This document shows, piece by piece, positions 1 to 64,000 of a DNA stretch of 64,000 nt. The stretch's first letter is position 1; each line of letters begins with the position of its first letter. This DNA comes from an uncultured Acidobacteriia bacterium (lineage in GTDB: Bacteria; Acidobacteriota; Terriglobia; Bryobacterales; Bryobacteraceae): the NCBI GenBank assembly GCA_903907865.1, contig CAIVPR010000092.1, positions 1 to 64,000 on the forward strand. Reading direction: 5' to 3'. The translations under genes and the position numbers were made by a program. The notes below the pieces were generated by a model. The model worked only from the letters and a program-made list of their open reading frames with translations, made no database searches and was not told where the DNA came from.

Positions 1-47
1 CAGTTGTACAATCGGATTGCCTGGACGGAGGGTAGGGCAACGCAGGG

Positions 48-1466
48 ATGCGACCCGAGCGCCGACCGGGGCCGGAGTGGACGGCGGCTCCCAAGCCGCC
101 CCCCTTCAACCTCGCCTACCCACACGAAATAGCGAGGAGGCTGAAGAAGACGCTACTCTTTCTTTTGAAGCTGGCCGCAGCCCTGAGCATGTCCATCCTC
201 CTGTGGCACGGGCTGCCCGCGCAAGGCCAGATCGCTGTTCAAAAGCAGGGCTACATTCCTTTTACCGAAGAGCCGATCAACTACCGGTCGAACGATCTGA
301 AGGACCCGGTGGCGAAGCTCAAGAAAAAGCTGGAAACGGGCGAAGCGGCACTACGCTACGAGCCTAAGAACGGGTACCTGAAATCCCTTCTGGAACTTCT
401 GGACATACCGGTAAACTCCCAGACCCTGGTATATTCGAAAACCAGCTTCCAGTACAAGAAGGTCGCGCCGGACACACCAAGGGCGCTCTTCTTCAATGAC
501 GACGTTTACATAGGGCAGGTCCACGACGGCAAAGCTCTGGAGCTGGTCTCGTTCGACCCCAACCAAGGGGCGATCTTCTATCTTCTCGACGAGCACAAGA
601 CCGAGCGTCCAGCGCTCGAACGTGCCGAACTCGATTGCACGCAGTGTCACATAGCAGCTTCCACGAGAGGCGTTCCCGGCGTCTTCCTGCGCTCCGTCCA
701 GACACAGGAGTCCGGCACCTTGGTAACAAGGGCCCCGCAGTACATCACCGGGCCTCAAAGCCCTATCGCCGAACGCTGGGGAGGCTGGTATGTCACCGGG
801 GACGTGGGGCATCAGCTCCATCTGGGCAAACCATCGGCGGGATTTGACACGTCCGCGTATCTGGCCGCGGAACACAGCGACGTGGTGGCGCATCTGGTGC
901 TGGCCCACCAGACACAAATGCACAACCTGATTACCCAGGTGAACTACCAAACGCGGATCGCAGTCTACGACGAAGCGGCCAAGAACAAGGCCGCCGGACT
1001 GCCCGCCGACACTCCGCTCTCCGACGCGGCGCGGTTGAAGTATGAGAAACCGGCCGAAGAGCTGGTGAAATACCTGCTGTTCGCCAACGAGGCACCCTTG
1101 GCCGAACCGGTCAAAGGCGACTCCGGTTACACGGAGGAGTTTGCCGCCCGCGGCACCCGTGATTCGAAGGGCCGCTCGCTGCGGGACTTCGACCTGCAGA
1201 CCCGCATCTTCAAGTATCCGTGTAGTTACCTGATCTACTCGGACGCTTTCGATTCTTTGCCCTCGCCCGCCAAAGAGTATGTGTACGCGCGGCTGTTCGA
1301 TGTCCTGAGCGGCCGCGACCAAGGCCCGGCATTCGCCAGTCTTACGGCTAATGACCGGAACAACGTGCTGGAAATTCTTCTCGCCACCAAGCCAGGACTG
1401 CCGGCGGCATGGAAGAAGCGACCGGCGGAACAACTGAAGCAGCAAGTATCGATTGGAAAGGAATGA
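48..1466 (+). CDS. Exported mono-heme cytochrome-like protein
   Basis: About 472 residues with one CxxCH heme-attachment motif (CTQCH, residues 197-201). A basic, hydrophobic stretch around residues 29-61 ending PAQGQ looks like a signal peptide. This suggests a periplasmic protein with one covalently bound heme. No recognised domain family is visible beyond that motif. The start is uncertain: the ATG at 48 leaves a long leader before the hydrophobic core, and an internal TTG near 165 or ATG near 189 would give a more usual signal peptide. Its stop overlaps the next start by ATGA, and the next two genes encode periplasmic thiol-redox proteins, so a role in extracytoplasmic electron transfer or heme/thiol chemistry is inferred only from context. 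Confidence 0.7.
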   Translation: MRPERRPGPEWTAAPKPPPFNLAYPHEIARRLKKTLLFLLKLAAALSMSILLWHGLPAQGQIAVQKQGYIPFTEEPINYRSNDLKDPVAKLKKKLETGEAALRYEPKNGYLKSLLELLDIPVNSQTLVYSKTSFQYKKVAPDTPRALFFNDDVYIGQVHDGKALELVSFDPNQGAIFYLLDEHKTERPALERAELDCTQCHIAASTRGVPGVFLRSVQTQESGTLVTRAPQYITGPQSPIAERWGGWYVTGDVGHQLHLGKPSAGFDTSAYLAAEHSDVVAHLVLAHQTQMHNLITQVNYQTRIAVYDEAAKNKAAGLPADTPLSDAARLKYEKPAEELVKYLLFANEAPLAEPVKGDSGYTEEFAARGTRDSKGRSLRDFDLQTRIFKYPCSYLIYSDAFDSLPSPAKEYVYARLFDVLSGRDQGPAFASLTANDRNNVLEILLATKPGLPAAWKKRPAEQLKQQVSIGKE

Positions 1467-2779
1467 CGATCAACATGACGACCCTCATCAGAAACGGCGC
1501 CGCCCTAGCGGGTTGCCTACTCGCCACCACTCTGGCCGCCAACGCCCAGTCCCTCGAAGGACGTTGGGATGCCAAACTCATCCAGAAGTCGGCGGCGATC
1601 CCCTTCCGCCTCGACATTTCAGGACAGGGCGCGAACTTGAAGGCCACATTCTACGACGGCTGGAAGGTGAATGAGACCACGACTGCGGCCAAGTTCGAGA
1701 ATGGCGTGCTGACGCTGGATCTCGGCCACTACCTGACCCAGATCACGGCGACTTACAAGGACGGGAAACTGACCGGCTCGCTGGGCTCCACCTCGCGGCA
1801 GGGCACCGCCAGCTACGGCTTCGAGGCGAAGCCCTACGTTGCGCCGACAGATCTTCCGACGAGCTATCCGAAGATCGCCGGCACGTGGGAGATTCCGCTC
1901 ACGAAACCCACCGCGAAGGGCGAGAAGACCCAGCGCTTCGTGGTGCAGCAGGATGGTCCCAGCATTGCCGCGACCACGCTGCGTGTGGATGGAGACACCG
2001 GTTCGCACGTCGGCACTTACAAGGACGGCAAGTGGGTGATCAGCCATTTCGACGGCTCGCGCCCCGGCCTGCTTGAAGTGAAATACAACGACAAGGACGG
2101 GACGCTCGAGATCACGCAGGGTGGCGGTCGGCGTCCGGCAGCGGCTTTGAACGAGGATGCGGCACCGGGCAAGCTTGTTGCCTACCGCCCCGAAGTCGCG
2201 CGCTCCAAAGGCTTCCCCGAACCGGAGAACTACCAGACGCATACCACCGTGCGCGATCCGAAGGAAGTGTTCGCGTTCAGCTTCCCCGATGCCAATGGCA
2301 AGCTGCGTTCGAATACGGACCCGGAATTCGCCGGCAAGGTTGTGCTCGCGATCGTGACCGGAACCTGGTGCCCGAACTGCCACGACGAGGCGCAGTACCT
2401 GGTCGAGTTGTACAAGAAGTACCACGACAAGGGCCTTGAAATTGTCGCTCTGGACTTCGAGGAGCCGGAGCAGTTGGGCAACCTCGAGCGCGTCCATGCG
2501 TTCGTGAAGCAGTATGTCGTCCCCTACCCCTACCTGATCGCCGGAGCTCCGGTGGAGATGTGGGAGAAGGTTCCCCAGGCGATCAATCTCAACACTTGGC
2601 CCGCAACTCTCTTTGTGGGACGCGACGGCCTCGTGAAAGCGACACATTCCGGCTTTGCCTCGCCGGCCGCGGGCGATTTCAACGACCAGCTGAAGAAGGA
2701 GTTCACTTCGAACATCGAAAAGCTGCTCGCGGAAAAGCCTGCCAGCACCGGACAACTGCAGGTGAAGGCTGGCCTGTAA
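1463..2779 (+). CDS. TlpA/ResA-type exported thioredoxin
   Basis: Thiol-disulfide oxidoreductase of about 438 residues. It has an N-terminal signal peptide ending near AANAQ, an N-terminal beta-rich region of about 230 residues like those of TlpA-family proteins in Bacteroidetes and Acidobacteria, and a C-terminal AhpC-TSA/thioredoxin fold with the active site WCPNC (C303, C306). A cis-Pro candidate lies in NTWPATLF. The family reduces or oxidises periplasmic disulfides, often for cytochrome c maturation. ATG 1463 overlaps the upstream stop (ATGA), which argues for coupling. An alternative ATG at 1475 has AAAGGA about 12 bases upstream. The next gene encodes a DsbD-alpha-like domain that could be its partner. 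Confidence 0.88.
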   Translation: MTINMTTLIRNGAALAGCLLATTLAANAQSLEGRWDAKLIQKSAAIPFRLDISGQGANLKATFYDGWKVNETTTAAKFENGVLTLDLGHYLTQITATYKDGKLTGSLGSTSRQGTASYGFEAKPYVAPTDLPTSYPKIAGTWEIPLTKPTAKGEKTQRFVVQQDGPSIAATTLRVDGDTGSHVGTYKDGKWVISHFDGSRPGLLEVKYNDKDGTLEITQGGGRRPAAALNEDAAPGKLVAYRPEVARSKGFPEPENYQTHTTVRDPKEVFAFSFPDANGKLRSNTDPEFAGKVVLAIVTGTWCPNCHDEAQYLVELYKKYHDKGLEIVALDFEEPEQLGNLERVHAFVKQYVVPYPYLIAGAPVEMWEKVPQAINLNTWPATLFVGRDGLVKATHSGFASPAAGDFNDQLKKEFTSNIEKLLAEKPASTGQLQVKAGL

Positions 2780-2850
2780 GCACCAGGCCTGAATCAGGGA
2801 TTCCCTTCGGCCGTCATGCGGCGACCGGAGGGAATCCCCAAGGTGAATAC

Positions 2851-3324
2851 ATGAAGACCAAAATACTCTGCTTGCTTGTGCTGGGCATGGCCCCGACAGT
2901 GACGACGGCCCAGCTCGGCCCCACCGTCGTAACCATCGCGCCACCGACGGGACTGGCGGCCAAGCCCGGCGAAACCGCGAAGGCCACCCTGACCGTGACG
3001 GTAGCGTCCGGCTATCACGCCAACAGCGACAAGCCGAATGACGAATTCTTGATTCCGTTCAGCCTGAAGTGGAACTCCGGGCCCGCGGAAGTCGTGTCGG
3101 TCACGTACCCGAAGACGCAAACGCTGAAGCTTGGGTTTTCGGCGAAACCGGTATCGGTGTTCACGGGCACCTTCGATATCGTTACGCAGTTCAAAGTGCC
3201 GAGCGATGCGCCTCCGGGTCCCGCCGTTGTCAAGGGCAAGCTGCGTTACCAAGCTTGCGACGACCGGTCCTGCCTGCCTCCCAAGACGGTGGAAGTCTCA
3301 CTTCCGACCACGATTGGAAAGTAG
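2851..3324 (+). CDS. DsbD alpha-domain-like periplasmic protein
   Basis: 157 residues with a signal peptide ending near VTTAQ and an immunoglobulin-like body. The C-terminal pair CDDRSCLPP (C136, C141) resembles the catalytic pair of the DsbD N-terminal alpha domain. In DsbD this domain takes electrons from the membrane part and passes them to periplasmic thioredoxin-like proteins. Here it stands alone, without the membrane domain or the C-terminal thioredoxin, and sits 71 bases after a TlpA-type gene. I infer that the two form an electron relay. The ATG at 2851 is chosen because translation from it begins with a clean signal peptide (MKTKILCLLV). Confidence 0.85.
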   Translation: MKTKILCLLVLGMAPTVTTAQLGPTVVTIAPPTGLAAKPGETAKATLTVTVASGYHANSDKPNDEFLIPFSLKWNSGPAEVVSVTYPKTQTLKLGFSAKPVSVFTGTFDIVTQFKVPSDAPPGPAVVKGKLRYQACDDRSCLPPKTVEVSLPTTIGK

Positions 3325-3402
3325 TGCCGTCCCGGGGTGTCGGCGAACCGACCAAGGCTGACCAGCCTCGCTTGTATATATTAGATGGGCAGGTTCCCAT
3401 CC

Positions 3403-4398
3403 ATGAAGCCGTCACTCCCGTCGATTCTTGCCACCTCGTTTTCGTTGCTCGCCGCCGGAGCCGCCGCGGCGCAGCCCCGTCCCGAGACCGTAGATACCTA
3501 CCTCGCCGCCGCCAAGGCAGCCGCCGGGACCGACTGGTCCGGCACTTTCATCCGCCTCTGCATTCCGCCCGCCCCAACCGGAACCGCAACTCCCGGTGCC
3601 GGACGCGCGGGAGGACCGCGTCGGACCCCGGCGCGCGAAACCTGGTACGCCCAACCGGCCAAGGTCGCCGACAACCTGTATTTCGTCGGCACCAAGCTCC
3701 ACAGCGCCTGGGCTGTGGTGGGAAGCGACGGCATCATCCTGCTCGAAGCCCTGTTCGACTACGCCGCCAAGGACGAGATCCTCGACGGTTTCCAGAAGCT
3801 CGGCCTCGACCCCAAGAAAATCAAGTACGTCCTGCTCTCGCACGCCCACGCCGACCATGACGGCGGCGCGAAGCTGCTGCAGGACGAGATTCCCGGCGTC
3901 CATCTGGTCTATGGCCAAGAGGATTGGGAGGCAATTGAAAAAGCTCCAACCCACGCGGGCGGCAAGCCCAAGCGCGACAAATCGGGGGACGACGGGATGG
4001 TGGTTTCGGTCGGCGATGCGTCGGTGCGGATCGTGACCATGCCCGGGCATACCGCCGGCACGCTGTCGTACCTATTTGAAGTGAAGGACCATGGCAAGCC
4101 GCTGCGGGTCGCGTATGTGGGCGGGACAGCGATTCCGTTCAACGGCACCGCCGCTTACTACGACGGCTACCTCGCCTCGTCGAAGAAGATGGCCAAGGCC
4201 GCTGCCGATTATGGCGCCACCGTGCTGCTCTCCAACCACTCCGAGTTCGACGATGGGTACTTCAAGGCCCATACGGCGGCAAACCGGCAGCCGGGGGACC
4301 CGAATCCGTTCGAGGTCGGGGCAGACGGCGTGGCGCGGTACTTTGCTGTGATCCAAGGCTGCACCTCGGCAGCGAAACTCCGGGTCGCGGAACATTAG
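3403..4398 (+). CDS. Subclass B3-like metallo-beta-lactamase fold hydrolase, exported
   Basis: 331 residues with a signal peptide ending AAAAQ. Zinc ligands follow the B3 pattern: HAHADH (H147, H149, D151, H152), PGHTAG (H216) and NHSEFD (H279). This fold includes true B3 carbapenemases of environmental bacteria and many hydrolases without lactam activity, so the substrate is unknown. ATG 3403 is preferred because GGCAGG lies about ten bases upstream. An ATG at 3385 in the same frame has no ribosome binding site. It lies 4 bases before the MFS gene and may be part of the same transcript. Confidence 0.85.
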   Translation: MKPSLPSILATSFSLLAAGAAAAQPRPETVDTYLAAAKAAAGTDWSGTFIRLCIPPAPTGTATPGAGRAGGPRRTPARETWYAQPAKVADNLYFVGTKLHSAWAVVGSDGIILLEALFDYAAKDEILDGFQKLGLDPKKIKYVLLSHAHADHDGGAKLLQDEIPGVHLVYGQEDWEAIEKAPTHAGGKPKRDKSGDDGMVVSVGDASVRIVTMPGHTAGTLSYLFEVKDHGKPLRVAYVGGTAIPFNGTAAYYDGYLASSKKMAKAAADYGATVLLSNHSEFDDGYFKAHTAANRQPGDPNPFEVGADGVARYFAVIQGCTSAAKLRVAEH

Positions 4399-4402
4399 AA
4401 TC

Positions 4403-5662
4403 ATGCCAAAAATCAAAGGCCTCCGATGGTGGATGATCAGCCTGATCATGCTGGGGTCCATCATCAACTACCTCACCCGCAGTACCTTGGCGGTCGCCGC
4501 CCCGACGATCCTGAAGCAGTTACATATCGGCGCGCAGGAGTATTCGTGGATTGTCGGCACGTTCCAGGGAGCCATCATGGCCCAGCCGATCTGCGGCTAT
4601 ATCCTGGACACCATCGGCCTGAAGTTCGGGTTTGCGATCTTCGCCGTCGCATGGTCCTTGATCAACATGGCGCACGCCTTTGCTGGAAGCTGGCAGGCAT
4701 TCGCCGGACTGCGCGGATTGCTCGGATTCGCGGAAGGCTCCGCCAACCCGGCGGGCATGAAGGCCACGTCGGAGTGGTTCCCCGCCAAGGAGCGCGGCCT
4801 TGCGGGCGGTGTCTACAACATCGGGGCGTCGGTCGGATCCATGCTGGCCCCGCCGCTGGTGGCATGGGCGATTCTTGTGTACAACTGGCAGGCGGCGTTC
4901 GTGATGACCGGCGCGCTTGGCCTCGTCTGGGTGGTCCTGTGGCTGCTGTTCTACCAGTCGCCCGACAAGCACACCGCGCTCTCGGATGAAGAAAGGGCCC
5001 ACATCGCCGCTGGCCAGGAGAAGCACCTGCAGGGGGACGGCACGCGTCCGTCGCCTTGGAAAATCCTCGTCCAGCGTAATTTCTGGGGCATTGCCCTGCC
5101 CCGCTTCCTCGCCGACCCCACCTGGGGTACGCTCAGCTTCTGGCTCCCGCTGTACCTGAGTACGGTGCGCCACATGGACTTGAAGCACATCGCGATGTTC
5201 GCGTGGCTGCCGTTCCTCGCCGCCGATTTCGGCTGCATCTTCGGCGGCCTGGTCGCCATGACGTTCCAGAAGCACCTCGGGTTCAGCGTGATCAATTCCC
5301 GGCGCGCGGCTTTCACTGTGGGCGCGGTGCTGATGCTCGGCGTCGGCTTCGTCGGCTTCGTGGACAGCCCCTACGCCGCCATCGCGCTGCTGAGCCTGGG
5401 CGGCTTCGCGCACCAGACGCTTTCGGTGACCGTGATCACAATGTCGTCAGACCTTTTCCGCCGCAACGAGGTCGCCACCGCCGCCGGAATGGCCGGCACT
5501 TGCGGCAACGCCGGACTGCTGATCTTCTCACTGCTGATTGGCGGCCTGGTGGCGAAGGTCGGGTATACTCCTTTCTTTATCTGCCTTGGCCTGCTGGACC
5601 TTGTCGGCGCGGCGGTTCTTTGGACCGTTGTGCGCGAACGCCCCGTTGGCAGTGAAGCATGA
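4403..5662 (+). CDS. MFS transporter, hexuronate/ACS (ExuT-like) family
   Basis: 419-residue integral inner-membrane carrier with about 12 hydrophobic segments. The N-terminus has the ACS-family pattern NYLTRSTLAVAAP, and EGSANPAGMKATSEWFP marks the TM4/loop signature of hexuronate and galactonate symporters. It probably imports an acidic sugar with protons. Its stop overlaps the GH43 start by ATGA (5659-5662), so the carrier and a beta-xylosidase are translationally coupled. That supports uptake of a glucuronoxylan breakdown product such as glucuronate, though the substrate cannot be read from the sequence. Confidence 0.9.
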   Translation: MPKIKGLRWWMISLIMLGSIINYLTRSTLAVAAPTILKQLHIGAQEYSWIVGTFQGAIMAQPICGYILDTIGLKFGFAIFAVAWSLINMAHAFAGSWQAFAGLRGLLGFAEGSANPAGMKATSEWFPAKERGLAGGVYNIGASVGSMLAPPLVAWAILVYNWQAAFVMTGALGLVWVVLWLLFYQSPDKHTALSDEERAHIAAGQEKHLQGDGTRPSPWKILVQRNFWGIALPRFLADPTWGTLSFWLPLYLSTVRHMDLKHIAMFAWLPFLAADFGCIFGGLVAMTFQKHLGFSVINSRRAAFTVGAVLMLGVGFVGFVDSPYAAIALLSLGGFAHQTLSVTVITMSSDLFRRNEVATAAGMAGTCGNAGLLIFSLLIGGLVAKVGYTPFFICLGLLDLVGAAVLWTVVRERPVGSEA

Positions 5663-7311
5663 ACATGCCCGCACGTATCCAAAACCCGATCCTCCGCGGC
5701 TTCAACCCCGACCCCTCCATCGTGCGGGTCGGCGACGACTATTACATCGCCACCTCCACCTTCGAGTGGTTCCCGGGCGTCCAAATCCACCATTCCCGCG
5801 ACCTCGTCCACTGGCGGCTGTTGACCCGTCCGCTCACGCGTCCCAGCCAACTCAACATGCTGGGCGACCCCGATTCCTGCGGCGTCTGGGCCCCCTGCCT
5901 CACCCACGCCGACGGTCGCTTCTGGCTGATCTACACGGATGTGAAGCGCTACGGACGCACGACGTCGGGCGGTGCCACGGGCGCGTCGCTGCGGGACACC
6001 CACAATTACCTCGTCACCTGCCCGACCATTGACGGGGAATGGTCCGACCCGATCTACCTCAACGCCAGCGGCTTCGACCCCTCGCTGTTCCATGACGACG
6101 ACGGACGGAAATACCTTGTCAATCTGCGCTGGGACCACCGTCCGGGTGGAAACCGGTTTTCCGGGATCGACCTCCAGGAGTATTCCGTGGCGGAACAACG
6201 GCTTGTCGGGCCGGTCCGCAACATTTTCCGCGGCACGTCGCTGGGGTTCACCGAGGGCTCCCACCTCTACAAGCGCAACGGTTACTACTACATGCTGACG
6301 GCCGAGGGCGGCACGGGCTGGGGACACGCCGTGACGTTCGCCCGGTCGAGGGAGATTACGGGGCCGTATGAGTTGCACCCGGACGGGCAGATTCTGACGG
6401 CGCGAAATCGGCCCGATGTGGTGCTGCAACGCGCGGGGCATGCCGATCTGGTCGAAACGCAGGACGGCGAGACCTACTTGGTGCACCTGTGTGGCCGACC
6501 CATTCCGAATCGCGGACGCTGCACGCTGGGCCGCGAGACGGCGATCCAGAAGATGGCGTGGGGGGATGACGATTGGCTGCGCACGGCGGACGGCGAAGGG
6601 ATCCCGTATGTCGAGGTCGACGCTCCCGAGCTTCCCCCGCAGGTGTTCGGGCCGTCATCCGAGCGCGAGGATTTCGACAGTCCGCAGCTACCGATGGATT
6701 TCCAGTGGCTGCGGTCGCCGTGGCCGGAGGAGTTGTTCAGCCTGACCGACCGCCCCGGGTATTTGCGCCTCTACGGTCGGGAAACGCCGGGCAGTATGTT
6801 CAAGCAGGCGTTGGTCGCCCGACGGCAGCAGTCGCACTGTTATACCGCGGAGACGGTGGTGGAGTTCGAGCCCGAGCGGTTCCAGCAGATGGCGGGCCTG
6901 ATCTGCTACTACAACTCCAGTAAGTTCCACTATCTGTACGTCTCGCACGACGACGATTTGGGCAAGCATGTCCGGATCATGTCGAGCCTGCCGGACCAAG
7001 TGCAGTCGGACTGGTTCAGCGTGCCGGTCGCGATTCCATCGGGAGTGCCGGTGCAGATGCGGGTGGAAGTGGATTTCGAGCGGCTGTATTTCGCGTATCG
7101 GGTTGGAGACGCCGATTGGGTGCGGATGCCCGGTCCGCAGGACGCCAGTATCCTTTCCGACGAGGCCGCTGCGCCGGGAACGCCGAACTTCACCGGGGCA
7201 TTTGTGGGGGTGTGCTGCCAGGATGTGGCAGGTACGCGGCATCCGGCGGATTTCGACTGGTTTGTGTACCGGGAGCGTGGCTACGCGGCGGATCCATTCG
7301 TGCGGGAGTGA
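5659..7311 (+). CDS. Glycoside hydrolase family 43 beta-xylosidase
   Basis: 550 residues with no signal peptide, so probably cytoplasmic. The N-terminal five-bladed propeller carries NPDPSI with D18 as the likely general base, D140 in GFDPSLF as pKa modulator, and E199 in FTEGSHLYKR as general acid. The C-terminal half (about 330-550) is the beta-sandwich usual in the xylosidase subgroup. The family removes xylose or arabinose from xylo-oligosaccharides. It is coupled to the upstream MFS gene. The last 122 bases overlap the convergent acyltransferase gene. Confidence 0.92.
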   Translation: MNMPARIQNPILRGFNPDPSIVRVGDDYYIATSTFEWFPGVQIHHSRDLVHWRLLTRPLTRPSQLNMLGDPDSCGVWAPCLTHADGRFWLIYTDVKRYGRTTSGGATGASLRDTHNYLVTCPTIDGEWSDPIYLNASGFDPSLFHDDDGRKYLVNLRWDHRPGGNRFSGIDLQEYSVAEQRLVGPVRNIFRGTSLGFTEGSHLYKRNGYYYMLTAEGGTGWGHAVTFARSREITGPYELHPDGQILTARNRPDVVLQRAGHADLVETQDGETYLVHLCGRPIPNRGRCTLGRETAIQKMAWGDDDWLRTADGEGIPYVEVDAPELPPQVFGPSSEREDFDSPQLPMDFQWLRSPWPEELFSLTDRPGYLRLYGRETPGSMFKQALVARRQQSHCYTAETVVEFEPERFQQMAGLICYYNSSKFHYLYVSHDDDLGKHVRIMSSLPDQVQSDWFSVPVAIPSGVPVQMRVEVDFERLYFAYRVGDADWVRMPGPQDASILSDEAAAPGTPNFTGAFVGVCCQDVAGTRHPADFDWFVYRERGYAADPFVRE

Positions 7312-8392
7312 AACCAGGTGCGGGCCTTTTCCCCACCAACGACCGAATCCAACGGTTCACCGGTTCCTCGAACGCCGCGAACACCACGCACGACAGCCCC
7401 ACCACGAACGGTACATACAAGTACGTGACCTGGAAGGTATTCCAACCCACGGCCCACCAGAGGATCGGGATGTGCAGGATATACATCGCGTAGCTGGCCT
7501 TGCCAAGGTAGACAATCGGCCTCGTCGAGAATACCCTCGCAACGAGACCGCCGCCCAGCCCCAAGCCAAGCAGCAGCAGCGCATTCATCGGGCGCAGCAG
7601 CGTGTTCATCGAGATCCAGCCCGGCAGGTAATCCGCGTATGCAAGGATCACCCCGGAGCCTAGAAATCCCGGCACGTAGAACCACGCTCCCGACGGCACC
7701 CGGACGGACCGCCCCGCGATCATGTCGAACGCACGCGAGACGGCGATTCCCATCAGGAAGTCCGAGAGGTGGATGAGCGGCTTGATCTGGTCCGAGATGC
7801 CGACGGCCCACATCGTCTGGGTCAGTACGCACGCGATGACCGCGCTGGCAAGCGTCCGCCCCCAGCCCATCGACTTCATCGGAATGATCAACAAGGGGAA
7901 GACGAGGTAGAAGAACATCTCGCAGGAGAGCGACCACGCGGGCGTGTTCCAACCGGCGGTGTACTGGCCGCTGAACCAGCCCTGCATGAGCGTCAGGTGC
8001 ATGGCCACCAGCCACCCTTTCGGCTGGTCCGCCGCCTTCACGATGAAGGGCGAAACGATCAGCAAGCTGACCAGGTAGACCGGATAGACGCGGGCGAAGC
8101 GTCCCACGAGGTATTTCCAAAGGCTCCGCCGGTTCCATTCGGTGGCACCGTAGGTCCGCGCGAGCACAAAACCCGACAGGACGAAGAAGGTGGGGACGGC
8201 TTGGTAGCCCCGGCGAACGAGGTCCTGCATCGGGCCGGGCAGCAGCAGGACGATGGGCTCGTACACGTGCCCGGTACCGATCAGGTGGGTGAACATGACC
8301 CACAGCGCCAAGAAAAAGCGGAGGCCGGTGAGGGCCGGCAGGTGTCCGGAACGCGGCGGGCGCGCGGCAGTGCCCGTCAAGCGGCCCCGCAC
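7190..8392 (-). CDS. Acyltransferase family 3 membrane protein
   Basis: 400 residues with roughly ten hydrophobic segments. The N-terminus LPALTGLRFFLALWVMFTH is the family pattern, with the essential His of the R...H signature at MFTH. These enzymes O-acylate sugars of polysaccharides, lipids or antibiotics at the inner membrane. The last 40 or so residues are rich in Pro and Arg and are read antisense to the end of the GH43 gene, so the native stop may have been lost. The start is a GTG without a convincing ribosome binding site, so the N-terminus could be a few residues different. Confidence 0.85.
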   Translation of the reverse strand: MRGRLTGTAARPPRSGHLPALTGLRFFLALWVMFTHLIGTGHVYEPIVLLLPGPMQDLVRRGYQAVPTFFVLSGFVLARTYGATEWNRRSLWKYLVGRFARVYPVYLVSLLIVSPFIVKAADQPKGWLVAMHLTLMQGWFSGQYTAGWNTPAWSLSCEMFFYLVFPLLIIPMKSMGWGRTLASAVIACVLTQTMWAVGISDQIKPLIHLSDFLMGIAVSRAFDMIAGRSVRVPSGAWFYVPGFLGSGVILAYADYLPGWISMNTLLRPMNALLLLGLGLGGGLVARVFSTRPIVYLGKASYAMYILHIPILWWAVGWNTFQVTYLYVPFVVGLSCVVFAAFEEPVNRWIRSLVGKRPAPGFTPARMDPPRSHAPGTQTSRNPPDAAYLPHPGSTPPQMPR

Positions 8393-8546
8393 GGAGTGGA
8401 TTTCGAGAAGAGGTGGATACGAATGCCCAATCCTTTATCATCCGACAAGCGGTAGGCCCGGCGTTGGCGTCGGTCCTTAGCGGCGTTTGTCAGTGTTTGC
8501 TTGCCTCGCCCCGATAGCCTCGGCGATAATCGCGGTGACGAAGCTG

Positions 8547-8765
8547 TTAATAATCAGTCCGCTTCCGTCCGGATTCCTGGAACACTGCAACGCAGTCGCG
8601 CAGTGCTTCCCTTCCGTTGGCGATCGCTTCCTCTATAGTCTCGCCGTCGGACATGCAACCGGGGATATCGGGGTACTCCACCAAGTAGCCGCCACCCTCT
8701 TCTTTGGATAGTGGGCGGACGGTGACCTGGTACGCGTCTGGGCTTAGAGTTGTTCTTGTTCTCAT
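8547..8765 (-). CDS. HicB-family antitoxin-like protein (orphan)
   Basis: 72 residues matching the HicB fold: beta strands around GGYLVEYPDIPGC, then SDGETIEEAIANGREAL and a short helix. HicB proteins bind and block HicA, an mRNA-cleaving dsRBD-like toxin, and some repress their own promoter through a C-terminal DNA-binding domain. That domain is absent here. GGAGGTG seven bases before ATG 8765 fixes the start. I find no convincing HicA on either side, so it is an orphan or a relative with another role. Confidence 0.75.
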   Translation of the reverse strand: MRTRTTLSPDAYQVTVRPLSKEEGGGYLVEYPDIPGCMSDGETIEEAIANGREALRDCVAVFQESGRKRTDY

Positions 8766-8862
8766 CCGGCTTCACCTCCACAAAAGTGCGTCACTGACCA
8801 GGCTCGCGGAAGTCGCATAGTTTTTCCAACCAGTCGCCGGGCCGAGCCCCGCACCGGAAGCG

Positions 8863-10737
8863 CTACTTCGCCTTGGGGGCGATGATGTCGCCCAGCACGT
8901 CGGGCTTTGTGTTGTCCCGCACCAGTTGCGGGTACTTCTCGCCCCCGTGGTAGTCAACGGACAGCGTCTTGTAGTACTCGCCGTCCTTCACCAGGATCGA
9001 GATCGGCCCCGCCTTTTCCACCGCATCGCCGATCGCGTTGTGCAGCACCTGCGGTGAGAATTCCCGTCCGTTCACAGCGATGATCTTCGTCCCCGGCGTG
9101 ATCCCGCCCTTTGCAGCCGGGGTGTCGAGCCGGACATCAATGATCTCCCCGGACCCCTTCGCAACAAAACCAAGCGAATAGCGCACGTTGACCGACTTGC
9201 GAACCGCCTCCTGGGATTTCCAGTACGCCGAGGGCTGCGTGGTGTACCGCAAGCTGTACCCGCCACCTTCGATGCCCCCCATCGGGGCGCGCGCCGATGT
9301 CGATTGCAGCCGCTCGTTCAGAAAGGTGGCCCATTCATAAGGTTGAGTCGCGTTCAAGATGCGGACGACATCGTCGAATTCATACGTTTTCACCTCGGGT
9401 GCTCCGCTGGCACCGCCCGCCCAAAGCTTGCAGAAGTCGTCGAGGGACTTCTTGCCGCCGCTCAGCCGCCGGATGGTTACGTCCGCATCCAGCCAGATGA
9501 GAGTGCCTTCAGGGTAGTAGTCCACGCTCCTTCTCAGGTCGGAGTAGTCGTTGCGCGCGCCATACAGAACCTGCGCTGCAACGGCTGTGTCCGCCAGAGG
9601 CCGCCACGTTCGGCCGACCTTGCCGTCCAATTCGGCCGTCTCGAGCGCCAGCGACGCCAAAAAGTCCTCCTTGTTGGACAGGCCACTGCGTGGCGTCAGG
9701 ATCTCGCCAAGGTATTCGGTCAGGCCTTCGTAGACCCACAGCAGCCCCCCCTTCATCGGCTCGTTGTAGCTGGGAGTGGCCAGACCCGCCGGCCGACGGA
9801 ACTTGCCGTTCCATGAGTGAACGAATTCGTGAGGCAGCAGTCCCGCGGCCAGCCGCCGGTGGTCTTCGTCGGTGAGGGAATCCTCGTCCACCCGGTCGTC
9901 GCTCGATTCGTGGTGCTCCAAGCCGAAATGCGCCACATGGTCACTCAATGTGTAGAGGAAGTGGTAGTCACGGAAGTGGTGGGCCCCGAACAAGGTGTTG
10001 GCCTCGGCGACCAGATTGCGAAAGGCCTTTGTCTCTTCGTCCCTGATGCGGGTGGCGGATTCGCTGTCGGCGGCAATATGGAGATAGTGTTTGGTGCCGC
10101 CATTCGGCGAAAGGTCGATCGTCCGGAAATTCGCGCCCGTCTGCACCGGGGAATCAACCAGGGTCGTCAGCGACGATGGCTTGAATAGGATCTGGTTGCC
10201 GGATTCACTCTGGATCGGCAACGCGGTCCCGTAGCGCCAGCCCGTCGGGACCTTGAGGGATGCTTGGAACTCAAGCTTGTCGCTGGGCACATCCTTCGGA
10301 TAGAGGAGGAACTGGTTCCAACTCAGTACGGCCAACTGGGAGGTGACCGACGATCCGGACGAAAACCCTCCCGACTCGGGCGGTGAAATGAACTCCGCGA
10401 CCACGTCGAGCGAAGAAACACCCGCCGGAACGTTGACGTGGAATTCGTACATGTTCACGGGGTCGCGGTCCCAGCCGATGGGCTGCACCTTGCCCGAAAC
10501 GATCGCCGTAATCTTGAGACCGGCGAAGTCCTCGATCGGTCCCGTCGGCCCGTGCTCGCCCGGAATCCATTTGGGGTAGAGCAACGATGTTGGGCCAGGC
10601 TTGACCGGAAACTGCATCTTGACGTGGATCAAGCGGCGGCTGGCATCGCTTGCATCGACATCCACCTTGATCGGTTGCTGGGCGGCGGCCACGCCAACCG
10701 CCAGCAGCAGTGTGAAAAATCCCTTTGTTCGAACCAT
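8863..10737 (-). CDS. M61 family exported aminopeptidase with PDZ domain
   Basis: 624 residues with a signal peptide ending VAAAQ. The zinc motif is HEFVHSWNGK (H303, E304, H307), with WVYEGLTEY as the likely third-ligand region. A C-terminal PDZ domain is visible from SLGFVAKGSG through TPAAKGGITPG. M61 enzymes (glycyl aminopeptidases) remove small N-terminal residues from peptides in the periplasm. The start at 10737 is chosen because GGAAGG lies six bases upstream and the signal peptide then begins MVRTKGFF. A longer frame to 10779 has no such support. Confidence 0.9.
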   Translation of the reverse strand: MVRTKGFFTLLLAVGVAAAQQPIKVDVDASDASRRLIHVKMQFPVKPGPTSLLYPKWIPGEHGPTGPIEDFAGLKITAIVSGKVQPIGWDRDPVNMYEFHVNVPAGVSSLDVVAEFISPPESGGFSSGSSVTSQLAVLSWNQFLLYPKDVPSDKLEFQASLKVPTGWRYGTALPIQSESGNQILFKPSSLTTLVDSPVQTGANFRTIDLSPNGGTKHYLHIAADSESATRIRDEETKAFRNLVAEANTLFGAHHFRDYHFLYTLSDHVAHFGLEHHESSDDRVDEDSLTDEDHRRLAAGLLPHEFVHSWNGKFRRPAGLATPSYNEPMKGGLLWVYEGLTEYLGEILTPRSGLSNKEDFLASLALETAELDGKVGRTWRPLADTAVAAQVLYGARNDYSDLRRSVDYYPEGTLIWLDADVTIRRLSGGKKSLDDFCKLWAGGASGAPEVKTYEFDDVVRILNATQPYEWATFLNERLQSTSARAPMGGIEGGGYSLRYTTQPSAYWKSQEAVRKSVNVRYSLGFVAKGSGEIIDVRLDTPAAKGGITPGTKIIAVNGREFSPQVLHNAIGDAVEKAGPISILVKDGEYYKTLSVDYHGGEKYPQLVRDNTKPDVLGDIIAPKAK

Positions 10738-10871
10738 TCGCGCCTTCCGTGATGCCCGTGCCAACTGCCTGCTTCCCAATACTGATGCGGCAGATCCCTG
10801 ATCGGCTTCCTTTTTGCGACCTCGTTGTGCGCGTGCGCCAAATGCACGATGGGCAGTTCCCCGCTCACCCC

Positions 10872-12065
<1,194 letters not shown>

Positions 12066-12144
12066 TCACGCCGCAATGTCCCCGGGCAAGTAACGCCGTC
12101 CTCGCCCGTCCTCAACACGGCGCGGGCCATGGCGTTTAGTTGAT

Positions 12145-14364
12145 TCAGGGCAGTATCACCTTTGCCACAGCCGTATTCCCGCCCGAATCCGACACCCGCA
12201 GCGCCACCACATGCTCCCCGGCCCCCAAATCCACCACGCGCAGCGCAAACGACTCCTCCGGCGAGTCCAGAATCCCGTCCGTCGGCGCAATCGCCGTCCA
12301 CGGACCCGCGTCGACCGACCATTCCGCCCGCCGCAACGGACTCGCCGCGTCCTTGGCCTCGAACGCGATCTCGGCGAATGCCTGCGACCCCGCCCCCGTC
12401 CGCTTCGACGACACCACCCGCACCACCGGCGGCGTATTGTCGATCAACACCGGCGAACTCACCAGTTCCGCCTCCTTCGCCGACACCCCCGCGTTCGACT
12501 CGCGGTCCGAGGCCACCACCCGGAACCAATACCGCCCGTCCGGCAGCACGTCGGCGTCGAGCGTCCAGTTCGTGTCGTGCAAATTGCGCCGCAGATTCTT
12601 CCACTCGCGCTCGCCCTCGCCGCGGTAGTCGAGCTGATAGACCAGCTTGTCGGAATCCGGGTCGTCCGCCGTCCACGCGACCAGGACTTGCTGCACCGCC
12701 GCCCGCGAGACGGTCTGCGTCGCAGTGCCGGTCGATGGCGACGGCCCCGCGTCCCCCGTATCCGTGACGCTGACGCTGAAAGTTGCCGCGCCGGATGCAG
12801 CCGCACCCGACCCCGACGTTTTCCCCGAAGGAGCGGCCACCTGCTGCGACAGCACCGTGATCGACCGCACCGCCGGAGGATTGTTCTGCGGCAAGTACGC
12901 GGCGCTGACGTTGTCGATGTAACCGGTCCCCGTCAAACTAGCCTTGAATTGCAAAAACCGGGCGTTGGGACTCGCAATCTGCGTCCCCGCCGCGTCCGAC
13001 AACGCCGCAGACCAGTCGCTCCAGCTCGAATCGGGTCGCAAACTGTTCCCCGACCGCGTCATCAGCACCGCCCCGGATCCAGTCCAGCGGAACCGTCCCC
13101 ACCGCGCCGCCGTTCCAGCGTCGAACACCTGCGATTCATACGTCCCGGAACCGACTGTCGCCCCCATCCGCCGCAACCGCCCCATATTCGCGGTCGCAAC
13201 CACGGTGGACCCGCTCCACCGGATCAAACGCACCGCCTCGGCGTCCTTCAACTCGACCACCAGCGTCAGTCTATGATCCGCCGTCAGCCGGTAGACCCGC
13301 CCGTTTTTGTCCGTCCCGAACAGTAACCCGCCAGCGTCCGTAGGCAGAATATCGAAGACGTTCTCCTCCTTGCTCGACCACAGCGTGTCGACCGTGTTGT
13401 CCACGTTGATCCGGTAGATCGCCGATTTCTCCACATTCGCGAGTTCGGCCACTTGGGCGACCGCCTGCGCGGGTTGCACCGCCGCAGCACCGGTCTTCGG
13501 AGCTTCGGGAGCCGTCGGTTTCAAATCCCCACCCGCGTCGGCCGTCACGGTAATGCTGGTGACAGCCGCACCCGCGTCCTGCGCACCCGCGCCGCCCGAT
13601 TGCTGCGCCCCCTGGATTTTATGCACCAACGCCCCGCCCAACCCCGCCGCGTAGACCTCGCCACGGTCGCCCAGCGCGATAGCCCGGATCTCCGGCAGCG
13701 TCGAATCGTACAGCGCGAAGGCCTTGTCCTTGCCCGTGATCCGGTACAGCACCCCGTTCGGCTCGGTGCCGGCCAGCAACCGGCCCTGCGGATCGAACAA
13801 CAGACTAGTGACATTGACTTGTCCAGTCGAGTAATACTCTTCACCTTGGCCCGCGCCAACGATGCGAAACACCTTGCCATCCGCCCCGGTGCCCGCGTAA
13901 AGCGCCCCGTCCGGTCCTACCGCCAGCGCCCAGATGTAGGTGGCCTTGGGGTCGAAATAGACCGTCCCCTTGCCATTCTCCACGCGCACGATCTGCCCGT
14001 CCGGCGACGTCCCCGCGTACAGAACGCCCTTGGAATCCACCGCCAGCGCAAAAACCTCCGGTTTGTCCGCCGTCCACACCAAGGACGACTTCCCCGCCTT
14101 GTCCACCCGGTACACCCGCCCCCGATGCCCCGTCGCGACATACAAGGACCCGTCCGGTGCCTGCGCCGTCGCCCAAATCGCGGGCTGGCCCGAATCAAAC
14201 AGCATATCCACCGTCGGAGCCGCCGTCAACCGCCCGTCGCGACCCAGCGACACCCCTTCGAACTTCCCCTTGACGAAGTCCGCGAAGCTCGACATCTCCC
14301 AAAACCCAGGCGTGGACGCGCATGCCGACGCCGCCACCAGCAGCAACCCTGCGAAAACCCTCAC
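12145..14364 (-). CDS. Secreted beta-propeller protein with Fn3-like C-terminus
   Basis: 739 residues with a short signal peptide ending ASACAS, possibly a lipoprotein. Residues about 60-380 hold repeated blades with the pattern DGxLYVATGHRGRVYRVD, GVLYAGTSPDGQIVRV and GALYAGTGADGKVFRI. The rest is beta-rich and includes Fn3-like VAWTADDPDSDKLVYQLDY. No catalytic residues are recognised. The GTG start overlaps the upstream S55 peptidase stop (GTGA, 14361-14364), so both are translated from one message. Function unknown. It could be a substrate or scaffold of the peptidase. Confidence 0.8.
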   Translation of the reverse strand: MRVFAGLLLVAASACASTPGFWEMSSFADFVKGKFEGVSLGRDGRLTAAPTVDMLFDSGQPAIWATAQAPDGSLYVATGHRGRVYRVDKAGKSSLVWTADKPEVFALAVDSKGVLYAGTSPDGQIVRVENGKGTVYFDPKATYIWALAVGPDGALYAGTGADGKVFRIVGAGQGEEYYSTGQVNVTSLLFDPQGRLLAGTEPNGVLYRITGKDKAFALYDSTLPEIRAIALGDRGEVYAAGLGGALVHKIQGAQQSGGAGAQDAGAAVTSITVTADAGGDLKPTAPEAPKTGAAAVQPAQAVAQVAELANVEKSAIYRINVDNTVDTLWSSKEENVFDILPTDAGGLLFGTDKNGRVYRLTADHRLTLVVELKDAEAVRLIRWSGSTVVATANMGRLRRMGATVGSGTYESQVFDAGTAARWGRFRWTGSGAVLMTRSGNSLRPDSSWSDWSAALSDAAGTQIASPNARFLQFKASLTGTGYIDNVSAAYLPQNNPPAVRSITVLSQQVAAPSGKTSGSGAAASGAATFSVSVTDTGDAGPSPSTGTATQTVSRAAVQQVLVAWTADDPDSDKLVYQLDYRGEGEREWKNLRRNLHDTNWTLDADVLPDGRYWFRVVASDRESNAGVSAKEAELVSSPVLIDNTPPVVRVVSSKRTGAGSQAFAEIAFEAKDAASPLRRAEWSVDAGPWTAIAPTDGILDSPEESFALRVVDLGAGEHVVALRVSDSGGNTAVAKVILP

Positions 14365-16085
14365 TCCACAACCTCGATCTGCACCGTCTTGGACCCCGAA
14401 ACCATCATGTCACCCGCGTCCACCACCATCTCCGCCACCTTCGAGTTCTTATTCTGGGACAAACTCTGCGACCCGCCCAGCACCAGCGCCAACGACGGCG
14501 GCGGATCCGGCAACTCGTCGCCCCCGGCCTCGAACGCCGCTTCGGCACGCCACACCCGCAGGTACGCCCGGTCCCCCGACCGCAACCGGTTCACATTCGC
14601 GATCAACTGCTCCGGCGAATGCGGCGTCACCGTCGCCGTCTGCCGCAAATCGGCCAACGTCGTCTGCCCGCCGTCCGCCACGGTGAAATACATCGTCCCC
14701 GGAGCCGTCCCCACCGGCACCTTGTAGGTCAGCGAACGCCGCACTTCGACGCCGTCCTGCCCGTCCAGCATCGCCGTCAACTCCACGGTGTCGCCGGGAT
14801 GCACCTCGCGCCGGGAAACATAGAGCTGGGAAATCGCCAAGTCCTTCTTCTTGTTGGAGGTCTCCAGCCGCACCGAAATCCGCTTCACCTTGAGCGCGTC
14901 GAAGCCCCCCTGCATCACGTACGAGAGCGGCAGCGCCGTCGTGGTGGCCGCGACCATGGCCGAACTGGTCTCGCCGGCGTAGAAATTGCGCATCTCGACC
15001 ACATCGGGACGTCCTTCGAACTCCACCTGTCCGCGGATTTTCAGACTCGACGCGCCCGTGGACCGCTCCGTCGCCTCAATGGCCGAAAACAGCGCCATCT
15101 GCATCAAGTAAGGCGAGAGGAACCGGTCGTTGACCACCTGCATCTTGTACGACCCCACCGCCTGACCGTCCTGGACGACCGAAATCTCTAGCGGCAGCGT
15201 CGCCGCGCGCTTTCCAAGCACGCCCGACACGGCCGTGTTCCGGTCCTGCGAGATCACGCCCATCAGTTCCTTGGCTTCCGAAATCTTGAACGACGTGTTC
15301 ACATTCGCCAGCAGCGTGATCACTTCGGAGCGCGTGAACGGCAGATCGGTCGGCCCAACCGACAGAAATCTGTGCCCGAACGCGAAGACTTTGTTGCCGT
15401 CGATGCAGGTGAGCGTGCCGTCGGCCCCCACGGACATGTCACCGGTCATGAGTTCGACCGAAATCATCGCCCCCGGCTGCAGCTTGGAAGGGTCGCCCAT
15501 AATCAAATCCCCCGCCCCGCCGACCGACATCCCCTGCCGCGGCTCCAACCCCAACGCCCGCAGGCCCGGCGTGAACGCCTCCACCGCCTTCGACGAAAAC
15601 CCGCTCAGCGACAGGGGCGTGGCCACTTCGACCATCCTGGAATCCCCTGCGACAACGGGCACGCGCGGCACCACGGACCCCGCCACAAGCCGCGTCGCCG
15701 GAGGTCCGGGCATCCCTTCGACCCGCAGCATCTCCTCGATCGGCCGTATCCCCGCAATCGGGTCCTTGGCATAAGGGAACGCCAGCGCCACCGCGCCCAC
15801 CAACCGCCCCCCGATATACACCGGACTGCCGCTCATCCCCTGCATGACGCCGGTGTGCTCCAAAGGCCCGCCCGAGAGCCGCGCCAATATGATGGATTCC
15901 TTGGGGCCCGTGTTGGCCAGAATCCCCAGGATCTCGACTTGGAAGTCCTCGATCTTGTCGCCTTGGAAAACGGTCTTCCCGATGCCCAGTTGCCCGGCGC
16001 GCACCTCGGAAAGCGGCATGTACGAAACAGCCCCCGACGCCGCCGAGGCCAGCATGCACACCGCAAACAACCGAATCCAGTTCAC
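14361..16085 (-). CDS. SpoIVB-like S55 peptidase domain protein
   Basis: 574 residues with a signal peptide ending AASGAV. The N-terminal part resembles the SpoIVB S55 serine peptidase: LSEVRAGQLGIGKTVFQG and the active-site segment QGMSGSPVY around residue 85. In Bacillus this family signals across a membrane by regulated proteolysis, but here the organism does not look like a spore former. The C-terminal half (about 330-574) is beta-rich and unassigned. It is coupled by a 4-base overlap to a secreted propeller protein and lies 24 bases after a PEP-CTERM gene. Confidence 0.83.
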   Translation of the reverse strand: MNWIRLFAVCMLASAASGAVSYMPLSEVRAGQLGIGKTVFQGDKIEDFQVEILGILANTGPKESIILARLSGGPLEHTGVMQGMSGSPVYIGGRLVGAVALAFPYAKDPIAGIRPIEEMLRVEGMPGPPATRLVAGSVVPRVPVVAGDSRMVEVATPLSLSGFSSKAVEAFTPGLRALGLEPRQGMSVGGAGDLIMGDPSKLQPGAMISVELMTGDMSVGADGTLTCIDGNKVFAFGHRFLSVGPTDLPFTRSEVITLLANVNTSFKISEAKELMGVISQDRNTAVSGVLGKRAATLPLEISVVQDGQAVGSYKMQVVNDRFLSPYLMQMALFSAIEATERSTGASSLKIRGQVEFEGRPDVVEMRNFYAGETSSAMVAATTTALPLSYVMQGGFDALKVKRISVRLETSNKKKDLAISQLYVSRREVHPGDTVELTAMLDGQDGVEVRRSLTYKVPVGTAPGTMYFTVADGGQTTLADLRQTATVTPHSPEQLIANVNRLRSGDRAYLRVWRAEAAFEAGGDELPDPPPSLALVLGGSQSLSQNKNSKVAEMVVDAGDMMVSGSKTVQIEVVE

Positions 16086-16109
16086 CCTACCAGTCTACGT
16101 GGTTTGTGC

Positions 16110-16805
16110 TCAGGCCCGCTCTATCCGTCTCCGCCCGATTCGCAACCCCAGCCCACACCCCACCAACGCCATCCCCGACAGCAACCACGACCCCGGCTCC
16201 GGAGCCTCCCCGAACTGCGTCGCCACCCCCGTGTCGGCCGCCCCGAAGTTCCCGTACTGCGACGTGTTCGAGTTGCTCCCCACCAACGCGCTGCTGTAGC
16301 TCGCCGAAAGGTCCAGCGCCCCGTTCATCGACGGCGTCGTCACCCACTTGAAATCCAGCAACAGATTCCCCGCCGACGGATCAAACAAGAACTGCGTCGT
16401 CAGCCCGAACACCACATCGAACGTCGAATTGTGCAGCACCGACGTCGAAAATAACCCACTGAACACAACGGTCTTGTCCGACCCCTCGTTCCCCAACGAC
16501 CACACGCCCGGCACCCCCGGCGTCAACGTCGTCGTACTCAACGTGATCACCGCGTTGCCCGACAGCGTCGTTGCGTCCCCGCCAACATGTGCCGAACTGG
16601 AAAACGCAACGGAATCAATCGTCGCCGTCGAACTGAAGAGCGACGACGAATACACCTGCTGGAACTCGTCCCCCGCCACGCGCGCCGGGCTGATCGGCAC
16701 CGCGTCCACACCCACGCCCGGCGTCAGATACGTAACCAGATTGCTGGCCCAAGCCCCCGGCACAACCAACGCGGTCGAAAAGATAAACCCAACCAGTGTG
16801 CGCAT
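16110..16805 (-). CDS. PEP-CTERM sorting-domain protein
   Basis: 231 residues with a signal peptide ending GAWAS, a Ser/Thr/Val-rich beta body, and a C-terminal PEPGSW followed by a hydrophobic helix and the basic tail GRRRIERA. That is the PEP-CTERM signal processed by exosortase in exopolysaccharide-producing bacteria. The body has no recognised activity. Start 16805 is chosen because GGAGGA lies about ten bases upstream. No exosortase gene is seen in this window. Confidence 0.87.
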   Translation of the reverse strand: MRTLVGFIFSTALVVPGAWASNLVTYLTPGVGVDAVPISPARVAGDEFQQVYSSSLFSSTATIDSVAFSSSAHVGGDATTLSGNAVITLSTTTLTPGVPGVWSLGNEGSDKTVVFSGLFSTSVLHNSTFDVVFGLTTQFLFDPSAGNLLLDFKWVTTPSMNGALDLSASYSSALVGSNSNTSQYGNFGAADTGVATQFGEAPEPGSWLLSGMALVGCGLGLRIGRRRIERA

Positions 16806-16869
16806 CGCGGAAAGTTCCTCCATCCTAGTGAACGGGAACCCCGCGCCAAACACCTCACCGACGGGTCAA

Positions 16870-18873
16870 TTATTTTCCGGTCAATACGTCGGACGCCTCG
16901 GCCTGCGCCACCAGCTTGTCGGCATCCGCCCGCAGCAGGAACCGCTCGGCGACCGACTTCTCCGCAGCCGCCTTCACCGCAGCCACATACCCGGCGTGAT
17001 CCTTGTACCGCTCCTCCAACGACAGCCTCGGATCCCCCGACGCCGCCCGCTCCGCCTTCGTCGCCACAAAGGGGATGTATCCGCCGCTCAGCGTGCACTG
17101 CTTGCCCTTGTCAAAGCCCTTTGCCGTCGGATTCCACCCCAAATACGACCCCAGCGGGGCCTGTCGCAGCACCGACGGCACACCGCCCACATCCGACCCG
17201 TCCGCATCCACCTTCGGCACGAGTGTCGGGAACGTCCCGCGCACGGCAGGCGGCTGCTGGGTGATAATCCCCGACAGCTCCCCGTAATTCACGTCCGCCC
17301 CGAAATCGTGGTCCACCACCTTGTTCACCAACCCCCACGGGCCCGGCTGCCCCGGAATCGACGGGAACTTCAGCGCCTCTTTCGTGTCCGGCACCAGTTC
17401 GCCCCGATCCAGCCGCGGATAGCGACTCGCGGGCGGCTCCACACCCTTCGTCACCCAGTCGGTCAGCGCCACCAGCAGCGCGTTCATCGTCTCCGTCTCC
17501 GGATTCGGATTCATCGGGAGCAGGCAACCCGTGGGCGGAGTCCCCGCCTTGGCCGAAAACCCTCCCCGCCCCCCGCCATGCCCCGTCCCCGGGAAGAAAT
17601 ACCGCCGCACGTTCGCGGGCAGCGGGATATCCGCCTTCGCGTCCGTCCCCACCAGGTTCGGCGACTCCCGCAGATACCAGAACTCCAGCGCCCCGAACGT
17701 CTCCACGATCTTCGGGCACGTGTCCGTCTTCTTGCAGCGGTCGAGCATCCCCGCCGCGGGACGGTGGCGCGCCTTGTCCTCGTAGTCCGACCACCACAGG
17801 ACCGCCTCGCTGCCCGGCTCGTACATCCCCGCCGCGCCGCCGGGCACCGAGAACCTCAGGTTCAACACCAATTGCCGCGCCGCAATGTGCGGGTTGGCAC
17901 CTTCCCAGACAATCCGCCCCTCCTCGTCCTGGTTGAAGCCCATGTTGATGTAGCTGCGCAGGAAGTTGCCCGACTGCGAGCTACCCTTCGAAATCCCCCA
18001 CTTGATGGCACCCGCGACTGGGTTCGCCGCGCCCGTGTCGTCGGCCTTGGCGTGGCGGAAAAAGGAATTGATGTCGCGCGTGGCTGCGTAGCCGATCCCC
18101 AGCACCAGCGGATCCTTGGCGGTGAAGACCAGTTCGTAGGCGTACATTGGGTCGAAGCCGGGCTTCAGGCAGATCTTGGTCGGACTCGGCGAGCCCGGAA
18201 ACCCGACCTTCGTGCAATCGGCGAAGGCCCAATCCTTGGCTGCGATGGGAATCGCGGGGCCGTCTTGCGACGCCCGTTTGATCAGCGACGCCCGCGAGGT
18301 ATCCATCGACGCCGGCCGTTGGTAGAAGAGCGCGGTGTAGGCGGCCTTGTCGAGGTCGAGCGTGGTGGAATCCGCCGCCATGTTGATGAAGCGCTCGATG
18401 ACGGGGCCGGTGATGGACGAGCCGTCGGAATTCTTCGCGACCGGCACCGAGATGGTCTGTTTGCCGTCCGACACCGCGACATCGCCCTGCCATCCGCTGA
18501 CTAGGCTGACGTGGCCTTCGGGCGACCCCGTCGGGGCCCCATTGCCCCGATTCGGCACCGAATAGAAAAGGACGCCGCTGGACTTGGACATGTCGATGGG
18601 CTTGGAAAGCGCGAAAGTGGCCGAGTATTCGACCATGCCTCGCGCGTTGCGGGGGGCGAACTGGATGTCGGTGATGAGGGCGTTGTGCGGATCGCGCGGG
18701 TCGAGTTCGCCGTAGAAGTGGCCGGAAAGGGTCTCGAACTGCCCGGCCTGGCCGAATTTCTGGCCGTTGAAGGCGGGCGATTCGCGGTGTTCGACGACGA
18801 CTTTGACTACGCGAGCCTGAAGGTTGGGCAGGACGGACAGGGCAAGCAGGGCCGATGCGATGCTGGGCTTCAT
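16870..18873 (-). CDS. Exported alpha/beta hydrolase domain protein
   Basis: 667 residues with a signal peptide ending PNLQA. The sequence matches the large alpha/beta hydrolase-domain family common in Acidobacteria and Proteobacteria, as judged by segments such as VLFYSVPNRGNG, GYAATRDINSFFRH and SKGSSQSGNFLRS, where the Ser of SQSG is the likely nucleophile. GHGGGRGGF lies further on. The substrate is unknown. It lies 64 bases before the PEP-CTERM gene on the same strand and divergent from a small cysteine-rich ORF. Confidence 0.83.
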   Translation of the reverse strand: MKPSIASALLALSVLPNLQARVVKVVVEHRESPAFNGQKFGQAGQFETLSGHFYGELDPRDPHNALITDIQFAPRNARGMVEYSATFALSKPIDMSKSSGVLFYSVPNRGNGAPTGSPEGHVSLVSGWQGDVAVSDGKQTISVPVAKNSDGSSITGPVIERFINMAADSTTLDLDKAAYTALFYQRPASMDTSRASLIKRASQDGPAIPIAAKDWAFADCTKVGFPGSPSPTKICLKPGFDPMYAYELVFTAKDPLVLGIGYAATRDINSFFRHAKADDTGAANPVAGAIKWGISKGSSQSGNFLRSYINMGFNQDEEGRIVWEGANPHIAARQLVLNLRFSVPGGAAGMYEPGSEAVLWWSDYEDKARHRPAAGMLDRCKKTDTCPKIVETFGALEFWYLRESPNLVGTDAKADIPLPANVRRYFFPGTGHGGGRGGFSAKAGTPPTGCLLPMNPNPETETMNALLVALTDWVTKGVEPPASRYPRLDRGELVPDTKEALKFPSIPGQPGPWGLVNKVVDHDFGADVNYGELSGIITQQPPAVRGTFPTLVPKVDADGSDVGGVPSVLRQAPLGSYLGWNPTAKGFDKGKQCTLSGGYIPFVATKAERAASGDPRLSLEERYKDHAGYVAAVKAAAEKSVAERFLLRADADKLVAQAEASDVLTGK

Positions 18874-18964
18874 GTTGGGCCATTATACGCCCGAGGAAGG
18901 CTTAGCGGGTCATTGGATTCGTGGTATGCTCGTCCTAACCATTTACAAGGAAAGGTTGAATTAC

Positions 18965-19153
18965 ATGGCCGATGTTTTGGATCGCCAGATCAAGACGTGC
19001 AGATGTTGCGGATGCCAAGCTGAAATCAAGACTTGGAGTTGTGGCTGCGTAACCGTCCGCATCTTCAACGACCGACCTGCCTGCTCTGACTGCGACAATT
19101 TTTCGCATCTACGGGAAAGTTGCGGCAAGAGTGGATACCCTGGCGACGACTAG
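18965..19153 (+). CDS. Small cysteine-rich protein, possible metal binder
   Basis: 62 residues with nine cysteines arranged as CRCCGC, SCGC, CSDC and SCGK, plus acidic and aromatic residues and no signal peptide or membrane segment. The spacing suggests a zinc-ribbon-like or Fe-S/metal-binding mini-protein, but no family is recognised. AAGGAAAGG about nine bases before ATG 18965 supports translation from here. It is divergent from the alpha/beta hydrolase gene. Confidence 0.5.
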   Translation: MADVLDRQIKTCRCCGCQAEIKTWSCGCVTVRIFNDRPACSDCDNFSHLRESCGKSGYPGDD

Positions 19154-19253
19154 CCGACGTTGAGCTTAGTTGCTTCGCCATCGCCGGGGCCACTGCCCTT
19201 GGAACAGGGAGTCTCGCCCCCCTCGGTTCTCGATAGCAGTTGCTGATACCGTC

Positions 19254-20417
19254 CTACCGCCCCACCCCATTCTCATACCACTTGAGCATGGTCCCCGAAA
19301 TACAAGCCACATCCACCTTCCCGTCCCCGTTCAAATCCACCGCCGTGCAAGCCGCCGCGGCCATCCCGCCCTCGTCCAGCGTCTGACGCGTCCACGCGGG
19401 CCTATCCCCAATCCCAGCTCGGTACAAATACAAACTCTTCGCCCCCTGCCGGTTCCCCGCGACGACCTCGTCCCGACCGTCCCCGTCGAAATCCGCCGTC
19501 ACAATCGTGTGGCCGTCCACCAGCGAATCGTCGATCTTCTCCCGCTGCCAAACCTTGCCCTTCTGCGAATAAAGCACCACCTGGTTCCCGTGCCAAGCCT
19601 CGATCGCCGCGAGGAACCGCTTCGTCCCCAGATGCCCCACCGCCACGTCGCTCGACCCGCACTTCGGACACGCCACCGGATCCCCCTTCGAAATCTCCGT
19701 CCGCGTCCACCCTTTCGCCGAAAGCTGGAACAAATGCAGCCCCGAAAAACTCGCCGTCAGGATGCTGTCGCGCTTGTCCTTCGGGTTCCACTTCACGATG
19801 TAAACCCCGTGCATCACGCCGTTGTTCGCCACCGACACGGTCTCGCGCTTCCACTCCCCCGGCCTGTAGATCAGCAGCGGCGCGTTGTCCTGCACGTACG
19901 CGGGCGGCGACGCCTTAGGCCCCGTCAGCACCGCGTTCACCGCTACCTTCTTGCCCGACCCGTCCACATCCGCCCAGCGCAGACGGTGCGACGTCGGAAC
20001 CTGGTCGATCTCCTTCAGCTTCCAAGGCTTGGTCGGGTCGCCGTCGTGCGTCAGCACCCCGACCTTCCCGATGCTCTTCGACGCGTCGTTGGCAAACTCC
20101 CAAGCGACGACGAGCTCCGGGATGCCGTCGCCGTCCAGATCCTCCGCCGCACAATTGATCAGCCTCGGCAGACCCGACGCCAGCACGTGCCGCACCCAGG
20201 GCTTGTCCGCCGAGCCCGGATTCTCATACCAGGCCAAATCGGGCATGCCGGACGCCAGCGCGATCAAATCCGGCTTGCCGTCATGGTTGAGGTCGATGGC
20301 CACCACCTGGTAGCCGCCCTTCAAGTTCGTGGCCAGGGTATGCGGCGTGAAGCGCAAGGGCGGGGTCTGCGCCGAGAGGAGCGCACAAGGAAGGAGGGCG
20401 AGAACGGCAAATCGCAT
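19254..20417 (-). CDS. Exported FG-GAP/VCBS repeat protein
   Basis: 387 residues with a signal peptide ending ALLSAQ and repeated calcium-binding propeller blades: DLNHDGKPDLI, DLDGDGIPELV, DFDGDGRDEVV and DLNGDGKVDVA. These D-x-D-x-D-G motifs are typical of integrin-alpha-like FG-GAP repeats. No catalytic domain is seen. It may bind glycans or proteins outside the cell. It lies 36 bases after the cytochrome P460 gene on the same strand. Confidence 0.85.
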   Translation of the reverse strand: MRFAVLALLPCALLSAQTPPLRFTPHTLATNLKGGYQVVAIDLNHDGKPDLIALASGMPDLAWYENPGSADKPWVRHVLASGLPRLINCAAEDLDGDGIPELVVAWEFANDASKSIGKVGVLTHDGDPTKPWKLKEIDQVPTSHRLRWADVDGSGKKVAVNAVLTGPKASPPAYVQDNAPLLIYRPGEWKRETVSVANNGVMHGVYIVKWNPKDKRDSILTASFSGLHLFQLSAKGWTRTEISKGDPVACPKCGSSDVAVGHLGTKRFLAAIEAWHGNQVVLYSQKGKVWQREKIDDSLVDGHTIVTADFDGDGRDEVVAGNRQGAKSLYLYRAGIGDRPAWTRQTLDEGGMAAAACTAVDLNGDGKVDVACISGTMLKWYENGVGR

Positions 20418-20453
20418 CGCTCGCCAGTATACGCCCCCGTGCCCGCCGAACCG

Positions 20454-20996
20454 TCAATCCTTCGGCTTGTACGTCCCGTGCGCCTTCGCGATAGGAATCA
20501 GCGTCGGGTAGAACTGCACGAATGTGTCGTCGACCGCCCCGTGCGCCGCATGGCAGCTATAGCAATCCTGCGTCCGCGGCAACGGCTGCGCCTCCGTAGC
20601 GCCATTGGGAAATTGGTAGAACGTCCACTGTCCCTTTTCCTTAGTGTGGACCTCCAGCATGACCACATCCGTCTGGAAATACCCCGCCGTGTTGATCGAC
20701 CCCTTCGTTTCCGACTTGCGCAGTTCCGTCACAAAGTACGTGCCTTCCTGCCAAGTCCCGGTTTCGACGAAGTGCTTGTAGGCGCTCGGCGTCACGAAGG
20801 CGTTGTCAAAGGCGGGGGGCGTTTTGGGCTTGTCCTTCACGTACGTCATGCCCAACCCGGAACTCAGGAAGACCCACTCCCGATAGGTGGTGGGCCGGAG
20901 CAGCGCCCCGTTGGCAGCGTGCTTGGGACCGTCCGGCACCTGGGCGACCGCGGCGACGAGCGCGAATAGAAAAGCGGCAAAACGCGTCTGTTTCAT
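20454..20996 (-). CDS. Cytochrome P460-like exported heme protein
   Basis: 180 residues with a signal peptide ending VAAVAQ and a single CYSCH heme motif near residue 145 (DCYSCHAAHG). The N-terminal WVFLSSGLGMTY and the overall length fit the cytochrome P460 family. P460 proteins of nitrifiers oxidise hydroxylamine through a heme cross-linked to Lys, and many relatives have no known substrate. I cannot assign the cross-link residue. It lies between VOC and FG-GAP genes with gaps of about 40 bases, which suggests one transcript. Confidence 0.87.
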   Translation of the reverse strand: MKQTRFAAFLFALVAAVAQVPDGPKHAANGALLRPTTYREWVFLSSGLGMTYVKDKPKTPPAFDNAFVTPSAYKHFVETGTWQEGTYFVTELRKSETKGSINTAGYFQTDVVMLEVHTKEKGQWTFYQFPNGATEAQPLPRTQDCYSCHAAHGAVDDTFVQFYPTLIPIAKAHGTYKPKD

Positions 20997-21039
20997 CAGA
21001 ACAGTATAAAGTCAAACGCGACGAAACAAGCCCCGAAAT

Positions 21040-21441
21040 TTACTTGTCCATCACCGCTGCGTACACGCCAACCTCGATCAGCCACCCGTCCGGATCCCGG
21101 AAGAAGATCTGCCCCGTACCCCGCTCCGGCACTTCCTGGCGGTGATAGGTCAACCCATGCGCCTTTACCACGGCCTCGGCGTCGTCCAGCGAATCGATCG
21201 CGAACGCGACGTGGTTCTCGCGCGTGTTGATGGCCGGGTCGGGAGCGTCGTAGGGCTCCTCGATCAGATGCAACTGCATGCCGAAGCCGTACAGCCAAGC
21301 GCCCCGGAAATTGAACGGCGGACGGCTGATGGCGCGGAAACCGAGGATGTCCTCGTAAAACTTCTGGGTGACATCCAGATTTTTGGTCTGGCGGGAGACG
21401 TGGTGGAGCTTCGACGGCGCGATGGGCATCGCTGCCATCAT
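21040..21441 (-). CDS. VOC/glyoxalase superfamily protein
   Basis: About 133 residues with two beta-alpha-beta-beta-beta modules. Putative metal ligands are His in LHHVSRQT, Glu in LHLIEEP, His in NHVAFAI and Glu in WLIEVGVY. The superfamily includes glyoxalase I, extradiol dioxygenases and fosfomycin-resistance enzymes, and the substrate here is not evident. The start lies among three ATGs (21441, 21438, 21429) without a clear ribosome binding site. It is divergent from priA by about 40 bases. Confidence 0.8.
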   Translation of the reverse strand: MMAAMPIAPSKLHHVSRQTKNLDVTQKFYEDILGFRAISRPPFNFRGAWLYGFGMQLHLIEEPYDAPDPAINTRENHVAFAIDSLDDAEAVVKAHGLTYHRQEVPERGTGQIFFRDPDGWLIEVGVYAAVMDK

Positions 21442-21478
21442 ATCGCGGGGCTGAACTGCGGGACCCTTAAACTGGAAC

Positions 21479-23926
21479 TTGCCCGTGTCGCCGAAATTCT
21501 TCTGCGAGGTCAGCCTGCCCGTACCGCTCGACCGCGCCTTCACCTATTCCCTGCCCTCCCACCTCGAACAGCGGGTGCGGACCGGGATGAGGGTGCTGGT
21601 GCCGTTCGGGTCGCGCCGTCTGACCGGTGTCGTCCTCCGAGTCCACCAGGAGCGGCCAGAGCCGGGTGTCTCTCTGAAGGAAATTGCGCGGGTGCTGGAC
21701 CCCGAGCCCGTCCTCGACGATTCCCTGCTGGCCCTAGGCCGCTGGATTTCCGGCTACTACTGCACCGCGCTGGGCGAAGTCCTGCGCTCCATGCTGCCGC
21801 TCGCCTCCGACATCAAGGCGGGCAAAATGTACGCTCTCACCCCCGCCGGGCGCGACGCCGCCAAGCAGCTCTCCATCGACCCCTCCGCCGACAGCGAGCT
21901 GGACCAGATCCTGAAGCTGCTCGAAAACCGCGAACGCTCCGCCGCTTACCTGACCAAGAAGGTCCCGCTGGCGGCGAAAGTGCTGAAATCGCTCGAAAAG
22001 CGCGGCTGGATCATGGTCGAGGAGGTCGAGCGCGACCGCGACCCCCTCCGTTCTCCCTCCACCAAACTGCGCGTGAGCCTGCTGCCCGCGGGCGAGAACC
22101 CGCAGGGCAAACACCCCAAGGCCGAGCGCGAACTGCTGGCGTACTTGTCGCTCCACCCCGGAACCCACAACCTGGCCGACGTCGAAAACGCTATCAAGAA
22201 CGGCGGCACGGCGGCGCGCGTCCTGGCGCGGACGGGCTTGGTGAAGCTGGAGGCGGAGGAGATCGCCATCCGCTCAGCCCCCATCCGCAAGCCCCACGAC
22301 CTCAACCCGCCCCAGCGGGAAGCCTTCGACGCCATCAAAGCTGGCCTCGACGCCGGAAAATTCCACACCTTCCTCCTCTACGGCGTCACCGGCTCCGGCA
22401 AAACCGAGGTCTATCTCAACGCCATCGACCACGCCCTTGCCCTCGGACGCAGCGCCCTGCTGCTGGTCCCCGAAATCGCCCTCACGCCGCAGATGGCGGG
22501 ACAGTTCCACGCCCGTTTCGGGGACAAGGTGGCGATCCTGCACAGCGCCTTCAGCGACACCGAGCGCGCCGGACAATGGCGGCGCATCCGCTCCTCCGGC
22601 GCGACCGTCGTGGTGGCGACCCGCTCCGGCGTCTTCGCGCCCGTGACCAATCCCGGCCTGATCATCGTCGACGAAGAGCACGACGGCAGCTACAAGCAGG
22701 AGGAAAACCCGCGCTACAACGGCCGCGACGTCGCCATCGTGCGCGCCCAAGCCGCCGGTGCCGTTGTGGTGCTGGGGTCGGCAACGCCCAGCATGGAGAG
22801 CCGCAACAACGCCCTCTCCGGCAAATACACCCTGCTCGAAATGCCGGACCGCATCGCCGAGCGCCCCATGCCCAAGGTCTACCTGGTGGACATGCGGCAG
22901 GAGTTCCTCGAAACCCGCAAGCACGCCACGTTTTCGCGGCAGTTGCTCGAAGCCCTGCGCGACAAGCTGGCGAGCAACGAGCAGGCCATGATCCTGCTCA
23001 ACCGGCGCGGATTTTCCAGCCACGTCGTCTGCCGATCATGTGGCGGACGGGTCGAGTGCATCAACTGCGCACTCACCCTGACTTGGCACAAGCGCGACCG
23101 CCGCCTGCTCTGCCACTACTGCGCCTACGCCCAGAAGGTGCCGGATGTCTGCCCGAAATGCGACAGCGAGCACATCCAGTTCATGGGCACGGGGTCCGAA
23201 CGGGTGGAAGACGAGTTGCACTCCGAATTCCCCGAAGCCCGGATCGCCCGCCTCGACCGCGACACCGTCGTCGGCAAGCGCCAGTTCGAGGACATCCTGC
23301 ACAACTTCCGCGAGGGCAATTTCGACATTCTGGTGGGCACGCAGATGATCGCCAAGGGGCACGACATCCCGAACGTGACGTTGGTGGGCGTGGTGTCGGC
23401 GGACGTTGGGCTGGGGATGCCGGATTTCCGTGCCGCCGAGCGGACGTTCCAGTTGCTGACGCAGGTCGCCGGACGCGCCGGACGCGGGAATCTGCCGGGT
23501 ACGGTCTACATGCAGACCATCAACCCGGACCACTACGCGATCGACCTCGCGTCGCGTCAGGACTACAACGGCTTCTTCCAGAAGGAGTTGCAGTTCCGGC
23601 GCTTCATGAAGTACCCGCCGTTCAGCGCCATGGCGAACATTTTGGTGCGCGCGCCGCTGCAGGAGGACGCGCTGCGGATGGCGACGGAACTGGGCGGGCA
23701 CATGTCCCCGGCACTGGCGGCTCCGGTGGAGAACATGCGGATCCTGGGTCCGGCCGAGGCCCCGGTCCCGCGGTTGAAGGCGGAATTCCGGTATCAGTTG
23801 CTGGTGAAGTCGGGGAGCCGGAAGGCCTTGAACGCGCTGCTGCAGAAGGCGCGGGAGTTCGCTCGGGAGAAAAAGTGGGGGGCCACGGCGCTGGTGATCG
23901 ACGTGGACCCGCTGACCTTGCTCTAG
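21479..23926 (+). CDS. priA: Primosomal replication restart helicase PriA
   Basis: 815-residue replication restart helicase that reloads the replisome at stalled forks. It has the N-terminal 3'-OH binding domain, Walker A GVTGSGKTEV, the Walker B box DEEHDGSYKQEE, the paired zinc-binding cysteines CRSCGGRVECINC and CHYC...CPKCDS inserted in the helicase core, and motifs GTQMIAKGHD and QVAGRAGR. The start is a TTG at 21479 or a GTG at 21485, and neither has a strong ribosome binding site. A second copy of its last dozen or so codons lies near 24530. Confidence 0.96.
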   Translation: MPVSPKFFCEVSLPVPLDRAFTYSLPSHLEQRVRTGMRVLVPFGSRRLTGVVLRVHQERPEPGVSLKEIARVLDPEPVLDDSLLALGRWISGYYCTALGEVLRSMLPLASDIKAGKMYALTPAGRDAAKQLSIDPSADSELDQILKLLENRERSAAYLTKKVPLAAKVLKSLEKRGWIMVEEVERDRDPLRSPSTKLRVSLLPAGENPQGKHPKAERELLAYLSLHPGTHNLADVENAIKNGGTAARVLARTGLVKLEAEEIAIRSAPIRKPHDLNPPQREAFDAIKAGLDAGKFHTFLLYGVTGSGKTEVYLNAIDHALALGRSALLLVPEIALTPQMAGQFHARFGDKVAILHSAFSDTERAGQWRRIRSSGATVVVATRSGVFAPVTNPGLIIVDEEHDGSYKQEENPRYNGRDVAIVRAQAAGAVVVLGSATPSMESRNNALSGKYTLLEMPDRIAERPMPKVYLVDMRQEFLETRKHATFSRQLLEALRDKLASNEQAMILLNRRGFSSHVVCRSCGGRVECINCALTLTWHKRDRRLLCHYCAYAQKVPDVCPKCDSEHIQFMGTGSERVEDELHSEFPEARIARLDRDTVVGKRQFEDILHNFREGNFDILVGTQMIAKGHDIPNVTLVGVVSADVGLGMPDFRAAERTFQLLTQVAGRAGRGNLPGTVYMQTINPDHYAIDLASRQDYNGFFQKELQFRRFMKYPPFSAMANILVRAPLQEDALRMATELGGHMSPALAAPVENMRILGPAEAPVPRLKAEFRYQLLVKSGSRKALNALLQKAREFAREKKWGATALVIDVDPLTLL

Positions 23927-23971
23927 AAAAAAGTACTTTACATGACAGAGCTGTTGCGATAGCATGGCTCC

Positions 23972-24409
23972 ATGGAACCGAAAGCCCGCCAGATCCACGA
24001 ACTCAGCTGGTGGATGGCCACCTTCCTGTCGTGTCTGGCCTTTCTGACCGTCCTAACCGGCTACACCCAGCCGCCCCGGCAGGACGAGGGTGCAGGTGCG
24101 CACATCTTCCAACTGACGATTGTGGCCTTGGCTGGTGCCCTCGTCGTCTTCGCGGCGACTGCCGATTGGAGCCATCCGCTGCGCGTCGTCAAAAGACTGC
24201 TGATCCCGGCCATCGCCACGGTCTTGGCTTTCGCGGCCGTTTGGTACCTGGAGCACGTCCGGGACCCGAACTATGTCGGGCGTCTGGGTGTGCCTCACCC
24301 CAAAGCGATCGCGAAGCCTTCCTTCGCCGCCGTCACCGTCCGGTCAATATCCAGCTCCGAATGTGCCGTGGAAACAACGAGCGCCTCGAACTGCGATGGC
24401 GGCACGTAG
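23972..24409 (+). CDS. Small membrane protein whose tail runs into antisense hemL copy
   Basis: 145 residues with no recognised family. Three hydrophobic segments are visible (about residues 14-31, 48-64 and 78-92), so it is probably an inner-membrane protein. The last 40 or so residues from [12 protein letters not shown] onward are read antisense to a duplicated 3' fragment of hemL (24295-24508), so the native C-terminus was probably lost when that fragment arrived. Whether the fused protein is made is not known. Confidence 0.5.
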
Positions 24410-24508
24410 ACGCCGCGCTCCAGCATCGCGTGGAAGAACTTCCCGAACTGGCGGTGTCGCGACTCTTGGCCGAATCCCAATCCGTCATCGGCTGGTCGGT
24501 GAAGAACC
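24295..24508 (-). pseudogene. Second copy of the hemL 3' end
   Basis: On the minus strand this stretch encodes [20 protein letters not shown] and KEGFAIALG, nearly identical to the C-terminus of the intact HemL at 25456-25680. It keeps its own TGA stop. A one-base deletion near 24450 shifts the upstream part out of frame ([19 protein letters not shown] lies in another frame). Nucleotide identity looks like 80-90 percent, too low for a very recent duplication. Confidence 0.85.
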
Positions 24509-24549
24509 GCCGCGCTAGTGATCGACGTGGACCCTCTGACCCTGCTGTA
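24509..24549 (+). pseudogene. Second copy of the priA 3' end
   Basis: About 40 bases encoding [12 protein letters not shown] and a TAA stop, matching the last codons and stop position of priA (23890-23926) with a few silent changes. It directly abuts the hemL fragment, so the junction fuses two gene tails that belong to convergent genes. Confidence 0.8.
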
Positions 24550-24574
24550 AATCGCGGTTGGACCCGCCGCCAGC

Positions 24575-25447
24575 TCAGCTCAGCAAGTCGCCGATCGAGG
24601 TTGCAGCCAACGCCCGCTTCGACTCCTCGCGAATCTGTGGCGTAGACATGGCCGCGTAGCGCTGCGAGAGGGATTCCGGCACAGGCCCCAGCCGCTCCAC
24701 GATCATGTGAAGGAAAGCCAGCGCCTCCTGGTGCCCGCCTTGTTCGCGGCCCAACTCCAGCCCTTGCTCCCGCCCTTTCTCCAAGCCTTGCTCCAGCCCC
24801 TGCTCCAGCCCCTGCTGCACCAAAGGCCCGAAAACGTCGTGTTCCAGATAGTCTTCCAACGCAAACATCCTTCGTCCCTCCTCCTTCACGAACTCGCCCA
24901 GTTCCCGCAAACCCGCCAGCGTGAGCAACTGCTTATAGGCGGTCCGGCGTTCTCCCGCAGGCAACTCCGCGATCCGCTCCAAGATGCCCGTCACCGCCTC
25001 GCGACGGTCCCGCAGACGCATCAGCACTGACAATATATTATCGCTCAAACGCGGACTGGAGCGCAGGACCTCGCCGTCCAAGTCCTTCATGTTGAACAGC
25101 TTGTACTGATATGCGATCTGGTCGGGCTCCTCTACCACGGTCGGCATGGACATCGGTCTGGACCCTATGTACAAGACGTACTGCAGGGGAAAGCGCCCCT
25201 CCTCTGCGAACAGCCACGCTCCGTAGTTGAGCATCCGCGCCGCCATGGTCGGGTCGTTGGCGGTCTGGCACTCGATTTGGATTGAACGCGCCGACTCATC
25301 CCTGCCGATCGAGTCCGCCCGCAGGTTCCGCGTGGTGGGCATTTCCACGTTGCGCCACGACACCACTCTGTGCCCGGTGATGTAGCGCAGGGCCTCGCCG
25401 TCCGGTTCGTGCAGCAGTTGCTTGAGAATGGTGTCGAAGTCCTGCAT
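24575..25447 (-). CDS. Rpn/PD-(D/E)XK family nuclease-like protein
   Basis: 290 residues. The N-terminal region resembles the recombination-promoting nuclease (Rpn, transposase_31/DUF4351-type) PD-(D/E)XK fold: RADSIG then IQIECQT supply the Asp and E-x-Q positions. A C-terminal run of GLEQG/GREQG repeats (about residues 210-240) forms a charged helix seen in many members. Such proteins make DNA breaks and promote RecA-independent recombination. The start at 25447 excludes a longer frame that runs through the 3' end of hemL. It lies inside the rearranged priA-hemL interval, which fits such an activity. Confidence 0.72.
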
Positions 25448-25455
25448 TGCCGCCC

Positions 25456-26727
25456 TTACCCCAACGCGATCGCGAAACTCTCCTTCGCAGCCGCAACCGT
25501 CCGCTCGATATCCGCCTCCGAATGCGCCGTGGAAACAAACAGCGCCTCGAACTGCGACGGCGGCAAGTACACGCCGCGCTCCAGCATCGCGTGGAAGAAC
25601 TTCCCGAACTTCGCGGTGTCGCACTTCTTGGCCGAATCCCAGTCGGTCACCGGCTGGTCCGTGAAGAACCACGTCATCATCGACCCGATCCGGTTCACCG
25701 TCACGCTCTCCGGCGCGCAGGCCGCCAGCCGACCGGTCGCGGCATTCAGCTGCTCGTAGATCTCCGGATGGCTTTGAATATGCCGCAGCATCGCGAGCCC
25801 CGCCCCCACCGCCAACGGATTGCCCGACAGCGTCCCCGCCTGGTAAATCGGCCCGCTGGGCGCGATATGGCTCATGATGTCGCGACGCCCGCCATAGACC
25901 GCGATCGGCAGTCCGCCCCCGACCACCTTGCCCAGCGTCGTCAGATCCGGCTTGATCCCGTAAAGCTGCTGCGCGCCACCCGGCGACACCCGGAATCCCG
26001 TCATCACTTCATCGAAAATCAGTAGCGCCCCATAGCGAGCCGTGATCTCGCGCAGCGCCTCCAGATACCCCGGATTGGGAGGGATGCAGCCCATGTTCCC
26101 GCACACCGGCTCCACGATCACCGCCGCGATCTTGTCCGGATGCGCCTTGAAGGCGTCCTCGACCGCCTGCGCGTCGTTGAACGGCAGCGCCATCGTGGTG
26201 TCGCTGAACCCCTTCGGCACGCCGGGGGAATCCGGCAACCCGAGCGTCGCCACGCCCGACCCGGCCTTCACCAGCAGCGAATCGACGTGCCCGTGGTAGC
26301 AGCCCTCGAACTTGATGGTGATATCGCGGCCGGTGAACCCGCGGGCCACGCGCAACGCCGACATGGTCGCCTCGGTACCGGAATTGACCAGCCGGACGAG
26401 TTCCATCGACGGAACCAGCGCGCGAACGGCCTCGGCGAGGTCCACTTCCTGCTCGGTGGGCGCGCCGAAACTGGTGCCCCGCAGCATCGCCTCCTCGAGT
26501 GCCGCCAGGATTTCCGGGTGACGGTGCCCCAGCAGCAGCGGTCCCCAGGAACCGATGTAGTCGATGTATTCATTGCCGTCGGCGTCGAACAGACGGGACC
26601 CCTGGCCCCTCGCGATGAACCGGGGATTGCCGCCGACCCCGCGCCATGCGCGTACCGGCGAGTTGACGCCGCCGGGGATGGAAAGGCGGGCGCGTTCGAA
26701 GAGTTGCTGCGATTGTTCGGTGTGCAC
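25456..26727 (-). CDS. hemL: Glutamate-1-semialdehyde 2,1-aminomutase
   Basis: 423 residues, the usual HemL length. It converts glutamate-1-semialdehyde to 5-aminolevulinate in C5 heme synthesis with PLP bound to K267 in [10 protein letters not shown]. Family motifs include [18 protein letters not shown] and the [10 protein letters not shown] metal/PLP loop. The GTG at 26727 is taken as start because it gives the family N-terminus [12 protein letters not shown] and has GGAAGG just before it. The frame continues upstream but without homology. It is divergent from the SDR gene by 63 bases. Confidence 0.96.
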
Positions 26728-26790
26728 TGCCTTCCAGCTTACCGAAACCCGCCTCGCCCACGGGGAACCGACCCGTGAGAAACTGTTCCC

Positions 26791-27543
26791 ATGATCGAGA
26801 CGGGACTGGAAGGGAAAGTTGTCGTAGTCACGGGCGGGGCGGCAGGGATCGGACGCGCCACCGTGCAGCGTTTTGCCGCCGAGGGCTGCCGGGTTTCCGT
26901 GTGGGACGTGCGCGCACCGGAAGCGGAGCCCGCAGTCGACTACCAGCATGTGGACGTGACCTCCACCGCCTCGGTCGAGGCCGCAACCAAGGCCGTGGTC
27001 GAAAAATGGGGCCGCATCGACGTGCTCGTGAACAACGCCGGCATCCTGCGCGACGCCCAGTTGGTCCGCTACCGCGACGGCGCGGTCAGCGGCCTTCTTT
27101 CCGACGAACAGTTCGACGCTGTCATCAATGTCAACCTGAGGGGCGTGTTCGTGTGCACGCGGGCCGTGGTGCCGTCGATGATCGCGGCGAAATCGGGCGT
27201 GATCCTGAACGCGTCGAGCGTGGTGGGGCTTTACGGCAACTTCGGCCAGACGAACTACGTGGCGTCGAAGGCGGCCGTGATCGGCATGACGCAGACCTGG
27301 GCGCGGGAGTTGGGAAAGTACGGAATCCGCGTGAATGCCGTGGCCCCGGGGTTCATCGCGACCGACATGGTGAAGGCGATGCCGGAAAAAGTACTGGACG
27401 GCATGCGCGGCCACACGCCGCTGGGCCGGATGGGCGAGCCGGAGGACGTGGCCAACGCGTATGTGTGGCTGGCGTCGTCGGGGGCGTCGTTCGTGCACGG
27501 GACGGTGCTGTCGGTGGATGGCGGGATTGTGGTGGGCACGTAA
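26791..27543 (+). CDS. SDR family oxidoreductase (FabG-like)
   Basis: 250 residues of classical short-chain dehydrogenase: TGGAAGIG nucleotide-binding motif (residues 14-21), NNAG (81-84), Ser in NASSVVG (about 142), Y156 and K160 in YVASK, and the C-terminal VDGG. It resembles 3-oxoacyl-ACP reductases, but many unrelated alcohol dehydrogenases share these features and no fatty acid genes are adjacent. Its cofactor is NAD(P)H. Confidence 0.9.
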
Positions 27544-27626
27544 GGGGGGAACGGCCCGACTTAAGGCTGCCTAAAGTACGCAATAATAAAAGAGGGGCTG
27601 CTTGGCGCAGTCCTCGCGTTCAACAC

Positions 27627-27923
27627 ATGCGCTTCGAATGGGATGAGGAAAAGAACGGGCGCAACCTCGCAAAACACAAGCTCAGCTTTGAGACCGCCCA
27701 GTTGGTTTTTGAGGACGAGTATCAATTCAACGACCAGGACCGCGTGGTAGATGGAGAGTGCAGGTGGCAGACACTGGGCGAGGTGGACGGGATCGTTTTG
27801 CAAGTAGCGCACACTTGGCGCGACGACGAACATGGCGAAGTCATACGGCTGATTTCGGCGCGCAAGGCAATCAAGAGAGAAAGGAGAGCATATGAAGAAA
27901 ACCGTCGGCGCGCAAGCCAGTGA
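27627..27923 (+). CDS. brnT: BrnT family ribonuclease toxin
   Basis: 98 residues with the BrnT signature: N-terminal FEWDEEKNGRNLAKHKLSFE, the middle strand EVIRLISARKA and the end KRERRAYEE. BrnT has a RelE-like fold, cleaves RNA and is held by the BrnA antitoxin, which also represses the operon. The start has little ribosome binding site support, but the family N-terminus begins here. It overlaps the brnA start by 32 bases. Confidence 0.88.
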   Translation: MRFEWDEEKNGRNLAKHKLSFETAQLVFEDEYQFNDQDRVVDGECRWQTLGEVDGIVLQVAHTWRDDEHGEVIRLISARKAIKRERRAYEENRRRASQ

Positions 27924-28167
27924 GCTTCGAGCGCTAAAACGAATGAAAGACAGCGAGATTGACACATCTGATATCCCGGTCAAGACCGACTGGAGCAACG
28001 CAAAGACCGGTCTGTTTTTCAGGCCGAAGGTTGGCCCACGCACGCCTACGACCACATCATCTTCGACAGAGCTATCTCGTCCGGGCGCGTCAACTTCGAC
28101 CGGGTCATCTGCGGTCAGGCCGCTTCTGGTCATACGCCTCGACGAATCCGAGGAATTTGCAGCCTGA
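27892..28167 (+). CDS. brnA: BrnA-like antitoxin with abnormal C-terminus
   Basis: 91 residues. The first half has the BrnA pattern (ALKRMKDSEIDTSDIPVKTDW then FFRP), including the segment that normally contacts BrnT. The usual ribbon-helix-helix DNA-binding tail (a QQVTLRLD-type strand followed by GKGYQTRIN) is missing and is replaced by a Ser/Thr/Pro-rich sequence. AAGGAGAG before ATG 27892 is a good ribosome binding site. I infer that a frameshift, deletion or replacement beyond about 28020 removed DNA binding. Toxin neutralisation may remain. Confidence 0.7.
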   Translation: MKKTVGAQASELRALKRMKDSEIDTSDIPVKTDWSNAKTGLFFRPKVGPRTPTTTSSSTELSRPGASTSTGSSAVRPLLVIRLDESEEFAA

Positions 28168-28237
28168 GCCCACACCACCGCCCCTGAATAGCCCAACCGG
28201 TGACTGATCGCTGCGCCCCCATTGCTAGACTGCGAAG

Positions 28238-29533
28238 ATGGCCCGCGCCCTAGCCGCCCTCCTACTCCCCGTCGCGCTCATAGCCCAGACCAACAGTGCC
28301 CAAACCAACCGATACAACTTCGACGAATCCAAAGTCGGGCCCTACACGCTCCCCGATCCGCTGACCCTCGCCAACGGCCAGCCTGTCAAAGACGCCAAGA
28401 CCTGGACCGATGTCCGACGCCCCGAGCTGATCAAAATCTTCGAAGACCAAGTCTACGGGAAAACACCGGCCACCGACCCCGAAATCCGCTATTCCGACGT
28501 CGTGACGGATTCCGGTGCACTGAAAGGCAAGGCCATCCGCAAGCAGGTCACCGTCTACTTCAGCCCGCGCAACGACGGTCCTCAGATGCACCTGCTCCTC
28601 TACCTGCCCAAAGACGCCAAGGGCCTCGTCCCCGTCTTCCTCGGCCTGAATTTCAACGGCAACCACACCGTGCACGCAGACCCGGGCATCATCGCGCACG
28701 AAGTCTGGGTCCGCGACCCCGCCTCCACCACCAAGCCCGCCAAGATGCTGCACCTGCCGCCGGACGAGCGCACGCGCGGTTCCGACGCCAACGCGTGGCA
28801 GGTGGAAAAGATCCTCGCCAAGGGCTACGGGATCGCCACGATCTACTACGGCGACATCGAGCCGGATTTCGTCGGCGGCGTCGGGCTGGGCGTGCGTCCC
28901 GGACTTCTGGAACCCACCGGCCGTCCGGTCGAGGATTGGAGCGCCCTCGGAGCATGGGCTTGGGGCCTGAGCCGCGCGGTGGACTACCTCAAGACCGAAA
29001 AAGCCGTCGATTCCCGGCACATCGCGCTCATCGGCCACTCGCGCCTTGGCAAGGCTGCGTTGTGGGCGGCAGCTCAGGACACCCGGTTCGCACTGGTGAT
29101 CTCGAACGAATCGGGTAAAGGCGGCGCGTCGCTGCTCAAGCGCGCCTACGGGGAGACCACGGACCACCTCAACGACGCCTTCCCCCACTGGTTCAACGCG
29201 CACTACAAGCAGTACACCGGGCACCCGGAGAAACTGCCGATCGACGGCAACGAACTGCTGGCCCTTATCGCCCCCCGCCCGCTCTACGTCGCCAGCGCCG
29301 AGGAGGACCGCGGTTCCGACCCCAAGGGCGAATTCCTCGCAGCCTTCGACGCCGGCCGGGTCTACAAGTTGCTGGGGAAGAAGGGCCTGCCGTCGAAAAC
29401 CATGCCAGCCGTCGACCAGCCCGTGATGACCGACATCGGGTACCACGTCCGGACGGGCAAACACGACGTCACCGCCTTCGACTGGGACCAGTATTTGGCG
29501 TTCGCGGACGCACAGCGGGGAAAACGCAACTAG
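28238..29533 (+). CDS. CE15 glucuronoyl esterase, exported
   Basis: 431 residues with a short signal peptide. Catalytic serine is S268 in GHSRLGKAALW, the acid is likely E291 in SNESGKGG, and the His is H409 in TGKHDV. CE15 enzymes cut the ester between lignin alcohols and 4-O-methyl-glucuronic acid on xylan. Acidobacteria of the Solibacter type carry several. It fits with the GH43 xylosidase and the ExuT-like carrier about 20 kb away, which would handle the products. Confidence 0.9.
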   Translation: MARALAALLLPVALIAQTNSAQTNRYNFDESKVGPYTLPDPLTLANGQPVKDAKTWTDVRRPELIKIFEDQVYGKTPATDPEIRYSDVVTDSGALKGKAIRKQVTVYFSPRNDGPQMHLLLYLPKDAKGLVPVFLGLNFNGNHTVHADPGIIAHEVWVRDPASTTKPAKMLHLPPDERTRGSDANAWQVEKILAKGYGIATIYYGDIEPDFVGGVGLGVRPGLLEPTGRPVEDWSALGAWAWGLSRAVDYLKTEKAVDSRHIALIGHSRLGKAALWAAAQDTRFALVISNESGKGGASLLKRAYGETTDHLNDAFPHWFNAHYKQYTGHPEKLPIDGNELLALIAPRPLYVASAEEDRGSDPKGEFLAAFDAGRVYKLLGKKGLPSKTMPAVDQPVMTDIGYHVRTGKHDVTAFDWDQYLAFADAQRGKRN

Positions 29534-29644
29534 GCGGTGACAAGTTTTTTCACCCAATCTTCCCCACAGAATCAATAACTTACAAAAACCATGGTTCGGA
29601 ATGGGCCCCCTCCCGGCGTAGGATCGTTGCCGGGAGGAGAACCT

Positions 29645-30049
29645 ATGCCCAACGAAATCGAAACACTCGTCAACCGCGAAATCGCCCGTTGCGTGGCCCG
29701 CATCGCGGAATGCGAAGGCCGTGAGGCTGAATTTGGGACCACGCCGGACGCGAAGCTCCGCGCCGCAAACGACCGGGACCGCGACCGCGCCTTCATCTCG
29801 TTCGCCCGCGCCCTGAAAATGCGCCGCGAGTTGCAGAAAGACCAACCCGAGCCTGTCGCCGCTCCGATTGTCCACGAAGCCGCTCCGGCCGCAGCCCCGA
29901 AGGCAATTGCCATCGCCCGAAACACCCTCTGTCCCTGCCGCTCAGGCCAGAAATACAAGCGTTGCTGCGGCCGCCTGGCCCCACCGCTCCACACGGCTGC
30001 CAACCCGCCATCAAGGACCGGGCGCAGTGTGGAATCGAGGACCACATGA
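29645..30049 (+). CDS. SEC-C motif protein
   Basis: 134 residues: an acidic/basic helical N-terminal half, an Ala/Pro linker, and a C-terminal SEC-C zinc-binding motif CPCRSGQKYKRCCG. SEC-C is the metal-binding tail of SecA and is found in many stand-alone proteins of unknown role. GGGAGGAGAACCT directly before ATG 29645 fixes the start. The stop overlaps the chitosanase start (ATGA, 30046-30049), an unusual pairing that suggests joint function or delivery. Confidence 0.8.
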   Translation: MPNEIETLVNREIARCVARIAECEGREAEFGTTPDAKLRAANDRDRDRAFISFARALKMRRELQKDQPEPVAAPIVHEAAPAAAPKAIAIARNTLCPCRSGQKYKRCCGRLAPPLHTAANPPSRTGRSVESRTT

Positions 30050-30915
30050 ACGATCTCCAGAAAGCCACAATCCAAGCCATCGTCAATATCTTCGAGACGG
30101 GCAAGGTTAGTGGCAACTACTCCGCAGTGACCGTGATCCCCGGCGACAGCGGCCACCTCTCCTACGGGCGCAGCCAAGTTTCCCTCGGCAGCGGCAACTT
30201 GTACTTGCTGCTGCAGAAGTATTGCGCACGTGACAATGCCGAGTTCGGAGCCCGGCTCAGCCCGTACCTGCCACGCTTCGAGGCCAAGGACGTGACACTA
30301 GACACCGACCAGGATGTTCGCAGCCTGCTGAAGTCGGCCGGGGCGGACCCGGTGATGCGGGCCGTCCAGGATAGCTATTTCGACGAGAACTACTTCACTC
30401 CGGCGATCAAATCGGCGCAATCGCTGGGACTCACCAATATCCTGAGCCAAGGCCTCGCGTACGACGGCTGCATCCAAGGCGGCTGGTACCGGCTCATCAA
30501 GACCATGCCCAAAGTTTCCGATGTGGGCGAAGAGGCTTGGGCGGCCCAGTATGTCACGGCAAGGCGCGATTGGCTGCTCTCGTGTGCCCCGCCACTGCCC
30601 ATAACCGTCTACCGGATGGACTCGTTCCAACAACTCATGGACAGCAACAACTGGGATTTGGCGCTGCCCATCACCGTGCACGGCGTCACGATCACGGAGG
30701 AACTCCTGTCCGGCGCCCCCCGCGAACTCACGCTGACGAGCCCGTTCATGCGGGGCGACGATGTGGCGACCGTTCAATCAAAGTTGGGAATCGGGCCCGC
30801 CGACGGCGTCTATGGCGCCAATACCGCCCGCATCGTTGCGCAGTTCCAACTCGACAACGGCATCACCGGCGAGACCGGCGTCGGACCGTTGACGCGCGCA
30901 AAACTCGGCTTGTAG
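30046..30915 (+). CDS. GH46-like chitosanase with peptidoglycan-binding domain
   Basis: 289 residues. The N-terminal ~200 residues resemble GH46-type chitosanases of the lysozyme superfamily, with IVNIFETGKVSGNYSAV (candidate acid Glu) and PGDSGHLSYGRSQ (candidate Asp). Residues about 225-289 form a peptidoglycan-binding type 1 domain (DDVATVQSKLGIGPADGVYG and VGPLTRAKLGL). No signal peptide is seen, which is odd for an enzyme acting on chitosan or cell wall. The start overlaps the SEC-C gene stop. The specific substrate is inferred from the family. Confidence 0.78.
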   Translation: MNDLQKATIQAIVNIFETGKVSGNYSAVTVIPGDSGHLSYGRSQVSLGSGNLYLLLQKYCARDNAEFGARLSPYLPRFEAKDVTLDTDQDVRSLLKSAGADPVMRAVQDSYFDENYFTPAIKSAQSLGLTNILSQGLAYDGCIQGGWYRLIKTMPKVSDVGEEAWAAQYVTARRDWLLSCAPPLPITVYRMDSFQQLMDSNNWDLALPITVHGVTITEELLSGAPRELTLTSPFMRGDDVATVQSKLGIGPADGVYGANTARIVAQFQLDNGITGETGVGPLTRAKLGL

Positions 30916-30927
30916 GTGATACGGGGC

Positions 30928-32100
30928 CTATTTGGCCCCGTACGACTTCGTGAACCCGTTACGAGTGTTGGTGACGGTGAACGAGCCATCAGCCTGCGCC
31001 GAAACCTTGATCCAGAACGCCGGCCCCGTGTGGCCGCCACGTCCAGGACCCCGGCCCATGCCAGCGGCCGCCGTGGCGGTCGTCGCGGCCGGAGGCGCGC
31101 CGGGCGCACCCGGACCCCGTCCGCCCGTGCCGAACTGCATCGGGGTCGGGGGATTCTGGATCACGTTCGCGATGGTTTCCTTGTCGTCCAGGTTGGCGAT
31201 GAACACCCCGGCCGGATTGTTTTCCAGCCCGCCGGTCCACGACCAATGCAACTGCCAGATGTCCTCCAAGCCCGGCGACGTGTGCAGCGCCGAGTAGGTC
31301 GAGGCCGCCCCGCCCTTCCGCGTCCCGTTGTGCATGATCGCGACCCTGGGCCGCAAACCGTGCACCAGAGCGGGCGAGCCCGATTGGTCGATGCCGTGGT
31401 GCGACGTCAGGTACACGTCCACCGTGCCGATCGGATTATTGGGGCACATGAGATCCTTCTCCGAGTTCCACGTGAAGTCGGCCAAGTTGATGGTACGGAA
31501 CTTGCCATTGGCGATCACGAGGCCGACGGACTGCGGGTTGTCGGGATCCACCCGGGCCTCGTCGCGCGGTTGGAAGTCGGCACAGGCTGCGTTGGGCTTC
31601 CCCGCCCCGGGCGCGCCCGCCATCGGCTTCTTGATGACCTGGTTAGCCGAGGTAACAACAGTAATATCGAGTCCTGCCACCGGAATCTTGTCGCCCGGCT
31701 TGGCGATAGTGCGCGGAGCCTTCTCGTAAAGGTCGGCGTACATCTTCTGGAAGCCGGCAACCTGCTCGCGCGGCTCCACGGATGCGCCGTGGTCCACGTA
31801 GTGCTTGATCGGAATCCGTTTGGCCAGCGCTTCGAGGCCGCCCACATGGTCGCCGTGGTAGTGGCTGAGGACCATGTAGTCGATCTGCTTGACGCCCGCG
31901 GCTTCAAGCACCGCCACGATGCGGTCCACGTCCCGGTCGCCCGGGCTACCGGTGTCGATGAGCATCGACTGTCCCGACGGGGAGACATAGAGCGTCGAGT
32001 GGCCGCCCTCCATGTCCATGAAATAGATGTCGAGCGGCTTCTTGGCCTGCCCGAAACACAACGTCGCCAGCGCGACCGCGAGGAGTCCTGTTTTCAACAC
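30928..32100 (-). CDS. Exported MBL-fold hydrolase
   Basis: 390 residues with a signal peptide ending TLCFGQ. Zinc motif SHYHGDHVGG and later DVYLTSHHGIDQS place it in the metallo-beta-lactamase superfamily near the ComEC/Rec2-type soluble hydrolases. A Gly/Pro/Ala-rich segment (about residues 325-360) links to a short C-terminal beta domain. The substrate is unknown. The GTG start follows the stop of the dehydrogenase gene with no gap, and AAAGG lies seven bases upstream, so the two are co-translated. Confidence 0.83.
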   Translation of the reverse strand: MLKTGLLAVALATLCFGQAKKPLDIYFMDMEGGHSTLYVSPSGQSMLIDTGSPGDRDVDRIVAVLEAAGVKQIDYMVLSHYHGDHVGGLEALAKRIPIKHYVDHGASVEPREQVAGFQKMYADLYEKAPRTIAKPGDKIPVAGLDITVVTSANQVIKKPMAGAPGAGKPNAACADFQPRDEARVDPDNPQSVGLVIANGKFRTINLADFTWNSEKDLMCPNNPIGTVDVYLTSHHGIDQSGSPALVHGLRPRVAIMHNGTRKGGAASTYSALHTSPGLEDIWQLHWSWTGGLENNPAGVFIANLDDKETIANVIQNPPTPMQFGTGGRGPGAPGAPPAATTATAAAGMGRGPGRGGHTGPAFWIKVSAQADGSFTVTNTRNGFTKSYGAK

Positions 32101-33123
32101 TTAGTAACCTTTCTTCTTGTCCACAACATTGACCATCGGGAGACCGTCGGCAAAGCGCCGGATGTTGTCCTTGATGGTGCCCAGCATGCGCGCGTTATCC
32201 AAATCCGACCGGCCCGCGATGTGCGGCGTGATCATCACGTTCTTGAAGCTCCACAGGGGGTGGCCTTTGGGCAGTGGTTCGGGGTCGGTCACATCGACGC
32301 CCGCGCCGTCCAGCTTCTGCGAATCCAGCGCCTTCACCAGTCCGTTCATGTCGTAGACTCCGCCGCGGCTGACCGCCACAAAGTACGAATGCTGCTTCAT
32401 CAGCTCGAACTCCTTGGCACCGAACATCTTGTGGCTCTTGTCGGTGTCGGGGGCCGAGATGAAAACCGCGTCGGCCAGCGGCACGACCTCGTCCAGTTGG
32501 TCCGGCTTCACAACACGGTCGACGTACGAGACGATGGGCTTCTCCTCCGGGTCGACGCCGATGACGTGCATGCCGAACGCCCAGCAGCGCAGCGCGATGT
32601 TGGTGCCGATGCCGCCCATGCCGATGATGAGGGCCGTCTTGCCCCGCAACTCGATGCCTTTGAAGGGGGTCTTGAGCCAGTCCTCGTTCTGCTTGGCCGC
32701 GCCGTATTCATTCAGGCGGCGGGAGGTGTAGAGGAGCAGCGCCATGGCGTGGTCTGCGATCTCAATGCCCTGCACGACCTTGTTGTTCGTCATGATGACG
32801 TCGCTGTTCTTGAACGGCCCGGAACCGGGGACTTGCAGGATGTTCTCGAGGCCCGCCGACATCACACCGACCCACTTCAACTGCTTGGACGCCGCGTACA
32901 TTTCGGGAGTGATCACGCCGATGAAGCCATCGGCGTCCGCGATTTCGGTCAACACGTTGGCCGAAGTGGCCCCGACGACCTTCACTTTGGGCGAAACCGA
33001 CTGGAAATCCTGCACCTGGCCTGCAGCGGGATTGAGGACGACGATCTTCTTGACCTGGGCCGAAATGGGTTGGACAACGAGGAGGGCGAGGCCCGCGAGC
33101 ACGATGGGGAAGAATTTGCGCAT
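32101..33123 (-). CDS. D-2-hydroxyacid dehydrogenase with signal peptide
   Basis: 340 residues. The catalytic core is a complete D-isomer 2-hydroxyacid dehydrogenase: Rossmann motif GMGGIG (168-173), R253 in VSRGG, E282 in DPEPLPKG and H301 in TPHIAGRSD. The N-terminus has a clear signal peptide ending PISAQ, so the enzyme seems exported, which is unusual for an NAD(P)-dependent family. The first codons and upstream region are part of a perfect 66-bp repeat, the other copy of which lies at 37267-37332. Confidence 0.88.
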   Translation of the reverse strand: MRKFFPIVLAGLALLVVQPISAQVKKIVVLNPAAGQVQDFQSVSPKVKVVGATSANVLTEIADADGFIGVITPEMYAASKQLKWVGVMSAGLENILQVPGSGPFKNSDVIMTNNKVVQGIEIADHAMALLLYTSRRLNEYGAAKQNEDWLKTPFKGIELRGKTALIIGMGGIGTNIALRCWAFGMHVIGVDPEEKPIVSYVDRVVKPDQLDEVVPLADAVFISAPDTDKSHKMFGAKEFELMKQHSYFVAVSRGGVYDMNGLVKALDSQKLDGAGVDVTDPEPLPKGHPLWSFKNVMITPHIAGRSDLDNARMLGTIKDNIRRFADGLPMVNVVDKKKGY

Positions 33124-33143
33124 CGGCTGAATTCTATCGCACC
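33078..33143. repeat. 66-bp perfect direct repeat, copy A
   Basis: Covers the first ~15 codons and upstream bases of the dehydrogenase gene. It is identical base for base to 37267-37332, in the same orientation. Read on the minus strand it holds the last codons and TAG of the TPR regulator followed, ten bases later, by the dehydrogenase ATG. It marks the left edge of the islet 33144-37266. Confidence 0.95.
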
Positions 33144-33306
33144 ACAGCACACCACCGGAACATCGCCAGGACGGACCACCTCTTGGTGTGCGTCCGGTGC
33201 CGTCCGCTGGTGGCACGGGATGGATCGTTCATCCGCGAAACCCGGCCACCCGCCGGAAAACCCGCGGCCCAATGGCTTGCCGCATGGTAAGAAACCGTTA
33301 AGAACC

Positions 33307-34068
33307 ATGCCAGCCACGCTGAAGACACTCATCGTCGACGACGAGCCGATTGCCCGACGAATCCTTCGGGAAGAACTCGAGGCTCTGGAGGATGTGAGGG
33401 TGATCGGCGAAGCGGACAACGGGGCAACCGCTCTCGATCTGATCGGCGAACACAACCCGGACTTGGTCCTGCTCGATCTCCAAATGCCCCTCGTGGGCGG
33501 GCTCGAAGTCGTTCGCAGACTCAAGTGCGGTGCGCGGTTACCAGCCATCGTGATGGTGACGGCATGGGACCAATACGCGATCCAAGCGTTCGAGGTGGGA
33601 GCAATCGACTACCTATTGAAGCCGGTGGCCCCCGAACGCCTCGCGGAAGCCGTCGAAAGGGTGCGACAGCGGTCCGCCTCGATGAGCGCAGAACAGATCG
33701 TCCGCATTCAGGAACTCCACAAGCCGTCCAACGAACCCGCCCCCAGGAGGATTATCGGCCGCCTCGGGACCGAGTACGTCCTTCTGAACGCCGACGAGGT
33801 TTATGCCTTCCAAGCCGATGGCGACCTTGTATGGATCATGACGGCAAAGGGCAAGCTACTCGCGAGCCAGACACTCGCCGTGCTGGAAGAACGGTTGCGC
33901 GACAGCAGCTTTCAACGCATCCACCGCAATGCGTTGGTGAACATCAACCATGTCCGGAAAATGAGCGCCCTGAGCAGCCAGAGGTGGCTGGTCACATTGA
34001 ACAACAGGATCGAACTAACAGTGAGCAAGAGGCAGGCCCGCACCATCCAGCACCTGCTCGATTGGTGA
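33307..34068 (+). CDS. LytTR-family response regulator
   Basis: 253 residues. The receiver domain has DDEPIARR, the phospho-acceptor D57 in LVLLDLQMP, the conserved TAWDQYAIQAFE and K in YLLKPV. The C-terminal LytTR DNA-binding domain (about 150-253) has IHRNALVNINHV. Proteins of this type are phosphorylated by a membrane histidine kinase, but none is encoded nearby. ACCGTTAAG at 33294-33302, just before the ATG, matches the LytTR half-site consensus and could allow autoregulation. It lies within the repeat-flanked islet. Confidence 0.9.
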   Translation: MPATLKTLIVDDEPIARRILREELEALEDVRVIGEADNGATALDLIGEHNPDLVLLDLQMPLVGGLEVVRRLKCGARLPAIVMVTAWDQYAIQAFEVGAIDYLLKPVAPERLAEAVERVRQRSASMSAEQIVRIQELHKPSNEPAPRRIIGRLGTEYVLLNADEVYAFQADGDLVWIMTAKGKLLASQTLAVLEERLRDSSFQRIHRNALVNINHVRKMSALSSQRWLVTLNNRIELTVSKRQARTIQHLLDW

Positions 34069-34164
34069 GCCGGTCCGCCCACGTCCGTTCCTAGTTCATC
34101 TGCGGAGGGAATCTGGCCGACCGCAGGAATTCGCGTGGAAGGTTTACGCAAACGACGGCAGAAT

Positions 34165-36774
34165 ATGACCATGAAGAAACTTCTCCTTTCCTGCGGCGTC
34201 ATCGCGGTGCTCTTGGCCGGGACGGCGCGGGCTCAGTCGCTTGGGAATGCCGGAACCATCCAGGGAGTGGTGGTCGACGCGACCGGCGGAGTGGTCGCCA
34301 ACGCCAAGGTTGAACTGGCCAACGCCGTTTCGGGTTACCGGCAGGCCGCCACCTCCGGCCCCGACGGGTCCTACCGGCTGACGAACATTCCCGCGAATCC
34401 GTACCATCTCAGCATCTCGGCCGCCGGGTTCGCCCCGTTTTCGGACGACGTGAGCATCCGGAATTCGATCACTGTCCAGTTGAAATCCGTTGTGACCGTT
34501 GCGGGCGGCAAGACCGTGGTGCATGTGGAAGCGACCGGTGCCGACGTCCTCGAGACGGATCCATCCGCCCATGTGGACGTGGACCGCAGCCTGTTCTCCA
34601 AAATCCCAGCCATCGACCCCGGCGGCGGCTTGGCCCAGGCAATCGTCTACAGCACCGGCGGGGTCGCCGCCGACGGCAACGGCTTCTTCCACCCTCTGGG
34701 CGACCACGCCCAGGTCAGCTTCGTGATTGACGGGCAACCGGTCAGCGACCAGCAGAGCAAGGTGTTCTCAACCCAGCTCCCGACGTCCGCCATCCAGGCG
34801 ATGGAAATGACCACCGGCACCCCCAACGCCGAATTCGGCGACAAGACGAGCCTGGTGGTCGCAGTGACCACCCGCTCAGGGCTCGGGGCAACGCGGAGCT
34901 TCGGCAGCGTGGACGCCACCTACGGCTCGTTCGGAACCTCCGGCGGAGGTCTCAGCTACGGTTTCGGCAACGCCAAGTTCGGAAACTTCTTCGCCGCCGA
35001 CGGTGTCCGCAGCGGCCGGTTCCTGGACACCCCGGAGTTCCGTCCCATCCACGACAAGGGGAACAACCAGACCCTCTTCGACCGGCTCGACTATCAGCCC
35101 ACGGGATCGGACGTCTTCCACCTGAACCTGTTCGCTGCCCGCAACTGGATCCAGATCCCGAACAGCTACGACCAGGCCGGGCAGGACCAGCGGCAGCGGG
35201 TCCTCACTTGGAGCGTGGCCCCGGGCTACCAGCACACCCTGAACGCCCGCACCCTATTGACGATCAACCCCTACATCCGCAAGGACCAGTTCAACTACTA
35301 CGCCAGCCGCGATCCGTTCGCCGATACGCCAGCCACGCAGAGCCAGAACCGTCAGTTGCTCAACTGGGGGGTGCGTGCCGACCTCGCTGCCTCGCGCGGC
35401 CACCACGACCTGAAGCTGGGTATCGACACCAAACAGACGCGGCTGCGGGAGAACTTCGGCTTCGGCATCACCGATCCAACGTTCAACGACCCGTGCGTGA
35501 ATCCCGATCGAAGCTCCGTCGGCGACCCCACCCTCACTAAACCGTCGCAATGCGTCGCGGCAGGCTACGAGCCCAACACTGCCGACAACCCGGACTCTTC
35601 GAACCCGTTCTCACCGGGCTTGACCCCGTTCGACCTGACGCGCAGCGGGTCACTATTCCGGTTCCATGCCGCCAGGAACATCAGCCAGTTCGCGGTGTAC
35701 GCCTCCGACACGTATACAAGGGGCGGCTTCGTCGTCACACTCGGACTGCGGTTGGACGAGTATTCCGGCTTGGTCTCGAAGTTCGAGCCCCAGCCGCGCG
35801 CCGGCGTGGCGTACAACCTCAAGAAGACGGGCACCGTGTTCCGGGTTGCCTACGCGCGCACCATGGAAACACCCTTCAACGAGAACCTGCTGCTTTCAAG
35901 CGCGACCGGTATCGGCGGCTTGGCCTCCAACGTCTTCGGCGCAACCGCGGTCCCGATCAGCCCGGGCTTCCGCAACCAGTTCAATACGGGGTTCCAGCAG
36001 GCACTGGGAAGATACCTCCTTTTGGACGCCGATTACTTCTGGAAGTTCACTCACAACGCCTACGACTTCAGCACCCTACTCAACACCACCATCACCTTTC
36101 CCATCGCATGGCACAACTCAAAGCTCGACGGCGTGACCGGAAGGATGAGCACGACCAACCTCCGGGGCTTCCAAGCCTACTGGACCTTCGGCCACACCCG
36201 GGCCCGCTACTATCCGCCCGAGAACGGCGGCCTCATCCCCCAGGGCGCGCCGCTGGCGGGAGGGGTGTTCCGCATCGACCACGACCAGGCTTTCCAATCG
36301 ACACTCAACCTCCGCTACCAGCGTCCGAAGAATGCCGAGTGGATTGCGCTCACGTATCGCTACGACAGCGGCCTAGTCGTCAGCGGCGTCCCCGACGCCG
36401 ACTTCGCGATCAACGGACTAACCCCGAACCAGCAGGTCACGATCGGACTGGCATGCGGCGGAACCTTCGCCACGGTCGCAAATCCAATCACGGACTGCGG
36501 CAAGACCGTGACGTCAAAATTGTTGACCCTGCCGCAAACCGGCAAGGAGAACGACGACCACAATCCGGATCGTGTCAAACCCCGCAACATTTTCAATCTG
36601 GGAATCGGCACCGACAATCTGCTCCACCGCGAGGGCACGCGCCGGATCACGGCGGCGCTCGACATCGCCAACCTGACCAACAAGGTGGCGCTCTACAACT
36701 TCCTGTCGACGTTCAGCGGCACGCACTTCCTGCAACCCCGGACGCTGGTCGCCAAGATCGGATATACTTTCTAG
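34165..36774 (+). CDS. TonB-dependent receptor-like outer membrane protein
   Basis: About 869 residues with a signal peptide ending TARAQS. The N-terminal carboxypeptidase-regulatory-like (Cna-B-type) domain (about 30-110) has IQGVVVDATGGVVANAKVEL and GSYRLTNIPANPYHL. A plug-like region and a long outer-membrane beta barrel follow, ending in KIGYTF with the terminal Phe needed for barrel assembly. Such proteins bind and import oligomers or nutrients with TonB energy. It lies in the repeat-flanked islet after the LytTR regulator, which may control it. Confidence 0.88.
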   Translation: MTMKKLLLSCGVIAVLLAGTARAQSLGNAGTIQGVVVDATGGVVANAKVELANAVSGYRQAATSGPDGSYRLTNIPANPYHLSISAAGFAPFSDDVSIRNSITVQLKSVVTVAGGKTVVHVEATGADVLETDPSAHVDVDRSLFSKIPAIDPGGGLAQAIVYSTGGVAADGNGFFHPLGDHAQVSFVIDGQPVSDQQSKVFSTQLPTSAIQAMEMTTGTPNAEFGDKTSLVVAVTTRSGLGATRSFGSVDATYGSFGTSGGGLSYGFGNAKFGNFFAADGVRSGRFLDTPEFRPIHDKGNNQTLFDRLDYQPTGSDVFHLNLFAARNWIQIPNSYDQAGQDQRQRVLTWSVAPGYQHTLNARTLLTINPYIRKDQFNYYASRDPFADTPATQSQNRQLLNWGVRADLAASRGHHDLKLGIDTKQTRLRENFGFGITDPTFNDPCVNPDRSSVGDPTLTKPSQCVAAGYEPNTADNPDSSNPFSPGLTPFDLTRSGSLFRFHAARNISQFAVYASDTYTRGGFVVTLGLRLDEYSGLVSKFEPQPRAGVAYNLKKTGTVFRVAYARTMETPFNENLLLSSATGIGGLASNVFGATAVPISPGFRNQFNTGFQQALGRYLLLDADYFWKFTHNAYDFSTLLNTTITFPIAWHNSKLDGVTGRMSTTNLRGFQAYWTFGHTRARYYPPENGGLIPQGAPLAGGVFRIDHDQAFQSTLNLRYQRPKNAEWIALTYRYDSGLVVSGVPDADFAINGLTPNQQVTIGLACGGTFATVANPITDCGKTVTSKLLTLPQTGKENDDHNPDRVKPRNIFNLGIGTDNLLHREGTRRITAALDIANLTNKVALYNFLSTFSGTHFLQPRTLVAKIGYTF

Positions 36775-36823
36775 TCTCGCGAGAGCGGGCCGCAGCGCTT
36801 GCGGCAGTGAAGGTCCAGAAGCA

Positions 36824-36845
36824 AGCCCCGGCGCAGTCCGGGGCT
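36824..36845 (+). terminator. Hairpin after TonB-type receptor gene
   Basis: Perfect 8-bp stem AGCCCCGG / CCGGGGCT with a six-base loop, followed by CGTTT. It lies 50 bases after the receptor stop and before the CusF-like gene. It is a plausible terminator with a weak T-tract. Confidence 0.5.
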
Positions 36846-36881
36846 CGTTTCGTTGGATGGAAAGGACCGGTGATTGACAAC

Positions 36882-37211
36882 ATGCTACGAGTCTTCCTGC
36901 CGCTGGGCGTGACACTCCTATTGGCTCTGTTTTGCATCCCTGCCAAGGGGGCTGACGGTCCACGGCCCAGCCAGCACACGGTTGCGGGAACTGTGGTCCG
37001 CGTGGAGCCTCAGGACTCGACGCTCGTCATCCGGGAAACCGGCTTCCTGGGGCGGTTCAGAATCCAAGTGAAATCGTATCGAGTGAAAAAGCCCAGCCAA
37101 CTCGCCCATCTTTCGCCCGGCGACAAGGTGTCCGGGGTCTACTTCACGAAGGACGGCCTATTGCACGGACTGAGAAGTCCGGGGAGCCAACCGCCACGGC
37201 GCGCGCCGTGA
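36882..37211 (+). CDS. CusF-like small exported protein
   Basis: 109 residues with a signal peptide ending PAKGAD and a beta-barrel body starting HTVAGTVVRVEPQDSTLVIR. The pattern resembles the CusF-type OB-fold or other small periplasmic domains, but the Met/Trp copper ligands of true CusF are not seen, so metal binding is doubtful. A GTG at 36870 with AAAGGA upstream is an alternative start. It is the last gene in the islet. Confidence 0.55.
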   Translation: MLRVFLPLGVTLLLALFCIPAKGADGPRPSQHTVAGTVVRVEPQDSTLVIRETGFLGRFRIQVKSYRVKKPSQLAHLSPGDKVSGVYFTKDGLLHGLRSPGSQPPRRAP

Positions 37212-37246
37212 GGAGCAATGGCATCGACGGCAACGCGGGATTCGCA

Positions 37247-37312
37247 CTACCGCCCCGTTGCCCCGTCGAGGAGGGCGAGGCCCGCGAGCACGATGGGGAA
37301 GAATTTGCGCAT
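37247..37312 (-). pseudogene. Truncated 5' stub of the D-2-hydroxyacid dehydrogenase gene
   Basis: The repeat copy B contains the ATG and first ~15 codons of the dehydrogenase gene (MRKFFPIVLAGLALL). The frame then runs into islet sequence and stops after 21 codons. It marks where the dehydrogenase gene once began, directly after the TPR regulator. Confidence 0.85.
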
Positions 37313-37332
37313 CGGCTGAATTCTATCGCACC
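37267..37332. repeat. 66-bp perfect direct repeat, copy B
   Basis: Identical to 33078-33143, same orientation. It contains the TAG stop and last codons of the TPR regulator gene (37323-37332 region) and the stub of the dehydrogenase gene. The two copies bracket 33144-37266. Confidence 0.95.
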
Positions 37333-40124
37333 GAAGTGGACAGAAGCTTCTGCGCGCGCGCCGCCACTCCGAGGTAACCCTTGGCCGTGCTCTCTGTCAC
37401 CAACTCCTTCAATTGCCTGCCTGCGGACCCGCCGTTGTCCCTCGCAACCGCCTCGGCCATCGCCAGCCGCACCTCCAGCATCAGGGAGACGGTGTCTGTC
37501 TTGACGGCTTGGGACTGGGCACGCTGGAACAGAATCGCAGCCTCGCGCTTGTGGCCCATGGCCGATTCGATCCGCCCGGCCGCGATGGTCAAGGGTGTGG
37601 AAGTGAGTAGATCCTCGTCCTTCGCTCCCGCCTTGACGCCGGTTGTCCGGGCCGTCTGTATGGCTTTTGCCGCCGCGGTGGTATCACCGAGGGCCAGCTT
37701 GGCCAGGGCGAGAATCCGGTACGCTTCGGGGATCTGCTTGGACCCTTGTGACGCTTCGGCAAGCGACTGCGCAGCGACCGCCGCCTCCCGGAACCGCCCC
37801 TGCAACAGGTCGATGTCAGCCAAAGCCAGGCTGCAACGCAGCAGTGGGTCCTTGCGCCCCAACGTTCGCTGCATCTTGCACTCTTCGGCGCGGAGTCCAC
37901 GGGCATTCTCCAAGTCCCCCATGTTCTTGGAGAGATTGGCGAGAATGGCGAGCGTGGAGGCAACGGCTGTTTCCGCATGGGTGGCGCGTTGGATGCCCAG
38001 AGCCTCTTCCAAGTCGCGCCGGGCGGCGGGGAGGTCGCCCTTCCGCTGCTCCAGCCGCCCTATGCTGTCCAGAGCGGCGGCAAGATCGATCTTGTTGTCC
38101 GATTTCCGCGATAGTTCCATCAACTCGGTGTAGTTGCGGAGAGCGGCCTCGCTGTCGCCAGTGCGCGTGAACACGTCCCCGAGCCTTCGCAGCGCGATGG
38201 CGACCAGCTTCGGGTCCCCAATCTCCCGGGCAATCGCTAGGCAAGCGTCGAAGTTCTCGCGGGCACCGGCAAGATCCCCTTGCCTCCGCAACACCAGACC
38301 CAGGATGTTGAGGGCGCGGCCTTCCTGCCCTCGGCTCCCGGACTTGCGCGCCAGTTGAAGAGCCCGGTTCACGGCTTCCAACGCCGCTGGCAGCTCGTCG
38401 CTGTCCAAGAGGATCACACTCTCGTTGTTCAAGGCGTTGGCAACGCAGCCGGAATCACCCACTTCGGTGCACAGTCTTACGGCTTCCTGCCACGCAACCC
38501 GCGACTTGACGGAATCCCCGGTCTTCTCCGATGCCAAGGCCTGGCTGGCATGCGCACGGCCCTCCAAGAGCCGCGAGCCCAAGGCTCTCGCTTGCAGCAC
38601 CACACTGGCGAATCCCGACGAAGCTTTCCCGTACTCTCCCCGTGCCATCGCCAACTCGGCTTCCGCGAGCCCCACCCGCGCGGCTACCTCCGCCGACGCG
38701 CTGGCGCGCAGTTTCAGCAGCGTCTTGCCGGCCAGATCACCGGTGCCCGCCCGGATTTGGACCCGCGCCAGCGAGAAACCGAATTCGGGATTGTCGGGGT
38801 GGAACGTCCACAAACTGGCGTATATTTCGGACGCCCGTGGCCATTGGCCGATGGTCTCGCGGTAGCGCGCCTCCACCGCCAGACGTTCGCTGGTGGGCAG
38901 GTGGCCCGACAGCTCCATTGCCTTGCGGGTTTCCTCGCTCGCGCGACGTTCGTAACCCGTTTGCAGCAGCGCCGTGGCCAGTTCCAGATGGCCCAGCGCG
39001 AAGCCGGCGTCCTGGGCAACCACGGATTCGAGCAACGGCTTGGCACCGGCCGGGTCGAACGAGCCCAATTTCTCCAAGGCTTGGAAGTAGATTTTCCGGA
39101 CCGTGGGGTCGGAGGGCTGCACGGCACCCAGCGCGACCCCGTCCTTGGCTTCCTCGTCCGGTGAGATGCGACCGCCGCCGAAGCGGGCCCGAATGCCTGC
39201 CCCCGCCTTGGCCGCCAGGTCCGGGAGCTGTTTCTCGGTGCCCGAAAATACCAGTGCGGCCGCGCTGGTCGGCTTTTCCGTGTCTTGAATCCGCACGTCC
39301 AACCGGACCTGCCCGTCGATGGACAGGTAGGAACCGCTCACCACGTAGTCGCAATCGACCGCGCGGCGGATGCGCGCCAAGGTTTCGTCGAAAAAGCCGC
39401 TTTGGTCCGGAAGGCCCAAGTCGGCCCGGAGGCGGGCCGTGACGTCGCCCGGCAAGGTGCGCAACTTGGAATCGGTTTCGAGCTCGGTGGTAAGCATCTC
39501 CGAGATGGCACGGCTCAACCAGGCGTTCTCCGGCTTTCCGGAAAGGTCGTGGAAGCTGATGACGGCGACAGCGCTTCGGGGCGGGCGCGGCAGAATGCGG
39601 GCGCGCACGGTCCAGATGCCAGCCGATGCAAGGAGGAGCGCCGCGACGGCGAACGACCAGCGGGGCCACCGCAGGGCGTGCGACCGGACAGGCGGCGGGA
39701 GGGAAACCGCCACCGGGGGTGCCGTGGGCTGGATGGGACTGGATGGAGGCGCGACGACCGGTTCCTGAACCGGCTGGTGGTACTCGGGCACAACCTCCAC
39801 CGTGAACTGGTATCCGCGCTTGGATATGGTCCGGATCGCCTCGACGCCGGGGAGGCCCTCGTCGAGAATCTTCCTCAGGATGGAAATGTTTTTGGTGAGG
39901 CTGCTTTCCTCGACAAACGAGTCCGCCCAGACCTTGTCCAGAATTTCTTGTTTCGAAACCACTTCGCCCGCGTTCTCCACCAAGAGAAGCAGGACGTCGA
40001 AGGTCTTTGGAGCCAGGGAAACGAGTTCATCGCCCCGGTAAAGCACGCCCGAGCCGGGCCGCAGCCGGAATGGGCCGAAGAGATACCGAGCGGCCTTGGC
40101 CGGTTCTGCCGAGCTGGTTGGCAT
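37323..40124 (-). CDS. Winged-helix (OmpR/CadC-type) membrane regulator with TPR domain
   Basis: 933 residues. An N-terminal PhoB/CadC-like winged-helix DNA-binding domain (about 13-112, with LAPKTFDVLLLLVENAGEVVSK and EESSLTKNISILRKIL) is followed by a proline-rich linker and a transmembrane helix (about 155-172). A TolB-like domain (AVISFHDLSGKPENAWLS) comes next, then many TPR-type repeats to the C-terminus. This layout is common in Acidobacteria and suggests a one-component regulator sensing through its periplasmic part. Its stop codon lies in the 66-bp repeat copy B. The gene likely stood directly upstream of the dehydrogenase gene before the islet arrived. Confidence 0.88.
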   Translation of the reverse strand: MPTSSAEPAKAARYLFGPFRLRPGSGVLYRGDELVSLAPKTFDVLLLLVENAGEVVSKQEILDKVWADSFVEESSLTKNISILRKILDEGLPGVEAIRTISKRGYQFTVEVVPEYHQPVQEPVVAPPSSPIQPTAPPVAVSLPPPVRSHALRWPRWSFAVAALLLASAGIWTVRARILPRPPRSAVAVISFHDLSGKPENAWLSRAISEMLTTELETDSKLRTLPGDVTARLRADLGLPDQSGFFDETLARIRRAVDCDYVVSGSYLSIDGQVRLDVRIQDTEKPTSAAALVFSGTEKQLPDLAAKAGAGIRARFGGGRISPDEEAKDGVALGAVQPSDPTVRKIYFQALEKLGSFDPAGAKPLLESVVAQDAGFALGHLELATALLQTGYERRASEETRKAMELSGHLPTSERLAVEARYRETIGQWPRASEIYASLWTFHPDNPEFGFSLARVQIRAGTGDLAGKTLLKLRASASAEVAARVGLAEAELAMARGEYGKASSGFASVVLQARALGSRLLEGRAHASQALASEKTGDSVKSRVAWQEAVRLCTEVGDSGCVANALNNESVILLDSDELPAALEAVNRALQLARKSGSRGQEGRALNILGLVLRRQGDLAGARENFDACLAIAREIGDPKLVAIALRRLGDVFTRTGDSEAALRNYTELMELSRKSDNKIDLAAALDSIGRLEQRKGDLPAARRDLEEALGIQRATHAETAVASTLAILANLSKNMGDLENARGLRAEECKMQRTLGRKDPLLRCSLALADIDLLQGRFREAAVAAQSLAEASQGSKQIPEAYRILALAKLALGDTTAAAKAIQTARTTGVKAGAKDEDLLTSTPLTIAAGRIESAMGHKREAAILFQRAQSQAVKTDTVSLMLEVRLAMAEAVARDNGGSAGRQLKELVTESTAKGYLGVAARAQKLLSTSVR

Positions 40125-40587
40125 CGCGGGGCGGATTTCCGATCATAGCACGAACCGCGCCCCTGTTTGATTCCGTAACTCTTTTGCAATCTAATGGATA
40201 GAGATTTCCCGCCGTACTTTCGACGGACCGAACCTTACTACGGATCCGCAATTCTGCCGGTGATTTCGAAGAACGAGGTAGTGCTCCCGCCGCCAATATC
40301 AAGGACGCGTTGGCGATAAACCTAGAAATTGTAGTTGGCCGTACCACGGCGTCGCTCCCTCGCGGTCGCGGCTCCGCCGAATCAGCCTGTTACCGAGCCA
40401 CGACACCAAGGGAGTGTTTGTTCGATCCATGCGCAGTTGTTTAAGGCCTTGTTCTCCGCTGACGCGAAGGCAACTGCCGTTTCTGGGATAAACAGCCCGG
40501 AATCGGGCTGGCATGTTTTCATCTGGGGATCGGCATGAGCCTCGGCGGGACGTGCGCTGTTGATGGAGAGCATGAAGGCGGGCGGAA
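40125..40587. other. Intergenic region with a dispersed repeat element
   Basis: About 460 bases with no convincing gene. It holds the upstream region of the TPR regulator (40125-40320) and the REP-like element at 40353-40430. Short frames here are low-quality and partly translate the repeat. Confidence 0.6.
40353..40430. repeat. REP/MITE-like dispersed element, copy 1
   Basis: Begins CGCTCCCTCGCGGTCGCGG and ends AAGGGAGTGTTTGTTCGA. The ends are imperfect inverted repeats (CGCTCCCT and AGGGAGTG), so a hairpin can form. A second copy lies at 56820-56877 and lacks about 24 inner bases. Translated, such elements give the spurious RDREGA-type frames seen often in this phylum. Confidence 0.7.
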
Positions 40588-40617
40588 CGGGTGGGGGCGG
40601 TGGCCCGCCCCCACCCG
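40588..40617 (-). terminator. GC-rich perfect hairpin after small OB-fold gene
   Basis: 13-bp perfect stem CGGGTGGGGGCGG / CCGCCCCCACCCG with a four-base loop, just after the stop at 40624 on the minus strand. It has no T-run, so it may stall or protect the transcript rather than terminate it cleanly. Confidence 0.5.
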
Positions 40618-40623
40618 GAAAAA

Positions 40624-40920
40624 CTACATCTTGACGTCGGTGACGGCGATCACGGTGCCCGTGACCTTGCCGGAAACGGTGACCTTCATGCCGGCGTGCG
40701 GCGCGAGCTTGTCCTGCTTGTCGACCGTGTAGATCTTGCCGTCGGCGGTGACGAGAACGGCTTCAGCGCCGCCCTTGACGCACTTCTGCGAGCATTCGGC
40801 GTTGTTGACCATGGCGGGCTTCGTCGAGCAGTTCTTGTCGACGACAGTGCCGGTGATGTCTTCGGCGAAGGCGGTGGCCGTCATGCCGAGAGCGAGAACG
40901 AAGAGGGCGGTGAGCTTCAT
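40624..40920 (-). CDS. Small exported OB-fold-like protein
   Basis: 98 residues with a signal peptide ending TATAFA and a beta-rich body (ITGTVVDKNCSTKP, KVTVSGKVTGTVIAV) with two cysteines (NCSTKP, ECSQKC) that could pair. Homologues with this layout are annotated only as hypothetical exported proteins. GGGAGAT ten bases before ATG 40920 sets the start. The longer frame to 41037 lacks support. Confidence 0.75.
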   Translation of the reverse strand: MKLTALFVLALGMTATAFAEDITGTVVDKNCSTKPAMVNNAECSQKCVKGGAEAVLVTADGKIYTVDKQDKLAPHAGMKVTVSGKVTGTVIAVTDVKM

Positions 40921-40987
40921 AGTTGTTTGGATCTCCCGTTGGATAGTATAACCGAAATCGGAGCGGGAGATGACTTTGTTTTTTCGC

Positions 40988-41403
40988 CTACGGGACAGCG
41001 ACCGTCCGGGAACTGCCGTTGGAATCAGTGTAGGCATAGCGGAGGGTGTCGCGGCCTTTCACCAAGCGCTTGGGGAAAACCACCAAGACCTTGTGGTAAG
41101 GCAACCGTGCTGAAAGCGTCACCACGCCCTGCACGCCGGGGCGGTTTGTGAAAATCGCTTCGCCCAGTTCCTGCGTCGGTGCCTTGCCCACCGGGCCTGA
41201 AACAGGTGTCGCCGGACCCCGATGTGGGTAGCCTCTCCAATCTCCGGTCAGTTCCTGGGCGTTGGTGCCCACCGAAGAGGCAGGATTCGACACAACTCCG
41301 ACACGAGTTAAACGGTGAGCCAAACAGTGTCTGGCTAAACGGCGCGGTACCAGACACCCCCAAGCGGGGTGGCGTTGAGATGGCCAACGCCTTGGACGTT
41401 CAC
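40988..41403 (-). pseudogene. Broken RES-domain toxin gene
   Basis: A GTG at 41403 overlaps the antitoxin stop (GTGA) and begins a RES-like N-terminus (ATPLGGVWYRAV) that ends at a TAG near 41336. In another frame the RES C-terminal half is intact: GTNAQELTGDWRGYPHRG, APTQELGEAIFTNRPGVQG and YHKVLVVFPKRLVKG. About 80-90 middle residues of a normal RES toxin are missing. RES toxins degrade NAD+. This one cannot be made as a working enzyme. Confidence 0.8.
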
Positions 41404-41588
41404 GAGACTCCAATGTATAGGATCGAATCCACAAGATCCTGAACTCGCTCCCAGTCGCCGCGGTCCAAGAGCTGCTTCGGCGTATCGCCGCCGAGCAGGG
41501 CATGCGGCGTCCCCATCCACGCGACACCGTTGGGGAGGTTCGTGACAACCTCTTGTCGAAGCACAGCGGCGGCATCTGCTTGTAGCAT
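41400..41588 (-). CDS. Xre/MbcA/ParS-like antitoxin (toxin-binding domain)
   Basis: 62 residues matching the DUF2384 toxin-binding domain of RES/ParT antitoxins: MGTPHALLGGDTPKQLLD then WERVQDLVDSILYIG. It lacks an N-terminal Xre helix-turn-helix, like other minimal members. It overlaps the start of the wrecked RES gene by four bases. Because the toxin is destroyed, the antitoxin is left without a local partner. Confidence 0.78.
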   Translation of the reverse strand: MLQADAAAVLRQEVVTNLPNGVAWMGTPHALLGGDTPKQLLDRGDWERVQDLVDSILYIGVS

Positions 41589-41669
41589 GGAATTCGTCCT
41601 CTCTGCCTAGATTTTATCATTGAAGCGGCATGCCCCGGGCGCACCGCCCGAAGTAATATGATGGGGCTT

Positions 41670-41933
41670 ATGCCCATCTACGAATACCTGTGCGAGTCGT
41701 GCGGCAACAAGTTCGAGAAGCTGGTCCGCCGCGCCTCGACCGCCACCACGGAAATCATGGAAGCCAGCTGCCCCGGATGCGGCCAGAAGCACCTCCGCCA
41801 GGAATATTCCACCTTCGCCGCCCGTGCCGGTGCGGGCGACCACCGTCCGAGCCCCGCCGAATCCCGCATGGGCGAGTCCCGCGGCTGCCCCGGCGGCATG
41901 TGCTCGTCGCCCGGCGCCTGCGGCATGAACTAA
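41670..41933 (+). CDS. FmdB-type zinc ribbon protein
   Basis: 87 residues beginning MPIYEYLCESCGNKFEKLV, the FmdB/CxxC_CxxC_SSSS regulatory protein family, with CESC and CPGC as the zinc ribbon and a flexible Gly/Ser/Cys-rich tail. Proposed roles include regulation, but no clear function is known. ATG 41670 is chosen over 41658 because homology starts there. The final codons and stop are repeated in tandem just after the gene. Confidence 0.87.
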   Translation: MPIYEYLCESCGNKFEKLVRRASTATTEIMEASCPGCGQKHLRQEYSTFAARAGAGDHRPSPAESRMGESRGCPGGMCSSPGACGMN

Positions 41934-41953
41934 GTGCCTGCGGCATGAACTAA
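41919..41953 (+). repeat. Tandem duplication of fmdB stop region
   Basis: GCCTGCGGCATGAACTAA occurs twice in direct succession, separated by one or two bases. The first copy is the end of the FmdB gene. The second follows the stop and encodes nothing extra. Confidence 0.75.
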
Positions 41954-41981
41954 CCGTTTCCAAATCCCAACAAGAAAATCC

Positions 41982-43550
41982 ATGTCGAACTCCATCACCA
42001 CGTCGTTCTCCAACGCCGAGATCCTGACTCCCGAAGCCCAGGCGTTCCTGGTCGCGCTCCACCACAAGTTCAACGCCCGCCGCCTCGAACTCCTGGCGGC
42101 CCGCAAGGTCCGCCAAACGGCCATCGACAACGGCCAGCTTCCCGACTTCCTTCCCGAAACACGCGAGATCCGCGAGTCCGAGTGGACCGTCGCGCCCATC
42201 CCCGCCGACCTGCGCGACCGCCGCACCGAAATCACCGGCCCCACGGACCGCAAGATGGTCATCAACGCCCTCAATTCGGGCGCCAAGATGTTCATGGCCG
42301 ATTTCGAAGACGCCAACTCGCCCACCGGCACCAACCTGATCGACGGCCAGAAGAACATGAAGGACGCCATCCGGCGCGAGATTTCCTTCTCCGGCCCCGA
42401 AGGCAAGCAGTACAAGCTCAACGAGACGACCGCCGTCCTGCTGGTCCGTCCGCGCGGCTGGCACTTGGTCGAGAAGCACTTCCAAGTTGACGGGGAAGCA
42501 ATCTCGGGCGGCCTGTTCGATTTCGGTTTGTATTTCTTCCACAACGCCAAGGAACTGCTGGCCCGCAGCTCCGGCCCGTACTTCTACCTGCCAAAGCTGG
42601 AGTCGCACCTCGAGGCGCGGCTCTGGAACGACGTTTTCGTATTCGCGCAAGACTACGTCGGCGTCCCGCAGGGTTCCATCCGGGCAACGGTGCTGATCGA
42701 GACGATCCTCGCCGCCTTCGAGATGCACGAGATCCTGTGGGAACTGCGCAACCACTCGGCTGGCCTGAACTGCGGCCGGTGGGACTACATCTTCAGCTTC
42801 ATCAAGAAGTTGCGCAACCGCCCGGACTTCACGCTGCCCAACCGCGCGCAGGTCACCATGACCGTGCACTTCCTCGCGTCGTATGTGGATCTGCTCATCC
42901 AAACCTGCCACAAACGCGGCATCCACGCCATGGGCGGCATGGCGGCACAGATTCCGATCAAGAACGACCCGGCGGCCAACGACGCGGCGCTCGAAAAGGT
43001 TCGCCTCGACAAGCTGCGCGAAGTGAAGGCCGGCCACGACGGCACTTGGGTCGCGCACCCGGGCCTGGTCGCGGTGGCCAAGCAGGTTTTCGACGAGTAC
43101 ATGCCGCAGCCCAACCAGATCGACCGCAAGCGCGAGGAGGTCCACGTGACCGCCGCCGACCTGCTGGCGATCCCGACCGGAACCATCACCGAAGACGGGC
43201 TGCGTTTGAACGTCGACGTCGGCATCCAGTACTTGGAAGCATGGCTGCGCGGCAACGGCGCGGTGCCGATCTACAACCTGATGGAAGACGCCGCCACGGC
43301 CGAGATTTCGCGCGCCCAGGTTTGGCAATGGGCCAAGCACGGCGCGAAGCTGGACGACGGCCGCACTGTGACGCCGGAGCTGGTGAAGTCGGTCATCGCG
43401 GACGAACTGGCCAAGTTGGAGGGCCGGGTCGGGGCCGAGCGCTACGCCAAGAGCAAGTTCCCGCTGGCGGCCGACCTGTTTGGCAAGATGATGCTGTCGG
43501 GCGAGTTCAACGACTTCCTCACGCTGCCTGCTTACGAGTTCCTCGACTGA
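41982..43550 (+). CDS. aceB: Malate synthase A
   Basis: 522 residues, the length of MSA. It condenses glyoxylate with acetyl-CoA to malate in the glyoxylate shunt. Family segments include [38 protein letters not shown] (active-site region) and [12 protein letters not shown]. No isocitrate lyase gene lies beside it. The ribosome binding site is weak (AAGAAAAT). Confidence 0.95.
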
Positions 43551-43583
43551 AAACCCGCTTGCTTTAGCTTGTAGAGGATGCTA

Positions 43584-43623
43584 TACTCCAGATCGCCCGC
43601 TGAAAACTGGCCGATCTGGAGTA
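43584..43623 (+). promoter_or_regulatory. Hairpin that covers the ribosome binding site of the propeller gene
   Basis: Perfect 12-bp inverted repeat TACTCCAGATCG / CGATCTGGAGTA with a 16-base loop. The right arm contains GGAG, the only ribosome binding site for the GTG at 43627. If it folds, translation is blocked. It could also act as a terminator for aceB, though there is no T-run. Confidence 0.6.
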
Positions 43624-43626
43624 GCT

Positions 43627-45393
43627 GTGAAATACCTCATCCAACCGAATTTTACTGAATGCACTGTGTCGGTCCATGCGCTGCTGACTTCCGGGGCAGA
43701 GTTGGTGACGACGCTCCGTATGTCCGCTCCGGACGCGGACCCAGATGAGCAGGCCCATCCGAACTGCACAGCCCTGTATCGCGACGTCTCGCAGGGTACA
43801 TGGCACCTCTTTGTGTCGTTCGACGTCAAACCCGAAACCGGCAAGGGGTTCGTTGGTGTCAAGGTCTTTGACTTCAGCGATTTTAGTCCTCTGGCCGATT
43901 CCGAACAGTCACCCGTGCCGACATCCGTGCTGCCCTTGGTTATCGATGGAAATCAGCTGGGCACCATCGGACTCGCGGTCCAGCCCGGTACCGGCGACCT
44001 GTTTATCGCGACCTATCATGAAAATGACAATTCAGCGGGGCTTCGGATCTATCGGAGATCCGACTACGCGGCACAGCCGCCGAACGCCCGGTCCGATTGG
44101 TTCGCCGACGGCAGCCAGACATCCGTAACCCAAATCTCGGCCGCTTTGGCCTTCGACCGCCACGGATTTCTTTGGTCGACAACCTATGACGCCGGCGAGC
44201 AGTTCTTGGTGTGCTACCGGGATCCCGTACCGGGGCAACAGGGCAACTTTGTGAAAGTGTCCAATCACGACCTCGGGATGATCTCGGCAATCACTACCTT
44301 GCCCGGCAGCACCGGGGGGCCACCGTTAAACGTGCACCCTTTTTCTGCGCCCGAGGGATTGGCATTCGATCCGGACGGCAATCTTTGGGTGGCCAACAAC
44401 AACGAATCCTCCACCAACCCGGACGGCGATGGCACGGTAATCAAGATCACCAGATTGTGGCTGGACAAATTCGCGCGCAATGAGACTGAGGTGCCGGGCT
44501 CGGAAATGACGGCGTACTATCTCCGCTACGGGAAATTCGGCGGCCTTGCTTTCGACGGATACACGATGTTCCTGCATGACCAAAGTTCGGAGTCCGGGTC
44601 CAGCCATCGTGTGACTTGGCGTTTTGACACCAGCGCGGCTGTCTTGGATGACGTGGCTTTTAGGCCCTCAGGCGTCCCAGTGACCTATCCCGGAAATGGT
44701 GGAATCTCGATTTTCAACCCCAACCAGCTTCCCCTCCTGATCACCGACGAGCTTTCCGACTCGGGAGTCGAGCCGGACACGAAATTCATCGTGTCCCAGA
44801 GTCCGGATATTGGCGTTTCAAACTCGAGAATGGTCTTCGGGGAGATCAGGAACACGCCGTTCACCACCAAGGATTTCGGGCCGCACGGTGTTGGTGCCAC
44901 ATTCCTCGATCCCACCTTGAGGCATGGATCCGTCAAGCCCGGCAGAGTGTGGGTCAACGTGAAGGTGCGGCACCAGTTTCAACCTCCAAGAAAACGTTCA
45001 CGGATCCGCAGAGTTGCAGCGACAACTACCGGCACCGAGGTGCTCAGGGTGTACTGGGCGAAGAATTCCGACGGGTTGGATTGGCCGCAGCCCTGGGACG
45101 GCACCAGGTCCCAGAACGGACCTCCCACCGGTGGGGAGATTGGGATGGAGTTGCTCGGGCAAATTGATGCCGGGCATTTCAGCATCTTCGAATTCGCCTG
45201 GGACGCTCCTGATCCGGCATCATTTGCCGACCACGACCCGCAATTCACCATTCTTGCGAGAGTCGAGACGGAGGCGCTTTACCCGTACGGAATGACCCAC
45301 CCTGAACAGGTCCATGGGACGGGTGGGAGTGCCATCTCGGCGAATGTCCGCAACAATCGCACCGTCGCTTGGTTGTCATTCACGATCGCTTGA
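43627..45393 (+). CDS. Cytosolic beta-propeller-like protein of unknown function
   Basis: 588 residues with no signal peptide. Segments such as APEGLAFDPDGNLWVANNNE, FGGLAFDGYTMFLHD and ALAFDRHGFLWSTTYD resemble SMP-30/NHL-type propeller blades. The N-terminus and C-terminal beta part are unassigned. The GTG start has GGAG six bases upstream, inside a hairpin. Base use looks less GC-rich than its neighbours, which might indicate transfer. No function is proposed. Confidence 0.7.
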   Translation: MKYLIQPNFTECTVSVHALLTSGAELVTTLRMSAPDADPDEQAHPNCTALYRDVSQGTWHLFVSFDVKPETGKGFVGVKVFDFSDFSPLADSEQSPVPTSVLPLVIDGNQLGTIGLAVQPGTGDLFIATYHENDNSAGLRIYRRSDYAAQPPNARSDWFADGSQTSVTQISAALAFDRHGFLWSTTYDAGEQFLVCYRDPVPGQQGNFVKVSNHDLGMISAITTLPGSTGGPPLNVHPFSAPEGLAFDPDGNLWVANNNESSTNPDGDGTVIKITRLWLDKFARNETEVPGSEMTAYYLRYGKFGGLAFDGYTMFLHDQSSESGSSHRVTWRFDTSAAVLDDVAFRPSGVPVTYPGNGGISIFNPNQLPLLITDELSDSGVEPDTKFIVSQSPDIGVSNSRMVFGEIRNTPFTTKDFGPHGVGATFLDPTLRHGSVKPGRVWVNVKVRHQFQPPRKRSRIRRVAATTTGTEVLRVYWAKNSDGLDWPQPWDGTRSQNGPPTGGEIGMELLGQIDAGHFSIFEFAWDAPDPASFADHDPQFTILARVETEALYPYGMTHPEQVHGTGGSAISANVRNNRTVAWLSFTIA

Positions 45394-45566
45394 CGTCCCG
45401 GAAAGCCGCCCCATCAGCCCCCGGAATCGACTCCATAAAAAGAAGCGATTGCCAGGCGGGCCCTTCATCATGGATACTGGTTTTTTACCTGCCGGAACGG
45501 ATTGTCCGCAGTTTGGGCGGTCCAATCCCTCAGACACACCCCAAAACGGAGACGAGTCCTACAAAA

Positions 45567-46982
45567 ATGTCATTCCTCAACCTGTCCCTCGCCGAACTGG
45601 AGGATCTGAACCTCAACGCAAAAGAGCAGCGCAAGAAACGGGTTCCGATCGAAACCCTGCAGGAAGAGCGCCTGAAGTACCTCGCCGACAACCCCAGCAT
45701 CAAGGCCGTTGTCGTCATGTTCAGCGACCTTGAAGGCCGCCTGCACATGCTGGACTACGACAAGAAGTTCCTGCTCGGCAGCTACGACAACCTCACCTTC
45801 GACGGGTCGTCGATCCGCGGATTCACCGCCCAGAAGGAAAGCGATCTCCGCCTCCGCCTGGACTGGAACGCGTTCTACTGGGCCCCGGCCGACTTCATCG
45901 GCGCCGGCAAGGTGGTTGTGTTCGGCGAAGTCATCGACAAACAGGGCGGACCGTACATCGGCGACATGCGCGGCGTGCTGAAAAAGTATGCCGACGACAA
46001 GCGCGCTTCGGACAACTTCACCCTGAACGCTGCCAACGAGATCGAAGGCTTCCTGTTCGCGGGCTTGGACGCCGAGCGCCGCTACGCGGAAACCGGCAAG
46101 TTCGAGTACGTCAACACGGGCGGTTACTACCACTCGCTGCCAGGCGACCCGCTCCGCGTGTTCATCGACCGTGCCGCCGAAGTGCAGCGCGCGATGGGCT
46201 TCGAGAACGAAAAGGACCACCCGGAAGTCGCGCCGTCGCAGTTCGAGATCAACTACACGTACTCCGACGTCGTCACCGCCGCCGACCAGATCCAGCTCTA
46301 CAAGTTCCTCTGCCGCCAGGTTGCCCGCAACATGGGCCTGACCGCCAGCTTCCTGCCGAAGCCGGTTGTCGGCGTCAACGGCAGCGGCATGCACACCAAC
46401 GTGTCGGTCTCCCAAGGCAAGAAGAACCTGTTCTGGGATCCGCAGGGTGAAGAGAAGATCAGCCCGTTCGCGTGGAACTTCGTGGACAAGATCCTGACCC
46501 ACGGCAACGACATCTGCTTGGTGCTGAACCCGAGCGTCAACGCCTACCGCCGCCTCGACCCGCACTTCGAAGCCCCGAACCAGATCATCGCCTCGGCGGT
46601 TGACCGTGGCTCGATGGTCCGTGTGCCGATCGGGAACGAGCGCAGCTCGCGCATCGAAGTCCGCGCGGTTGCCCCGGACGCCAACCCCTACATGGTGCTC
46701 TACAGCGTGTTCAAGACGGGCCTCGACGGCAACGTCAGCACCCTGAAGAACCTCCGCACCGCCAAGCGCTTCCTGCCGGACAACATCTACGACGCCATGG
46801 ACAACTTCGCCGCGGCTCCGTGGACGACCGAGCTGTTCAGCAAGGAAGTCAAGGCCCGTTACGTGGACCTGAAGAAGGGCTCCGCCGACCGTTGCGCCCG
46901 CCTTCTGGGCACCATCGTCAAGACCCCGGAAATCCAGTTCCACCACGAGGTCTACAACCAATACCTCTGGAACCAGTTCTAG
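45567..46982 (+). CDS. glnA: Glutamine synthetase type I
   Basis: 471 residues. It makes glutamine from glutamate, ammonia and ATP. Catalytic features include FDGSSIRGF, EIEGFLF in place of the usual E-x-E pattern, NGSGMHTNVS and RSSRIEVRA. The loop that carries the adenylylated Tyr in enteric GlnA (NLYDLP) reads NIYDAMD here, so adenylylation is uncertain. The start is ATG 45567. A strong terminator follows the stop. Confidence 0.92.
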   Translation: MSFLNLSLAELEDLNLNAKEQRKKRVPIETLQEERLKYLADNPSIKAVVVMFSDLEGRLHMLDYDKKFLLGSYDNLTFDGSSIRGFTAQKESDLRLRLDWNAFYWAPADFIGAGKVVVFGEVIDKQGGPYIGDMRGVLKKYADDKRASDNFTLNAANEIEGFLFAGLDAERRYAETGKFEYVNTGGYYHSLPGDPLRVFIDRAAEVQRAMGFENEKDHPEVAPSQFEINYTYSDVVTAADQIQLYKFLCRQVARNMGLTASFLPKPVVGVNGSGMHTNVSVSQGKKNLFWDPQGEEKISPFAWNFVDKILTHGNDICLVLNPSVNAYRRLDPHFEAPNQIIASAVDRGSMVRVPIGNERSSRIEVRAVAPDANPYMVLYSVFKTGLDGNVSTLKNLRTAKRFLPDNIYDAMDNFAAAPWTTELFSKEVKARYVDLKKGSADRCARLLGTIVKTPEIQFHHEVYNQYLWNQF

Positions 46983-47003
46983 GCTCCAGCCAAGAAGGAA
47001 GAG

Positions 47004-47033
47004 AAGCCCCGGCGGAAACGCCGGGGCTTTTCT
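47004..47033 (+). terminator. Rho-independent terminator after glnA
   Basis: Perfect 11-bp stem AAGCCCCGGCG / CGCCGGGGCTT with a GAAA loop and a T-rich tail (TTCTATTTC). On the minus strand it also directly follows the stop of the gene ending at 47032, so it can serve both directions. Confidence 0.85.
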
Positions 47034-48249
47034 ATTTCGGACGAACCTGTTTCTCCAGCGCCGCCGCGCACTTGGACAGGGAGGCGCTCAAATTCAGGTT
47101 GCCGCTTTCAGCCGAATACAGGACAGCCGGCTGGCCTTGGTTCCACTCGAACAGGCAAACGGTTGGATCGGTGGCCAGATAAGCTTCGTGCGCCTCCCGC
47201 AGCACCTGCTCGGGCTTGCGGTTGGGGAAGGCGGTCAGCACTCGGTTGAGTCGGCCGAGGGCGGCCTCGAAGCCTTGGCGGGCCTCGGGTGAAAGCGGGC
47301 TGGCGACCATCTTCTGCGCCTCGCGAGCCGCGCTCGGACCGGATGGCATGGAAACGTTGGACAGTGCCGCGCCCGGCAAAGACAGCCCTGTAACAGGCGC
47401 GGCGGCAGCGGATGACGGCACTGCAACCTTCCCGATCGCGCCGCCCGGATTTTTGGGTGCTTGCACGGCAACAGCCCGGTCATTCGCCGGAACTTCCCGC
47501 TTCGGCATGCTGACCCATGTGGTCAGTGCGGCCAGAATTGCCGCGGCGGTCGCCGAAGCGGCGGCCAATCGGACATTCGGCCTCGCGCCGTTTGCTGCTG
47601 CCGCCTCCGCCGTGGCGACGCGAGCCATCGCGCCCTGGACATCCTTCTGCAAGTTGGCGATCTTGGCGGACGACTGCGCCGATTCCATCCGCCTCGCCCG
47701 TGTTTCCAAGTTTCGCTGTTGCTCGACCTCGTGCAGCTGGCTGCGCATCCGGGCGTTGTCGGCCTTCCGCTCGGCCTGGGCCCGCTCCAGCAGCTTCTGC
47801 GTCTTGACCCACTCCTTGCGGACCTTCTCGATCTCCGGATCCGGCTCCATCTGGGCTCGGAGTTCCGACCGGGCATCGAGCCGGACGATCTTCCCAGCAT
47901 CGAGATCCCGCTCTGGCTGTTCGGGCATGGGGAGGTTTGGCCCGTACCGCAACTTCGACTTAAGACTCGAAGCCTCTTCTTTGGAGGCATCCAGTTCCAA
48001 GGTCAGTTCGGTCACCGAGATGGCTGCGTTCAACAAAGCTTGATCGCGCTCGTCAAGCATCTGGCGCAACGCGGCGACTTCATCGCCAGCACCGGGATAG
48101 TCGACATCGGCGGCGGCAATGCCCTCCCAAGCCAGACCTTCGTGGGCCAGCCCCCCGTGGGTAAAGTCTTCCCGAGTAACGGTCAACGCCGTCTCGGGCA
48201 ATACCTCCGGATTCAGAACCGCAGTGGACAAGGTTTCCTCACGTTCCAT
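47032..48249 (-). CDS. Coiled-coil protein with one membrane segment
   Basis: 405 residues starting MEREETLSTAVL. Residues about 60-220 are rich in Glu, Lys, Ala, Gln and predict a long coiled coil. A hydrophobic helix near 225-250 is followed by an Ala/Pro/Gly linker and a C-terminal domain with two cysteines (VCLFEW, SKCAAAL). No family is recognised. The topology suggests a cytoplasmic coiled coil and a periplasmic tail. It lies 25 bases after the PfkB gene, so it may be the last gene of the efflux transcript. Confidence 0.65.
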   Translation of the reverse strand: MEREETLSTAVLNPEVLPETALTVTREDFTHGGLAHEGLAWEGIAAADVDYPGAGDEVAALRQMLDERDQALLNAAISVTELTLELDASKEEASSLKSKLRYGPNLPMPEQPERDLDAGKIVRLDARSELRAQMEPDPEIEKVRKEWVKTQKLLERAQAERKADNARMRSQLHEVEQQRNLETRARRMESAQSSAKIANLQKDVQGAMARVATAEAAAANGARPNVRLAAASATAAAILAALTTWVSMPKREVPANDRAVAVQAPKNPGGAIGKVAVPSSAAAAPVTGLSLPGAALSNVSMPSGPSAAREAQKMVASPLSPEARQGFEAALGRLNRVLTAFPNRKPEQVLREAHEAYLATDPTVCLFEWNQGQPAVLYSAESGNLNLSASLSKCAAALEKQVRPK

Positions 48250-48274
48250 ACATCGGCGGAACGGGGGAAAAACT

Positions 48275-49201
48275 TTAGCCCTGTCGCGACAACCATTCCG
48301 CGGTCGTGTCCCAATCCCGGACACCCGTGGTCGCGCCCACCTTGCGCACGGCGAACGCCCCCACCGCATTGGCAAACCGCGCCGATTCCTCCAACGAAAG
48401 ACCGCGCTGCAGTCCGGCCACGAAACCACCCGAAAAACAGTCCCCCGCCCCGGTCGTGTCCACGGCGTCGACCGCGTGGCCCGGAATGTACGTCCCGTTT
48501 GCCCAGCACCCGCGCGGACCGAGCTTGATCACAATATTCGTGGCACCGAGGTCCCGCAACGCCCGTGCCGCGTCGGCGGGTTCCGAAAAGCCGGTCAGCA
48601 GCCGGGCCTCGTCCTCGTTCATAAGGGTGTAGTCGGACCACGGCAGACTCGGAGCCAGCACTTTCATCCACTCGCCCTCGGTATCCCACTGGGTGTCGAG
48701 GGAGGTCCGCAACCCCGCCTGCTTGGCCCTTTTCAGGAACTCTGGCGCGACCTTGCGCAGATGCCGCATCCGGTACACCGCCGCCAAGTGGAAATGGGTC
48801 GCTCCGGCTGGCAATTCAAAGGGCCGAAACTCCTCCGACGCCGCCCCCAATTGGTACAGCAGCGCACGCTGGGCATTGCGGCGCACCAGGGAAATAGCGA
48901 TGGAAGTGGGAGCATCCACCAACTGCGCTCCCGACACGTCGACTCCGACGCGCTTCAACCGCGCTAGAACGTCCTCGCCGGTCGCGTCCTGGCCAACAAG
49001 TGTCACCAGCGAGACGGGAATTCCCAACGTCGCCAGCGTGTACGACGTCGTCCCGGCATTGCCGCCAAGGGTCTGCACCACCTCGTCGATCAAGGTGGTC
49101 GCCTCCCAGCGGACCTCCTCGACCGGCCGGGCCGAAATATCGAAGACCACGTTGCCGCAGACCACCACGCGGTCGAGGCTCACAGCGAGGCTCCTGCGCA
49201 T
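48275..49201 (-). CDS. PfkB family carbohydrate kinase
   Basis: 308 residues of ribokinase fold: N-terminal GNVVFDI and LGGNAGTTSYTLATLG, the catalytic DTTGAGDCFSGGF with Asp base, and FAVRKVGA at the end. The family phosphorylates sugars, nucleosides or similar alcohols with ATP, and the substrate is not evident. It lies 23 bases after the TolC gene and may be co-transcribed. Confidence 0.9.
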   Translation of the reverse strand: MRRSLAVSLDRVVVCGNVVFDISARPVEEVRWEATTLIDEVVQTLGGNAGTTSYTLATLGIPVSLVTLVGQDATGEDVLARLKRVGVDVSGAQLVDAPTSIAISLVRRNAQRALLYQLGAASEEFRPFELPAGATHFHLAAVYRMRHLRKVAPEFLKRAKQAGLRTSLDTQWDTEGEWMKVLAPSLPWSDYTLMNEDEARLLTGFSEPADAARALRDLGATNIVIKLGPRGCWANGTYIPGHAVDAVDTTGAGDCFSGGFVAGLQRGLSLEESARFANAVGAFAVRKVGATTGVRDWDTTAEWLSRQG

Positions 49202-49224
49202 TTCCGAGTCTCCATTTTTCTACC

Positions 49225-50901
49225 CTACCGCGTTTTCGGCATTTCCAGCACCATGCCCAACCCGTCCAGCAGGGTCCAAGTCGCCCGCTGGTAGTTCACG
49301 AAGGCCTGCTGGTAGGCCACGTGGGCGTTCAGCACCGAACTCTCGGAGGCGGAAAGCCGAGACTGCGAATCGAGCACTTCGAAGGCCGTGATGGTCCCCA
49401 ATTCGTACTTCTGTTGCTCGGCCTCGACGTTCTTGCGCGCCAAATCGCGGGCGATGGTGGACGCTTCAATGGTGGCGTTGGCGAGGTCCAGCGCGTTGAT
49501 CGCCACGCGGACATCCTGGATGATCTGCTGCTCCACCTGCCGCTCGGTGTACTGGTCGCGGGTCTTGGCGATCAGGGCATCGGCCAGTTGGACCCTCGCG
49601 GAAGTGCTACGCAGAGGCAAATTCAACTGCAAGCCGGCCCCGTAGGTGGGCGAGTTGAAGCCGAAGATCTGGCTGAGGGTGTCGCCCAAGCCGCCGGAAA
49701 CCGTGCCGCCCGCCGTAATCCCCAGATTGCCGTTGGGACGCACCTGATGTCCGGCCAAGCCCAGCCCGGAACCTTGCAGGCTCAGGTCGAGGCGCGGCGT
49801 CATCAAGTTACGCGCGATACGGGCGTTCAGGTCGTCCACAGTGACGCGCCGGTGTGCGGCATCCAGCTCCGGCCGGACACGCATGGCGGCCCCCAGTGCC
49901 TCCTCGAACTTCAAGATCTTGGTGCGGTCCGGAAGCTGGGCCGGGTTGTCCGCAAGCTGGATCGCCACGGCCCGTAGTTCCGGCGACAGATCAGCGCCGA
50001 TCAGGCGTTTCAGGCCATCCAACGCGGCCTGATAGGCGAACTGGGCCGCAACGAGGTCCCGCTTGCGCTCCGCCACCTGCGTTTCGGACTGGTAAATGTC
50101 GAGGCTCGCTAGCGCGCCCAAGTCGAGCGCCAGCTTGTCGTGGTCATACGACTTCTGGGCGAGGGCCAGAGTGTTTTCCAGCACCTTCACGTTGTCGCGG
50201 GCGCGGATGGCATCCCAATACTGCCCCGCTGCCTGGGCAACCACATCCGCGATGCGGGCCTCGCTCTGGCGCGACGTGATGGTCAGCTGCGTCCGGGCAA
50301 TCTGGATCGGAGCCTTGAACTGGATCCCGTTGCGGTTCTGCAACAGCGGCTGCGTGAAGCTGAAGTTCATCGCGCCGGAGATGCTGGGATTGAATAAGTT
50401 GAACGCGCTGTTGGTGGAACTGCGGGAGGTGGTGAATCCGACGCTGCCCGTCTGCCCGGTTGGCAGGAGCTGCGAGAAATTGACATTCGAATTCTGCGTC
50501 AAGCTGCTGAGGGTGGATGCGCCCGCGATCTGGGTGAATTGCGGCTGCACGGCGCGCACCGAGTTGAACCCCATCGAAAGCGACGGGTCGAAGACCGCGT
50601 TCGCCGACTTGATCTGCTCGGCGGCAGTATAGACGTCCAGCCGCGTGATGTTGATTTCGGTGGAATTCCGCAACACCAGTTCGAGGAATTCCTTCAGCGT
50701 CAGCCCCAGCTTGCCGTCGACGACGCGCTCGGCAAGCCCCTTCACCTCCCGAATCTGGATGGTTTCCGGATAAAACCGACGTTCGATCCAGCGTGCGACG
50801 GGGGTTGGAACCGCCGCGCGCAGGGCGTCCGCCGGGTCGGAGGCGTGGACCGCACTGGCCACCCCCACGAGAATCGCAACTGCAGCAAGGTTCCTATTCA
50901 T
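49225..50901 (-). CDS. TolC family outer membrane efflux protein
   Basis: 558 residues with a signal peptide ending AVHAS and two long helical repeats typical of the TolC/OEP family (for example YEISTVL-type helices and the DALIAKTRDQYTERQVEQQI segment). It forms the outer-membrane exit duct of a tripartite exporter. ATG 50901 overlaps the permease stop by eight bases, which couples the two. Confidence 0.9.
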   Translation of the reverse strand: MNRNLAAVAILVGVASAVHASDPADALRAAVPTPVARWIERRFYPETIQIREVKGLAERVVDGKLGLTLKEFLELVLRNSTEINITRLDVYTAAEQIKSANAVFDPSLSMGFNSVRAVQPQFTQIAGASTLSSLTQNSNVNFSQLLPTGQTGSVGFTTSRSSTNSAFNLFNPSISGAMNFSFTQPLLQNRNGIQFKAPIQIARTQLTITSRQSEARIADVVAQAAGQYWDAIRARDNVKVLENTLALAQKSYDHDKLALDLGALASLDIYQSETQVAERKRDLVAAQFAYQAALDGLKRLIGADLSPELRAVAIQLADNPAQLPDRTKILKFEEALGAAMRVRPELDAAHRRVTVDDLNARIARNLMTPRLDLSLQGSGLGLAGHQVRPNGNLGITAGGTVSGGLGDTLSQIFGFNSPTYGAGLQLNLPLRSTSARVQLADALIAKTRDQYTERQVEQQIIQDVRVAINALDLANATIEASTIARDLARKNVEAEQQKYELGTITAFEVLDSQSRLSASESSVLNAHVAYQQAFVNYQRATWTLLDGLGMVLEMPKTR

Positions 50902-52141
50902 AACGAAGAGCTTCAATTGGATTGATCCGGGACGCCTTCCTCGCCGGGTAGATGCCGAATGCCAAACCGACCGCCACCGAGACCCCGAACGCGATCCCGA
51001 TCGAGGACGGCGTCACGATGGTCTTCCATTCCGCTGCCACCGCGATCAGCCACGAAAGGAAGTAGCCGAAAGCGATGCCCACAATGCCGCCTCCGATGGA
51101 GATCAGGACCGATTCGAACAGGAACTGGCGCACGATATCGCCCCGGCGGGCACCGATGGAGCGACGGATGCCGATCTCGCGCGTGCGCTCCAGCACCGTG
51201 GCCAGCACGATGTTCATGATGCCGATGCCGCCGACCAGCAGGGAAATCGCGGCGATCGCCACCATCACGTAGGTGAAGATTGATTGCGACCGCTGCTGCT
51301 CGGCCAAGAGTTCGGCCGGGATGGTCACGACGAAGTCCGCGATCTTGTGGTGGGTCGAACTCAGGATCGCGGTCACGACCTTGGCTGCGGCCATGCTGTC
51401 GGCCCCCACCTTCAACCGGATGTCGACGCCGTCCAATTCGTCCTTCAGATTGCCGCTACGGTCGAAGAAGCGGTACTGGAAGGTGTTCAGCGGGATGTAG
51501 ATGATGAAGTTGGGGTCCTGCGACTGCGCCGTTCCCGAACCCGAGCTCACCTGGTCCTTGAGCACGCCCACGACCTTCAGCCAAGTGTCGTTGACCTTGA
51601 TGAACTTGCCGACAGCCTCGCCGTACCCCAGGATCGCAACCTTGGCGCGCTCGCCCAGCACGCAGACGGCGGCGCTGGCCTCGTCGTGGGTGGGGCTGAA
51701 CTGCGTGCCCTCGGCAAACTTCCAGTTGTGGATGGCCGAGTAGGCGGGCCGGACGCCGTACAGTTCCGGCAGGTCCGGCGCGGGCTTGGGGAAGACTTGG
51801 GCTGGATGCAGGGAACGGCGGGCGGAGATCAGTTCCAGATCCTCCACGTTGGCCTGCAGGACCCGGACGTCGCGCTCGTTCAGGCCGGGGGAGGCGCGGC
51901 GGCGCTGCTGCATTTCCTGGTCGCTGGTGGCGGGACGGGCCTCGATCAGCAGGTTGCGGACGCCGAGGGTCTCGATGAACCGCAGCGACTCCTCCTTCGC
52001 GCCGGCCCCGATGGCGAGCATGCCGATCACCGCGCCCACGCCGAAGATGATGCCGAGCGCGGTCAAGACCGTACGCGTCTTCTGCGCCCAAAGGTTGGTC
52101 GCGGCGAGGCCGAAATCGGAGGCGTAGCGGATCAGGATCAT
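50894..52141 (-). CDS. MacB/FtsX-type ABC transporter permease
   Basis: 415 residues with one N-terminal transmembrane helix (TALGIIFGVGAVIGMLAIG), a large periplasmic MacB-PCD domain and three C-terminal helices around GGIGIMNIVLATVLERTREIG and GVSVAVGLAFGIYPA. These permeases need a separate or fused ATPase and work mechanically from the periplasm. No ATPase gene is found in the operon. The partners here are three HlyD-type adaptors upstream and TolC downstream. Confidence 0.9.
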   Translation of the reverse strand: MILIRYASDFGLAATNLWAQKTRTVLTALGIIFGVGAVIGMLAIGAGAKEESLRFIETLGVRNLLIEARPATSDQEMQQRRRASPGLNERDVRVLQANVEDLELISARRSLHPAQVFPKPAPDLPELYGVRPAYSAIHNWKFAEGTQFSPTHDEASAAVCVLGERAKVAILGYGEAVGKFIKVNDTWLKVVGVLKDQVSSGSGTAQSQDPNFIIYIPLNTFQYRFFDRSGNLKDELDGVDIRLKVGADSMAAAKVVTAILSSTHHKIADFVVTIPAELLAEQQRSQSIFTYVMVAIAAISLLVGGIGIMNIVLATVLERTREIGIRRSIGARRGDIVRQFLFESVLISIGGGIVGIAFGYFLSWLIAVAAEWKTIVTPSSIGIAFGVSVAVGLAFGIYPARKASRINPIEALRYE

Positions 52142-52145
52142 TGGG

Positions 52146-53441
52146 TTATTTCGGCAGAGCCTGCATCGCGCCGCCTTGGGCGGCCTTCTTCTTCGCCAAC
52201 TCGGTGGGATTCGAGAGGGCCACCAACTGGCCTTCGGCGAGGCCCGTGACCACGATCCGCATCTCGTTGCGTCGCACCAGCGTCACCGGCTTCACCACGA
52301 AACCGCCGCCCCGCTCCTGGACGTAGACGAACGACTTGCCGTCGCTCTCGAACAGAGCTTGGGCGGGGAGCGACAGCACACCCTTCATCTGGTCGGTGGT
52401 GATGATGATGTTCGAACTCATGCCAGGCCGGAGCTCCACGGAGGGATCCTCAATGGCGACCTTGCATTCGAAGACACGGTTCCAAGCCGGTCCGCTGGTG
52501 CCGCCCATTTCCTTCACGCGTCCGGTGTACGGATGGCCGGGCACCGCCACGATGCGGATGCCGGTCCGCTGTCCGACCGAGATGTGGCCCCGGTCCAATT
52601 CGCTGATCTTGGCCGCGATTTCCCAATTCCGCAAGTCCGGGATCTCCGCCACGGCCATGCCGGGCCGGACCGTGTCGCCCACCTGATAGGCGGGCATCTG
52701 CATGCCGAAATAGACGTTGTTCTGGTTGGTGTTGGGGCGGATGGAGACGTAGCCGTCGCGGTGGGCGCGGAGCGTCATGGCCTCGATGTTCTCCCGCGCG
52801 GTGCGGGCCTGCGACTCGGCGCGCCGACGGGCGGCTTCCTGAACCTTGATCGCCGCATCGTCCGTAGCCTTGCGGTTCGTGATGTTGTGGGTGAGCTGGG
52901 TTAGCCGGTCTTTGGCCGCATCGAGCGCCAGCACGTTTTGACGCGCCGTGATCGCGGGAAGCAGGGGATTCTTGCGGACCTCAAGCTCGGCCAGCTTCAC
53001 ATCGTCGGCGGCCTTTGTCAGCGCGTAGCGGTCCTCTTCCTCCTGGGCGTCGTCGGCGGCGCGGGTGTAGCGGAGGCGCTCCTCGGTCTCGGAGAGATCG
53101 TCCTGGGCTTCGCGGAGGCGGTACTCCTGCTCGGTGGTGTCAAAATCTGCCACGATGTCGCCGGCCTTGACCTCGGCACCGCTGTCCCTGAGGGACGTCA
53201 AGTGCATGTCGAGGCCGCCCGTCATAGGAGCGATGAGGGTTTCGGGATTGCCGCCCCGCAGTTCGCCACGCGCCGAGACTTCCAGCGTGACATCGCCCCG
53301 GACCACCTTGGCGGTCGGGATTACCTCGGTCTTGGTGCCGGTGATATCCTTCCAAGCGCGCATGGCGTAGAGCGCTGCGGCGGTCGAGATGGCGGCGAAC
53401 ACGAGCAGACCGGCGCCCCAGCGGATCCACTTGCTCCTCAT
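52146..53441 (-). CDS. HlyD/MacA-type membrane fusion protein (third)
   Basis: 431 residues with an N-terminal signal anchor (LLVFAAISTAAALYAM), a long coiled coil (about 110-240) and a C-terminal beta-barrel segment with EIPDLRNWEIAAKISELDRG and TGRVKEMGG. Members link an inner-membrane pump to TolC. The start overlaps the stop of the preceding adaptor by ATGA, and it lies 4 bases before the permease. Confidence 0.88.
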   Translation of the reverse strand: MRSKWIRWGAGLLVFAAISTAAALYAMRAWKDITGTKTEVIPTAKVVRGDVTLEVSARGELRGGNPETLIAPMTGGLDMHLTSLRDSGAEVKAGDIVADFDTTEQEYRLREAQDDLSETEERLRYTRAADDAQEEEDRYALTKAADDVKLAELEVRKNPLLPAITARQNVLALDAAKDRLTQLTHNITNRKATDDAAIKVQEAARRRAESQARTARENIEAMTLRAHRDGYVSIRPNTNQNNVYFGMQMPAYQVGDTVRPGMAVAEIPDLRNWEIAAKISELDRGHISVGQRTGIRIVAVPGHPYTGRVKEMGGTSGPAWNRVFECKVAIEDPSVELRPGMSSNIIITTDQMKGVLSLPAQALFESDGKSFVYVQERGGGFVVKPVTLVRRNEMRIVVTGLAEGQLVALSNPTELAKKKAAQGGAMQALPK

Positions 53442-54697
53442 TTGGGGTCCTTGGCCTGGAGGCCCCCGTTGGGGTCCTTTGGCGGCTCAGCCAGCGCCAC
53501 GATGGTCCCGCCGGCGATTCCCGTCACCGCCACTTCGTCCAAGTTCCGGGCCGACACCTGCACGAACGTCGGCAGATACTTCGCGCCATCCTTGACGTAG
53601 ACCGCTGGCTTGCCGGTGATCGTGAAAAGTGCCTTGGTGGGAATGCTGACCGCGTCCGCAATGCGCTTCTCGATGAAATCGACTGCGGCGTTCATGCCCG
53701 GCCGCATTCGGGGGTCGGGGTTTTCCAGCGCCGCGTAAGCACGGAAACTGCGGGTCGGGGGCCACTCGTTGAAACTCTGCTCGGTGAGCGGGGTGATGCT
53801 GGCGATGTGCGCGCGCACTACTTTTTCCGGGAAAGCGTCCACATGGACGAGGGCCCGTGTACCCGGAGCGATCCGGCCCCGGTCCGCCTCCTCCACCTTG
53901 CTGTCCATTTCCAGAGTGCTCATCTCCGGAATCTCGGCGAGGATCTGTCCGGCTGCCACGTGGTCGCCCACCTTGAACGGCTGGGCGTTGAGCGACCCCT
54001 GCGAGTAGTTCGGCATGAAATTGATCACGCCGTTGAGCGGACTCTTGAGTTCCATCAGAGCCAGGTGCGACTGCGCCAATTCAATCAGCCGTTGCGCGTT
54101 GTCGCGTGCCCGCTCCAGAGCGGAAATCCGGGATTCGTAGGCCGTCCGGTGCGTGACCATGGCGGCCTCCTGCACGCGGAGGCGCTGTTCGGCGAGGCCG
54201 AGGTCGATCCGGCTCTCCTCGCCCTGGATCTTGCTCACGATGGCCTGCTTGGAGGCCTCCAACTTGGCCCGCTCCACGTTGTAGCGGGCGGTGGAAAGAT
54301 CGAGCTTGTCCTGGTCCTCGGTAATCCGGGACAGCGCGATGACTTGCTCCAAGGTGGACTGCGCCTGGTCCAAAATTGATTTGCGGTCCTTCAGTTCCTG
54401 CTCGGTACGGCTAGGGTCGAAGCGGATGAGGGCCTGGCCCTTCTTGATTTCGCTGCCGGCCGGGGCCAGCCAGACGATCTGAAGGTCGGAGATGTCCAAG
54501 GGTGCCGACAGTTGCCGCGAATGGTGGGCTTGGAGTTGGCCGCGGCAACGGATCAAGACGAGGAACTCGCCACGGTGGGCTGCGGCGACCGGGAGGTCGG
54601 AAACCTGTTTGGTTTTGCGGAATTCGCGGATCGCCATGCCGGAACCGACCAACACGAGCAAAAGGACAAAGCTCCTTACGACGCCGCGGATGCTCAC
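53438..54697 (-). CDS. HlyD/MacA-type membrane fusion protein (second)
   Basis: 419 residues with an N-terminal anchor (FVLLLVLVGSGMAI), coiled-coil hairpin (about 90-220) and lipoyl/beta-barrel parts (GDHVAAGQILAEIPEMSTLE). The start is GTG 54697 and overlaps the previous stop (GTGA). Differences from its neighbours in sequence suggest old divergence, not recent tandem duplication. Confidence 0.87.
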   Translation of the reverse strand: MSIRGVVRSFVLLLVLVGSGMAIREFRKTKQVSDLPVAAAHRGEFLVLIRCRGQLQAHHSRQLSAPLDISDLQIVWLAPAGSEIKKGQALIRFDPSRTEQELKDRKSILDQAQSTLEQVIALSRITEDQDKLDLSTARYNVERAKLEASKQAIVSKIQGEESRIDLGLAEQRLRVQEAAMVTHRTAYESRISALERARDNAQRLIELAQSHLALMELKSPLNGVINFMPNYSQGSLNAQPFKVGDHVAAGQILAEIPEMSTLEMDSKVEEADRGRIAPGTRALVHVDAFPEKVVRAHIASITPLTEQSFNEWPPTRSFRAYAALENPDPRMRPGMNAAVDFIEKRIADAVSIPTKALFTITGKPAVYVKDGAKYLPTFVQVSARNLDEVAVTGIAGGTIVALAEPPKDPNGGLQAKDPK

Positions 54698-55656
54698 CGA
54701 GCTGCCTCGATGTCCACGGCGGCCGAGAGGTCCGGCAGCAGTCGGGGGTCGCTCTGATCCAGCCGGAAGCGGGCGATAAAGCTTTTCACCGAAATTCCGA
54801 GCGGCGAAGTTGCGACCGGGCTGGCGGAGCTGAAATGCGCGGTGAACTGGAGGTCGGGGAAGGCATCGAGGTGCACAATGGCCTTGGCACCCGGTCCCAG
54901 GACGGCTCCATCAGGCTCGCCGACCGCCACTTCCACCTCCATCGCGCTGGGGTCGAAGAGCTTCATCAGCGGGCTGCCGGGCCAGAGCTGGTCGCCCTCC
55001 TGCGCGTGGCCGAGGGTGTTGTTGCGATAGACATTCTGCAGCGCCGCCATGCCGCGGATGGGGGCTTGAACTGACAACTTCTCCGAGTTGCGCATCTGCC
55101 GCTCGACGGCCACCTTTTGGCGGTCCCGTTGCAATTCAAGGACCTTCATTTCGGACTTGTCTGCCTGTTCGCGGAACTTGGTGGATTTCTCCAGGCTGGC
55201 GACGTGGGCACGGGCGTCCGCGACGCGCACCCGGTTCTTCTCCTGCTCGATGATGCTGAGGACCGGGCCCTTGCGGAGTTCGATTTCGGCCTTGTTGAGG
55301 TCGGCGTTGGCCTGGGCGAGGTCGGAAAGGCGGCGCTCGGCGTTGGAGAGGTGCTCGGCCTTCTTCTGTTGGATGAGGTGGTCGGCGTCGTCGAAGCGGC
55401 TCTGGGCGTCGCGCAGGAGTTTCAGTTCGTTGGCGCGGTCGAAGGTGGCAAGCGAGGCGCCTTTGTCGACGAGGCTGCCGTTTTCGGCCATGGTGACGAG
55501 GGTGAGGCTGCCACCGAGGCCTTCGATGCGCGGGACCAGGATGGTGGCGGAGGTGACGGCGCGGATGAGGCCGGTGGCGCGAACCGTGCGGGGCGGCTGG
55601 CCATCCGCGGCGAGGGTCGGGAGTGCGGCAAGCAGGAGGAGCGCGGCGGACGGCAT
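54694..55656 (-). CDS. HlyD-type membrane fusion protein (first)
   Basis: 320 residues with a signal peptide ending LPTLAAD rather than a membrane anchor, a lipoyl-like part (GSLVDKGASLATFDRANELKL), a coiled coil (about 85-185) and a beta-barrel (FDPSAMEVEVAVGEPDG). It is shorter than the other two adaptors. Start ATG 55656 is chosen for the signal peptide. It begins the run of tightly overlapping exporter genes. Confidence 0.83.
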   Translation of the reverse strand: MPSAALLLLAALPTLAADGQPPRTVRATGLIRAVTSATILVPRIEGLGGSLTLVTMAENGSLVDKGASLATFDRANELKLLRDAQSRFDDADHLIQQKKAEHLSNAERRLSDLAQANADLNKAEIELRKGPVLSIIEQEKNRVRVADARAHVASLEKSTKFREQADKSEMKVLELQRDRQKVAVERQMRNSEKLSVQAPIRGMAALQNVYRNNTLGHAQEGDQLWPGSPLMKLFDPSAMEVEVAVGEPDGAVLGPGAKAIVHLDAFPDLQFTAHFSSASPVATSPLGISVKSFIARFRLDQSDPRLLPDLSAAVDIEAAR

Positions 55657-55779
55657 GTAAGGATTCGTCAACCGTATGACGCCCGGAAAGGTGCCGATGT
55701 GGGATGCCGACTGCAAGAAACCGAGTTTATCATGCCCAGTACACGCCCAGTAATCGATACCGGAAGCGGTAAGGTTGGG

Positions 55780-56001
55780 CTAGGCGGCTTTTTGGGCGGC
55801 GAGGCGTTCCTGGACTTTGCGGTTCAGGTTGTCGCACATGGACTCGGTGATCATGTCGGCGTAGGCCGATATCGGCAAGCCCCGGACAACCTGCTTGCGG
55901 ATCGCCGGGTCTTCAATGGACCGGACGGCCTCCAGCAACTGGCGCGACGGTAGCGCCGAGACTCGCTCGATAAACTGCTGTAGAGATTCGCCGGGCTGCA
56001 T
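55780..56001 (-). CDS. Small ORF overlapping the zeta-like kinase 3' end, candidate antitoxin
   Basis: 73 residues, mostly helical (SLQQFIERVSALPSRQLLEAV, then LNRKVQERLAAQKAA), with no recognised family. It starts 88 bases inside the end of the zeta-like kinase gene, in another frame, and its ribosome binding site is weak (AAAGA). Size and position suggest a toxin-linked partner, but this is inference. It could also be a chance frame. Confidence 0.45.
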   Translation of the reverse strand: MQPGESLQQFIERVSALPSRQLLEAVRSIEDPAIRKQVVRGLPISAYADMITESMCDNLNRKVQERLAAQKAA

Positions 56002-56725
56002 ATTCTTTGTCCAACGCTTCCGCCAACTTCGGAAGCAACTCTCTTGTAGAATAGCGGATTCCAGTGGCTTTCTCAATGGGCATGGGCATCGGGGTGCGGC
56101 CAAACCCGGTGTTATCGATGGCCGTGAAGGCCACGACAGGATCGTGCGCATACTTTCGGACCAGGTAACCAAAGTTTTCGGCGGCGTCTCGGTACATCCG
56201 GGCGTGAGCGTCAATGTCGACTACTCGGCCTTCGCTCATGGCGCGGGGAAGAACGCCCCGAATCAAAGCGTCCAAGGGCTCACGATGGACGAAGATTACG
56301 TGGACTTGGTAGCCAGCGGCCTTAGCCAGCTCGATCTTTTGCACGCTCGAACGCTTGCTGCCGAAGTTGCTGTCGAAGACGAATTGGCTTTGGCATAGAT
56401 CCCCGTTGGCATGAATCGCCGTGGTCTTGCCAGCACCGGTACCGCCGGCTGTCATGCTAACGATTAGACGCCTGTCGAGATCCGGATTCCGCAGCGCCTG
56501 CTCAAAGAGGTAGTCCGAAAGCATCCCAGCCGGCTTTTGCGTGGCGGCACTGAACCGGGTGCGGTTCTCCTTGGAGGCTGCATACTCGGGCGAAACGATC
56601 TCGCGGGCGTTGTCTGTACTAATCTCGGAACCGAACTGCGCACGATAGCGGATGGCCAGCAATTCCGCGTGGTCCCGGACCGCTTCCATTGCACGTTGCT
56701 CGACTTGGATGGATTCCGGGTCCAT
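55913..56725 (-). CDS. Zeta-toxin-like P-loop kinase
   Basis: 270 residues. After an N-terminal helical part, Walker A GGTGAGKTT (94-101) and the following strand VFDSNFGSKRS, plus VIFVHREPLDALIRG and the lid-like segment, match the zeta toxin/PezT kinase group that phosphorylates UDP-N-acetylglucosamine and blocks cell wall synthesis. The usual epsilon antitoxin is not found upstream. Catalytic assignment is by family only. Confidence 0.75.
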   Translation of the reverse strand: MDPESIQVEQRAMEAVRDHAELLAIRYRAQFGSEISTDNAREIVSPEYAASKENRTRFSAATQKPAGMLSDYLFEQALRNPDLDRRLIVSMTAGGTGAGKTTAIHANGDLCQSQFVFDSNFGSKRSSVQKIELAKAAGYQVHVIFVHREPLDALIRGVLPRAMSEGRVVDIDAHARMYRDAAENFGYLVRKYAHDPVVAFTAIDNTGFGRTPMPMPIEKATGIRYSTRELLPKLAEALDKEYAARRISTAVYRASLGATVAPVAGGRPVH

Positions 56726-56819
56726 TCTTTGTATTTTAGCCCGCAGGCTTGGCCGCGGCAGTTCAACCTGGAAGCGGCAGTTCGCCGTGGTAAGGACTGT
56801 CTTCGGTTCCCCGAAAACA

Positions 56820-56877
56820 CGCTCCCTTGCGGTCGCGGCTCTGCCGAATCAGCAGGGAGTGTTTATTCGAACCATGG
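56820..56877. repeat. REP/MITE-like dispersed element, copy 2
   Basis: CGCTCCCTTGCGGTCGCGG followed by GGGAGTGTTTATTCGA, the same element as at 40353-40430 but shorter in the middle. It sits in the gap between the zeta-like kinase gene and the MCE gene, which otherwise holds nothing recognised. Confidence 0.7.
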
Positions 56878-56946
56878 ACACCGGTTCAATGCCGATTCTG
56901 GAACTGCAGGCCCTGCTAAAATGACGGCATAGTCCGCAATCGAGCC

Positions 56947-58014
56947 ATGACGGAATTGGAGATCAAACCTTCGCGGTCGGCCAAGCTCCGGGCGATGTTC
57001 GTCGTTGTGGCCGGGGTCGTGATCGCGGGCATGCTGGTGTACAAGCTGGCTGGGGGCGGCGCGGGATTCTTCGACCAAAAGGCCAACCTTTCCACCTACA
57101 TGCCGGATGCAACCGGGCTGGGTCCGAAATCGCAGGTGAGGATCGGCGGCCTCGTGGTCGGCAAGGTCTCCAGTGTCGAGATCACGCGGTACTTGGACCC
57201 GGAGCATGCGGTGCGGGTCAACATGCGGATCAGCGAACGCTACCTATCTGCCATTCCCGTCGATTCGCAGACCAGCATCGGCGCGGACACCTTGGTCGGA
57301 TTCAAATTCGTCGCCATCAAACAGGGCACAAGCACCATGTTGGCGGCAGACCGTTCCACCCTGGCCAGCGAGCCGCTACAGGACGCCGACCAACGGGCGA
57401 ACCTCGCGCGCACCTTGCAGGAAGAGTTGCGTGACACCGACGCGATGCTCGCAACCGTGACGTCGCCGAATACGACGGTCGGGCACTATATTTTCGGAGA
57501 CGCCGAGTACCGCAACCTGATGAACGGAACCAAGGCCTTCAGCGCCGCCGCGAGGGAGTTTTCTGATCCCAAAGGCTGGGCCGGGTCCGTGATTTTCCAG
57601 AGCGACGCCTACGACAAGGCGCGGGACGCAATGCTGAAGACGGAACAGTCCATGGAGTCCGTGACGAAGGGCGAGGGTGCCGCAGGCAAGTTGTTCGCCG
57701 ACGAGCAGGCATATCAGGACGTCCTGACCCAATTGAAGTCGCTGAGGAAGTCCTTGGAAGATCTGAATGCGGGCAAGGGTTCAGGTGGTGCCCTTTTGAC
57801 GACGGACGCGGGCTACAAGAAGGTGGAGGAACTGCTGAAAGCCACCGACAAACTGCTGGCCCCGCTGGACGCGAAAGAGGGCACGGTGGCGGAATTGCTG
57901 CACGATCCCAAGCTGTACCAGTCGCTGAACAAGGCGCTTCATACTCTCGACACGATGCTGGCGGACTTCCACCAGAACCCCGACAAATACACCAAGCGGA
58001 AGGTCAAGTTCTAG
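56947..58014 (+). CDS. MCE/MlaD-domain protein
   Basis: 355 residues with an N-terminal transmembrane helix (AMFVVVAGVVIAGMLVYKLAG) and an MCE domain (about 45-130: PDATGLGPKSQVRIGGLVVGKV, TSIGADTLVGFKFVAI). The C-terminal half is helical with KSLRKSLEDLNAGKGSGG and similar stretches. MCE proteins bind lipids in envelope transport with an MlaE permease and MlaF ATPase, but neither is in this window. Confidence 0.88.
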   Translation: MTELEIKPSRSAKLRAMFVVVAGVVIAGMLVYKLAGGGAGFFDQKANLSTYMPDATGLGPKSQVRIGGLVVGKVSSVEITRYLDPEHAVRVNMRISERYLSAIPVDSQTSIGADTLVGFKFVAIKQGTSTMLAADRSTLASEPLQDADQRANLARTLQEELRDTDAMLATVTSPNTTVGHYIFGDAEYRNLMNGTKAFSAAAREFSDPKGWAGSVIFQSDAYDKARDAMLKTEQSMESVTKGEGAAGKLFADEQAYQDVLTQLKSLRKSLEDLNAGKGSGGALLTTDAGYKKVEELLKATDKLLAPLDAKEGTVAELLHDPKLYQSLNKALHTLDTMLADFHQNPDKYTKRKVKF

Positions 58015-58044
58015 CCCGCCTGCGCGCGAGGCCCCATCCTTTGC

Positions 58045-60108
58045 ATGGAACAACAGATACCCGAGACGACTGGTCCGGTTCCGAGCACACAAATTCCCCT
58101 CCAGCCCGCAGCCAACGTGCGCATGCGATGGCCCGAGGTCGCCATCGCGCTGTTACTGGCTGCCATTGCCTTTGCTATTTATTGGCCTGTACGCGACTTC
58201 AGCTTCATCAATTTCGACGATGCCTTCTATGTGGGGCAGAACGTCCACGTCAAAGCGGGCTTGTCGTGGGATAGCCTAAAGTGGGCCTTCACCGACGCCA
58301 AGCCGTATTGGTTTCCCATCACGAGGCTTTCGTGGTTGGTCGACAGCAGTCTATTCGGAATGAGTCCGCGCGGCTTCCACGTCGGGAACGCCGCATTCCA
58401 TTGTGTGGCGGCCGCACTGTTGTTCGTATTCCTATTCATGGCCACAGGTACCCGGTGGCGATCCGCATTTGTCGCAGGTGTCTTTGCGCTGCATCCAGTG
58501 CACATCGAATCCGTCGCGTGGGTATCAGAGCGCAGCGATGACGTGTGCGCCGTCCTGTTCTTTCTGACTTTGATCGGGTGGACTGCATACGTGCGGACAC
58601 CCACCCGCAGTAGGTACCTGGGTTGCCTCGGCCTTTTTGTGTTCGCGCTGCTGGCCAAAGGGCTGGTGATACCGCTGCCCTTGGTTTTGTTGGCTCTGGA
58701 CCAATGGCCGTTCCGGCGTGGGTTTTCCGCGCAATTGGTTTACGAGAAGGTGCCGTTCGCCGTGCTAGCGGTCGTTTCGACCGGTGTAACCTACGTCGCG
58801 CAACTCAATTCCGGCGCGGTCGGAGTCCTTGCAAGCGCCACGCCGCTGCACCGATTGGAGAACTCGGTGGTCAGCTTGGCTATGTTCGTAGGGCAATACG
58901 TCTGGCCGACGCGGCTCAGCCTTCTTTATCGCTATCCAGAACATATCGCAGCAGCCGAACTTGCGGTTGCCGCCATGCTGCTTGCAGGAATAACACTGGC
59001 AGTCATGTCGGCATATCGCGCACGCCCCTGCCTCGCGGTGGGATGGATTTGGTTTGTTGCGTTCTTCATCCCGACAATAGGACTGGTGCAGGTGGGAGAA
59101 CGGGCGAGGACCGACCACACGGCATACCTCCCTTACGAAGGGCTCTCCATTATGGTGGTTTGGGGGCTGGCAAGTCTAGTCCGACTCCGGCCATGGGCAA
59201 AGATTCCTTCAATCGTACTGTGCCTGGGAGCCTGTGCGGCGTTTGGCTACGAAAATATGGCTCAGTTGCCCTTGTGGCGCCGAAGCGAGCCCCTTTTGCG
59301 AAGGGCCATTGAGCTGGATGACAGCAACTATGTGGCATGGCGTCTTTTGGCCGAAACGCTTCTGGACCTCCCTGGAGGAACTGACGAAGCTATTGCCGCC
59401 GCGCGTAAATGCGCACGCCTCTCTCCCGACAAGGCGAGGGGCCACCGCTCGCTGGGCACGTTCCTGCTTGGCCAAAACCACGTGGAAGAGGGAATCGCGG
59501 AACTCAGAACCGCGCTGCGGCTGAACCCAGACCTGACCGGTATTCACGGGGAGCTTGGCACGGCGCTGCTGCGAACCGACGACCCGGCAGGCGAGGCGCT
59601 GGTGGAATTGAAACTGCAATTGAAGCACGGTCCGCCAACCGCTCTCATCCATCACAACATCGCCTTCGCACTGGGCAAGTTGGGCCGGATCGACGAAGCG
59701 ATGAGCGAGTTCGAAGCAGCCCTCCGGCTGGACCCCGCCGACATACCAGCCCACCGGCAACTTGGTACCAGACTCCTCCTGAAGCCCGGGCAAGCCACGG
59801 AGGCCGTCGAGCATCTGGCGGCGGCTGTGAAGGCGGACCCAAACGACAAGGAATCCCAACTGGACCTGGGTGTCGCGCTGAGCTTGGCGCCCGGATTGGG
59901 CGACCCCGTCGAGCACATGGAGGCCGCCATCCGTATCGACCCGAACTACACGACCGCGCGTGTGGATCTTGCCAAGATCCTTGCGGGTCGTGGGGATCTT
60001 CCCGGTGCCATCGCACAAGTCCGGGAGGCACTGCGAATCAAGCCGGATCCAACAGTTGAAAAACTTCTAGCCCAGTTGGAGCAGCGCGCCGCGAAAAGTA
60101 CGAAATAG
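58045..60108 (+). CDS. TMTC-like multi-pass membrane protein with TPR repeats
   Basis: 687 residues. The first ~420 hold about ten transmembrane helices with the luminal-loop motif FINFDDAFYV early on and HPVHIESVAWVSERSDD, as in TMTC/DUF1736 GT-C-type O-mannosyltransferases. The C-terminal ~250 residues are TPR repeats (for example AIAAARKCARLSPDKARGH, LGRIDEAMSEFEAALRLDP). It probably glycosylates exported proteins or lipids. It lies 30 bases after the MCE gene. Confidence 0.85.
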   Translation: MEQQIPETTGPVPSTQIPLQPAANVRMRWPEVAIALLLAAIAFAIYWPVRDFSFINFDDAFYVGQNVHVKAGLSWDSLKWAFTDAKPYWFPITRLSWLVDSSLFGMSPRGFHVGNAAFHCVAAALLFVFLFMATGTRWRSAFVAGVFALHPVHIESVAWVSERSDDVCAVLFFLTLIGWTAYVRTPTRSRYLGCLGLFVFALLAKGLVIPLPLVLLALDQWPFRRGFSAQLVYEKVPFAVLAVVSTGVTYVAQLNSGAVGVLASATPLHRLENSVVSLAMFVGQYVWPTRLSLLYRYPEHIAAAELAVAAMLLAGITLAVMSAYRARPCLAVGWIWFVAFFIPTIGLVQVGERARTDHTAYLPYEGLSIMVVWGLASLVRLRPWAKIPSIVLCLGACAAFGYENMAQLPLWRRSEPLLRRAIELDDSNYVAWRLLAETLLDLPGGTDEAIAAARKCARLSPDKARGHRSLGTFLLGQNHVEEGIAELRTALRLNPDLTGIHGELGTALLRTDDPAGEALVELKLQLKHGPPTALIHHNIAFALGKLGRIDEAMSEFEAALRLDPADIPAHRQLGTRLLLKPGQATEAVEHLAAAVKADPNDKESQLDLGVALSLAPGLGDPVEHMEAAIRIDPNYTTARVDLAKILAGRGDLPGAIAQVREALRIKPDPTVEKLLAQLEQRAAKSTK

Positions 60109-60110
60109 AG

Positions 60111-60129
60111 TGGACCGTCACGCGGTCCA
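60111..60129. terminator. Short hairpin between convergent genes
   Basis: 7-bp stem TGGACCG / CGGTCCA with a five-base loop in the 24-base gap between the convergent TMTC-like and SulP genes. No T-run is seen, so terminator function is only plausible. Confidence 0.35.
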
Positions 60130-60132
60130 AGA

Positions 60133-61404
60133 TCACGATGCGGTTCGGACACTGCGACCGCTGAAGGTGATCCGGTACTGCCGCTGGGCGGCCAGATAGA
60201 TGTAGAAGGCGCAGCCCGCAAGCACTGCCGCCACCGCATTCACCACCAAAACGCCCACCGCCGTCACGAGGAATGCCGACGCATCCATCAGGCGCATCTT
60301 CGGCAGACGCTTCCAAGCGCTGACGTCGAGCAGGTTCAAACCCATCCAAGCCGTCACGCCTCCCAGCGCGGCGAGGGGGATGTGGGCCAATGCCCCCGAT
60401 CCCAAACTGACCAGCAGGAAGAGGAACAGCGCGTGCAGCAGGTTCGACAGCCGTGTGGTTCCGCCACATCGAACGTTGGCGACGCTCCGGGCTGGGATTC
60501 CGACCGACATCGGGGCTCCAAAAATGCCAGCCAGCAGATTCGCGATACCGTAGGCACCGAGTTCCGAATCGGCGTCCGCGGCTTTCTGCTGCTTGTGGCG
60601 TCCGCGGAAGTGCTCGACTGCACGCGACGTCAGCAGGATGTTGATGGATGCAACGAAGGCCAGCGTCAATCCCGTTGGAACGACGGTAAGGACGTCGTGC
60701 GGCGTCCAAGTGAATCCTGCAAACGGAGGCAGCGTCAGTTGCAGCGAGCCGACCTCTGGTTCGTGGAAGCGGAACACCTGCGCAAGCAGCGTAGCCACCG
60801 CAACACCGACCAATGGCGCGGGCAATTTCGGTGTCCAGCGCATCATCAACGCGGCGGTCAGAATCACCGTGCCGCCCAGTAAAAGCGGCGCGAACCGCAT
60901 GCCTGGAGCTTCAGCCAAGACGCGGATAAGTTGGATTACGAAGTTGTCGCCGCCCACCGCAGGTACGCCCAGCAGGACGTTGATCTGCGAGATGAACATG
61001 ATGGCACCGATGCCCGCCGAGAATCCGGCGACCACCGTCTGCGGCACCAGGGCGACATAGCGACCCAGACGCATGACGCAGAACACCATCATGAAAACAG
61101 CCGCGACGATCGAGACCTTTGCCGCTCCGCCAATGCCTTGGGACCGGACGGCGCTGGCGATGAACGGCACTGTCGCACTGGCGGTCCCGCCGATAAGAAC
61201 GGGATTACGGCCCAGCAGCGCGGTAACCGGCGCGGTGAGGATGGACGTCACCACACCCAGGATTGGCGGCAGCTTCATCAGTGCCGCCATCGATAGGCCG
61301 TAGGGTAAGGCGATGAGGGCGGCAATTAAGCCGCCCGCACAATCGCCCAAGAAGCGTTCCCACGTGTATTTCACCCGCCGCAACTTCTGTGGCGTGGGGA
61401 TCAT
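60133..61404 (-). CDS. SulP family anion permease without STAS domain
   Basis: 423 residues with about 11-12 hydrophobic helices. The N-terminal GGLIAALIALPYGLSMAALM and GTASATVPF/VAGFSAGIGAIMFISQ segments are typical of SulP sulfate/bicarbonate transporters. The protein ends soon after the last helix (FYIYLAAQRQYR), so the cytoplasmic STAS domain found in most members is missing. The transported anion is unknown. Confidence 0.87.
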   Translation of the reverse strand: MIPTPQKLRRVKYTWERFLGDCAGGLIAALIALPYGLSMAALMKLPPILGVVTSILTAPVTALLGRNPVLIGGTASATVPFIASAVRSQGIGGAAKVSIVAAVFMMVFCVMRLGRYVALVPQTVVAGFSAGIGAIMFISQINVLLGVPAVGGDNFVIQLIRVLAEAPGMRFAPLLLGGTVILTAALMMRWTPKLPAPLVGVAVATLLAQVFRFHEPEVGSLQLTLPPFAGFTWTPHDVLTVVPTGLTLAFVASINILLTSRAVEHFRGRHKQQKAADADSELGAYGIANLLAGIFGAPMSVGIPARSVANVRCGGTTRLSNLLHALFLFLLVSLGSGALAHIPLAALGGVTAWMGLNLLDVSAWKRLPKMRLMDASAFLVTAVGVLVVNAVAAVLAGCAFYIYLAAQRQYRITFSGRSVRTAS

Positions 61405-61428
61405 GTATAGGCCTCCTGGTCGGCGGCT

Positions 61429-62583
61429 CTACGCCATCACCTTCAGGAAAGCGGACTGGAACTTCTTCATTTCGTCCGCCGTGCCCACGGTGACGCGGAC
61501 GTAAGTCGGCCAAGCCGGCCAAACGCGACCGATGTAGACCTTTTCCTTGCGCATCGCGCTGACGATGGTGTTGCCCGGCTGCTTCACGTCGACCATGAAG
61601 CAGTTGGACTCGGACGGGACGAACTTGAACTTGTGCTTCTCGAGGAAGTCCAAAGTGTCGTTGCGGACCTGGCCGATCAGCTTGCGGCGCTCAGGGATTA
61701 GGTTCTTCTGGAGGAGGCTGGCGCTGGCGGCGGCCATGCCGGTGATCGGAAGCATGCCGGCACCCCAGCCACCGAGCTTCTCGAGGAGGTCGGGACGGGC
61801 GATGGCGGCACCGGCGCGGAGACCGGCCATACCGTAGATCTTGGAGAAGGTCCGGAGGGAGATGACGTCCTTGTCCTGCGCCACGAGGTCGGTGTTGAAC
61901 GGCGCGGTGGAAATGTGGGTGTAGGCTTCGTCAACCATGACGACCGAGCCCTTGGGCTTGTTCGCCACCAACCATTCGATCTCGGACTTCGGGGTGAGGG
62001 TGCCGGACGGGTTGTTGGGGTTGCAGATGTAGAACAGGCCGGCGTTCGGGCCGCCCTGCTTCAACATTTCCTTCACGTCGTGCTTGTAGTCTGCAGTGAG
62101 CGGGACCTTGATGACCTTGGAGCCGATGAAGGCGGCCGCGCGGCCACCAGCCTCGTAGCCGGGATCGGCCATCACGAGGGGCTTCTCGGGCGAGGTGAAG
62201 GCAAGGACTGCTTGGTGCAGGGGAGCGCTCGACCCGGGATAGATCCGGACGTAGCTCGTCTTGACGCCTTCCTGTTCGGCCATGATCTTGGCGACCTTGT
62301 CGGTCTCGCCGTAGAGGTACCGGCCGCCTTGGGAGACGATCTTCATCGCCGCTTCCATGGCTTCCGGACAAGGTCCGAGCGGGTTCTCGTTCGAGTTGAT
62401 CATGACGGCGTCGGCCGGAACGTTGTCAACCTTCGAGAGCTGGGCCAGTGCCGGCTCGTTGTAGAAGGGCATTGAGGCTCCGGCGGTCACGACGGCGGCG
62501 ATCTTGCCGAGGCTCCGGCGGGAGAATCCGCGGCTGAGGAATTCCTTACGGTCGGCGGCGGTTAGGGGGGCGTTAAATGTCAC
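61429..62583 (-). CDS. Tat-exported class I/II aminotransferase
   Basis: 384 residues. An N-terminal twin-arginine signal (SRGFSRRSLGKIA, then a hydrophobic stretch ending PALAQ) is followed by a complete fold-type I PLP aminotransferase of the histidinol-phosphate type: NENPLGPCPEA, YGETDKVAKIMAEQEG, ICNPNNPSGT and the Schiff-base Lys in RTFSKIYGMAGLR. GTG 62583 is chosen because AAGGAG lies nine bases upstream. An aminotransferase outside the cytoplasm is unusual. Folded export via Tat would allow the cofactor to be loaded first. Confidence 0.87.
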   Translation of the reverse strand: MTFNAPLTAADRKEFLSRGFSRRSLGKIAAVVTAGASMPFYNEPALAQLSKVDNVPADAVMINSNENPLGPCPEAMEAAMKIVSQGGRYLYGETDKVAKIMAEQEGVKTSYVRIYPGSSAPLHQAVLAFTSPEKPLVMADPGYEAGGRAAAFIGSKVIKVPLTADYKHDVKEMLKQGGPNAGLFYICNPNNPSGTLTPKSEIEWLVANKPKGSVVMVDEAYTHISTAPFNTDLVAQDKDVISLRTFSKIYGMAGLRAGAAIARPDLLEKLGGWGAGMLPITGMAAASASLLQKNLIPERRKLIGQVRNDTLDFLEKHKFKFVPSESNCFMVDVKQPGNTIVSAMRKEKVYIGRVWPAWPTYVRVTVGTADEMKKFQSAFLKVMA

Positions 62584-62890
62584 GAGTTGAGTCTCCTTAT
62601 GTTTCGCTTCAGATGCGGGGAAGAGCCGGCGGCGTAGCCGCTTGGCTGGAAAACTGCTAGAGCTGGATTTCTCGGGACGGGGGAGAGGGAAGGGCGCTTC
62701 GGGGCGTCGTATTCGCTTGCCACCGTAACATTCCGGTGACGCCACTAACTTAGCGCAGATAGCTGGTTCGTGTCAAGGGATTATTCCCACCACTAGACCA
62801 GCCCGCATGGATATAGAAACTTTGGATCGGGGTCCATAAATTCTTTCTTCTACGAAAGGCTTCATGGACCCCGACCCGTCGGGGGACTAC
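62584..62890. promoter_or_regulatory. Leader region with competing hairpins upstream of the aminotransferase gene
   Basis: No gene is seen in about 300 bases. Just after the TonB-type receptor stop on the minus strand, GTCGGGG/CCCCGAC (62869-62884) can pair, or the inner CCCCGA can instead pair with TCGGGGTCCAT at 62827-62837 in an 11-bp stem (partner 62864-62874). The stems exclude each other. They may terminate the receptor transcript or control read-through. Confidence 0.4.
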
Positions 62891-64000
62891 TTAGAACGAG
62901 AACCGCAGCGCCAATTGCAACTGGCGCGCAAAGTTCGCCTGCGAAGTGATCTTGCCGAAGCTGCCGCTTCCGAAAGATACATTGGGCCCATAGAACAATG
63001 GGGTATTGGTCGTGTTCAGAGCTTCCAGCCGGAATTGGCCCTTGACGGTTTCCGTGATGCTGAAATTCTTGAAGAGCGACGAATCGAAGTTCACCTGGCC
63101 CGGCCCACGCATCGTGATGGTGCGGGACAAGTTACCGAAGGTGCCTCGGGCCGAGGTCGAGAATGCCGCGGCATTGATGTAGTTGCTCAGGCGGGCCTCG
63201 AGGCTGCCCGACGTCTCCGGGCTAACCCCGGTGGCGCTGGGGCGCTGTGCGGCGTACCCGAAGATGGAGTTGTTGTTGGTGGACTGGGAGATCTGCAACG
63301 GGAAGCCGGTGTGCATCACGCCGACCGTGTTGAAGGACCAGCCACCCACGATATAGTTCAGAGCCTTGCTGGAGTTGCCGAGCAGCATCTTGCCCTTGCC
63401 GACCGGGAGCTCGTAGGTAACCGACGAGGCCCAGTTCCAAGGGGTGTTGATGTTCGACAGGCTGTACTCGGCGTTGGTGTTGTACGGATTCTGGGGACCC
63501 GCCGCACCGCTGTTGAGCGTGTTGCCCGCGCCGCCGGAGCTGGCATCAAGGTTGCGCGAGAAGGTGATCGTGTTCAGGAAGGTCAAGCCGTTGCTGAAAC
63601 GCTTCTGGGCCTTGATGAAGCCCGAGTCGTACTGCGCGTGGTTGTAGCTGGAGTACGACGCCGTGATGGAGCCGTATGTCGGATACGGCAGCAACAGTTG
63701 GTACTGGCCAACCGTCGCGGTGCCGATGATGCCGGTGCCGCCCTTGCCGAAGAACGGGTTGGTGACCGAGTTGGTCAGGCCCGGGGTGCTGAGCAGCGAG
63801 GGATCGAGCGCGTTCAGGTTCAGCGACGGCGCGTTCAGGCCCAGATTGGCCGAGCGGGAGCCGACGTAGCCGGCCTGCAGGGCAATTCCGAACGGCAACT
63901 CGCGCTGCACGTCGAACGAGAACTGGTGCACGCGGGGCGACTGCGCGGTGGGGTTGACCAGCGAGAAACTCTGGCCGATCGCGGTCAGCTTGCCGAGCGA
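62891..64000 (-). CDS. TonB-dependent receptor-like protein, C-terminal part
   Basis: 370 residues are in the window and the frame stays open to the right edge, so the gene continues upstream beyond 64000. The visible part is outer-membrane beta barrel: RVHQFSFDVQRELPFGIAL, alternating aromatic strands such as HAQYDSGFIKAQKRFSNG and the C-terminal LALRFSF with terminal Phe. It matches the barrel of the large carboxypeptidase-regulatory-like/TonB receptors that are abundant in this phylum. The substrate is unknown. Confidence 0.9.
   Translation of the reverse strand, partial: SLGKLTAIGQSFSLVNPTAQSPRVHQFSFDVQRELPFGIALQAGYVGSRSANLGLNAPSLNLNALDPSLLSTPGLTNSVTNPFFGKGGTGIIGTATVGQYQLLLPYPTYGSITASYSSYNHAQYDSGFIKAQKRFSNGLTFLNTITFSRNLDASSGGAGNTLNSGAAGPQNPYNTNAEYSLSNINTPWNWASSVTYELPVGKGKMLLGNSSKALNYIVGGWSFNTVGVMHTGFPLQISQSTNNNSIFGYAAQRPSATGVSPETSGSLEARLSNYINAAAFSTSARGTFGNLSRTITMRGPGQVNFDSSLFKNFSITETVKGQFRLEALNTTNTPLFYGPNVSFGSGSFGKITSQANFARQLQLALRFSF

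Follow-up and report, generated by a model that had tools for sequence, protein, structure and literature searches.

How a block of three genes came to lie between a dehydrogenase gene and a regulator gene, with the same 66 bp on either side of it, is the question raised by this locus, which is situated in a 64,000-nucleotide stretch of DNA (the window) belonging to the genome designated here G000. Pairwise comparison of the two copies, which stand in the same orientation at a spacing of 4189 bp, gives 66/66 identical nucleotides, and the bases adjoining them are unlike on either side. Thus, the perfect direct repeat reported in a preliminary description of this DNA is confirmed. In a scan for dispersed repeats by exact 20-mers (1,638,826 bases, 39 contigs of the window genome), it was the longest direct pair in which both 30-bp flanks are unlike (17% and 37%). 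The 66-mer is not widespread elsewhere: a whole-genome search with the dehydrogenase (DH) region at E <= 1e-20 returned two places only, both of them 66-bp copies, and a 14-bp promoter core contained in the repeat has one additional occurrence in the genome.

The repeat is the start of the DH gene together with its promoter core. On the minus strand, each copy reads GTG CGA TAG, followed by ten bases and then by ATG and 15 DH codons. The preliminary description took both copies to hold the end of the TPR regulator gene and the start of the DH gene. The sequence is as described, and the right copy indeed gives the TPR reading frame one base of a codon, its last two whole codons and its TAG; in the left copy, however, the GTG CGA TAG stretch is merely the region upstream of DH. 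The conserved element GTGCGATAGAATTC recurs without mismatch upstream of DH in G006, G010, G012, G015, and G018 and is likely the -10 region of a leaderless promoter. By eye, the 66 bp end on their outer side at the very point where the region upstream of DH also diverges in G006, G010, and G012, each of which has different neighbours there. Such a shared point of divergence is expected if the edge marks the limit of homology between donor and recipient.

Table 1. Features of the islet, its neighbours and the priA/aminotransferase locus (positions in the window)
Feature	Coordinates	Strand	Remarks
priA	21479..23926	+	first target of second duplication locus
Aminotransferase 3' fragment	24293..24508	-	copy of 25454-25670, 87.6%
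priA 3' fragment	24512..24549	+	back to back with aminotransferase fragment; copy of 23888-23925, 89.5%
Class-III aminotransferase gene	25456..27498	-	second target
D-2-hydroxyacid dehydrogenase	32101..33123	-	target gene; PF02826
Left repeat copy	33078..33143	-	promoter core and first 15 codons of intact dehydrogenase gene
Conserved element GTGCGATAGAATTC	33129..33142	-	upstream of dehydrogenase
Inserted islet, 4123 bp	33144..37266	.	absent here in G015 and G018
LytTR response regulator, 253 aa	33307..34068	+	PF00072, PF04397
TonB-dependent-type receptor, 869 aa	34165..36774	+	CarboxypepD_reg N-terminal domain (PF13620)
Small secreted protein, weak CusF resemblance	36870..37211	+	CusF E 0.0076, below cut-off
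21-codon micro-ORF	37247..37312	-	remnant of truncated dehydrogenase start
Right repeat copy	37267..37332	-	TPR ORF end, promoter core, truncated dehydrogenase start
TPR regulator with Trans_reg_C domain	37323..40124	-	native tail lost, stop codon from repeat
TPR block	37333..40592	.	likewise foreign to site
DUF5818 gene	40624..41037	-	upstream neighbour of dehydrogenase in G015, G018

The cargo named earlier, i.e., a LytTR regulator, a receptor and a CusF-like protein, is borne out by domain searches for the first two, and relatives of the receptor are 51-72% identical at the amino acid level. Restriction-modification genes are not part of this cargo, and a remnant of a histidine kinase within the islet was looked for and rejected, no match being better than E 0.55. 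As also claimed earlier, none of the three islet proteins matches a transposase or an integrase, and no inverted match of at least 9 bp occurs between 300-bp windows at the islet ends. A site-specific element, in which the 66-bp copies would be attL and attR and the integrase would act in trans or have been lost, might be suggested by direct repeats that, like attachment sites, restore the interrupted gene. However, the lack of an integrase among these proteins and of inverted matches at the ends, the single further genome copy of the 14-bp core, and repeats that differ between loci in length (35-217 bp) and sequence make such an element scarcely credible.

The tetranucleotide profile of the islet does not stand out from the rest of the genome, 61% of random stretches being equally or more distant, and thus indicates no distant donor. 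The closest paralog in the same genome is 69% identical in DNA. Among 257 genomes of the order, one per species, the best matches to islet DNA elsewhere are 66-73% identical (E <= 1e-150), so that no close relative, and thus no donor, was found in this set, in which the neighbours were inspected for only some of the matches.

The history of the site emerges from comparison with the sister species G015 and G018. Both have a single repeat copy and no islet, so the relatives do not all carry the three genes here without repeats. In these two closest species, the DUF5818 gene adjoins DH, with 45 bp between the DUF5818 side and the promoter core of DH, and TPR is located elsewhere; in the window, the TPR block and the islet occupy the place of the 45 bp in G018. 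This comparison supports the reading of 33144-37266 as an insertion and of the repeat as derived from the target. The preliminary description is therefore right about the inserted block, but the adjoining TPR side is foreign to the site as well, and no TPR precedes the dehydrogenase in those relatives. Its proposal of a former operon holds only in part. The order of the parts suggests that TPR and DH were neighbours immediately before the islet entered, but this was not the old arrangement. The TPR/DH neighbourhood is itself derived: in G015 and G018, the gene beside DH is DUF5818, with TPR at another place, and the window TPR borrows its stop codon. A TPR-DH operon as the ancestral state was rejected, as relatives show no conserved adjacency. 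Indeed, TPR relatives occur in three of the 257 genomes (E <= 1e-60), the window genome included, and TPR lies next to DH in the window genome alone, the other two carriers having it at another locus.

The joint between TPR and DH is itself informative. The window TPR ends a few codons short of its native end, with its stop codon within the DH promoter core, and the distance from the final conserved TPR codon to the joint is ~8 bp in the window versus 57 bp in G018. The boundary is thus imprecise, and an element with fixed ends was discarded. In G015 and G018, TPR lies in an islet of its own, with gene-end copies around the insert (a repeat of about 110 bp in G018), and the corresponding site is empty in G000. 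Direct movement of that islet to the window is unlikely, as the TPR proteins are 63-70% identical.

Both the islet and the TPR block meet the promoter core at one and the same base. This would be expected from replication template switching, in which two stalls at the core were followed by jumps to islet and TPR templates, and the DUF5818 terminator hairpin at the opposite end of the TPR block would also fit. Nonetheless, the genome holds no close islet template, its best paralog being the one mentioned above, and no second TPR match, and diverged copies at many genes are not predicted, which makes template switching very unlikely. Hairpins at every break point were considered and rejected, as only some of the six folded stretches fold well: z scores against shuffles are -1.7 for the DUF5818 terminator and -2.0 for the 66-bp repeat, both better than most shuffles, but -1.0 and -0.1 at the ends of the islet and 0.7 and 0.4 at those of the TPR block. 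Other insertions relative to G018 (27551-28221, 29533-30927, 40961-41653, and 43547-45410) have no long end repeats, the longest direct match between their end windows being 10 bp.

Similar arrangements recur in the same genome. Six further loci (C5, C27, C44, two in C53, and priA/aminotransferase) have 35-217 bp gene-end copies around an insert. Within 2.05 Mb, 23 direct pairs passed the filter, whereas the same filter kept none of five inverted pairs. In seven of the 23, one member lies at the 3' terminus of an intact ORF, a class that was set after the pairs were seen and in a scan of the window genome alone. In six of these seven, the edge is no more than 4 bp away from where the stop codon ends; in the other, it lies 18 bp before that point. 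Nulls for six gene-end pairs among the 23 give P from 3e-6 to 8e-4. Fifteen pairs were not counted as gene-end; several of them lie within paralogous genes or internal repeats (e.g., C97, C7, C71, and C3), and C12, C13, C24, and C44:182599 are among those left unclassified. The total is eight pairs at seven loci within 27% of one genome. These like structures with diverged copies speak against a chimeric join through the 66-mer during assembly, as do those at the TPR islet in two further assemblies, both of which have R2 and, on the TPR side, the flank of R1 in common. Such an artefact is highly improbable, even though the assembly is a metagenome bin of 186 contigs and the near relatives are metagenome bins too.

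The divergence between copies bears on their origin. At the same codon, the stop codons of the two copies differ in three of the seven pairs and agree in two, the fragment having no stop in the remaining two; differences at codon positions 1/2/3 number 21/9/42. Both the different stops and the codon skew are as for diverged alleles. If the gene copy is allowed to change at silent sites as well, the skew becomes weaker, with p 0.02 to 0.10 for the third position and 0.003 to 0.007 for the second; once C27 is left out, the values under the harsher null are 0.08 and 0.14. The TPR islet repeats show no clear codon skew (3/6/5 in G018 and 3/5/9 in G015). Where an outgroup is at hand, the gene copy is closer to it than the fragment is (12 v 4, 10 v 2, and 13 v 4 sites), which simple decay predicts likewise.

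Scars of the same kind at several other genes favour a chance capture of DNA fragments over the action of a jumping gene. On balance, and with some reserve, we favour homology-anchored capture of the islet via a circularised fragment and a single crossover. A DNA fragment from a related cell would have brought the islet and the initial 66 bp of the DH unit; in the donor, the islet presumably bordered the upstream side of the promoter core, in the order islet-GGTGCGATAG-DH. Its ends would have been joined into a circle, and one RecA-type crossover within the 66 bp could have carried it into a chromosome in which TPR adjoined DH. The product would read TPR - 66 bp - islet - 66 bp - DH, with both flanking genes whole, and no element-encoded enzyme would be needed. 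The presence of a Ku gene in G000 fits this reading. The donor, the circle and the role of RecA are what we infer.

Because the copies are 100% identical, donor and recipient are indistinguishable at the islet locus, and plain duplication fits equally well. Opposite-strand nicks 66 bp apart, end-joining of a fragment into the break and fill-in could have duplicated the TPR/DH junction. The perfect identity and direct orientation of the copies, the failure to find a recombinase and the Ku protein encoded in G000 agree with such a staggered break, but the outer edge ~8 bp from the TPR/DH joint, the stop-codon edges elsewhere and the back-to-back fragments at priA would be unexplained, and we regard it as an unlikely, though not negligible, alternative.

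At the priA/aminotransferase locus, priA is followed by an insert, the aminotransferase 3' fragment, 3 bp, the priA 3' fragment, insert again and the aminotransferase gene, and this back-to-back placement of the two fragments is expected from one crossover by a circle of the form "priA end - insert - aminotransferase end". A circle-type arrangement of this kind makes the mechanism testable from sequence alone. Linear one-ended capture, i.e., homology-facilitated illegitimate recombination with a crossover in DH and the islet end joined 46 bp into DH, would yield an identical product at the islet locus, and an akin mechanism is proposed for displaced effector genes of Vibrio in the relevant part of PMC5361080. 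However, such capture is generally accompanied by deletion, according to an excerpt of PMC3240628, and does not readily produce the back-to-back fragments; it is quite unlikely.

Among known systems, the islet locus is best read as an "insertion with long target duplication", a kind credited to Nobusato et al. (Gene 2000) for Helicobacter pylori in passages of PMC1643837 and PMC3031569, with citations of the same kind in excerpts of PMC4978471 and PMC3874152. As PMC1643837 and PMC3031569 describe it, the likeness lies in a long direct target repeat of variable length, seen against a related genome. Here, the direct repeat is 66 bp and 100% identical, G015 and G018 have one copy and neither islet nor TPR block, and length varies (35-217 bp in G000, about 110 bp in G018). 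The same passages name restriction-modification genes as frequent cargo, whereas regulators and a receptor are carried here. Gene-boundary edges and a back-to-back locus were observed here, the known system being compared through citing papers only. In E. coli, PMC3240628 reports a product diagnostic of lacZ-end duplication in 56 of 60 clones, with lengths of 109-950 bp among the 14 that were sequenced; the explanation given is that the fragment was ligated into a circle, which integrated by a single crossover. As at the islet locus, foreign DNA is followed by a duplicated gene end without a recombinase in the insert, but that system involved laboratory conjugation and an engineered plasmid, whereas here the DNA is natural and the duplications are 35-217 bp. 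For orphan immunity and displaced effector genes of Vibrio, the same part of PMC5361080 proposes that one-sided homology brings in a new neighbour and shifts the old sequence downstream; there, the effector gene itself is displaced, whereas the target gene in the window is intact. Transposed genes of Arabidopsis, as outlined in a section of PMC2869330, likewise have flanking direct repeats that often match the orthologous site lacking the gene, but this is a eukaryote with moves partly within the genome, whereas no donor site was found for the islet. Searches of open-access literature brought up no report of such a process in Acidobacteria.

It is tempting, but no more than tentative, to regard enzyme-free capture of relatives' fragments as a main route of gene gain across the genus. 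Possibly, fragments ending in a shared gene circularise and cross over in the last 35-220 bp of that gene, a doubtful generalisation at present. If this were true, gene-end fossils would record each event, its target and the divergence of its donor. When genes are acquired without phages or transposons, the mechanism often stays invisible, whereas gene-end fragments mark events and thus make them countable, datable, and comparable. Elsewhere in this genome, the cargo includes toxin-antitoxin-like genes, and the targets include priA and an aspartyl-type tRNA synthetase gene, at which failure to restore the gene end upon insertion would be expected to carry a cost.

The islet between the genes for the TPR regulator and the D-2-hydroxyacid dehydrogenase (DH), both on the minus strand of the window, is a real insertion with a target-derived repeat, and insertions of such a kind are already known. 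As the preliminary description had it, the islet is bordered by a perfect 66-bp direct repeat (Table), the only dispersed pair of such length with sharply unlike flanks in 1.64 Mb of the window's own genome (G000). The next-longest dispersed pairs there (51, 42, 40, and 38 bp) either resemble intergenic repeats, as judged by eye, or have copies 372 bp apart. The claim of an insertion is confirmed by the two nearest species, G015 and G018, which share 82-83% DNA identity with the window in the shared stretch and have the gene order metallo-beta-lactamase, DH, DUF5818, Zn-ribbon, malate synthase. In both, 45 bp separate an aligned block ending at the DUF5818 terminator from one starting at GTGCGATAGAATTC, a conserved element just upstream of DH. 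All of these genes are also present in the window, where the 45 bp have given way to the TPR block (37333-40592), a copy of the repeat, and the islet. No islet protein matches a recombinase, in agreement with the reported lack of a transposase or integrase, and the right-hand repeat copy leaves a 21-codon micro-ORF.

The assumption that the islet had split an old TPR-DH operon did not survive this comparison, since G015 and G018 place DUF5818 beside DH and the TPR tail of the window is replaced. Judging from the sequences, the TPR-DH adjacency is derived, because the final two codons and TAG of the window TPR gene belong to the DH promoter core: its product ends in ARAQKLL-STSVR, where that of G018 reads ARAQKIL followed by 11 further residues, and approx. 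8 bp separate the outer repeat edge from the last conserved TPR codon. That the ancestor of G015 and G018 instead lost TPR is less likely, in view of the replaced tail. TPR relatives occur in three of 257 genomes of the order, including that of the window (E <= 1e-60), and, by protein, in three of 41 genomes (E <= 1e-100). An exact copy of GTGCGATAGAATTC stands upstream of DH in G000, G006, G010, G012, G015, and G018, six of the 11 genomes in the genus for which DH gave a match; the sequence preceding it varies among the six, with the sister species G015 and G018 as the exception, and most upstream genes also differ. By motif logic, we take this region to be a putative leaderless promoter of DH, because the ATG follows without an evident ribosome-binding site. 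A third exact copy in G000 lies outside the DH locus (contig C53:91901-91914). A dispersed repeat of REP-like character (CGCTCCCTCGCGGTCGCGGCT type), with 82 BLAST hits in 2.05 Mb of G000, is matched twice in the window, at 40353-40374 and 56819-56841; one of these matches is inside the TPR block. Four other window stretches at or near gene boundaries (27551-28221, 29533-30927, 40961-41653, and 43547-45410) are missing in G018, the second carrying a GH46 chitosanase-like gene together with a SEC-C protein; none of the four has a long repeat at its ends.

DNA searches (E <= 1e-150) detect relatives of the islet receptor in 34 of the order's 257 genomes, that of the window included. The best receptor relative, in G017, is 72% identical at the amino-acid level. 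Receptor neighbours were inspected in G008, G017 (C323), G019, G000 (C74), and G015 (C339). In the first four, both a LytTR gene and a gene for a histidine kinase adjoin the receptor; the stretch examined on C339 has no LytTR match. The islet is devoid of this kinase, whose sole full-length match in G000 is on C74. The islet, the composition of which is ordinary for the genome, appears to be a partial module from a related genome.

The TPR relative of G015 and G018 is itself part of an islet. This islet, which also encodes a Ser/Thr kinase and a rhodanese/metallo-beta-lactamase protein, among others, has a Gfo/Idh oxidoreductase gene on one side and a tonB-like gene on the other. At its far side is a copy of the oxidoreductase 3' end, and the two copies are 87% (G018) and 82% (G015) identical. 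In each of the two assemblies, contig ends interrupt this islet, so that its middle part was deduced from the overlap between them. G000 offers a clean empty site, in which the two genes overlap and the repeat stretch is single. Among 19 genomes of the genus, 16, including G000, have the two genes near each other on a single contig; the islet is present in two, and one shows only the tonB-like gene.

The DH-locus case gains interest from recurrence, gene-boundary edges, and the priA locus. Each of 41 contigs of G000 (2,049,321 bases, 27% of the genome) was compared with itself by BLAST for pairs of 35-250 bp, >=75% identical and 0.6-15 kb apart. Of 82 direct and five inverted raw pairs, 23 direct and no inverted pairs were kept after multi-copy pairs and those with a neighbour at equal offset were dropped. 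In seven, at six loci (target genes in the Table), one copy forms the 3' end of an ORF that is intact, and its partner stands free as a fragment; with the 66-bp pair added, the count is eight of 23 pairs at seven loci. The similarity edge lies <=4 bp from the stop codon end in six of the seven pairs; in the remaining one, the similarity stops 18 bp short of it. Three nulls for 6/23 give P = 3e-6, 3e-4 (measured stop density, four edges per pair), and 8e-4, for a class chosen post hoc after the pairs were inspected. The small ORF beside the PIN-domain gene (Table) is perhaps its antitoxin, with no Pfam match.

Table. Islets, modules, and gene-end duplications (C, contigs; L, contig stretches examined)
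Feature	Position	Content
Repeat copies, identical, same orientation	33078-33143; 37267-37332	66 bp each
Islet	33144-37266	LytTR response regulator, TonB-type receptor, weakly CusF-like protein
Own paralogous module	L017:2727-8027 (G000 C74)	Histidine kinase, LytTR, receptor
TPR/Ser-Thr-kinase islet, G015/G018	L066:5264-5372; L167:5714-5822; L175:13133-13260	~110-bp gene-end duplication
Aspartyl-type tRNA synthetase gene (named by domain make-up)	L125:4773-5703 (G000 C5)	PIN-domain gene and small ORF between copies
Dihydroorotase-like gene
PQQ dehydrogenase gene		BrnA antitoxin match between copies
DUF1501 gene
DUF1549/DUF1553 gene		Adjoins DUF1501 gene
priA and class-III aminotransferase genes	21479-27498	One shared locus

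The priA/aminotransferase locus reads priA, a 366-bp insert, a 216-bp aminotransferase 3' fragment, 3 bp, a 38-bp priA 3' fragment, a 904-bp insert, and the aminotransferase gene, so that the two fragments (23888-25670 region) meet back to back by their gene-internal ends. A simple fill-in duplication fails to give this order. The order would arise in one step if a fragment of donor DNA, running from the priA end through an insert to the aminotransferase end, circularised and entered by a single crossover, and the back-to-back fragments are the strongest hint of such a circular intermediate. The stretch examined in G018 has a single aminotransferase end but a different flank on the other side, which makes it less than a full empty-site control. 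A precedent is described for E. coli, in which linear DNA with one homologous end entered mostly by ligation to a circle and then a single crossover, the circle having shed part of its homology beforehand; a diagnostic PCR product was obtained from 56 of 60 clones, the gene-end duplication measured 109-950 bp in 14 sequenced clones, and one-ended illegitimate joining was approx. 10 times rarer (PMC3240628). The product has been named "insertion with long target duplication", first from H. pylori (PMC1643837, PMC3031569).

The differences between copies might reflect diverged alleles or decay of the fragment. Among the seven G000 pairs, stop codons differ at the same codon in three (TAA/TGA, TGA/TAG, and TAG/TAA) and are identical in two, and in two the fragment has no stop there. 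Differences at codon positions 1/2/3 number 21/9/42, a skew with p = 1e-5 against equal positions, 0.02 (third position) and 0.003 (second) against fragment decay plus silent gene change, and 0.10 and 0.007 against the harshest null; support fades when C27 is left out (p = 0.08 and 0.14). The repeats of the TPR islet (3/6/5 in G018, 3/5/9 in G015) look more like decay. In outgroup comparisons, the gene copy is closer than the fragment (12 v 4 sites for the aminotransferase, 10 v 2 for G018, and 13 v 4 for G015). For the G000 set taken as a whole, diverged alleles are the favoured reading, individual pairs falling short of proof.

With regard to end-joining genes, no LigD was found in the 27% of G000 searched, and a Ku match is present on C130. 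In G004, a further genome, Ku and LigD genes lie near a dehydrogenase relative (L065:7820-11058).
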